This document shows positions 1 through 64,000 of a stretch of 64,000 nucleotides of DNA, one piece after another; within the stretch, counting starts at the first letter, position 1, and each line of letters begins with the position of its first letter. This stretch comes from Volvox africanus (Eukaryota > Chlorophyta > Chlorophyceae > Chlamydomonadales > Volvocaceae). The stretch lies in NCBI GenBank assembly GCA_030268105.1, contig BSDZ01000021.1, positions 1,364,001 through 1,428,000 of the forward strand, read 5' to 3'. Both the position numbers and the translations under genes were made by a program. The notes under the pieces are model-generated. The model was not told where the DNA came from. It saw only the letters and a list, made by a program, of their open reading frames with translations, and made no database searches.

Positions 1-215
1 CACGGCCACTGCCCTCCTGCCTTTGCTCTCCGCCGCATGTAAAGGAGGATAAGCTGAACTGCGTCCTCATATACCTTATCTATCCTGGGAGCTGTTTGTC
101 CTTAACATGACAGTCACTGACAGAAAGCAGGGCGTAGTTTCTCTTTTCTATATCCCCTTGATCGAACCCCTTGGCCCTCACCGTTCATACCCCCCTCCCA
201 CACGCACGCACACAG

Positions 216-16821
<16,606 letters not shown>

Positions 16822-16935
16822 AGAGACTCTCGCGGCTCATAGGGGCGGGGAAGGCGCCTTAGGGATGCGCAGGGGTGCATGCTATTTAAGTGTTTGCTTC
16901 CGGCGGGGGTAGAATGAATGCAATCGGGGTCTAGA

Positions 16936-16940
16936 TGTAA
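16936..16940 (+). terminator. TGTAA polyadenylation signal of the large gene
   Basis: TGTAA is the usual poly(A) signal of chlorophyte nuclear genes. This copy lies about 115 bases after the proposed stop at 16821, with no further coding-like exon downstream. Confidence 0.5.
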
Positions 16941-19600
16941 AACATTGCAGTGTACACGGTGATAGCAGCCTAACAGTGCAGAAGTTAGGATGCAGCAGTA
17001 GTATTAGAAATCAGCCATCGCTGGTTTTGTCGATGTAGAAGTCAGCGGTGGGCGCCACATGGGCGCCACATGTACAGGCTCGGGCGCTCTGCCGGATCAG
17101 TGCCCCATCAGCGTGCTGCTCTGAGCCCTGTGTGTCACCCCTCCTGGCTTTTAAATGCGCCTCCAGGATCGAGTTCGGCAAATTCTAACATCTCACATCC
17201 GCAAGCGCGCAGCGACTGGCGGTGCATTCGGCCCACGGGTATTGTAGACAGTTGCTGCCCTCCCGGGCCCCTCTGCCGGCCCTGATAAGCGGGAGGGGAC
17301 ACCGCTTCACGACCTTAGGACTCCCTGAACTCCCTGTGTTTTAGGAGCTTTCTTCGTGATCTGTCAGCTTACATGCATATGCCGGGTAGTGACCTGCCGT
17401 GCAGCAACTCATTTTACGGCATCTTTGGAAGGCGTTGTGTAGCACCGGCGGGACAAGTTGGCCGCAGGATGGGACGCCAACGGTAAGCCGCGGTCCGTAT
17501 CCTAGCTTTAAGTGGAGGGCTCCATTGGTGATCTGGTATCTACGCGCGCACGTACTGAAAAACATTGCATTGTGTTGGCTGCATAATAGCGACACCGGGA
17601 CTGGGATTGGAAGTGTGTTTTAAAGATGTCAAATCCCTAGCTGTTGGGCGCGACGACGGATTTGTTACATATTCAAATTCTCTGCCTTGATTGCCTCCGA
17701 GCGGAAGGATCGGTTATTAGTACGGCATGTATCGGAATTGGAAGGTTTCGGCAAAGCTGTGGTTTTGTGATCAGGTTGCATCGGCGCAGGTGGTTTGCAA
17801 GATTACATGGTTTCGGAGATGCAGCATTATGTTCGCGTTGAAATTGTGTACCCTCCGCGCTCCTTCTAAATGTAATTCCAAGTTGAGTTGATGAGTGGAA
17901 AGCTGTCGTGCGCTTTGCTGGGACCCGACATGAGAGCCGTCTTGCAAGGCGAGGAATGCGCGTGCCTGTAGCTGATGGAGAGGGAGAGCGCATGTGCGTG
18001 TTGAAAGCTGTATGCTCTATTAAGGGGCACGAAAGTGAAGAAATGTCCTTGTTGTGGCAGGTTGGCGCGGTGCTTGTGCAATTAAGCGCCTTAGTAGAAG
18101 CAGGGTGGCGTGGCGGATCGGCTCTCGCGTGGACCTACGGACGCTGCGTGTCAACATAGGACACGAACATTACGTGTTCCATAACACGCGTAGTCAGCAG
18201 CCAATTTAGTTCTTTATGCACGCGGTCTGCGGTTTGCGGTCACGCGTTCATGCATCTGTATGCGATCGGTGAATGCATACGTTGGTACGGGCGTGTGTTG
18301 GCACGAGCGTAATGCATACGTATTATATCGTACGTGCGTGTGCAATCCAACGATGAGAAACGCACCAGATAAGGCAATATGGTAAGAGGACTCTGGCATG
18401 TAGCCATATGCTATGGTGCATAGCAAAATTTCAGTTTTCGTACGGGTTGATATTACCACCAGAATTGTCGTCTCATGAGCCGGACATTTTGCCGTGTTGG
18501 CCAACGATATGGCGAGAGTGGGAGATGGTGCGAGGTGTGATGAATGTAAGTAGCTTGCTCTTAAAACGTGTTGGCTGAGGCGCAGACGAAGAAAAACGGT
18601 TATGGACATATAGGCCCCTTGCTACGTATGTATGGAAATATATTGCCTCTTATGATCTAATGATCGGCGTTTTGGCTGACGCCGTGTTGCTCTGGATACA
18701 TCGTAGACTGTATGCAGCTACCTTGCATTGCAGCAGGTCGGGAGCACATTGACCATATGACCATTAGGTCAGGATCTGTTCAGCAACCAACTGCTCAATG
18801 TTACAATACACTTTCTCGTGTGAAGTTATAACCCCCTGTCCACTTGCCCAACCGTGGTAACTGCTCGACCATAACGGCATAACATCGCGTGCAACCAGAG
18901 ACCGACATCTTGCAAAGACGCGTACTAAATCATTTTGCCTTTCGATTGCGCCTATGATAAATTTCAAGTTGGGCTTCAAGCCATGAATTGTACACAAAAG
19001 GACACGAAAAAGGACACAAAAAGGTCCGAGTACATGTAGAGATTCCAAAACAGAGACTAAGTTCAAATAATTCTCAGCCTTAAATTTAATGTATACGAGT
19101 ACTCGCTGCAAAGAAGGCGCTTCGGCCGTCATGACACGTTACAAAGGTCAACTGACATTTTATGCGAAAGCTCCTTGATTTCAAGAAAAATAGAAAACAA
19201 AACAAATGTTTACAAAATGGCAAACTCGTAAAAATTTTGCATTGCCCATAACTTCAGAGAAACAGTCTTTACCAGCCCCTCACACGTACGTCAATATTAT
19301 GCCTGAGAAATAACACAAAACATTTCGGAGAGTTACCATTTCTTTTGACAAAATTGTTAAAATGTCAGCCGGTTGAAAAATGATTGGTTAAGAGGCGTAC
19401 AAGCTGTTGCAACGACGTACTTTGTTGTACATTGCTCTTATGAAAAATAGGAATTACATTTTTTCCATGCCAACTGTTATGAAAAATATTACTACTGTTT
19501 TATGATATTTTAGTTGCATAAGTTATATGTTGTATCATGACGGCGCAAACCTTTCAGTTCTGGCAATTTAAGGCAAAGCTACTCGTTTTCAATCCCCTGT
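16941..19600. other. Intergenic stretch with no gene seen
   Basis: Only short open frames without coding character were found. Composition becomes AT-rich after about 18.9 kb. A short direct duplication of GGGCGCCACAT lies at about 17050-17072. It separates the large metabolic gene from the VARL array and may hold promoter sequence for locus A. Confidence 0.5.
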
Positions 19601-20181
19601 CTTTTGATTTCTAATTATGCAGAAGTCGACTCAGTTACTTCTAAAATTCAGTATCTTAACGCGAAATAACCAATGGTTTTCCGTAGGCGACATCCTAAGA
19701 ATACCTCTAGGTTTCCTGGAAAACTCCCCCACCAAGAAATGAAACGCTCTTGCTGTCTTGGAATCGGCCACTGGAAAGACGTCAACATGGAGTATGGTTA
19801 CTTTCAAAGGTACGGTCAACTGGCACGATGCGTTGAATGAGGCTTCCTGCCAACGACAAACCTTTGGTGCTGTAAGATTTAGTTATATGTTTTTATTCGA
19901 AGTATCTTTGTGAGGTGTATTAGGAAAGGTCAAACAACCAAAATAATTGCAGTCTTAAGCCATGTGAACGGAGCTTTCCAAATGCACAAACAGAGTTCGT
20001 TTGAAATATATTTATATGACCTGATAACATTCTTCCTTTAAAGGGGCCGGCAACGGGCGTCCGCGGCCTGGATGGTGGGGCCGCTTGCTCTACTCGGAAA
20101 GTCGCTGATGACCCGGAATCGTTTTCTTTCAACCTGAAAATTGCCAAAAGAATTGCGCCTTTCCAATGTCCGCAATTTGAC

Positions 20182-20211
20182 TGGTGGGCGCCGTGCCAGC
20201 ATCGCCCACCA
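20182..20211. repeat. Conserved hairpin element, copy 1
   Basis: Nine-base stem (TGGTGGGCG and its complement) enclosing a 12-base loop, CCGTGCCAGCAT. Related hairpins with loops of the same length occur at 39005-39036 and 35884-35909. Confidence 0.6.
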
Positions 20212-21218
20212 ATACCGCCTGAACTCTATGGAGCTCATCTTTCATCCTCTGGTATAAATTCATGAGCAGCCATATGTCTATATTATGAGCGGTAAGCTTT
20301 CGGGCCCGTATGTGGAAGATAAGGGCATGTACGCCAACGGACAACAGAAATAGAAAAGATTTGCCTTACTGTCCATCACTTATAGTCATAAGGAAAGAGT
20401 CTCAATAAGAGCATTGATATAATTGCGCACTTCAGACATTCGCTAACGGGTTCCTCAGTATAAATGTCGGCGAGTGGATGGGCAGCATGAGGCAAAATAA
20501 CTGTTCACATATGACTTAAAACAGGACACAATAGGACATTAGTTTTCCATGTCGTTGCAGGAATTATTGTTTTCAACCCTAGAGGCCGCCCGCAGCTAGA
20601 GGTTGCCTCCGTGCGCCAGCGTTACGGGAAAGCGCCCTAGCTAAAGCATTCCTTATTCGTAGCCACCATATTGCAGAAATTTCGACGGTAAGTTTTCCGA
20701 AGTGGACGGAGAAACGCCGGGAACGTAGGCGTAACACTGCTGACAGCTCCTATGAAGGTTAGGACGCGATACTGTGCGGCAAGCGCTTCCAGTAATATAC
20801 CTTGTTTTGATACAATGCTAGAGGCGCAGATCCAGGGCAGGGCCAGGTGGCTCTGAGGTGGTGTTTAGCCGCCCAGATTGCTTGGGTCCCTTAGGCGGCC
20901 GAATGCATCCAAGTGCGAATCCAATATGTTTCCGTGCTTACCTGACTTGTTGCCATATCCAGGAATAGACTGCCTGCAAAAGGAGGCCACCTGGTGATCC
21001 AGAGCGCCCCTTTCTCGCGTGTACCTGAGTGCTTGTATTGTCGCGCGGCTTAACGCCGCTGCAACGCCGCGCTTCGCCTTCAAGGTGTCCCGATCCCGGC
21101 ATTACCTATCTACATCACAATAAGATCGCTTATGCTCTCCTGATTTCACAGCTGCCTTACGCCATCCAAGCTCCGCACACTAACGCGTATGACACATTTC
21201 TTACCTCTTCCTCGACAG

Positions 21219-21265
21219 GCATCCCGCAAGGACCCACAAATATTTCTGGACTCTTTTGTGACAAG
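21219..21265 (+). CDS. Putative 5' exon 1 of VARL locus A
   Basis: A 47-base interval between an AG acceptor (CTCGACAG) and a GTAAAA donor. The matching interval at 40051-40097 upstream of locus C has the same length and position. In one frame both read as coding: ASRKDPQIFLDSFVT here and ASCKNLLRSPYAYVT there, each leaving AG at the end to complete an Arg codon with the next exon. Its connection to the main exon at 22513 is not resolved, so it may instead be leader sequence. Confidence 0.4.
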
Positions 21266-21581
21266 GTAAAAAAACTTAAATAATGTCCTGCCATTGCAAA
21301 TCTTTGTATATCGGCATCTTTGTATATCGGTCACTGTTTGTGTGTCGGAGCTTTTACCCTCAGCTTTATGATCTACTGCGATGGTCTCCAGCCGCCACAT
21401 TCACAATGTATGATGACTGAAGCGCCTTCATCCCTAACCAGGGCAAACAAGTTTTCAGATTTTTTAAACGCAATCTTTCCGTGAGCTGCGCATCACGGCT
21501 CACAGTGTGTGACTGTCCGTCCGTCCACGCCTTCGGCAACATCGATCCCAATTCACATGGACCCGACTTATCTTTTTACAG

Positions 21582-21629
21582 GAGTTCCTTGGAAGACCAA
21601 ACTTCTGCCGCTGCTGCTTTTTCAACGAG
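21582..21629 (+). CDS. Putative 5' exon 2 of VARL locus A
   Basis: A 48-base interval flanked by TTTTTACAG and GTAGGA. With the AG carried from the previous exon it reads RSSLEDQTSAAAAFST. The locus C counterpart (40432-40482) is 51 bases and reads RRSLLEGQTSAAAASSW, so the two differ in length by exactly one codon. That pattern suggests protein-coding constraint. The phase into the next exon is again AG. Confidence 0.4.
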
Positions 21630-21792
21630 GTAGGACAGCGCGCGCACAGCATGGGCTCGGGGACTATCCATAGCAGCTGTATAACCATCAACTAGCGAAC
21701 AAACACTTAACTTATGTGCCCACGAGAACCCGTGGCTCGCTCTTGGAGCGGATGTACATGTATGTCTCCCCAGCCGGGGCTGCAACCCCGGG

Positions 21793-22080
21793 TATGCATG
21801 TTGCGCGGTCGTGAGTTTTCCGTAGATCGTCCGTGCATAGACTGGTGAATGGGCTGCTCAGGCGCGGCGATCCCTGCATGGTCCGTCCATCCTTGCTCTA
21901 GCACAGCTCCGTTAGATGGTGCAGAGGGTCCATCACGGGCGTGGCGTGCCCGATTCCATGGTGTGGGTGTTGGCCCGGCAATGCGGCAGCGCTCATCAGC
22001 GAAAAGCGGAAAACGAAGCCAACCAAGGCTGCATGCGAAGGAGCAAGCCCCCCACCTAACAGTGTCTTTCCGGCCACGTG
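21793..22080. repeat. 288-base near-identical block, copy 1
   Basis: The block begins at TATGCATG and ends at GCCACGTG. The other copy, at 41254-41541, has the same length and only about two differences by eye, while flanking sequence in the same duplication is strongly diverged. It could be a short exon (an open frame starts at ATG 21849), a recent conversion tract, or a non-autonomous mobile insertion. No terminal inverted repeats were seen. Confidence 0.75.
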
Positions 22081-22512
22081 CAATCATGGGATAACGCTGG
22101 TGAAGCATCATCACTCCGGCTGCCATTGATGCGTGAAAGTAGTATTGGTGTAATGACCCAGAAGATAGCTCCTGTATACCGTAGGGAGGGGATCTCGTCT
22201 CTTTTGCCCTGTAGTTTTGCGCATGTCGTATCGTTGGTTAACGGCCAATCAGTGTTTGCACTCCATTGCCTTCCTTGTCTCTCCGCCTTCCTAAGCTCAC
22301 ATGTGTGTATATACATGTGTGTAGCAGACCTCTTACAAATATAGAACGAGCACCATTCCAAAGTTTGACTCATAGAACCGGTCATCATCATGATACACAT
22401 GGCCCCGTTTAACTCTCGCTCTGCATTGTTGCCAAACCCCGTCTTTAAACAGGTTGAGTCTAGACAGCGCGGCGACGACCTTGTGCGCAACGCACTGTAA
22501 CACGCCGCGGTG

Positions 22513-25500
22513 ATGCAGCAACAGCAGCCCGTCCTACCTCCCCTGTCGGCGCATCACACCCATGCGCCCGAGAGCCCTTCCGTCGATCAAGGTGCCCTGC
22601 CGGCCAGTGCGCGGCCCCCTGGCAACGTTCGGATGTCGTCGCCTGCCAATGGTTCGACACCGCTGGCACTTCATCCCATCGCGAACTGGGGTGCGGCTCG
22701 TAACCCAGATGCCACTCCGCAGACACCCCCCCAGGTGCAGCTGCCCAACTCATGGCTGGACTCGTCCGTGCATTCTTCGGCCTTCAGCGTAGTGCCATGT
22801 GGGGAATCTCGAGAGGTGCCGCCAATTGCGACGTCTGAGCGGACATGCCCTCGTACTTTACGTAACATTAGCGGCGGAGGCAGCTGCGGCAGTCTCGAAA
22901 GTGACGGCACTTGCGGATCTGGAGGCAGTCCCGGTGGCGTGACCACCGCTAGTGGAAACCCCCCGCTGGCTGCTTTAGACGAGGGACCGCGTCGCCTCAA
23001 GAACACCCCCCAGTCGGAGGAAGTGCCTCCACCGCCGCCACATCAGCCTCTCGAGGACCGCAGGGTATCGGCTGGAGGTGCATCCGCGGCCGCAGAGGAC
23101 ACCGTGATTCAGAATCATGGACAGAGCGATACTGAAGGCGCTGCGGGTGCTTTGGATGGCGGCGCCGATGCTGCCCCCTTGGCTACGAGCAACCAGCAAG
23201 ACGCCGTACAAAACCTGGATGAGATCGTGGCGGCGCTGCCCCCTGGGCCGATTCATGTGACAGTCGCCGTGCGCGTCGGTGCTGGCGGTGGCCGGCGGCC
23301 AAGAGGGGGCGGCGCTCGTGTAGCTGAGCGGGACACGCGTACCGGGTACATGCGGGGTCACGCATGCGGGGTCTTCGACGTGCCGCGTTACCTTTCTGGT
23401 CGGGACTGCATCCACAACGGCAACAAATGGATGTCCCGCTCAAACTTTGAAAAGGTAGGAGCTCCACGTCAGTGCGCTTCATCAGGAACTCGGGATGGCT
23501 TTCGGCCCTAACCGCCTGCGCGTGTGCTTCCGTTGATTTGCGATAATATCGAACGGATCTCCATTTCTTTTTGGGGCCGCAAAAATGCGATGTTATTTGC
23601 AATTAATTTCTATGATATATGCTTCATACAGATAAAACCTATATGCTCACACAAAAACTGCCGACGCGCAAAAACACCGGGAAAACTGAGGAGCTGCTGC
23701 GAAGGCTGTATGTGTGGCAAGCGCAGATTTCTAGGGCTGTGTGCGTTACCTGGAAAGATAAAATTTAAATAAAAATATTTCCATATTGAATCTTAACATA
23801 AAGCTTGGCCATTGGCATGTTGAGGCATTCGTCTCACCATCTCAAAAACACTACCTTGGCGCCCGCCTCTTGCTCACAAAAAATTTCTTATTTGTTAAAG
23901 TTTTTAATATCCTTAATTGTGTAATGATGGTTACCAACGACAAACATTCAAAATTGTCATGATTTTACCATTCTAAACCCTTTGACCATCTGAGTATTCG
24001 TTTTGTGATATGAATGTTTTTCTCTACAACCTTGTTAAAGTCCGCGAACTCCACGATTTGATATTTTGTATTATATTCTCCATTCATCTCGCGGTGCCTT
24101 GCTTGAATGAATTGAGGGTGAATTTGGATGCCCCTCTATAACAATAGTCCCCGGGCGTCCATCGCTGATCTTTTATAGAATGTGTATATTTTAAAGTAGG
24201 ATAATTGTTCTAACAATGAATGGATTAATTCATGAAATGCTGATGGAGGAAGAGTTAATATAACAGTATATAATCAAATACAAACCTGACTTAAATGGCA
24301 TCCAACCAAACTTGCAAAGTCTGGAGACGCATGCATGGGCCATGGGATAAGAGACTCTAAGATTAGTATGCTGATGGCTCATCTGAGTCTATTACAGCAC
24401 GATAGTTCATGTCTTGCTTGTGCCTTTCCTCTTTTGCACCATAGGACTACGAATACATGCTTTGCAAAGCAAGCACTGTTCCCATGCCTCATCTATCATT
24501 CTGTCCCGTTTCGTTCCCTTTCAGGTTGGCGGTAGTAAGATGGCTAAGTGGTACCGCTCTATCTTGGTGTTGCCTGATTTGGAGCCCCTGGGCGAGTGGC
24601 TGGAGCGCCACGGGATGCAAGTCACCAAGGGTCCCCCACGTCGCAGCCGTAAGCGGGCGGCCGAAAGTGGCGATGGCGACGAGCAGCTGGGAGACGGCCC
24701 CGACGACGATGGTGCAGCTGGAAGCCAGGAAGAGGAGCCCATGCAAGTAGATTCGGAGACAACATTGGCGATTGTCGCAAACAGCCCTGCCGCCACCACC
24801 GGGGGGCAGCTCCGAAATGGCAACCACCCAGCTGATGCACCAGCCTGGAGGTCCGACGGCCAGCAGCTGCAGCCTCAGCAGCTGCCGCTGCTCAACAACC
24901 CCCGTAATTCATCTATGCCGGCTGCGGCTGCGGCAGTAATGTCGGAGGGCAACGAGGAGCTGCCGATGCGAGCCGGCCATTGGCCGCAATCGCCAGAGGC
25001 GACAGTGGCGGCAGATTCTGCACCACAGCCACTGCCGCAACCATCGCACTTTCCACATCAGGATGTGCACCCGCAGCAGCAGTTGTGGACATCGCCGGCC
25101 CCACAGCAGCAGCAGCGACAGCCCTCACCACCGCCACTGCATCAGCCTCTCGAGGACCGCAGGGTTTCAGCTGGAGGTGCATCCGCGGCCGCAGAGGACA
25201 CCGTGATTCAGAATCATGGACAGAGCGATACTGAAGGCGCTGCGGGCGCTTCCGATGGCGGCGCCGCTGCTGCCCTCCCGGCTACGAGCAACCAGCAAGA
25301 CGCCGTACGAAACCTGGATGAGATCGTGGCGGCGCTGCCCCCTGGGCCGATTCATGTGACAGTCGCCGTGCGCGTCGGTGCTGGCGGCGGCCGGCGGCCA
25401 AGAGGGGCAGCCCGTGCGGCGGAGGAGGATACACGCTCTGGGTACATGCGGGGTCACGCACGCGGGGTCTTCGACGTGCCGCGTTACCTTTCTGGCCGGG

Positions 25501-28079
25501 ATTGCATCCACAACGGCAACAAATGGATGTCCCGCTCAAACTTTGAAAAGGTGGGAGCGCTTCTTCGGTAAAGTGGGATTCGGATGACTTTCAGCCCTAA
25601 TCGCCTGCGCGTGCGCTTCCGCCGACTTCCGATATATGCAGCATATTGCATTATCTCTATGTTTTCCGAAATATCACATTTTCCATGTGAGTCTATCGCT
25701 ACTTGCTTATGATCGATACTCATGCTGTTTGCTCACACTAAAACTTGGTACAAGCGAAGGCGAATTGGAAACCTCAAATTCCTTCAAAGATTTTAAAAAA
25801 GATAAATTAAATTTTATATTTTGTTCATATTATGTATACCAACTTTCATGTTCGTTAATTTGGCGCACGCAGCCGACCATTGCGCCCGCCGATCACTGCG
25901 ACGGACGCCAACAAAAATGTGCCCACTGCCGTTACTGTTTATTTATATTGTTAATTTCTGTTGCCTGATAATTAATGCATTTGATGTTAGAAATATGTTA
26001 CATTCGCTACTATGTTACCTTACTTCGGTTTCAATAATACTCTTTCAGTATCCCTGTCCTGTTATTAATTTGTCTCTGGCATATGCCACTAAGCCTATGA
26101 TTGCTGCACGAATTCCCTTTGCAAAGTAATCTTTATACATAAATAACATTTTTAAATATGACTTCTAGGTACTAGTTCTTGACCATTTCGCGAGCCTCTA
26201 CAGCCATACACCCTCCTGGCCGAGCACGTCCGAGCTTGTCAGAGCTTGTCCTTGTCCGAAATTGCTGAATGCGCCCGTTAAATTTCCTAAACAGGTGGGA
26301 GGAAGCAAGATGGCCAAATGGTACCGCTCTATCCGCGTGTTGCCCGATCTTGAGCCCCTGGGCGAGTGGCTGGAGCGCCACGGGGTACCCGTCGCTAAAG
26401 GCCCGGCACGTCGCAGCCGTAAGCGGGCGGCCGAAAGTGGCGATGGCGACGAGCAGCTGGGAGACGGCCCCGACGACGATGGTGCAGCTGGAAGCCAGGA
26501 AGAGGAGCCAATGCAAGTCGACACGGAAGCGAACGTGGCCGCAGTACCAAACCCGCCGGCGGCGCCAGCGCCCGCAGCAGCTCTAACTCCACTTGCCTCG
26601 CTGCCACCGTTGGCACCGCTGCCGCCACAAGCCGCAGCTGAAGCCGCAGCTGCGGCTGCAGCTGCAGCACGGTCAGCTGCAGCGAAGGCAGCTGGATCGG
26701 CATCTGTTGCCACGGGGCATGCGTCGCATCCCGGCGTGGATCGTCCCGTGGAAATCCCGTTGGACCGGAAATTCCTGCAGGCATTGCTGAACACGCTGTC
26801 TCAAGAGCAGCTTCTTTCCCGAAATGCTCTCGAGTCGGCAGTCAACGCCACTGAGGAGGAGCATGACCACGAGCTGTATGGACCACCTGGAGCCTACGTT
26901 GATTACTCCGCCTACGGTGGTATACGGAATCAAGGGACGATGCGTACCGGGGCCGGGGCCAGTGCGATCTCACGAGGCGCCGGGGCTCCAGGCACCGCCG
27001 AAGCGAAGTTACTGGCCGCGGCACAGGCTATGTTCGGGGCTGCGATGGCGGCAGCGCGACACCATCGTAGTGGAGACTTGCCGCCAGCAGAGCTCCCTAC
27101 GGACATGCCCCGGTTGCGCTGGCGTGCGCTGCACCGGTCCCAATCGTCCAGCGATCCAATGTCGTCGTCACCGACGCTGCACCTCGACCTACAGGATCTG
27201 CAAAATGCCCGGGATCTTGAGGACGGCCACGAGAACCCCAACCGTGGCAGTCGCCAGGCGCTTCGTCAGGAGCTTCAGCTCCAGCAGCAGCAACAACATC
27301 AGCTCCAGCAGCAGCTTCAGCAGCACTTGCAGCAGCAGCTACAGCAGCAGCTCGAGCAGCAGCTGGAACGGCAACTGGAGCAAGAGCAGCAACACCTACT
27401 ACGCCGCATCCGGGCGCAACAGCAGCAGCAGCTCCTGGCTGAAGAAGAGGACTATTATTACGGTGGTGATAACGATGCCCAGATGGAAGAGGACGAGGAA
27501 GACGTCATGAGTCGGATGGGCGGCATGGGAGACATGGAGCTAGACTTGGCACGGGCTCGTGCGGAGGCGGCGCCACAGATGTCACTTCCATTGCCGCAAC
27601 AGGTACGCCGGGCCCATGCTGGGGTACCGATGCCATACAACAGTACACGTCCTCAAAGGTACAGAACCTCCGAGTCTAGCGGAGGGGATATGGAGGGGCC
27701 TGAGGCTCCGTCGGCTGCCTACCTAACAGCGGCTCACGCCGTGGGTGCATCATCACGCGGCTCTTCCGGTCCCGGCACACAACCCCGTTTAGAGCGGCGT
27801 CTGCCGCTGCAGCCACTGCCGCTGCCCCCGGCACCGCCATCTCCATCTTCTCTGGAGAGCGCTGCGGCCTTGGCGCGCGGCCTGGCAGCTCTGCAGGGTT
27901 TGGACGTTGCTGCTGCCTCAGGACTCGGACCCGCGCATGAGCACTTGCCACAAGCGGCAATGCCGGCACCGCACCTGTATCCCCTGCGGGCTTCGGAGGA
28001 TGTATGCTTTAAGCCCCGCTGGAACGGACTTGGATTGTACTATTTCCTTATGGCCTCTGGGCGGGAAAACCGGTTTTAA
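22513..28079 (+). CDS. VARL locus A: RegA-like regulator with two complete VARL (SAND-type) domains
   Basis: Three exons: 22513-23454 (314 codons), 24525-25550 (342) and 26295-28079 (594 plus stop), all joined at phase 0, for about 1250 residues. Exon 1 is Pro/Gln/Gly-rich and ends in the first VARL half (GYMRGHACGVFDVPRYLSG ... NFEK). Exon 2 opens with the second VARL half (GGSKMAKWYRSILVLPD), runs through an acidic and Gln-rich linker, then ends with another first half (GYMRGHARGVFDVPRYLSG ... NFEK). Exon 3 opens with another second half (GGSKMAKWYRSIRVLPD) and continues into Ala-rich, acidic and Gln-rich sequence with QLQQQLQQHLQQQ-type runs. Known: VARL proteins such as RegA are nuclear DNA-binding regulators. 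The start was chosen as the first ATG after in-frame stops (one at 22498-22500). Locus C carries extra N-terminal residues, so the true start may be in an upstream exon. The C-terminus is shorter than in locus C and diverges after about 27950. Confidence 0.75.
23236..24650 (+). other. VARL domain 1 of locus A
   Basis: First half from PIHVTVAVRVGAG through GVFDVPRYLSGRDCIHNGNK to NFEK at 23454. The phase-0 intron is 23455-24524. Second half from VGGSKMAKWYRS through PDLEPLGEWLERHG to the basic RRSRKR. The WYRS and basic residues match the DNA-contacting helix region of SAND-type domains. Confidence 0.75.
25339..26420 (+). other. VARL domain 2 of locus A
   Basis: The same arrangement as domain 1: first half ends at NFEK (25550), intron 25551-26294, second half starts at 26295 with GGSKMAKWYRSIRVLPD and ends at RRSRKR. 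One notable change is HARGVF in place of HACGVF, so a Cys that domain 1, locus B (PACGIF) and locus C (HACGVF) all carry is Arg here. Confidence 0.75.
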
Positions 28080-31000
28080 TCTCTGGTTATCATTGCCTTT
28101 GCCGGCAGCCTTCAAGCGAGAGTTGTGATCTTTTGATGCTCGTTATATGTTTCGGCGGAACTGGCTAGCAGAATAACAACATGCGTTGGGGTTAAAGCAG
28201 CAACTCCACGTTCAGGATGCATGTATGCGCCGTGTATGTACTTAAGGCGTTTAAGTTGGGCATGCGAACATAAGGCGGTCTTGCGATGGGTGGGTAGGGT
28301 TGGATCGATTATGTCCGGGTTCTAACAAGAGCAGAAACCTAAATTACAGGCGCATGGTTAGGAGAGAGATACAGGGTATGCGCACCCGCATTTATCGCTG
28401 GGTGTTTGAACCAGGGCGTCGACGGAATGAGGAAAGGCGCTCTCCTCAAATCCCTTAGGAGCCAATTGGGGCATCAGAGTCCCGAGCCGGTCGGGCGCTC
28501 GCCTGTTGTGACGGAGGCTGTTTGACAGGATAGACCGCGCGCACACATGGCGTGTGCTACAGCCGTTTGCGGCACCGGACATTTCACGCACCGTATATGG
28601 CTCGGAACGTGCATGGCTCATGGCGCAGCCTAGTCTCGCAGCCGAAGGGCGTGGACACTTCTATGTGGCTTAGAATGCATTTTCTGGTTGTCCTTTTACT
28701 GTACCCTTGGTACCTAGCGTTTTGCTTTTTCGGGTGCTAATGATTGGAGGACAGGGTGCACGTAATAGCAGGTTTAAAGAGGGGCACTCTGGGTCTAGGC
28801 GCCATGCCTGTATATGCACGAGGTTCACGGCAACCAACCTTATGGTTTTATATGGCAAGTGCAGATCATTTAGCGCGTGGATGTTTAGCTTCGCTGCGCA
28901 GTGCTGAGTCATGGTTAGCCCGAGTCTGAACCGTATGTTATGTGACCAGGGGTGTGTATGTGACGCTGCGACTTCCCCATGTTCTGTCATGTTTCTCATG
29001 CGATGTAAGCTGATGACACATAATTGGGCATCATGCAATGACGGGCATCGTTGGTACGGTAAGCCTATGCAATGACCTAAATTAGCGCTAAAGTGACAAC
29101 CAGCGTCAGGTTTCTTGCAAGTGTGGATGGTTACGTAACTTGTCGCCTATATTGCTTTGGACATGCAATGATCCAAAACTACAGATTTCTTCAGACCTTT
29201 ATGGATCAGAGGACGTCGATGTGAAATACTACGCCTAATTGTCGCTGTCGTGTCGACACGTGTCGACCTCCCGCCGCCCACCATACTTAACTCACAGCTA
29301 CATGCAGCCAACAAAAAATGCTATTCAAAGTCTCAAGCTTTGGTGGTTTTAATTAACTATGTTTTTTCGCCATATCTTCCTTACCCATAATAATAGGAAC
29401 TTTTTTCGGTCTGTATGAAATTCAGGAATGTGCAGGACATAAACCAGCACACAAACCATGTACACAAGTTATAGGAGAGTTTATAATTGGATGTTATAAC
29501 ATAAATTTAATTGTAACTTCACAAGCCTGCAATGGATACAATTGGCGCGTTGTCGTACGATGAACTACAGCTTCTCAAAAGCAGGACGCTGCAATGAATA
29601 TTTCCAGCAATAGAAGGTAATGATATTAACAAATAAAAAATAATTTTACGCTATTTGCGCTTGTAATTTCTTAGACGGTGGTTATCTGCTGACCGTTTGC
29701 TCTTCTCAATGAACCCGAGCTGAAGTCCTGTCGAACATTGATTAGTATAAAATCTGCTCTTAAACCTTACGGCGTGCAACAGGTTGCGTGGACTTGGCGT
29801 AGGTAGCAACTTTTACTCAAATGGATAACTTGAAATTCGTTCTTTAGTGTTTCATTCACAGTAAGTGGGTTCCAAAATCTTTATGGGATCGGTGTGGATG
29901 TAAGGAAAGACTATGCCCTGGACACCAAAGTCAATGTCATCTGACCCACAATATGTTTTTTCAATAACCTCACCCACATTGGTACCAGAATAGTAATTTC
30001 CTATAACGGTTTCCTGGTCAGTCATTCGTGCGTTCAGATTGCCCTTGACGTGTATGGCCACGCTCATCACATGCGGAACACAAAAGAAGCGTTACATGCG
30101 GTCATAAATATTCATATAACAACGCTTAATATGTCAGGATCATGTGGAGGATACGGGAAGGATTGCTGTCGAGGAGGGCATGTGTAGTTATCGGTCTTTG
30201 TTCGTAACCTTTTGTATATTGCTCCCGGCCGCCTTGAAGGGACTGAGCGTTGTCTACATTCCGCGTCCTGGGGACGTAAACGCGAGCCTCCCTTGGAATG
30301 TCACCACAGAATTTATGCGCGAGTCAGAGGTTCAGTTGTCACTTCTTGAAGGTGCGTGCGCGGTTAATTGTGCCGTTACAAAACCGTTTGGATGGTGAAT
30401 GATGCTGGCGGTAGGATGCCACGTCTGTTTTTCGTAGTATTCGACAGAAGGGATGATGGAGGCGCCGGGCCTTTAACTTTGTCGTGAAAGGCGGGGTTGC
30501 GATGGGAACAAACCGGCAGTCGTCCTCCATTTACAATGTCCTACCCTTGTCGAATGACACCATAATGATGCCATATCAGCGACGTAGTTGCGACAATATA
30601 TATCATTGTGGTGACATTTCCTGGAATCTCGAAGACAATTCCTTCATTATCATGTTTGCACATCACGGGCACATCATGTTTGCATTGCGTCGTCGTTCCT
30701 AAGAGTCAACCGCCTGTCCAGACCGTCATTCGGCAAATTACCTTGGGCCTAAGCACGTAGATTTAGCGTGTGGCTGTCACTTTTATATAAACAATACCCC
30801 ATTGGCATGTCAAGTTTATAGCTGTTTTTATATAATAACGCAGTCAAGCATGTATTATACGGATCGGCGAGACGCTACCTTAGCATGACAGAGGGTTTGA
30901 TCGGTGACCAATGATACAGTAAGCTAAAATGCCAATGCCAATGCCACCCAATTCCCTGGAACGGGAACGACAATGCAACTGTTGATGCGGAACTCCCTGG

Positions 31001-31243
31001 GTCCACCCCAGCTTACATAGATTAGGTCCGTGCTCAGAGGTGGTAGCGGATGTCTGGGTCAGGCTCGCATCCGTCTCAGCTCGCAGCGGTCTTGCCGGTC
31101 TCAAAGGTCTGGTCCCTGCCATTCACCCCGTCCTGCCTTGCCGGGTGTCACGACATAGCACGGTGCCATGACACGGCCAGGCCACGTGCTGCTCTGTGGT
31201 CTCTCCCCCAGAACTAGCTCGCCCTGCTGGGTCTACGCCGTAC
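28080..31243. other. Intergenic region between VARL loci A and B
   Basis: No convincing gene. It holds a perfect 16-base palindrome at 29252-29267 centred on CACGTG, an AT-rich part around 29.3-29.8 kb, and a short open frame at 30180-30350 that begins with a signal-peptide-like sequence and ends at a GT donor. Upstream exons or leader of locus B may lie in the last few hundred bases, where a CCCCCAG acceptor-like site stands at about 31211. Confidence 0.4.
29004..29008 (+). terminator. Candidate TGTAA poly(A) signal for locus A
   Basis: The first TGTAA I found downstream of the stop at 28079. The distance of about 925 bases is long, so this is weak. Confidence 0.2.
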
Positions 31244-34003
31244 ATGTCAGGATATCAACGACGGGGATCTGTCCCGCACCTGCAAATATCTATCCCACCC
31301 CAGGCTGACTTAAGCGATGACGTCAACTCTAGAGAGCATGTTAACGTCCGCCATCCGCCGGTGCAGCCAAGCTGCGGCGCTGGTAGCGCCACTGTGGCCG
31401 CCAACGCTGTCGGCATCGGTAGTGAGGGTCTGGGAGCGAGTCTCGCCTGCGGCCTTAAGTTCGCCTCGAACGCTCCTGAGCGCTCCGCGCTCATTCCGCC
31501 CATGAAGCGGCGACTCATCACCCTCTCAACCGCCGGCAATTTGAGGATATCGCCCCTCTCCAACCAGCAACTGCACCAACACCGAATATACCCGGTGCGC
31601 CGCCCCTCAACTGACGGCACGAGCGCGGGAGCGGCCCTGGTGGCGCCGCCTCTAGAGGCGCGAGAAGCGACCAGCCAGCAATCGCAGCCTCCCCCGCCTC
31701 CTAGCACACCAGCGCGCCAGCCCCATACCCCCAGCAGCCACATGGAAGGTGCGCGAAGGGAGCTCAGCCCCCGTGACGACAACGTGTTGCATGGCGTGTT
31801 CTATCCGGAGCCCTCAAGGCCAGAGACACCGCCGCCCCCAACTACACCCCGCGCAGGGGGCACGCGGGTTACAGGCAGTGGTGATGGCGGTGCCGCTGGC
31901 AGCGCTTCATTCGCCTCACCGTACCTCATCCTTCGTCCGGTGCTCTCTCTTAACGAGCGAACCGTCGAGAGCTGCGCCGCTCAAGTGATAATCACCACCA
32001 GTGGGGCCGTATACCCCGAGAGCCAACCAACTAACCTTTGCACACAAAATCCGCCGCAGCCTTTGAGGGTTGATCCCCCAGCCTTGCAGAGACTGACAAC
32101 CACAAGCTTGGGAAATGTTGCGCGCGCCGCAGATGCCGCTGCAGCAGTTGCCGCAGCGGGACCTGCCGTGGGCTCACGGGAAGATGGTCCGCTGGAAGGC
32201 GATGTGAATGGCCAGGACTGCCGGCAGCCGGCCTTTGTGGAGGCAGCAAGTAAACTCATCCAAACACGTCAGCAGCATCAAGATGCTCCTGCGTTGCACC
32301 TGGAGGTAGCCGCAACAACAGCATCGACCATTTGCACCATGTCGGCTGTCGCCGACGCGCCACCGTCCGTAGACGCCGGCTGTGGCGGACCCGCCGGCAG
32401 GGGTGAGGCTGAGGACAAATATGCTTCTGTACCGCAAGCTTCGGCTGCCACCACCAACACTACCTTGGGGATGTCCTGGACGACCATAGAGGTCACAGTC
32501 GCTGTTAAGCCCAAGACCGGCACTGCTGCGCGGCGCCCCGGCCATCGGGTGGGGTTGGGGGCCGCAACCAGCGAGGCCCATAATAGCTATGTGCGGGGCC
32601 CTGCATGCGGCATCTTTGACCTCACCCGGTACCTCACGGGCAGAGACTGCGTACGTCATTGCGGCCGCTGGATCTCCCGGTCTCAATTCGAAAAGGTAAG
32701 TGGGGCACGGCACGGTGGGTCCCACTGCCCAGGACATCCACTGATGCCGGAGTGTGGCCTCAGAGTTGGAGGTTGTGAGGCTGCGTTTCAGGGCCCAATT
32801 TACTACCCAATCGCCAAGGCTCCTAGAAGCATCTTGGTTGGCCAAGTAGAAATGTTAGTGATCATGGACTGATGGCACGCATTCACTACGAATGTGCATA
32901 CCTTGCAGGCGGGCGGTAGCACCATGGCGAAATGGTACCGCTCCATCCGCGTGTTGCCTGATTTGGAGCCGCTGGGCGAATGGCTGGAGCGCCATGATAT
33001 GCCCGTGCTGCGCGGGCCCTCGCGTCGCAGCCGAAAGCGGTCAGCGGCCGATAGCGGCGACGAAAAGGGCGGTTGGCAGGGTGCCACGGCTGACAGAAAT
33101 GAAGCAGCCTGGTGCGAGGATGACACGCCTGCGGTGGAGGAAGGCGAGCGGGCTGCATCGCTACCTGAGACATGGGCGCACCACATGCTACTGAAGCACC
33201 GAAATGGTGGTAGTGGTGGTGACGACTTGCTGGTTCAGCGTCTTATGAGCACATGGCCCTTGTCTCAGCCCTTCCTTCGAACGCCCGCTGTTGCGACTGC
33301 TGCCGCTTCGGGGCCCGCTGAGTGCGCTCCCTTCGGTTTGGTCTCCCCGCCCTATTTCGCAGTCACCGGCGTGTCACCAAACCCTGTTACCATTGCGGCA
33401 GCAGAGGCGGCGACGGCAGATGCAGGCGATGCCTTGGATCCTCCAGCATGGCAGGTGGAAGAAGCCGAGGATGACACGCCCGCCATGGCTTGGCGTGTTC
33501 CAGAGAATAAGTGCGCGTTTACGTCGTTGGCTCCGCTTCTAACGTTGCCCGCACTTCGCGCCCGCGTGTCCAATCTTAACTTAAGCAGTCCGCCTACGAG
33601 CCCCCGCTTACCGGAACTTGATGCCCAAGCGCACGCGGAAACTACCCAGAAGTTGTCGGGATCGGCTCCGGAGCAGCCAGGCATGCTACCGCACGGGCCG
33701 CAGCTACCACTGGATTGCGCGAACGTTCCAGTTGTGGGTGGTTTAGGATTGCCACCACCGCTCAAGCGTCCCCGGCTTGTTGAGCCAGGGAGTGCGCCTG
33801 TGCGCCCGCGCCTGCTCCTCCACAGGACCAGCGTCTCCGACGGCCTCGGCCCAGCGCAGCCGTATCTTTTTGCCGTGCAGGCGCCACCGGGAATGCTGTA
33901 TCGGGGGGGCGAACCATCGCGGAGCGGGTTTGGCAAGGCGGCGGACGTGGGCGTGGGAACGAATGACCCGAGGTCGCGTGGTACTCCTCTGGAAGGAAAA
34001 TAA
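31244..34003 (+). CDS. VARL locus B: RegA-like regulator with one VARL domain
   Basis: Exon 1, 31244-32695 (484 codons from ATG), and exon 2, 32909-34003 (364 codons plus stop), joined at phase 0 across a 213-base intron, give about 848 residues. Exon 1 is Pro/Ala/Ser-rich and ends with the divergent first VARL half: EVTVAVKPKTGTAARRPGHR, then VRGPACGIFDLTRYLTG, RDCVRHCGRWISRSQFEK. Exon 2 opens AGGSTMAKWYRSIRVLPD and EWLERHDMPVLRGP, then RRSRKR, and continues acidic, then Pro/Leu-rich. It is the most divergent VARL of the array (Gly-Ile-Phe-Asp-Leu-Thr where loci A, C and D read Phe-Asp-Val-Pro). Exon 1 lacks the long Gln runs. The start is the first ATG after an acceptor-like site, so an upstream coding exon is possible. 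The annotated C-terminus is suspect (see 33967-34239). Confidence 0.72.
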
Positions 34004-34239
34004 ACGGCGGAAAGAGGACGGCAACAATCCCTCTTATACCAAGGGATGTGCTCCTGAGTTGGGCTGAGCTGAGAGGGACTACGTGCGAGGGCATCGTCAC
34101 CATCGCGGATGATGCTAACCCGGATGACTTTCTGCGACAGGCTGTGACCCTGCTTGAACGAAGCAGCAGTGGCTACATGGCACGTCGTCGCCAGATGGGC
34201 GGTGCGCTGTATGGACGGCATCGCCACACATTGGACTGA
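33967..34239 (+). CDS. Coding-like segment in another frame at the 3' end of VARL locus B
   Basis: A frame different from that of locus B exon 2 opens at 33967 and runs 90 codons to a TGA at 34237-34239. Its content is protein-like and not repetitive, for example LLSWAELRGTTCEGIVTIAD and DDANPDDFLRQAVTLLERSS. The annotated frame ends 36 bases into this overlap in a short nondescript tail. The options are a frameshift or sequence error near 33960, a very small intron, or chance. Confidence 0.35.
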   Translation, partial: PEVAWYSSGRKINGGKRTATIPLIPRDVLLSWAELRGTTCEGIVTIADDANPDDFLRQAVTLLERSSSGYMARRRQMGGALYGRHRHTLD

Positions 34240-34562
34240 TTTTACTGTGATGTCTGCACTGACTTTGAACGGCAAATCCTGGCATCAAGACGGCGCAGAC
34301 GCATGCAGTATTATTTATAACTGTAGCAGCCTCGCCAAACGGCTGTGTTTTAGCAAAATAAACTTTCTGGGGAGTTCTTCAATGGCCACTGGAGGACTCC
34401 CAACTAAACCCTAACATTTTGCCCCAGCGTGCATGTGATTGCCCCGCAAGACACAACCTTCTCATAATCCTTTTTCATTGCGCTTTTCCACCAGTTTCCA
34501 CCCTACCTAGTTTGCGTTACCTCCCAGGGCAATAGACCCCGTTGTTGGTGAGTCGTGTCTGC

Positions 34563-34567
34563 TGTAA
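34563..34567 (+). terminator. TGTAA poly(A) signal candidate for locus B
   Basis: TGTAA located 560 bases after the stop at 34003 and about 325 bases after the alternative stop at 34239. Confidence 0.3.
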
Positions 34568-36559
34568 CGGCCATACCAATCATGAGGCCCTAGAGCAAGG
34601 TATGTGAAGGTACGTCGTTACGATTGAAGGTCATCCTGATGTAGGGCAGTTCAACGAAACGAACGTGGTCACGAAAACATACAGGAGTTTAACCACTGTG
34701 GTCGTCACGGGGGGATGATGAGATGATTTTTTCCTCGTTAAATGTTCTTAGTAACCCCCGCGGCGCTCGGGGTGTGGAATCTTACCTCCCCTGTCTTCTT
34801 ATCGGCCGTGTTCATATAACCAACGGCTGCTGTATCTTTTTCTTAGGCTATTCATGGTTGAGTTGTGTGAGGAAGCTCCATTGACTGATTTCGTTGCCGT
34901 TGCCATACCAACTGCTGCTATTGTTATGTTCTATTTTGATGCTTGGAGCCCTTTTTTGGGTACTTTGGGGCGAAATAACATGCATGTGGATGGGTGCTGT
35001 AGTGCGTCGACAAATTGAGCCCAATTGGGTGGATTGCCCAAGACAGTCACACGGAGTCAGTCCAGCCTAGCCAGGCCAACCTTGGAACTTTTGGAAGCTA
35101 ACTAGATGCCGTCGCGATTCGTCGTGCAGCTCTTCAGGCACCTGCTGCTTTAGGCAAAGCTGGGACACAAAAGTCCGTCGCCGCCCGAAATCTCTGCCTG
35201 GACAACTCAGAGATCAAGACAGCACGTAGGCCAATCAAGATGTACACGAGGGAAGCAGTAAGAAATCCGGAAACAAAGGCGTTTTCAAAGCAAAGTGTCA
35301 TTGTCCAGGTACCCAGCTAGAACATTACCCAGCAACACCGCGGATAGGTGTTGTATCACTGTAAACAAATATACGTTTGAGTTCTTTTGAAGAGAAGAAC
35401 CTTACTGCATCGCACCGGCATCGCGGGACGACGTAGAAGTATACCGTAAGTACGAACGAATTATACTTTTTTGCGTACAATAACTGACGATTTCTGCCAT
35501 AACGAGAAGCATGCCATATCGCATATAAAGATATAAAAAACATAATTTATTATATTCAATAAGAATTTTCGAGGATATAGATATAGATACTTTGTTCGTG
35601 CCTTCCGATATACCAGAAACTAACCTGGCTGCTGTCGCAACTGCTCTGAATCAACCCCTTAAATCAAGCACTTATATTCATTCTTTATGTAAACAAAATA
35701 TATTTACAATAAGAGACAAATGTTTTCATAGCATTCAGATAACGATGCAAGCTGCCGTGACCTGGCTTCGGTAGTTCCAGCCTTTTATTCCATCTGGAAG
35801 CAATGATTGACCATACTTGTATGATTAATTATCAAGCAGTGCACTTGAAGCACGTTTCCCTGCGATCAGGGGCAAAGCTCTGGGTGGGCGCCCTGCCAGG
35901 AACGCCCACTTCCACAACAACAGCACCCTCTAATATATATCTACTAACTTGAATAGTATCAAGCTATCCTTCGATTATTCGTGCAACAATCTAATTGGCA
36001 CTATGCCGTACGAGGGTCTGGCGCCCATGTAAAGGAACACCGAAAAGGTTACGAAGATGCAAAATCAGGGATGATAAGAATTATTCAATATTCTTTTAAG
36101 AATTATTTGCTTGTATATCTCATATTGAGGTTTTAGTAGACACACGTGACTAAGTTCGACCAAGATTCTGACAACAGATAGCCTTGTCGATTGGACGTAC
36201 AGGCATGTCGGGTACGTAGCCACCTGTGGCCACCGGTATCTGCGAGCCATTTTCTTCCTCTGTATGACCTAAACTTGCATGTTTTGGGCATGGAAAATAT
36301 GTATTTAAAGTTTGTTTGATTGGCTATCTGGACAACCATAGCTTGGGTGAGCCAGCTTTGCCCTGCGTGGCTTGGAAATGGCCTATCCAAGAGCCTATCC
36401 GGCATGGCTTGCAATTTAGGAGCATTGCTACATGATTAATTTAATTAACGGAATTGAAGCCATTGAGGGTTTGCCGATGGCATCGGAACGGCGCAAAGGC
36501 GTTCACCAATACCAACAGTGATATGATCAAAGCGATATGGATAAGTTCAATTCTGTAAG
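34568..36559. other. Intergenic stretch with no gene seen
   Basis: AT-rich from about 35.3 to 36.2 kb. It contains the third copy of the conserved hairpin element (35884-35909). No open frame with coding character was seen. Confidence 0.45.
35884..35909. repeat. Conserved hairpin element, copy 3
   Basis: Seven-base stem (GTGGGCG and complement) around the 12-base loop CCCTGCCAGGAA. It lies outside the 19.6-23.5/38.5-43.9 kb duplication, so it was not simply carried along with it. Confidence 0.5.
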
Positions 36560-36609
36560 GCGTCGGCGCTGCTGTGGACCCATCAGCTCTGACCTCCTCA
36601 GCAGCACGC

Positions 36610-37530
36610 CTTCCATCAACGGGTTGTGGACGCAGAATATCTATCGTACCGCAAGCTTCGGCCGCCACCACCAACACTACCTTGGCGATGTCCTGGACGA
36701 CCACAGTCGCTGTTAAGCCCAAGACCGGCACTGCTGCGCGGCGCCCCGGCCATCGGGTGGGGTTGGGGGTCATCAGCGAGGCCCATAATAGCTATGTGCG
36801 GGGCCCTGCATGCGGCATCTTTGACCTCACCCGGTACCTCACGGGCAGAGACTGCGTACGACACAGTGCTATATCCTACCTAAGCGTTGGAGTCTTTCCA
36901 CCATACATTCAATTCTTTTCGCAGTAAATATTGCAATATTGCAATATTGCAGCATCCGTAGGTAAAGGCGGGAAACGAAAAGCATCTACGAGCTGGCCCA
37001 TCCTTCTCACGGGCATGTGGCTGCCCCAAATTTAATGTTCTGTTTATGTTGCATCATCAGTGCTAAGTGGTACTAGCTACTCTTTTCGCGTGTTGCCTGA
37101 ATTGGAGCCGCTAGCTGGGCGAGTGGCTGTGGCCTAGGCTGGAGCACCTCATGTCCGTGCTTCAAGGTCCGCCACAACGCAGTCTGGAATGGGGGCCATA
37201 TGTGAGGGTGCCGCGGCGATAGAAATGAGGCAGCCTTGGGCGAATCGCATATTACTGCAACACGGCAACTGCTGGGCCACGGCATCGTAACCTAATGCTC
37301 AGCATCCTATCGTAATGGGTTGTAATGTCGTCATGACATCAAACTCAGTTATACTGTGGCAGAGAAGAGGCGGCAGCCGTCGCAGATGATGGTTGTCACA
37401 TGCTGCGCAGGTTACATGCTGTACTGTAGCACCGTTGCCACGCCGACTAGGGAGCTGATAGAAACCGAGGACAAGACGCCTACCATAACCCTGAGTGTCC
37501 AGGGTGTACCAGAGAACAAGAGGACTTAAT
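36610..37530 (+). pseudogene. Decayed partial copy of VARL locus B
   Basis: Bases 36630-36867 match locus B exon 1 closely (VPQASAATTNTTL ... TAARRPGHRVGLG ... GIFDLTRYLTGRDCVRH) but break off before the CGRWISRSQFEK end. From about 37065 the second VARL half is still recognisable (AKWY, FRVLPELEPL, a broken GEWLERH, VLQGPPQRS) with stops and indels. Further matches to locus B exon 2 continue to about 37530. There is no functional splice junction or frame. A short AATATTGC triplication lies at 36928-36951. Confidence 0.75.
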
Positions 37531-38469
37531 TCTTCCGGCACTCATGCCCGAGTGCCCGCGCTACATGCGCACTGTAATTAATCCATAATGTAAATGCATA
37601 AATGGTTAAGTATATACCTTGAAATTCATTTATTTTGGACTGGTTCCGTAGTTTAGGTTAAATGTAAAGTCTACAGAAAAACCGCAGGATAACGTGAAGT
37701 TTACAAAAGCAGTTATGACAATCGTCCCACGCTGGTTTGTTTTATTGCCTAAGGGACAAAGAGTTTAATGCACTGGCTTATAGCATAGCCCATAGCCAAC
37801 TGTGGGCTCCCAAATTACCGCGCAACAGTAGTGCGCGCTAATGGCAATGAAGCTGACGGCCAGGATTTCTAAGGAGTAAATGGACGTGGTCATGCAGCAT
37901 TGGAAGCCCTTCAGGGCATAGCATATCCGTCCCCATCCATGATTACCGCATTTCGCCGTTGTATTAGGGCAGCTCAAAGGGCACGACAGCAGGTTAAGAC
38001 TAGTCGGCTCAGAGACCGACAATTTATTTCGCAAATAAAAGAGGAAAAGGGATCCTGGAAAAAATACAACACCAGCATGAGGAAGCAAGCAGGCCGGGTT
38101 GTTTGCTTTTGGAGCCCGCCTAAAACCTCATGCCATAAGCAGACTTGCAATTACTATAGGAAAGGCCTTGATATTTTACATATATGTATGTATGTCCTAC
38201 TTCTTTCGGGCTGCCTCATCACATCGGCATTGGTGAGGTGTACGTGTTGTACACTTCTTGTAACACGAAATAGATGCATCCTTTTTACCATGGCTGAATG
38301 AATGAAAAATTATAATATTGTCATGTAGGCTTTATCCTATACGAGTTAGCGATACTGTCCTAAAAGTGCAAACCTTTGAGTTTTAAGAAAAGGTTACCAT
38401 GATACGGCCTTTTCATTACAACCTATGATTGATTAGTCCTTTTTAAGGCTGGCGTCTAACGCGGCTGAC
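37531..38469. other. Intergenic stretch with no gene seen
   Basis: Between the locus B pseudogene and the second copy of the segmental duplication. Only short open frames without recognisable content. Confidence 0.4.
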
Positions 38470-39004
38470 ATAACACATAAGATTCCATGGTCATCCTTGT
38501 AGAAAGTTTTGAGACCCGCTGTAGGTTTTCCGGGAAACTTCGGCATCGAGCAATGAAATGTTCTTGTTGCCTTAAAATTTGCCCTTGGAACTGGGACAAC
38601 GTGAAGTATGGCTACTTTCAAAGGTACGGTTAACCGGCGCGCGGTGGGCAGAGTAGGGCTTGGTTTGGCCATTGAATTTAATTTATTATCATAACATACT
38701 TCAATATTTAATAATGGGAGTTAGTTTACATGTTGTTACAGCAAAAGGCGAATTGCCGACTTCCTCGGCACCAAGCCCTACCTACACGATTTCTAAAAAT
38801 CACATAGGATCTTTTCATTTGTAATGTTTCAATAGACCAGATGATGTTTTTGGCAAACACAAAGCCTTGCGTGCCCATGCCTTGAATTCCCAGTTTTCGG
38901 CAGCATTTGATCCGCCCAGTTGACGAACTGACGACCAAGAATTGCATGCTATTATATCCTTACAGTACTCACAAGCATTACGTCTATCTACTGCAAGCTG
39001 TTTG

Positions 39005-39036
39005 TTGGTGGGCGCCGTGCCAGTATCGCCCACCAA
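39005..39036. repeat. Conserved hairpin element, copy 2
   Basis: Ten-base stem (TTGGTGGGCG and complement) around the 12-base loop CCGTGCCAGTAT. The most complete of the three copies. Confidence 0.6.
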
Positions 39037-40050
39037 TACCGCCACTTCTCAACGGTGTTTATATTGTATCCTTGTGTATGAGTGCACGTGGATTCATGTT
39101 CGAATGTATGGAAAGGTAAGCGATGAAGCTCACAAATGGATAAAAAGGGCACGTACACTAACGAACAACAGTCATTGCAATCTTTGCATTGACGTCCGCC
39201 TGCGGGAGTCCTGACCAAAGAATATTATTGGGGGCATTGATATAATTGCGATTCTAAGACGTTTGCCCAAAGGTTCCTACATTGAGATAACGGCGTCTCG
39301 ATGGGCAGACGAGGCTGAATAACTTTACACATACGGTCTTTAAATGGCATCATAGAATATGACTTCGTGAAGTCATTGAAAAAAACCTTGTTTGGGCCAC
39401 TGGAGGCTGCACTCTGCTCGTGGTCCTCAGTCTGCCGGCGTCATGGGAAAGCTTTATTGTTGAAGCATTCCTCGAGCATAAACACTATACTGGACCTTTC
39501 TCAACGGTGAGTTTGGCTCTGACGCCAAAGAAACTTGGAAGGCCTATGTGTAACATAGCTGACAGCTCTTATGACGGCTAGAACCCAATATTTTACGCCA
39601 AGCGCGTCCATTAGTAGATTGTGACAGCTTTATAGGTCTACGATGTTGCAGATCCTGCGCAAGGGCGCATTCGAGGTGGCCGTCACCCGAGCAGGTTGTG
39701 TTAGCACGTATTAGACGGCTGGATTCGAATGTTGTATGCGTTCAAGCTAATCTTAGTTACTGTAATGACCAGGATTGGACTCTCTGTGTAGGGCGGCGTC
39801 ACCCATGGCGGCGATTCCTTGAGGACGCGCGCCAGCAGAGCGAGTGCCTTGCGTTGCCCTATAATCCATTTCCTTTGCTGCCGTACAGCTCACTATTCTC
39901 TAAATTCTCCGTTCCGGCTCACTCCGTTCCGGCACACTCACCCTGCATGCGCGGATTACATGTGCTCTCTCCTTATCGTCGCCGCCCTGTTCCACCTACC
40001 CCGCGCCGCGCACTAATGCACCTGGCCAATCTGTCACTTCTTCTTGGCAG

Positions 40051-40097
40051 GCGTCCTGCAAGAATCTGCTAAGAAGCCCCTACGCATATGTGACGAG
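40051..40097 (+). CDS. Putative 5' exon 1 of VARL locus C
   Basis: A 47-base interval between TTGGCAG and GTAAGG, equivalent to 21219-21265. It reads ASCKNLLRSPYAYVT with AG carried over. Confidence 0.4.
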
Positions 40098-40431
40098 GTA
40101 AGGAGACGTAGAGCAAGTTCCGCCGGATATGAATGATTTGGAGTCCATCCCCCATGTCGGAGAGCAATCAACGGCCGTGAGAAGGGCAGCACCACGCACT
40201 GCGTGGAAGGCACCTGAAATGAAAGTATAGCCCACACACCTTTAAACCTAACACATACACACATATGTATGCTATCAGTGGTACTCACAATTCTTTACGG
40301 TCACTTACCTGCACATGCGTTAGGTTGTCCGTGAGCTGCGCATCACGGCTCACAGTGTGTGACTGTCCGTCCGTCCACGCCTTCGGCAACATCGATCCCA
40401 ATTCAAATGGACCCGACTTACCTTATTTCAG

Positions 40432-40482
40432 GAGGAGTCTCTTGGAAGGCCAAACTTCTGCCGCTGCTGCTTCTTCATGGAG
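40432..40482 (+). CDS. Putative 5' exon 2 of VARL locus C
   Basis: A 51-base interval between TTTCAG and GTAGGA, equivalent to 21582-21629 with one extra codon. It reads RRSLLEGQTSAAAASSW after the carried AG. Continuation into the main exon is unresolved. Confidence 0.4.
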
Positions 40483-41253
40483 GTAGGAGAGCGCGCACAG
40501 CGTGGGCTGTGCTGTTACGATATAGTACTGGAAACGTACATAGTTCGTGCATATAGGTGACTATCGATCTGTATCGGCCGTAGGACCAGCCATCTGGGTC
40601 GCAAACGAGTCATTTGGAATGTGTAGTTTGGTTTAGGCCCCCCGACAGGAAGGACATGTGCTTCATATTACAGAGGTGCGCACCGGAGAGGTGTGCGGAG
40701 AGGAAGTTGGAGCTTGGCGGGAGCTGCCCATCAACGGCAACAATTGACCGTCTTCCCGGTACCCTGGGAACGGGTAGCCACTGAAAACTCCGCGGTCTTG
40801 CACCAAGAACCCCTGCACCCAGCCATGCTTAGCTGAAGCTCCACGCCAGAAAGGCGGAGCAAAGGAAGGGACCACCTGGAACAAACCGAGGCACGAAATT
40901 AAGGGGTATGGCGCTTGGAAGCGCTAAGCAACGCAGGGCATAGAGTCCCAAAAATAAACAAGGGAAGTATCTGATAGGAACTCTTACCGAAATCGAGCCG
41001 TTCCAGAGACAGAGCCGCCGGGCCGTTGGGCCTTCCAATGCCCAAAAGAACCGCGAGCGAGGCATCCGGCTCGCCCATAAGATTGTATTCTAGTCCTGCG
41101 CCTGCGAAGACCATAAATGATTGGCTGAATGGCAGTATTTGGTTTTTTTCGGCTCAAGCAGCGTGCGGGGAACGTGTACGTACTGTGGTCCGCACGATGG
41201 CCTTACCAGCGACTCTCTCCCACACATATACACAAATACACACACACGCACAT

Positions 41254-41541
41254 TATGCATGTTGCGCGGTCGTGAGTTTTCCGTAGATCGTCCGTGCATA
41301 GATTGGTGAATGGGCTGCTCAGGCGCGGCGATCCCTGCATGGTCCGTCCATCCTTGCTCTAGCACAGCTCCGTTAGATGGTGCAGAGGGTCCATCACGGG
41401 CGTGGCGTGCCCGATTCCATGGTGTGGGTGTTGGCCCGGCAATGCGGCAGCGCTCATCAGCGAAAAGCGGAAAACGAAGCCAACCAAGGCTGCATGCGAA
41501 GGAGCAAGCCCCCCACCTAACAGTGTCTTTCCTGCCACGTG
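41254..41541. repeat. 288-base near-identical block, copy 2
   Basis: Same limits (TATGCATG to GCCACGTG) and length as 21793-22080. The sequence before it (CACACACGCACAT) and after it (TATGTACAAG) does not match the other copy, so identity begins and ends abruptly. Confidence 0.75.
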
Positions 41542-42466
41542 TATGTACAAGCTTTGTCAGATGTGATGTATTTGCAAAGTCCGCTGTTCATGATACCTGG
41601 GAATAGTCTTGCATATTGTGACATGATATCCGTCGACCCGCAAGAATGACATTATAGGCCACAGAAGGACAACAACCGAAGATTTGATTTAAAAGTGTTA
41701 AACCACAAAGATTTGTCTCTATTTTCTGTCTCTAATATTTGTGCTTTGTGCATGGCGTAATGTGCACGTCCTCTGCTGTTTATCGAGGAAGTAACCGCTG
41801 GTGGTTCCTATGAACTACTAACCGACTGTTTCGTTTTCTCTATATCAGATGTCAGAGCTTCCGTCTCTAAAATGCAGGACGGCGTAAGCAATTCAAGTGC
41901 GCAATACAAAGCTTATTTATTAAACAATTGACCAGAAGCGTCAGATTATATGTTGCTGCGGAAAGATGCAAAAATGCTTTATGTTATACCCGCCGGCATC
42001 AATTGTCACCAACGCACAGCGGCCTCACGCCTGTTTTTACTCTTTCTGCGTGCGTATTCACCATGACAATGCACCATGTATGTGGCAAACGTACACAAAA
42101 CGCATCGCAACACCCGGAACCTGAGCCTAGCAGTAGTTGACTGACGACATTGAGTTGATGATATACACGACGCCCTGCACGCATGCAGCACACGCAGCCC
42201 TTCGTTCCTTATTTGTGGTCTGAAGCAAGATAGGTGTAGATTCTGAACCGAGCAAGGCTCTATCTAGGATTGATGATATCACCGCATCCGTAATGGCTGG
42301 CCATCAGGGATCACCACATATCACTTGTCACTTGAGTTTTTTCTGCATCGCCCTTGCAGCTACTGCGCCACGCCACGGGAAGCACATGTGCGTGGTCTTG
42401 TACAATCTGACTGCCGTTTTTTAAAAGGCTGGCGGTACAACCACACTTGTACACAACTATCTCAGA

Positions 42467-45400
42467 ATGGACACCCACCCTGAACAGGCCGACTCCATCG
42501 AGGCCGGAAATGATATTGCTCCCGCACTGGAAGCTCCGGAACCACGAGAACCGTCGTCGCAACCTTCGCAACCGCAGCAACAGGTGCAGCAGCCGCAGCA
42601 TGCGATGGCGATGCAGCAACAGCAGCCCGTCCTACCTCCCCTGTCGGCGCATCACACCCATGCGCCCGAGAGCCCTTCCGTCGATCAAGGTGCCCTGCCG
42701 GCCAGTGCGCGGCCCCCTGGCAATATTCGGATGTCGTCGCCTGCCAATGGTTCGACACCGCTGGCACTTCGTCCTATCGCGAACTGGGGTGCGGCTCGCA
42801 ACCCAGATGCCACTCCGCAGACACCCCCCCAGGTGCAGCTGCCCAACTCATGGCTGGACTCGTCCGTGCATTCTTCGGCCTTCAGCGTAGTGCCATGTGG
42901 GGAATCTCGAGAGGTGCCTGTGTACCCACGTACTGGGCGTCATAACAACGGTAGATGTAGCGGCGATGGTATCAGTGGCAATGACGGTACTAACGATTGC
43001 GTAGGCAGGGGCGGTGGCGGGACCACCACAGGCGGCAATCAAGGACTGTGTCGCATTCTAAATCCTTCTCAGTCGGCGCTGGCGGCTGCATGTCCCATTC
43101 CGGAACAGACGCTGGAGAGCCCTACCGCTGCCGCCACCAGCCGTGGTGACGGGCTGCAAGGTGACGAGCTGCTGCCCACTGACGACGAAGCGGCCGTGCA
43201 GCCTCACGAATGTCAGCTGAAGCCTCAGCAGCGGCTTCCACCGCTGCCCAGAACTTCCTGCGTCGTATCTGCGCCTGAAGTGACAGCAGCACCGACGGCT
43301 GCACCGCAAGCGCAAGAAACGAATTCTCCAAACCAGTATTTACAGCAGGTGAGGTCATCGATACCGGCACCGTTGCAACTGCAGCAAAACCAGGTATCAC
43401 CGCGGCCGCAGCAACCGTCGCCGCCACCTCAGCAGCCATCACCGGCAGAGCCTCAGCAACACCGGCAGTCGGGGCCGCCATCTTCAGTGCAGGAGCAGGT
43501 CCCATCACCGTCGCAGCCGCAGCAGCGACCTTCAGACCGCACGATATCCGTTGATGGGGTATCGTTCGGTGCAGAGGACGCTGAGATGCAGCCGGCGAAG
43601 GATCCCGCTGGACAGAGCGGTGATGAAGGCGCCACCGGCAGTCTTGACGGGGGTGGCGCTGCAATCTCTAGCCCCGCTGCAGGCAAACAGCAAGACGCCG
43701 TACGAAACCTGGATGAGATCGTGGCGGCGCTGCCCCCTGGGCCGATTCATGTGACAGTCGCCGTGCGCGTCGGTGCTGGCGGCGGCCGGCGGCCAAGAGG
43801 GGGCGGCGCTCGTGTAGCTGAGGAGGACATGCGTTCGGGATACATGCGGGGTCACGCATGCGGGGTTTTCGACGTGCCGCGTTACCTTGCTGGCCGGGAC
43901 TGCATCCACAACGGCAACAGATGGATGTCCCGCTCGCATTTTGAAAAGGTGGGGTATGCAGCCAATGCGTCCGACAGCAGAGTGCAAATCAATAAGGAGG
44001 ATTTTGTTTCAAAATAACATTTCCTTCGCGGATCTTTTTGTTTTTCTTGTGAAGGTCAAAAGCACAACGGGATCGGACTATATGTATTGCATTGTTAGTT
44101 TCGTCTTGTCAACTGTCGTCGTCGCGTGCAGCTCATACAGCGTTACGTAATTTGCTCACACGAAAACCGAATCGATTACTCACGTACTACTGCGAAGGTT
44201 CTGCCGGAAGGACGGGATGCGTAGGTGAAAAATCATAAATGAAATAACGTATGATGATATAACAAGTCAGGTCATCATGACTTTGTGGATTGACATAATT
44301 TGTAGCAGCTAGCATGTATAGGGGAACGCCAGTCTCAACTAACGTTTTACCCCCCACGCACGGCCGCCGCCATCCACCATGTGCCACAAGTTACACCACA
44401 CGGTCTGGGCGAGGTCGTCCAGCATGCATCGATATTTTAAAGCAAATTCCTATATGTTTCCTTCCAGCATATACAATTTAAAACTCTCAAATTGTACAAC
44501 AATATATGCTTTACCTGTCGTCTGTTCAGGTTGAAATATTTCTTTATTATTTACGGTGCTACACCGTGGGCGACTTGCCCTGAAAGGATGAACGAGCACC
44601 GGGGGCTTGACCGGGCCGAACCATAGCGCAGGGGGGAACACACGGCTTTGTCTGTCTGTCTGTCTGTTCGTCCTTCCGTGCACTCCTCCTCTCGCTCAGC
44701 CAGCAAGCGCACACAGACCTCACGAGCCTCAAGCCTGGCTACTGGTGTTGTATCTCTGTTGTGTCGGCCAACAAAGGCCCGATCGGAAGGATGACCATTT
44801 AAGGTCCAGGATCGTTTGACACTGCCCGTAGATACCCCAGGATACTACAACTGGCTAAAGGAACAGAACCTCAGCCAACCACACCGGCACCCTGAAGGCA
44901 GGAGAGGACAAGCAAGAAGGCTCGCGATCAAGCCCTACCAACCAAAACTTAGGGAACACCTCCTCCTCCACCTACACTTCCACTCTATCCAAGCCCTGCA
45001 TCCCCGCCCCACCCAGCCAGGGACAGTCTATGGGAAGGGGTCACTAAACTTGGACCCTCCCAAACAGCCCAGCAGAAAAGCAAGACACCTCTAAAGACGC
45101 CGGGGGAATATCACACGCCCCCAAGGCGCGCGCCCCCCTGAAAAGCTCCACAGCTACTGTATTATCTAGTTGAGAGCCGCAAAAGCCTTTTGACATGCTG
45201 ATCTGATGCTTCTGCACCGTTATATCGTGGAAGTGTGTTACCGTATGTGTACGACTACTACACCCACACCCACTGAGACTCCTCCACATGCACCTGGCTG
45301 CAAGACACGCGCTGGAGAGTCCTCCCTCTCTTCTTCTTTATATTAATCATGCATATTGGCAAGGGATCATGGAATATTAAACATACACTTCCGTTTACTA

Positions 45401-48155
45401 GATCTATCCTTCCTGCCGTTCAAAGCTTCTTCTTCCTGCATGCATATCCTCATGCACGACCCACCACCGCATGTTAAGCAAGTTGCGTCTTAACTTCCAT
45501 AACGAATATTAATGTGTAGCATCAATGGTACTGATTGCCAGGACTAAGTTACAGTCCTGGGTGTTTACTGCCATCGGCGCCCGAGGACGTTTGCTTCAGG
45601 GCGGGGAGGATTGTAAGGGGGGAACTCACACCCTGGCATCATGTGGTATTACACCCTGTGTTATCGTACACTACATACTTGCGCGTTGATGAATGACCGC
45701 GCTGTTTATATGTCAGCAGGAGCGTTTAATGCCAGCTCTCTAGGCTAATGTATTCAAATTTAAAGAAGGATGCATGTTGTTTAGTAGTATGTAGAAAAGG
45801 AGATCAGCCATAGTAATAAGGCAACGCTGAAAGCCATAGAACTGTATAGAACGTATGGAAAAGACAATCAAGATCAAGATCGGAAAACAAACACTTTGCA
45901 AGAGAAACTCTGGAACAGAATTGTTAAGGACTCCAACTGTTATCAACGCAAGGAACCTCAGGCGCCGTACCGAAGGGCCCATGACGCGTTTCCAAACCCG
46001 AGTTTTGACACTCCATGAATCTTCCATCTCGCCTGTTTCGATTTCCCTTCGGCAGGTGGGCGGGAGCAAAATGGCCAAGTGGTACCGCTCCATCCGCGTA
46101 TTGCCTGACCTCGAGCCACTGGGAGAGTGGCTGGAACGCCATGCTATGCCAGTTACCAAGGGCCCGGCGCGCCGCAGCCGCAAGCGAGCGGCTGAAAGTG
46201 GCGACGAACAACAAACAGGGCAGGGCGCCGAACAGGAGGGCGCTTCTGGCAGCCCGGGGCCCGCCCCGGGTCTCGGAGGTGCACCCATGCTGATCGACCC
46301 AGTACCAGCGGCAGCCTCAGTCCCATCTTTCCCAGCAGTGCCGGCAGCCGCGGCGGCGTTACCACAGCTAACTTCAATGCCACAAGTAACCCAGCTGGCT
46401 CCCCTTCCACCACTGGCGCCGCTTCCGCAACAGGCAGCCGTCGCTGTGAACTCACGGTCAGCCGGACATACACCTGCAGTTGCGGCGATTGCACCACAGT
46501 CAGATGTGGAGCGACCGGTGGACGTGCCGCTGAATGTCCTAGCAGAACACCTGTTGCAGCAGCCCCGCCGCGGCGTGGACCGGAAATTCCTGCAGGCATT
46601 GCTGAACACGCTTCCACAGTCGCAGGAACAAGAGCTGCCTTCCCGAAACACTGTGGAGTCGGCTGCAGGCACTGCGAAAGAAGAGCATGACCACGAGCTG
46701 TATGGACCACCTGGAGCCTACGTTGATTACTCCGCCTACGGTGGTATACGGAACCAAGGGACGATGCGTACCGGGGCCGGGGCCAGTGCGGTCTCACGAG
46801 GCGCCGGGGCTCCAGGCACCGCCGAAGCGAAGTTACTGGCCGCGGCACAGGCTATGCTCGGGGCTGCGATGGCGGCAGCGCGACACCATCGTAGTGGAGA
46901 CTTGCCGCCAGGAGAGCTCCCTACGGACATGCCCCGGCTGCGCTGGCGTGCGCTGCACCGGTCTCAATCGTCCCGCGATCCAATGTCGTCGTCACCGACG
47001 CTGCACCTCGACCTACAGGATCTGCAAAATGCCCGGGATCTTGAGGACGGCCACGAGAACCCCAACCGTGGCAGTCGCCAGGCGCTTCGTCAGGAGCTTC
47101 AGCTCCAGCAGCAGCAACAACATCAGCTCCAGCAGCAGCTTCAGCAGCACTTGCAGCAGCAGCAAGAACTACAGCTGCTACGGCACATAATGGCACAGCA
47201 ACAGCTTGTGGTTGGCGAGGAGGACTACTACTATGCGGAAGAGGCTGAGAGACAAATCGAAGTGGAGGAGGGTGCGGGTCGCATGGGCGGCATGGGGTTA
47301 GAGGTGTCGAGGGGCCGCGCGGAGCCGCCGCCACCACCGGCGTCACTGCCGCCGCTCCTCCGTAGGACACTTTCGGGGGTGTCCATGCCACCAAACACAC
47401 GTATGCGACGGTTTGGATCCTCCGAGTCTGACGCAGTTGGCATGGCAGAGCCAGAAGTTCCCCCTGCGGCGTTTCTGGTCCCGAACCATGCCGTGGGTGC
47501 ATCATCACGCGGCTCTTCCGGTCCCGGCACACAACCCCGTTTAGAGCGGCCGCTGCCGCTGCAACCACTGTCGCTGCCCCCGGCACCGCCATCTCCATCT
47601 TCTCTGGAGAGCGCTGCGGCCTTGGCGCGCGGCCTGGCAGCTCTGCAGGGTTTGGACGTTGCTGCTGCCGCAGGACTCGGACCCACAGGACTCGGACATG
47701 AGCACTTGTCACGAACAGGACCGTCGGCGCCGCATGCGTATCCTGGTCGTGCGTACCCGGGGGCGCTGCGCAGTTATCGCCACGCAACGGAATCCGATCA
47801 GGCAGCGGGCTCTAAGCACAATCACAACCACAGCATCCCTAACCGCGACATGTACCAAGAAGAGAGCAGCCCGAGAGGAATGCTACTAGCACCCAGCGGT
47901 GAAGGCAGCCGAGGCGGATCAGCGAACGCTACTGCGGGTGCTCTGCTGATGCTTCAGCGGAGACAGAGCAGACAGCAGCGATGGATGGATGAAGCGGATG
48001 GGGAAGATGACGCAGCGATGGAGGAGGGGGATGCTGAAGAAGGTCAGGGATTGTGGCGCCAGATGGGCATCCGAGGTGAAGCATCACATGCGGCCGCTCA
48101 GGCCCGGTTCCTCGCGAGGCTCCAGGTTGAGCTGCAGTCTCACCCTTTACCGGAC

Positions 48156-48233
<78 letters not shown>

Positions 48234-48761
48234 AAGCAAAGACAAAGGCAGCCGCAGCAGCCGCAGCAGGGTCGTCTGCAAGCAAAGGGACAGCAGCCGT
48301 TTCCGCAACTAGATGTCCATGGACCCAGGGACGTGGAGGCTTACGCTGTACGCGAGCGTACAGCCCGGATGTGTGAACCGCCACCACCGCAGCGGCGGCG
48401 TCGAATGGGTGGCTACGCAGCTGAAGATCTGGAAGGAGTTGAGGGGGGAGAGGAAGCGGGAGAGGTGATGGAGTACTGGCTGGAGAACTTCAAAAGACGC
48501 CGTAGCGGGCATAGCATCGGAGACTTGCAGAGTGGAAATACGCCGTCGCTGCCGCTGCCACTGCCCCGAGCACAGCCACCGCCGCGGTCGTCGCAGACGT
48601 ATTACACACACCAACGAGCCACCGTGATGCCAGTGAGCCGAGATACAGCGGGGCAATGGCGGCCGCCCCGCCCATCGGCCGCGCCGTTCGAGCCACAAGG
48701 CCGCCGAGTGGACTGGCAGCTTCAGCGGACTCGGTCAGAAGAGGAGCCGCTTTCCGAGTAG
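42467..48761 (+). CDS. VARL locus C: RegA-like regulator with one VARL domain and long Gln-rich tail
   Basis: Exon 1, 42467-43948 (494 codons from ATG), and exon 2, 46056-48761 (901 codons plus stop), joined at phase 0 across a 2107-base intron, give about 1395 residues. Exon 1 starts MDTHPEQADSIEAGND, is Pro/Gln/Ser-rich and ends in GYMRGHACGVFDVPRYLAG ... SHFEK. Exon 2 opens GGSKMAKWYRSIRVLPD, EWLERHAMPVTKGP, RRSRKR. A long tail follows with stretches nearly identical to locus A (HDHELYGPPGAYVDYSAYGG; LHLDLQDLQNARDLEDGHEN), QLQQQLQQHLQQQ runs, a (CAGCAA)n-encoded poly-Gln at about 48158-48232 and acidic patches. Predicted role: nuclear DNA-binding regulator of the RegA family. The whole intron (43949-46055) shows only a short (TCTG)n at about 44649 and no gene. 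The frame is also open upstream of the ATG, so the start could be earlier. Confidence 0.75.
43729..46180 (+). other. VARL domain of locus C
   Basis: First half from PGPIHVTVAVRVGAG to SHFEK (43948), then the phase-0 intron. Second half begins at 46056 with VGGSKMAKWYRS and ends at the basic RRSRKR. Intron position is identical to that in loci A, B and D. Confidence 0.75.
48156..48234. repeat. (CAACAG)n coding repeat, poly-Gln
   Basis: About 13 hexamers (26 codons), all Gln, in locus C exon 2. Alternating CAA and CAG codons reduce slippage compared with pure CAG. Confidence 0.9.
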
Positions 48762-48936
48762 TGATTTCATCTTGATGAACATGATGACAACAACATCTTG
48801 GGTTAGCCCAAACCGCCATGTGGGGGGCATCAGGCAGGCATGTTTCAGCCACTCCAGGATCCAGGATCAATTGAGGAATGAAGTGCAGGCATAGTCGTGT
48901 TTTGCAGGTACGTAGTCGGCTTTAGGGTCTACTGAA

Positions 48937-48941
48937 TGTAA
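48937..48941 (+). terminator. TGTAA poly(A) signal of locus C
   Basis: TGTAA located 176 bases after the stop at 48761, a normal 3' UTR length for this group. Confidence 0.5.
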
Positions 48942-51900
48942 TGGTGGAGCGCAGCGGGTAATGTTTAGCTGAGAGCTATCAGTGTCCTAAACAGCGGCTA
49001 GACGGGCGGTCTTGCGCCTGGCATTCACGACATATCATGTATCGTGCTGTATTGGTCTCACGTCAGGTAGGAGAAAAGATTGGCGCTAGTCACACCGCCG
49101 CCAGTCACATTGCATGCATGCTCTGTTCTCCAAACATTCCTTTTGAACCCTCGCCTTCTTGGCTGCGCTGCCGAAGCCGGGGAAGCACCCGCTCGTAAGT
49201 TTCTTCGCTCTCGGACGCACGTTAACTCTGCTTACCGTATTGCGTCTTGTTTAGAAGGTTCGGTGTCCGGAAGAGTGTTTTATAATTCTGTGTATCTGCG
49301 CACTCGCGTTGCGCAATCCAAGAAAGTGCGCGAAACGTCCGCGCCCAACGGCCCTGCATTGCCGCGCTTTCCCTCCGTACCTTTTGCATGAGGCAGGCAT
49401 GAGTGTGTGTATGTGTTTGTGGCACTGCGGTTCACAATTAGAAAGGCAAAGTTACGCAAGCGAGCGTTGTTGATGGATTGAGGAACGCAACTTTATGCGT
49501 TCAGATGATGGACCACTGCGTTATTGCGGCCATCTCACCTTTTGGGAGATCATGCGCCAGCAGTACAAGTGTGTCGGTCGGTGCGGTTGGTGGTGCGCTG
49601 ATTTGCGGTGCATCATATCAGCTGATTGCGATCGACCCGCTGGGCTTGGGTTCAGTATGCATGTTATATTGCAGCTGCTGTACAACGATGCGCACGTAAG
49701 CTATACATGGCTCCGAAAGCATGATGTTGAAAGGGGGAAGGCTGAAGGACAAGGAGGGGCTGGCTGTATTCAAATGTCAGTGGTGGCTGCCATCATTACC
49801 TGATTTTTGCCTGCTGGGTATGACCGGCGCCTACGCTGCGCGCCACCACCACCAATTTTCAAGTTCTAATAATGTGGTCCCATATATGAAATGTCTGAGC
49901 GTCCGCTTTCGTGGATTTGTGCGCGAGCACATGCATCAGATGGGGAGGCCAAGGTGAAGGTGAACGTGAGAAGATTGAACCGGCTCGTTCTATTGTGATA
50001 GGCTGGGAGGTTGGGGGTGGTTTGTGGTCCCGGCTGGAGGGGCAGGACAGACAGAATCGAAGAAGTATTTGCGGCATGTTTTAAGAAGCCGCAGGACAGT
50101 CGTTTGTTTCCCGGGAACACGCATTCCTTGCGCCACGACATGCGTCCGAGCCCGCTCTTGGCGGGTGGTATTAGTAGTGATGACGCACACGTGGCGCCAT
50201 GCGCCACGTGGGGAATGTCTTTGGATGCCTGAATCAGCTAATCAGGAAGCGAGGACCTTAACTTGCCGTTGGAGTTAGTTTTTCAGTTCCCAAGAAGATA
50301 CAGAGACACACATCATGTTCTCCATGCTTGAGGGTGAGTAACTTATAGCGAGTTCTTGCATGGACGAGGTCCCGCGCGCAGTACCTGTCCCCGAGCTGCA
50401 AGATAGAGAAGGTCGTTTGGGGGTATGGTAGCCGGAGGTAAAACGGGGTTTAGCTTATTAGTGAATGTCAGGCATTTCCTTTGCGATCCTGCTCATCCAT
50501 TGGATGGCCTTTCGCGCGCCTTGTAGCCGCATGCTCTGTGTCTGGATCACCATTTTTGGTAAAATGATTTAATCCAAACCATCGGCGTTGGCGAGGGAAG
50601 GAGCACATATAGGAAAATTCCACTGATCCCATGTCCCCTCACCAGTGTGCGCGTGTGAAAGCAACGGCATGGCGGGCGACGTTGTGATGCACCTTTCCTC
50701 GCCATTTTTTGTACAGCATGAAGCGGGGTTTCCCTGATAAGGTCCTGATAAGGATAACGGCAGCTACACCGGATTGCACCAGTCGTACTACACGGAGTAC
50801 AATCCAGTGTGGGGGTTGGATTCAGGAATCCAACGATTTGATTCCTGAATTGCAGCGCCTTTTGAAAACAAATGCGGAGGACATGGCAGCCTCTGAAAGA
50901 TGCACCGACGGCAAATGGACCTGCTGACTAGTACGGCCTGGGTACAGCAAGTGCTGGTTGTTTAGCTAGGCCGTACCAGGCAGAGCAGGAATCAATCAAC
51001 GTTTCCCCAATTTATAGTGTGAATAAGGACCAACGAGAGCATAGCTTGTACGTCATACAAGAGCAAGTAAAATGAAACAACGTACATTGAACGAGTTATG
51101 TTACAGGACGAGACCGAGTTACCGAGCGTCGCAACACTCTCATGCGCGGTGATCAGCGCTCCACGCTTCGTAGTAGTTGCAAAGATGACAAAAACTAAAT
51201 TTCCCCGCATGAATTTGGTGGGCGTTTTCGATTACCTGGCGTAGTAGCGATGCGATTTTCATGTCGGAAATATTTTGCCACGGTTGCCCACGAAGTTACG
51301 AAGGTTCCTGACCTCCGAAGCTAGACTGCGCAGTGGCTTGATGGATATTATATTTTATAAAATTGATGATATTAAAAATATTTTATATTACAGAAAGGCT
51401 TTTATTTCTCCGGATCCGCGACCGGTTCGCGGTCGCATCGTCATTCCTCCTCATACAAACCCCGAAACCTGTTACAATTTTAAATCCAATAATTTTGCTT
51501 CTATTTTGTTTTTAAACCTTTTAATTTTGAAACACTTAGGCTCGCGACGAGGCGCGTCCGTACGATAGTTACTTCATCAAAGAGCATTATCTAAACGTAT
51601 TAAAGAAATAAATTATTTTAAATCTATTGTACTTTTGATTAAGCTAAATACTGCAGCAGAAACAGTGTAATCAAATATGCAAATTAAAGTATGTAATTTC
51701 ATTCTATTGGCTGAGGTTCAAGTCTCCATCTTCAGAGTTTTAGAATCCTCAATGCGTAAGGTGTAAATTGATATATTTGTTAAGATTATTCAGCTATGGC
51801 GCGCCCACCATCATGTTACCTTCAGTAAAGATATCCGCCGTACTTTCATCGTTGTTCACAGGACGCTTCAAACAGACGGTTTTAACAGTCGCCGAGGTTT

Positions 51901-53519
51901 TATATTTGAAGTTTATCGTAATTTGACTAGGGAATCAACCGGCGGGCCTCATGACAGCAATGACCGCAAGACTGCGTTTACTCCCTTAATGGGATTTCAT
52001 GTAGTTTTAAAAGTAGATTCTACATATTTATAAACGCGTTAGATTATTAAACGCTTTGTCCTGTCTTGCAGCACGTACGTCAACGACCAACAGTCGCGGC
52101 AACATCATAGGGTCTGAACGCAGATCTGATCGTTAAGTAGTTAAAAAACGTACATAAAACCATAAGCCAGATAAATTCAACTAATCGCCCATTTTGTCAC
52201 GGTGTCGGTGCTGGGCCGGACAGCGCAGCTCCTGCAAAGTTTATGTACATTGCCTGGTTTATTATAAAACAAAGTTCGCGTTGTTGAAAACTAATACTTA
52301 ACCTCCCGGGCGATTGCCGGCGCCCGGCCTGTGGTCGGAATTGGTCGAGGGCCTGGAAAGCCGCTGCGGCTGCCCCAAAGCCACACCTAGGACTTGCCGT
52401 CATACAAGTATCAAAGGTGAGAATATTTATTTGCTCCTCAGAAACGGCGCGTCCTGCCGGATAACACGCTTGCTGAGAGCTGGCCAACGCGCTGGGTTAT
52501 CACGTATCATGCCGCAAATGCCTGCAAGTTGAAATCAATTACGTGCATATCACATAACAACGATGGTTCTGGCTTAATGCTGTGGTGCCCGTTTTTAAGC
52601 GGTGTCTTGTACACTTTGTAACGCGGCGCGGCGCTGCAACCCTGACCAAACGCCGCTGTCGGCGCCAACCAAACGCCGCCCATGAGGGGGCCCTATGCCG
52701 TACGGAGACCTCACAACAGACAACTTAAACCAAATACGCCCGCATGTTATCCCAGCACTAAGCCTGGTTTCCTGCCTATTCCGTGCTGTCGTGCATTGCT
52801 GGCAGTACGCAAATCACTATTTAACCGAAACCCTTCTTCCGACCGCAACCCGAACCACACGGTCAAAAACTGTTCTACCGGCGCGCCGTGAATGTCCGCA
52901 GTCTCACAGGTTTTGGGTGACTTGTCCATGAGGGAACGGATTGGCCACTTCCTCGTTCGCTGTTGAGGAGAGTGGCCAGGGTCCGCGCCTGCCATTCTCC
53001 ATCTGTTTTCATCGTTGCTGCCCCTGGTGCTGCTGGCAAGAGGCATGACCTGGCGCCCCTCATCCCCCCGCTGACGGAACAATTGATTGGCGCCGCCTCC
53101 GCATGGAGGTGAGGGCTGCGTGGGGAATGACTGATCTTGGGCCCTGCCCCACGTTGAGACCACGGCATGCCTCCGAATCCGTCACGCATGGCGTCATGAT
53201 GAGCAGCAGCATTCTTTCCTACCATATCGTGTTTCCAACCTCGCCTCTCCAGCTTCGTTTAGAGCCTGTCGCTTAAGAAGATGAGTCAGCAGGCAGGCTG
53301 AGCATCAGGATCAACTCCCCACATACCGATCTATATAGCCAAAAACAAGCGAATGCTCTCCCTTCTCCCAAAGCACTGGGTAACGGACAGTCGTATCACA
53401 CACACTTAGTTGTTAGGTGCGGCTGCAGTCCAGGCCGGGTAATATTACGCTGGAGGTGCAGTCCAAGCTCATACTGCTTGGCGATTGAGGGCTTTACCCG
53501 CTCGTCACAACCGACAGTT
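48942..53519. other. Region between VARL loci C and D
   Basis: No recognisable gene. A candidate internal exon lies at 49504-49694, between an AG and a GTAAGC site. A short ATG frame followed by GTGAGT lies at about 50314-50335 and could be a leader exon of locus D. 51.3-52.1 kb is AT-rich, with a small GCGACCG/CGGTCGC hairpin at about 51418-51436. Volvocine regA-type genes have long, intron-containing leaders, so part of this may be the locus D leader. Confidence 0.4.
49504..49694 (+). CDS. Candidate orphan internal exon
   Basis: The open frame between CGTTCAG and GTAAGC reads, in part, GPLRYCGHLTFWEIMRQQ, CVGRCGWWCADLRCIISA and FSMHVILQLLYNDAH. It is Cys- and Trp-rich but unlike the surrounding low-complexity frames. 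It could be a leader or coding exon of locus D or of an unseen gene, or chance. Confidence 0.22.
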
Positions 53520-56500
53520 ATGCTGGTGGTGGCCGCCTCACCCTGCTCCGCGCACTGCCACGACCTTTCGTCCACGCCCTACGTGGGCTCGTGCCTAACA
53601 CATACACCCCCCTGGACAGTGGCCATGCCGCACTGGTGCCTCCGCGTGTTTCCCGGGCCACTTCCATGCGCTCGCACACAGCCGAGGTGCCCTCTTGCCT
53701 CGCAGGCCGATCCCAACGGGGAGGGGGGCGGCGATGGCCAGCCCTCGGAGCCTTGGCAGCCTCCTCCGGCCCTCCTGCCTATTCCCGCCATCCCGGTCAG
53801 CCAGCTGCCCCGAGCAATCGCGGATCAGCTGCGTCAGCCCTCTGTGGGAATCAGCGCGGGCGTCGGCGCCGTCAGTGCAGGCGGTAGCGGCGGCATGAGG
53901 CCCCAGGGACGCACCGCTAGCGTATCGCCCCCGCCTCGTGGCCCGCAGCTTGCCCTCCGACCAATCTTGGGACGAGCTCTGGATGGATCACCGCACGGCT
54001 CGCAGCTGCAGGCCGTTGTGCACATACCCACCGCGGGCCACGTGGGCACGTTTGAAGTAGGCCGCGGCGAGGCGGCAGCGATGGCGGCAGCCGCGAGATT
54101 ATCGCCGCTGCCGCCGTCAGAACCGGGGCCACGACCAGCAGGGGATGCCGCCACTCATCCGTCACTCCTGGGGGGATCTAATGCCGCCGCCGCCGCCGCC
54201 GCAGCAGCAGCAGCAGCAGTAGCAGCAAGCCCTCCCACAGCGTCTCTTGATGATCGTCTGCTGAGGCCCATGCCACCCTTGCAGATAGCGCTCCGCAGTG
54301 TGAGGTCGCTTCAGGAGCGCTCAGACAGCCCTGGCAGCGATGTGAGGGGCGAGGGTCTCGCACCGTTGCAGGACCTCCAGCAGCCGCCACTTCCGATGCG
54401 GCCACCGCCGGCGCCCCTTCGCCGGCCGCTAATGACCGCGCCCTCAGCCTCACTTGTCGGTTCTAGCCACCAGCTGGCAAGTACTTCTGACTTCGGCCTG
54501 CGGCCACTGCCCCGGGCCGTCTTAGCTTCAGCGTCTATGATCCCGCCCCCGCTGCCCTCGGCGCTGCCTCAGGCCCTTCATCTTGTTCCTTCTCTCACAC
54601 AACCACAGTCACTGCATGACCAGCCGCATTTGCTCCCATTAGCCGATCTAGGGTTTGAATCCGTGGCAGCCGGGCTGCTGGTCGATGCCGGCCAGCACGG
54701 CGGCGATGCTAGCATGATGGGGCTAGAAGGCGACGGCGGAGGTGACGGTATTGGAGGTTTGACGGAGGCCGGTCTTACGACGGCGATCCCCGAGCCGATC
54801 GAAGTCACAGTCGCAGTTCGCATGACCTCCACCAGCGGGAGACGGGGCCGGGAGGACTTCACCCGGGGAAACTACACGAAGGGCCAGCATGTCGGCAAGT
54901 TCGACGTGCCCCGCTACCTGGCCGGCCGAGACTGTATACATTATAATGGTCGCTGGATGTCTCGGTCGCACTTTGAAAAGGTAAGTGACGAGATGAGGTC
55001 ACGTCGTGCGGCCGACAGTTCGCACCACCGTGCGTCCGAAACCACGCTAGTTGAGCTGTTGAGCTCCTAAGGATAGTAAATCACTTTCAAGCTGCCCTTC
55101 TGTCCTTAGATTTCTATACCTTAAAAGTTATGTCTCGTTCGTCCATGCCCTAGCTGGGCACCTTCACAGGTCGTCCTTGCCCAAGCCCCGCACGCCTGCC
55201 CCGATTCACCCAGTCTATTCCTCCCTCCTCTCCTCACACCCGGCAGGTGGGAGGAAGCAAGATGGCGAAATGGTACCGCTCCATCCGCGTGTTGCCTGAT
55301 TTGGAGCCGCTGGGCGAATGGCTGGAGCGCCACGGCATGCCGGTCACCAAGGGCCCGTCGCGCCGCAGCAGCCGGCGACCGGCGGCACTCGACAGCGGCG
55401 ATGAGCAGTTGGGACTTGTGAGCCTAGGGACCGCCACAGGCCCCGAACTTCCCGAGCTTCCCGATCTATCGGTCGTGGACACCTCCCCTCCTCCCCCGGC
55501 ACCAACCCTGGCGGTCGCGCCTGTCCGGCACCTGGATATGAACAGTCCCGTGCCGGATCCCTTGCTAGACACCATCGGCGACAGCGCAACAGTTAGCGGT
55601 GGCGGGCGCGCCGAAAAGGGGAGTACCGGCAGTGGTGGCGGCAGAAACAGCTCCGATAGGGCCTTTCTCCAGCGGTTGATGAATACCCTGCCGCGTGCTT
55701 CCCAGAGGTTCCTGCTGACGCCGCCTCCAGGGCGCGAGCCACCGGCCGTCGCTCGTGGAACTAGCTCGCCAACCTGGGGCGGCAATAGGGGCGCGGTGTC
55801 AGCTGCGTTGACGCCGCCGCCAATGCCCCCCCTAGATTCTGACCTGCTGGCCGCTCTTCCGCGCACTGGCAGCAGCAGCGCTGAGGCTCTTTTACCTGAT
55901 CGCATGGAAAGGGTTCCGGTCCGTCGTCGCGCAATGCAGCCATCGGAGCTGCACCACGTAGGCGGCGAAGCTGGGACACCGCCTTCGGCTAAGCTGCCCG
56001 TCAACCCGTCGCAGCAGTTCCCGCTACAGCGGTACCCGCAACTGCCGCCGCCGTTGCCGCAGTCTCTTCACAGCGCTGACGCGACGCAGGCTTTCTCTGG
56101 GCGGGATCTTCGAGGGATCGGAGACACGGTACCGCAATCTCTTAGGCGGTCACTCGCCGGAATGGGCAGCGGTTACGCCGCTGAGCATTCTGATGAAGGC
56201 TATGAGGAAGTGGATGGCGAGTCTCTGGGGCCCTTCGACCATGGCGTGCAAGATACTGGCCAGCGGCAACGATTCTGGGGGGAGCCACAGCCACCGCCAC
56301 CGCAGCCACCGCGACTGTCTCATATGCGCACCAACAATACATCGTCCCAACAGACGCAGCGAATCCGTCGGCTCCATGCCGGCGCCGCAGGGCTGGGTGA
56401 GGTTCCGGAGCGCTATCGGCCAATGCCGTATTCCAGTGTGGAACAGCGCCAACAGCTCCACGAGGATCCTGACCCAGACATCTCAGACTTGCCCCCTCAG

Positions 56501-57700
56501 GCACACGTGTCACCCACACGGCGGCAACTTGTCGGCAGTCTGTCTTCCCTTCAGGGCAGGGTCTCGGCGGGGGGGCTCTCGACAGCTCATGATTTACTTT
56601 TGCGGGCAATGGCAGCAGAGGTAACGACGACGACGCCCTCGCCGCCCCCGCCCCCGCCGCCAACCGTGCCATCGCAGCGCTACATTGCCACCCCATCCGC
56701 CGGAGCACGGTACTTTCGCGGCCAGTACGACAGCCAGCAGAGCTTTTCCGGTGAAGCTCCCGGCCGGGGCTTTCATGATGGCGGTTCACCTGGAGTTCCT
56801 GCATCCCCACCACAACCGGCACGTCCACCGCCACCGCAGCAGCAACCCCAGCAGCCCCAGCAGCCGTCCGAGCAGCAGCAGCAGTCCCAGAAGCAGCAGC
56901 AGCAGCAGCCCCAGCAGCAGCAGCAGCCCCAGCAGCAGCAGCAGCCCCAGCAGCAGCAGCCCCAGCCGTCCCAGCAGCAGCAGCAGCAGCAGCAGTCCCA
57001 GCAGCAGCAGTCCCAGCAGCAGCAGCCCCAGCCCCAGCCGTCCCAGCAGCAGCAGCAGGGCCCGAGCCGGCCCCAACCTTACATCCCCCGCCATCCCCAT
57101 TGGCGCAAGCGGGCGTTTGCAGCCTATGCGGAGGGAGCCTCCCTGGAAGCGCATCACGCCGAGGAGCAGTCACCGCTACCCCCACATCTCCCTGCTCCAC
57201 ATGAGGCGGCGCCCCAGCAGCAGCAGCCCCAGCAGCAGCAGCCCCAGCAGCAGCAGCAGGCCCGGCAACAACAACATCCCTCACATCAACACTCATCGCA
57301 GCATCCGTCCATGGGGACATCGGTGGCTCTGGATCTACGGGAGCCAGGGGGGGAGTTCGATCTGCATGCAGCACAGCGGCGGCTGATCCGGCGCCGGGGC
57401 TCGCAGCAGCAGTCGGAGCATTTCCCGCAACATCAGCAGCGGAACCAGCAGCAGCAGGGATTTGTGGAGCAGGCAGAGCGGGAAGGGCACGAGGAGGAAG
57501 ACGACGACGAGGAGGAGGACGAGGACGAGGAGGGCGAGGACGAGGAGGCTCATGCGGCGGGACTGGCGCAAAATCCGCCGAACGGTGCCGTGCCCAGCCG
57601 CCGCCGACGACGACGACGCCGACGACGGAGCCGGCTGGGTCTGCTAGCGCCATCCCCGCTTCAAGGAGCCGAACCCAGTTCTGGTGATCATCATGAGTGA
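53520..57700 (+). CDS. VARL locus D: RegA-like regulator with one VARL domain, poly-Gln and acidic/basic tail
   Basis: Exon 1 ends at 54980 (487 codons if the ATG at 53520 is used). Exon 2, 55247-57700, adds 817 codons plus stop. They join at phase 0 across a 266-base intron for about 1300 residues. A CCTCGCAG acceptor at about 53705 suggests exon 1 may instead begin there (DPNGEGGGDGQPSEPW) with upstream exons unseen. Exon 1 is Pro/Ala/Leu-rich and ends EVTVAVRMTSTSGRRGRED, HVGKFDVPRYLAGRDCIHYN, SRSHFEK. Exon 2 opens GGSKMAKWYRSIRVLPD, EWLERHGMPVTKGP, then RRSSRRP. A long Pro/Gln-rich tail with interrupted CAG-encoded Gln (56836-57056) follows, then an acidic run (about 57490-57550) and an Arg-rich run (about 57597-57635) that could be a nuclear localisation signal. 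The stop at 57698-57700 may be bypassed by splicing to 59420-59662. Confidence 0.72.
54793..55375 (+). other. VARL domain of locus D
   Basis: First half: PIEVTVAVRM, YTKGQHVGKFDVPRYLAG, CIHYNGRWMSRSHFEK (to 54980). Second half from 55247: VGGSKMAKWYRSIRVLP, DLEPLGEWLERHGM, ending RRSSRRP rather than RRSRKR. Lys replaces the Cys-Gly or Cys pair before the Phe-Asp motif that loci A and C carry. Confidence 0.75.
56836..57060. repeat. Interrupted CAG/CCC-CAG coding repeat
   Basis: Runs of CAG broken by CCC and TCC codons in locus D exon 2, giving Gln blocks separated by Pro and Ser. The opposite-strand poly-Ala/Gly frames across this part are shadows. Confidence 0.9.
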
Positions 57701-59419
57701 CAATGGGCACGTAGGATCTCCTGCTGATCGACGGATGTGCTGGACGAGTTGTCGACTCGAACAGAATGCTGTCGGCAATACACTTGAGCCGGTTGCTGCC
57801 ATTGCCTTTGCAATTGCCATTGTCACTGTTATTGATTCTATGCGTAACGGACGGACCCGCGGGTGTATAGACGGGAATATTGGCCCCATAGGGCCCCTCG
57901 CCAAAGCGTGTACCGTACCCGGACTTCTCTGGACTGAAACCTGTGTTCTTCTTTGAATGTGAGGAGGGCGGAGCCGCCAAAGCGCATGCCAGTGCATGTC
58001 CCGATGTGGCTTGTTTCGGATAATCCGATTGAGGCCTGCATGTTGTCCAGATTAATATACCTGATGATGGCTCGCAGCTGCTTTTATCCCCGTGCATCTT
58101 GTGGGCGCGCCTTATGTATGGGCCGTATGTATAGGCGCACACGTATTTGACTGACACGTTGCCGACTTGCCATGTGACTGCCCCAACCGGGCTCAAACTG
58201 CGATATAGTGGGCCGTTTTTAACTTTTGCCGCCGGCGCCACCCAATGCGCTGGCGGTACATCAAACTGATACCAGGGCGCAAGCTGGCGCGGCGCAGCTT
58301 CGTTTTGCGCTGTCTTGTGTATAGCGTGTCTGTTTGCGAAAAGTAGTGTTTCTTGCGCGCTTTGTTCTGCTAGGCTGCGCCTTGCCATATTGTGTTTCTC
58401 CAACCTTTATACCTCGTTGCGTCGCAGCGTGACATGTGAAAAGTGTATGTGTACATGTTTGCGTCCTTGCCCCGGTCCTTTCTGCGCGTCTTTCCCTGCG
58501 CCGCGATGACCCTTTTTCGCTGCTTCGCTGCACGCACCTACACACTCACCTACATACCTTTCGACTGCCAAAGAGCGAAGATTTTCCGCATGCGTGTGTC
58601 TATATACCTATCCCTACAGTCGTGCACCTGTACCCGTTCCGGCGATTGCAGTAACGGCTATGAAGCCACGGTTAGTTGCAAATTGGGGGCTGTTCTCCGC
58701 AGGGCACGTTTATATGGTTCTGTTCTGTTGTGTTGTGTTATGCATGCAGTCGGGGACTGGTTCAAATATTTGGAAGGTGAGGGGCAGGAGAGGGGCAACC
58801 GGACAGGCTGGAGGAAGAGGCTGGGCATTTTGATACCGGTATTGAGGCATCCGCGTCCTATCTACCTAGCAAGCAAGCAAGCACGTTGTGATGTGGCATG
58901 ACCTGATCTGATCTGGTGATGGGGGCCTTATTGCGAATTACTTTGGCTGACTCATTCATCAGTGACCTACGTTAGTTGCGATGTTCGAACGAGTACCTGT
59001 TTTGGAGACCGCAGCCGCCACCAAGAAGTGGACAGACAACGGCTGCTAACTAGCTGTCAACAAGATTTTGGAAACGCATTGACATGGGACCTATTTATGC
59101 CCCTTGTGCTGCCATTGCGGGCACCGACGGAGGCTTGGTGCGCGGTGGGTACATATTCCTGTTTTACACTAATACCCGTATTGCGCCACATGCTGCAATG
59201 CCGTATATGCCGTATATGCTGGCGAATCAAACGGACCGGGAACACCCTGTCGGGAAACTGAACCCTGGGAACGATGCCGCCACCCCATGTGGGTGCGTGG
59301 GATATTTGGAAGGGAACCGCTGAAGGTTGTACGGAACCTCGGAGACGGCGCAGATGGTGTTGACCATTTAATTCGTTCGGTCCGCACACGCACATGCACG
59401 GACCCAAAACTCACAACAG
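57701..59419. other. Stretch between the locus D stop and the candidate terminal exon
   Basis: No gene of its own recognised. It may be intron or 3' UTR of locus D. Short acceptor/donor pairs, for example around 58749-58779, are too small to support exons by themselves. The long minus-strand open frame that enters from 56142 is a shadow of locus D. Confidence 0.35.
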
Positions 59420-59662
59420 CAGCACCCACAGCAGCCACAGCCGCCGCCACAGCAGCAGCACTCGCCAGCTGATGCCGGCCCTAGTGGTGCTTCGGCCGCT
59501 GCTAGGCCTTGGAGTGCGGTATTTGAGCGCACATGTGTGCCACAGGCATCTGGTAGCTTTGCTTCCGCTGCTGCCAGTTTCCTAACTTGGCTATGTGAGA
59601 TGAGGCAGCAATTACAGCTAGCGATGCGCGAGACTGATACCCGCTGGTTTGTATTTGGATAG
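59420..59662 (+). CDS. Candidate 3' terminal exon, possibly of locus D
   Basis: After a CACAACAG acceptor an 80-codon frame reads QHPQQPQPPPQQQHSPADAG, then SGASAAARPWSAVFERTCVP, SFASAAASFLTWLCEMRQ, QLQLAMRETDTRWFVFG and TAG at 59660-59662. The Pro/Gln-rich start matches the VARL tails, and a TGTAA at 59771 follows at a normal distance. I found no TGTAA shortly after the 57700 stop. A clear phase-0 donor in locus D exon 2 was not identified, so the link is an inference. Confidence 0.42.
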   Translation, partial: QHPQQPQPPPQQQHSPADAGPSGASAAARPWSAVFERTCVPQASGSFASAAASFLTWLCEMRQQLQLAMRETDTRWFVFG

Positions 59663-59770
59663 GGATAACTTGCGGCTGATACTAATCGCGGGGAAGCTGA
59701 CCAGAAAGAGTCGCCCTTCTGGCGTATGAAGGGTTCGGTCAGGTTTGCAGCGGTAAAGGGTTAAGGACGG

Positions 59771-59775
59771 TGTAA
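59771..59775 (+). terminator. TGTAA poly(A) signal
   Basis: Located 109 bases after the stop of the candidate terminal exon at 59662. Confidence 0.4.
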
Positions 59776-59954
59776 GAAAGGAAGTCCATGTTGTGAGAGT
59801 CTGCTTATAAGAGCTCATCACCGACGCCAATGCGTCAAGGCCATCTGACAGGCTGCAGCCGAAGGACCTGTGAACCTTAACGCCCGCCCACCACCTACCG
59901 CCCTCCGCAGAAGATCGACAAGGGCTTCATTCCCAGGTGGTGGAAATCCCGGCA

Positions 59955-61062
59955 ATCGGACAGTTCCGGAAATTTGGGAGTTTCAGAGCTGCTGAGATCA
60001 ATTAAAGCATGGCACGTTTCGCTTGGCTTAGATTTTGCCAGCGATGAATGACATGACCTCACCCACGTGCACCATGGTCAGACTGTTTTGACTGTCTCTC
60101 TCTATGTGTATATACATATGCGGGCACGTGCATGTGTCGCGCTCATTGCCCTACTTCCTGCACCCAAGCACTTCACTCGTTATCATGGGTGAGCGGCCTG
60201 GACAAGCGAATGTCAAATATTTGTGTTTTTGGGGGTCTGCTTTCAACAGGGAGCTTCTTCGGCTGCGGTGACAACTGCTGCAAGACCGACAGCATGACAC
60301 GTGGGCGAGTATGCTGGGCTGCTCAAGCCGGACAGCAGCTGGCAATGATAGCGGGGCTCTCTACGAACGGATGACTCATCAGCTACCAGGACCTTCACTG
60401 GACGAACGACAGTAATCCTTCGACTCAGGCAAAAAACGTCGTGAATCTGTCCATGCTTGCTGCAGTCGTCGATACGCTTCTAAGGACATGATGTTGATTG
60501 CGCATGATGTCCCGATGAAGAGGTCCGGAGACCGCCGGTGCTGTTTGTGTGCTGGACTGCTTGGAATGCTACATTAGCTGGACCGGTACCCTAGAGCGAA
60601 GCTGATGTTGCATAACCGTGTGTTGTTCTTTGTGGCACCACGTTGGTTTTGTGGAAGTCTGAAAGTGCGTTTCTGTGCAGAAGATATGTGAATATGCCAA
60701 TCAGCAGGCACACATATGTATATACACAAAGCGAGAGACAGTTATTGACAGGAAAAACAGAAACAAGTTGAAGTAATGAATGTCTTACTCATTCCGTCTG
60801 TTAGCAAGGGCGATGGCTAGCAGCTCATTTTAACGAGCGGACCTAACACAAGCTCGCCCAGTATCGGTGTCGGCAGCTCGCTGTCTCCTCGCCAGCTATA
60901 CTAAGCAAAACGCCGTCCAATCGGACAAACAGTCTAACCATGGTGCACGTGGGTGAGGTCATGTCATTTATCGCTGGCGAAATCCAAGCCAAGGAAAACG
61001 TGCAACGCTTTAATTGATCTCAGCAGCTCTGAAACTCCCCAATTTTCGAAACTGTCCGAAAC
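59955..61062. repeat. Long imperfect inverted repeat, about 1.1 kb span
   Basis: The left arm (about 59955-60120) is similar to the reverse complement of two right-arm parts: about 60935-61062 (outer) and about 60705-60745 (inner), separated in the right arm by about 190 extra bases. The outer match covers roughly 135 bases at high identity by eye, including GACCTCACCCACGTGCACCA on the left and its complement on the right. The interior has no convincing protein. It could be a foldback or terminal-inverted-repeat element, or a locus for a long hairpin RNA. Confidence 0.65.
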
Positions 61063-64000
61063 GGTACCGCGTTCGCGCAGCAAGGATGTGAGAAGCTGCA
61101 AGGCTACTTAATAACACGGCTACCGAACTTCCGCCAGCCATAGAATGGATAACTGAATAGCCAACGTTATAAGGTACAACGGCCTTTATCGTAATACCTG
61201 GACGAGTTGCGGAAAACGTAACTGTACATATCTGTCCTTTTCACGCCTCAAAATATAAGGGTTAATAATTAAGTAATATGCATAGGAAATATAGACGAAT
61301 GGCGAAAGACACACCGCGCCACGGCTACAATTTTAGATCTCCTTAAAAATGAGGTCTGCTGTCATAAAGATTAACTTGTAATAACCGCTAAACATCATGC
61401 CACTTTGGGGATACATCGTATTCTGTGGTCATTTACCCATACATGGCGGGAAGGCATTTGGGTGGCAACTCGCGGTAGGTATCTCAATCAACACCCGGGG
61501 TACTGGTTTCCAATGTTTATAGTTAAAACTGTTTGCTAGTGCGACGAACTTGTTTATATTGTTTATTGCAGTGGATGGCAGGCGCAGGTACGGCTCGCGA
61601 TGCATTGTTGTTGGCAACAAAGTTCACAGATAGGTGGATTATACGCAAAGCCGGTATTTTATGCAGTCATTTATACTTAACGTAAATAATGCGTTGTATT
61701 GCTTCGAGCACATTTTACGGTCGCGGAAATGATTGCGGCAGTTACCAGTGTTGGGCAAATTGCACAAGGTTATGCGCTCGCTCAAGTGTGTTAAACAAAA
61801 CTTATAATTTATTTCTAGTACTTGCACGTCTTACTTTGGCATGCTACTTTTAACCTCATGGAGAGTTACGATGATTTTCATTGCGCATCACCGCCCACCA
61901 CTCGCACACCACGCAATGCACGGCATTAAAACTCCTGTCCGACAACTTCCTATGCACATGACATAAGTACAGAACAATCATGACAAGCAACACAAAATGT
62001 GCCACTCTATTGCTATTTATTTATCAAAGTGCACCCACGAACCAGAGTTTGGCAAAATTTCTTAGAGCTAGCTGTCACGTCCACTTTGAATCATTACTGT
62101 CAAGATATATTCATATATTGTCCACTTACATTATGAATACATCTTCAAGTCGGGTTCACATTATGTATCAAGTGCAGCTTGTAGACCGACACGCCGTCGC
62201 CATTCCACATCACGACCGATGGTTTCGGAATCTTATAGTACGCTTTCGTTGAGGTAGCCCCTCGCACAAGCGAGCCTAGTGAGCGAAATGATTTTTTATA
62301 CCATCATACAAAGCCCTTCAGACAAGATGAACACAGTTTGCCCTGAAAACTGCGCCAAAAGAATCAGCGCAAGAGTCTCTCTTGTTCCTGTTTTTGTCTG
62401 TTCCACATATGTTCCATATAAACCCATATAAAAGAAGAAATTGATGTATTGCATTTAAAATGGAGATTTGTTGCGAAAATGCTCATGATTGTACAAAGCA
62501 ATTGGGCAAATTGTCAGGCGGCTGAGTCATCAACCCAAAGTGACACATCCGGAACCTAGCCAATCCGGATTATAAGGGTCCCATTTTCCTTAATTGAAGT
62601 TAGATATCCTCATCTATTAACTGAAGGCTAACCATCATCTAGACAGACCCAATATCAGCCAAAGGGTGCATTACATCCACTAACCTTGCCCCATGCGAGA
62701 CCACCCCCTATCCGAGAAGGGGGTGCGAGGCCTAACACTCAGGCCCAGCCGGATACGTATCTGTACCTGTAGGCTTTAGGCTAGCAAGGATCCTGCTAGG
62801 TATCAGGGCCGGGTTATCTGCTATCCTATCTGATCGAAACCCCTAGATATGTATCTGCGTGGCTATCTGCTAGGTATCCGATAGCCTTCTGATAGGTAGC
62901 TGCTAGTCCTACGATGTTTATAAGGTATGAGCCTGGTGTAAGGTATGAGCCTGGTATAAGGTACATCCTGTGATTTTTACAACCTTCAGTATTGTGACGT
63001 GCATATAGTTAGATTACGTATACATGGTCATATCAATTTCATTCCCACGATGATCTTTAAAGATCTTACATCCTGCCTCTAAGGAACATCCCACAAACAG
63101 TTGATGTTCTCCATCTATTGTTTTGTTGTTGAGGCATTCCATCATCAGAGTATGTACATTAAGATTAGATTTAACTTATGAATGTAAATCCGGTGCAATA
63201 AAGTAAGTTTTCCGCCTCGACGCGGACGTGGATAAGTGACCCTAAGCTGCACTAATGGATCTCACGTCCGTCCGGTGGTGGGTCGCTCCTGAGCAATTCA
63301 CCACCAACTATCACAGATTATTTGTATCTCAGAATCACAGCTAATATAAAGTTATATAATAAGATATATAAGCCTTTAAAAATTTAACATCGTACATCGT
63401 ACATATTCGATATATGTTGCTACAGCCCATAGTGTCGATACATGACCTAAGTGCAGGATAACGATCTGATACCATCTATAACGCGCATAGAGTTACATAA
63501 TCTGTAATATATCGCTAGAATCGAACATGCAAATAGACTTGGAGCGGACTACACAAAAGAATAACTTTATGTACGGCACTTGGCGTTAACAATTCTATTA
63601 CTCGCTCGTTTCCAACAGTCGATCCGTGCAATTGGTATTTGTATGATCTAGTCCCTTGTTGAAGAGAGCCCGCATGCACGTAAAGATAACAATTCCCGCG
63701 GGAACTCAAGGCGCGTGCGTGCGTTCATCCTAAGCCTCTCTCTTGGCGAACATTCAACGGATACTTAAATAAACTCTAGGTAAGTGGATGAGATATAAAA
63801 CTGTTAAAATGTGGCCAGGCAAATTTCAAGGAAGAAACATAGAACAACTAACAGATGTTTGTGGGCCGTAAAGTTTACAAGTTTTAGTCTGACATCGGAT
63901 AGCCTAGCAGGCCTATCTGTTGAGTCTTGGGTGGTGCAAACCGTGACAGATGCGGTTAAGACATGAATGGTGCAAACCCTGGCAGTTGCACCCTTGGAGT
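61063..64000. other. AT-rich region with no gene seen
   Basis: Only short open frames. It contains a run of GATA/CTAG-rich near-repeats at about 62740-62910, a 20-base tandem (TAAGGTATGAGCCTGGT) at about 62925-62965, and a small ACCCCCT/AGGGGGT hairpin at about 62704-62724. Confidence 0.45.
62925..62968. repeat. Short tandem repeat of TAAGGTATGAGCCTGGT
   Basis: Two full copies and a partial third in direct orientation. No coding context. Confidence 0.7.

What the first reader, a model, noticed from the sequence alone, without database searches (positions are those of the whole stretch)
22513..28079. One gene with two complete VARL domains, made by in-frame fusion of two RegA-like genes
Exon 2 of locus A (24525-25550) opens with a second VARL half and an acidic linker nearly identical to that of exon 3, and ends with a leader and first VARL half nearly identical to exon 1 (from PLEDRRVSAGG on). 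The expected stop, intergenic DNA and start are gone and the frame is open throughout. The simplest reading is deletion between exon 2 of one VARL gene and exon 1 of its tandem neighbour. VARL proteins I know of carry one such domain, so a tandem-domain RegA-like factor could bind paired sites or act as an intramolecular dimer.
Basis: partly seen in the sequence, partly recalled or inferred. Interest (0 to 1): 0.88.

Follow-up and report, generated by a model that had tools for sequence, protein, structure and literature searches.

The report
Volvox RegA-like gene with two DNA-binding domains
A predicted gene beside regA in the alga Volvox africanus carries two complete copies of the likely DNA-binding domain of RegA, the body-cell regulator, where the matching protein on record from another assembly of the species has one; it likely arose by in-frame joining of two RegA-like copies, and one two-domain gene of this family was already known from another Volvox.

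Summary
Locus A (exons 22513-23454, 24525-25550, 26295-28079) is open for 1250 codons and encodes two full-length VARL domains (183 and 186 bits; 37 of 37 other proteins tested have one). The fusion idea passes a new test: exon 2 carries a piece of regA-type leader that exon 1 lacks. Both domains are regA-type. The join looks old: the VARL second halves differ with dS 0.61 while their neighbours are almost identical, a gene-conversion mosaic. The matching protein of the other V. africanus assembly (P0001) has one VARL, with exon-1-type leader and exon-2/3-type VARL, as if one unit had popped out. Exon 2 is phase 0-0, so skipping it would give a one-VARL protein. The novelty claim needs correction: rlsN of V. 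ferrisii is a published two-VARL gene (PMC10137558). Ours lies upstream of rlsA, not between rlsB and rlsC, and is regA-type, so it is likely a second origin. No transcript data were available; function is inferred.

The parts
22513..23454 (+). Exon 1 of locus A: leader and first half of VARL domain a
   Evidence: Open, ends ..NFEK|GTAGGA; P0001 aligns over its whole length, 89% identical
22663..22677 (+). LALRP-like motif (LALHP)
   Evidence: Translation; the motif is described in PMC10137558
23041..23247 (+). Leader repeat copy 1 (HQPLEDRR..LPPG)
   Evidence: dS 0.08 to copy 2
23257..23454 (+). VARL domain a, first half
   Evidence: HMM residues 249-314
23455..24524 (+). Intron 1 (1070 bp), GC 0.40
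   Evidence: GT..AG; no clear alignment to intron 2 beyond about 95 nt; 23560-24500 single copy in the genome
24525..25550 (+). Exon 2, phase 0-0: second half of VARL a, linker, leader tail, leader repeat 2, first half of VARL b
   Evidence: Open in one frame; that frame scores best of six in each of its five segments, though VARL halves score only about zero
24525..24644 (+). VARL domain a, second half; carries the R-to-L change at profile position 80
   Evidence: HMM residues 315-354; R in 35 of 37 other domains
24645..24794 (+). Acidic linker, copy 1
   Evidence: 0 amino-acid changes in the 31 codons compared with exon 3 (24660-24752)
24795..25139 (+). Seam and regA-type leader tail; the alignment to P0002 (regA) starts near 24864
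   Evidence: Score 127 against V. obversus RegA leader, 0 of 1000 shuffles reach it; 107 against P0002 leader, 1 of 1000
25140..25346 (+). Leader repeat copy 2
25356..25550 (+). VARL domain b, first half
   Evidence: HMM residues 592-656
25551..26294 (+). Intron 2 (744 bp)
   Evidence: GT..AG; no TGTAA inside; 25640-26270 single copy in the genome
26295..28079 (+). Exon 3: second half of VARL b, linker copy 2, FLQ motif, Q-rich stretch, stop
   Evidence: P0001 90% identical over 608 aligned columns
26295..26414 (+). VARL domain b, second half
   Evidence: HMM residues 657-696
26772..26780 (+). FLQ motif (DRKFLQALLNTL)
   Evidence: Translation; motif described in PMC10137558
31301..34003 (+). 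Locus C = rlsA (VaNZ11_008321)
   Evidence: 99.8-100% identical to P0025, whose letters run across the intron at FEK|
36636..37129 (+). Locus D: rlsA fragment, broken
   Evidence: 36636-36860 is 92% identical to 32418-32655; no frame is open throughout
42488..48761 (+). Locus B = regA (single VARL), exons 42488-43948 and 46056-48761
   Evidence: Best match P0002; second exon aligns with V. obversus RegA to its C-terminus
53277..57700 (+). Locus E = rlsB (single VARL)
   Evidence: Best match V. carteri RlsB

Best explanation
Locus A is a predicted regA-derived gene of Volvox africanus whose open frame encodes two complete VARL (SAND-like) domains, and it likely arose when two regA-type copies were joined in frame, from the tail of one copy's acidic linker into the leader of the next. 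Shown: the frame, two full-length domains, a leader-type seam, regA affinity of both domains, and one VARL in the matching protein record (P0001) of another V. africanus assembly. Likely: the two units were already separate before the two strains split, and the one-VARL form arose by recombination between the leader repeats. Inferred: the protein acts as a RegA-like transcription factor, probably a repressor. VARL b would be the main DNA-binding domain. VARL a, which has lost a near-invariant arginine, would add a weaker or altered contact, so that one chain covers two half-sites that single-SAND factors reach by pairing. Skipping the phase 0-0 exon 2 would give a one-VARL product.
For: Two domains of 183 and 186 bits, full profile length. 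Leader tail in exon 2 matches regA leaders of V. obversus and P0002, not exon 1's leader and not the three C-terminal stretches tried. Both domains fall in one clade with V. obversus RegA and V. africanus regA (92/93), and VARL b pairs with P0001, leaving VARL a outside (97/93). Few amino-acid changes for the silent ones: dN/dS 0.14-0.15 in both VARL halves. Of 49 well-conserved columns VARL a breaks 1 and VARL b 0. The VARL intron at FEK| is borne out by the annotated rlsA and rlsD proteins of this genome and by P0001. P0001 is exon-1-type upstream of the leader repeat and mostly exon-2-type after it (8 sites against 2). No TGTAA lies in exon 2 or intron 2. PacBio at about 197x plus Illumina polishing (PMC10291315, methods section). 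SAND link: Pfam SAND hits below cut-off and GMEB1 SAND as the sole structural row. DEAF1 reads paired half-sites (PMC4274154, passages).
Against: No transcript or read data were available. No annotated protein of this assembly with two VARLs turned up in three protein searches, nor its regA protein. The leader-tail match to this genome's own regA is not above shuffles (206 of 1000 reach it), it is not above them for most of the 15 targets tried, and P. caudata RegA passes only one of the two shuffle kinds (8 and 93 of 500). The seam stretch alone is open in 135 of 2000 shuffles. Two of ten informative sites in P0001 are exon-1-type within the repeat. VARL a joins the VARL b pair with support 88/0 only, and the tree program warned of long branches; in a 15-row tree no branch is starred and keeping VARL a and b as sisters is rejected only narrowly (p 0.042). 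A TGTAA lies in intron 1 (23920), so an early-ended transcript is possible.
Confidence: 0.66

Rival explanations
1. Two-VARL is the derived state: the common ancestor had one VARL as in P0001, and the Thai lineage gained a second unit by insertion or conversion from another regA-type copy, since lost.
For: P0001 has one VARL and lacks the leader tail. A and regA visibly exchange sequence.
Against: VARL a falls outside VARL b plus P0001 (p 0.042). The two VARL second halves differ with dS 0.61 and the introns align only near the donor. It needs an unseen donor for intron 1, the leader tail and VARL2a; DNA searches of this genome with the seam and intron 1 found only themselves.
Confidence: 0.25
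2. Locus A is transcribed as two separate genes or mainly as an exon-1/exon-3 product, with exon 2 skipped or dead; a two-VARL protein is rarely or never made.
For: Exon 1 to exon 3 is phase 0 and would give a one-VARL protein like P0001. No annotated two-VARL protein was found. VARL a has the R-to-L change.
Against: Exon 2 is open over 342 codons, with positive coding scores through linker, seam and leader. Few amino-acid changes despite many silent ones. No TGTAA in exon 2.
Confidence: 0.22
3. Assembly artefact: two tandem genes collapsed at the seam.
For: Repeats 2.1 kb apart, 95% identical over 280 bases.
Against: The paired repeats differ at about 5-11% of bases over most of their length, and introns and seam are single-copy by DNA search. 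Long-read assembly at about 197x with Illumina correction. The seam is in frame and has regA-leader homology.
Confidence: 0.05
4. It is the orthologue of V. ferrisii rlsN, moved within the cluster.
For: Both have two VARL domains.
Against: rlsN lies where rlsO does, after rlsB and before rlsC; here no VARL unit was found between rlsB and rlsC, and A lies upstream of rlsA. A's domains are regA-type and away from P. morum RlsO. The rlsN sequence was not found, so this is not excluded.
Confidence: 0.08

Closest known systems
rlsN of Volvox ferrisii (Hanschen et al. 2014, as described in PMC10137558)
   Same: A regA-cluster gene with two VARL domains, thought to come from domain duplication
   Different: At the rlsO position and thought to derive from rlsO; here regA-type, upstream of rlsA, and the matching protein of a second assembly has one VARL
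regA of V. africanus (locus B) and V. obversus (P0003)
   Same: LALRP-like and FLQ motifs and VARL; locus B also the intron position and long shared tracts
   Different: One VARL; long C-terminus that locus A lacks (A ends in its own short tail, the same in P0001)
Vafri_2333 (P0001), orthologue of locus A in another V. africanus assembly
   Same: 89-90% identical over exons 1 and 3, same start and same C-terminal tail
   Different: One VARL; lacks one VARL unit and the leader tail
SAND-domain factors DEAF1 and GMEB1
   Same: VARL is SAND-like; these factors bind two half-sites
   Different: Their chains are described with a SAND domain that reads half-sites, with oligomerisation as the proposed way to reach two (PMC4274154); that each has a single SAND domain is recalled

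Membership tests
VARL gene family | Presence of the VARL domain | tested here: met
   Two full-length HMM matches
VARL gene family | Conserved intron inside the VARL domain | tested here: met
   FEK|VGG in both copies, GT..AG; same site borne out by annotated rlsA and rlsD proteins
regA-type genes (regA, rlsB, rlsO) | LALRP motif upstream and FLQ motif downstream of VARL | tested here: met
   LALHP (one change) in exon 1 and FLQ in exon 3; neither is in exon 2
regA orthologues | Groups with RegA of close species | tested here: met
   Clade with V. obversus RegA and V. africanus regA, 92/93; not resolved in a 15-row tree
regA orthologues | RegA-type C-terminus and cluster place between rlsA and rlsB | tested here: not met
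   A ends early and lies before rlsA; locus B fills the regA place
rlsN | Two VARL domains | tested here: met
rlsN | Position between rlsB and rlsC | tested here: not met
   No VARL unit found there; A is upstream of rlsA
rlsN | Sequence orthology to V. ferrisii RlsN | not testable with these tools
   RlsA, RlsB and RlsC of V. ferrisii were found, RlsN was not
SAND domain (PF01342) | Curated profile match | tested here: inconclusive
   P0001 19.2 bits, E 0.001, cut-off 22; 7 of 7 natural VARL proteins tested hit SAND below cut-off; the exons of A, scanned apart, gave none
SAND domain (PF01342) | SAND fold | tested here: inconclusive
SAND domain (PF01342) | DNA binding | not tested
   Needs a bench assay

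The most novel reading that the evidence does not exclude
Two-VARL regulators arose at least twice in Volvox: rlsN in V. ferrisii and, from regA itself, locus A in V. africanus. In V. africanus the number of DNA-binding domains is a live polymorphism, two in the Thai strain and one in the strain behind P0001 through pop-out between leader repeats, and within the Thai strain exon 2 works as a phase 0-0 cassette that switches the protein between one and two SAND domains.
Probability: 0.3. Interest if true: 0.7.

Novelty: new variant of a known kind. Interest (0 to 1): 0.52.

Why it matters
regA is the textbook switch for the origin of body cells. A regA-derived neighbour with a doubled DNA-binding domain, different between two assemblies of one species and exchanging sequence with regA, gives a natural test of what domain number does to such a regulator. 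It also suggests a general route: the VARL intron is in phase 0, so in-frame exchange between tandem copies can readily make a second domain. PMC10137558 (passage) says that V. africanus still needed analysis of its VARL genes; the cluster order given here starts on that.

Tried and rejected
Simple recent internal duplication: rejected because the introns align only over about 55 bases near the donor, with nothing clear beyond, and VARL2a/2b differ with dS 0.61. Exon-2 seam as left-over C-terminal coding of the first unit: scores against three C-terminal stretches do not exceed shuffles. Seam as copied from exon 1: score 38, below the shuffle mean. Conversion of VARL2a from regA: dS 1.66 to locus B. 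Two genes by a hidden poly(A) site in exon 2: no TGTAA there (PMC10137558 gives UGUAA for regA). A sequence search of solved structures with a VARL profile gave one irrelevant match at E 0.88. Foldseek gave no significant match and the mean pLDDT is 48. One of two intron comparisons gave no output, probably a parameter fault; it was run again. The protein searches are not complete: V. carteri RegA did not appear in them, and only the candidates sharing most words were scored. Rows dropped: one search used 34 of the 39 domain rows (five partial or remote ones, P0030, P0031, P0033, P0034 and P0035, left out), one search used 15 of 39, and the alignment for the model took 26 of the 35 returned proteins. 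Two papers looked up by PubMed Central id are not held.

Full report
What and where. PMC10291315 (passages and method section) describes the Thai strain 1101-NZ-11 (NIES-4468), sequenced with PacBio at about 197x, assembled with Canu and polished with Illumina. The proteins named Vafri come from another V. africanus assembly; I take it to be the Japanese strain that the same paper names, which no call confirms.

The cluster. By best matches to named proteins the order is: A (this finding), rlsA (C), a broken rlsA fragment (D), regA (B), rlsB (E), then outside the window rlsC (F, VaNZ11_008326) and rlsD (G, VaNZ11_008329). All lie on the + strand. Of 11 matches to the VARL first half in this genome (E up to 0.01, counts being lower bounds), two lie in A and nine at nine other places: B, C, E, F, G, the fragment D and three weak matches on other contigs.

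The observation. A VARL profile built from 19 sequences without A finds two full-length domains in A, 183.2 and 186.0 bits, and one in each of the other 37 proteins (35 returned proteins plus loci B and E; 19 of these were in the seed, and some matches, such as P0034 and P0035, are partial). Of 49 columns held by at least 85% of the other 37 domains, VARL b keeps 49 and VARL a 48; the exception is R to L at profile position 80, R in 35 of 37.

The seam. The homology to exon 3 ends near 24794. The next 115 residues (24795-25139) match the leader of V. obversus RegA (score 127; best of 1000 shuffles 101) and of P0002, the other assembly's regA (107; 1 of 1000 reaches it). The match to locus B's own leader is weak (76; 206 of 1000 reach it), to exon 1's leader absent (38, below the shuffle mean), and none of three C-terminal stretches exceeds shuffles (15 targets). 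So the second unit brings its own regA-type leader piece, which is what a join of two regA-type copies predicts. A deletion between neighbours and an unequal exchange cannot be told apart.

A mosaic of ages. Between the two units dS is 0.08 in the leader repeat, 0.27 in the VARL first half, 0.61 in the VARL second half and 0.18 in the linker; dN is 0.04, 0.04, 0.085 and 0. Introns 1 and 2 align only over about 55 bases near the donor. This suggests old units with recent gene conversion. The same goes on between A and regA, 20 kb apart. In four stretches chosen by eye, paralogues within an assembly are 97-99% identical in two (leader; the stretch after FLQ) where orthologues are 86-89%. In the other two the order is reversed: orthologues 100% and 97% for A, 93% and 80% for B, against paralogues 72-76% and 47-64% (the last on 25 residues for P0002, which is partial).

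The other strain. P0001 (Vafri_2333, 922 aa, contig 5,828,971) matches exon 1 at 89% and exon 3 at 90% and has one VARL. P0002 (regA) and P0024 (rlsA) bear the same locus tag and contig length. At sites that distinguish exon 1 from exon 2, P0001 is exon-1-type just upstream of the leader repeat and, from there to the end of the half, exon-2-type at 8 sites and exon-1-type at 2, with one site like neither. Its second VARL half is identical to exon 3's and not to exon 2's. A tree of 34 domains joins VARL b with P0001 (97/93) and leaves VARL a outside, all inside a clade with V. africanus regA and V. obversus RegA (92/93, with a warning of long branches elsewhere). In a 15-row tree the pair is 91/95, the wider regA clade is not resolved, and holding VARL a and b together is rejected only narrowly (p 0.042). 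The likely reading is a two-unit ancestor and a pop-out in the other strain.

Known or new. rlsN of V. ferrisii is described as unique among VARL genes in having two VARL domains (PMC10137558, section 6), so the kind is known. Searches of the held library for VARL with regA and volvocine (9 papers), rlsN (1 paper), V. africanus with regA (21 papers, 15 listed) and 'two VARL' with VARL or SAND terms (11 papers) showed no report of this locus in the titles and abstract openings listed; I read PMC10137558, PMC10291315 and PMC4274154 only in the parts named.

Noticed in passing
22509-22820 / 42607-42918; 26761-27339 / 46576-47163; 27735-27932 / 47487-47684: Locus A and regA (locus B), 20 kb apart, share tracts of 94-98% identity while their VARL second halves differ with dS about 1.6. 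The first two tracts are also alike between the two paralogues of the other assembly, in that assembly's own version: a sign of continuing gene conversion.
   Followed up: yes
36636-37129: A broken rlsA fragment (VARL first half and part of the second, with stops) lies between intact rlsA and regA; its best part is 92% identical to rlsA.
   Followed up: partly
21793-22080 / 41254-41541: A 288-bp block upstream of locus A is 99% identical to one upstream of regA; it may be a shared promoter region or part of a larger duplication.
   Followed up: no
G000:C21:1459560-1464075: VaNZ11_008329 is named RegA in UniRef but its nearest named relatives include RlsD and RLS1; the gene that matches V. obversus RegA is locus B, for which no VaNZ11 protein turned up.
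   Followed up: partly
24525-24644: VARL a has L where 35 of 37 other VARL domains have R (WYRSIR to WYRSIL).
   Followed up: partly
10374-10536, 12733-13144, 15113-15264: Hexanucleotide microsatellite arrays (TGTGTA/GTGTAT and TGGTGA) upstream of the cluster.
   Followed up: no
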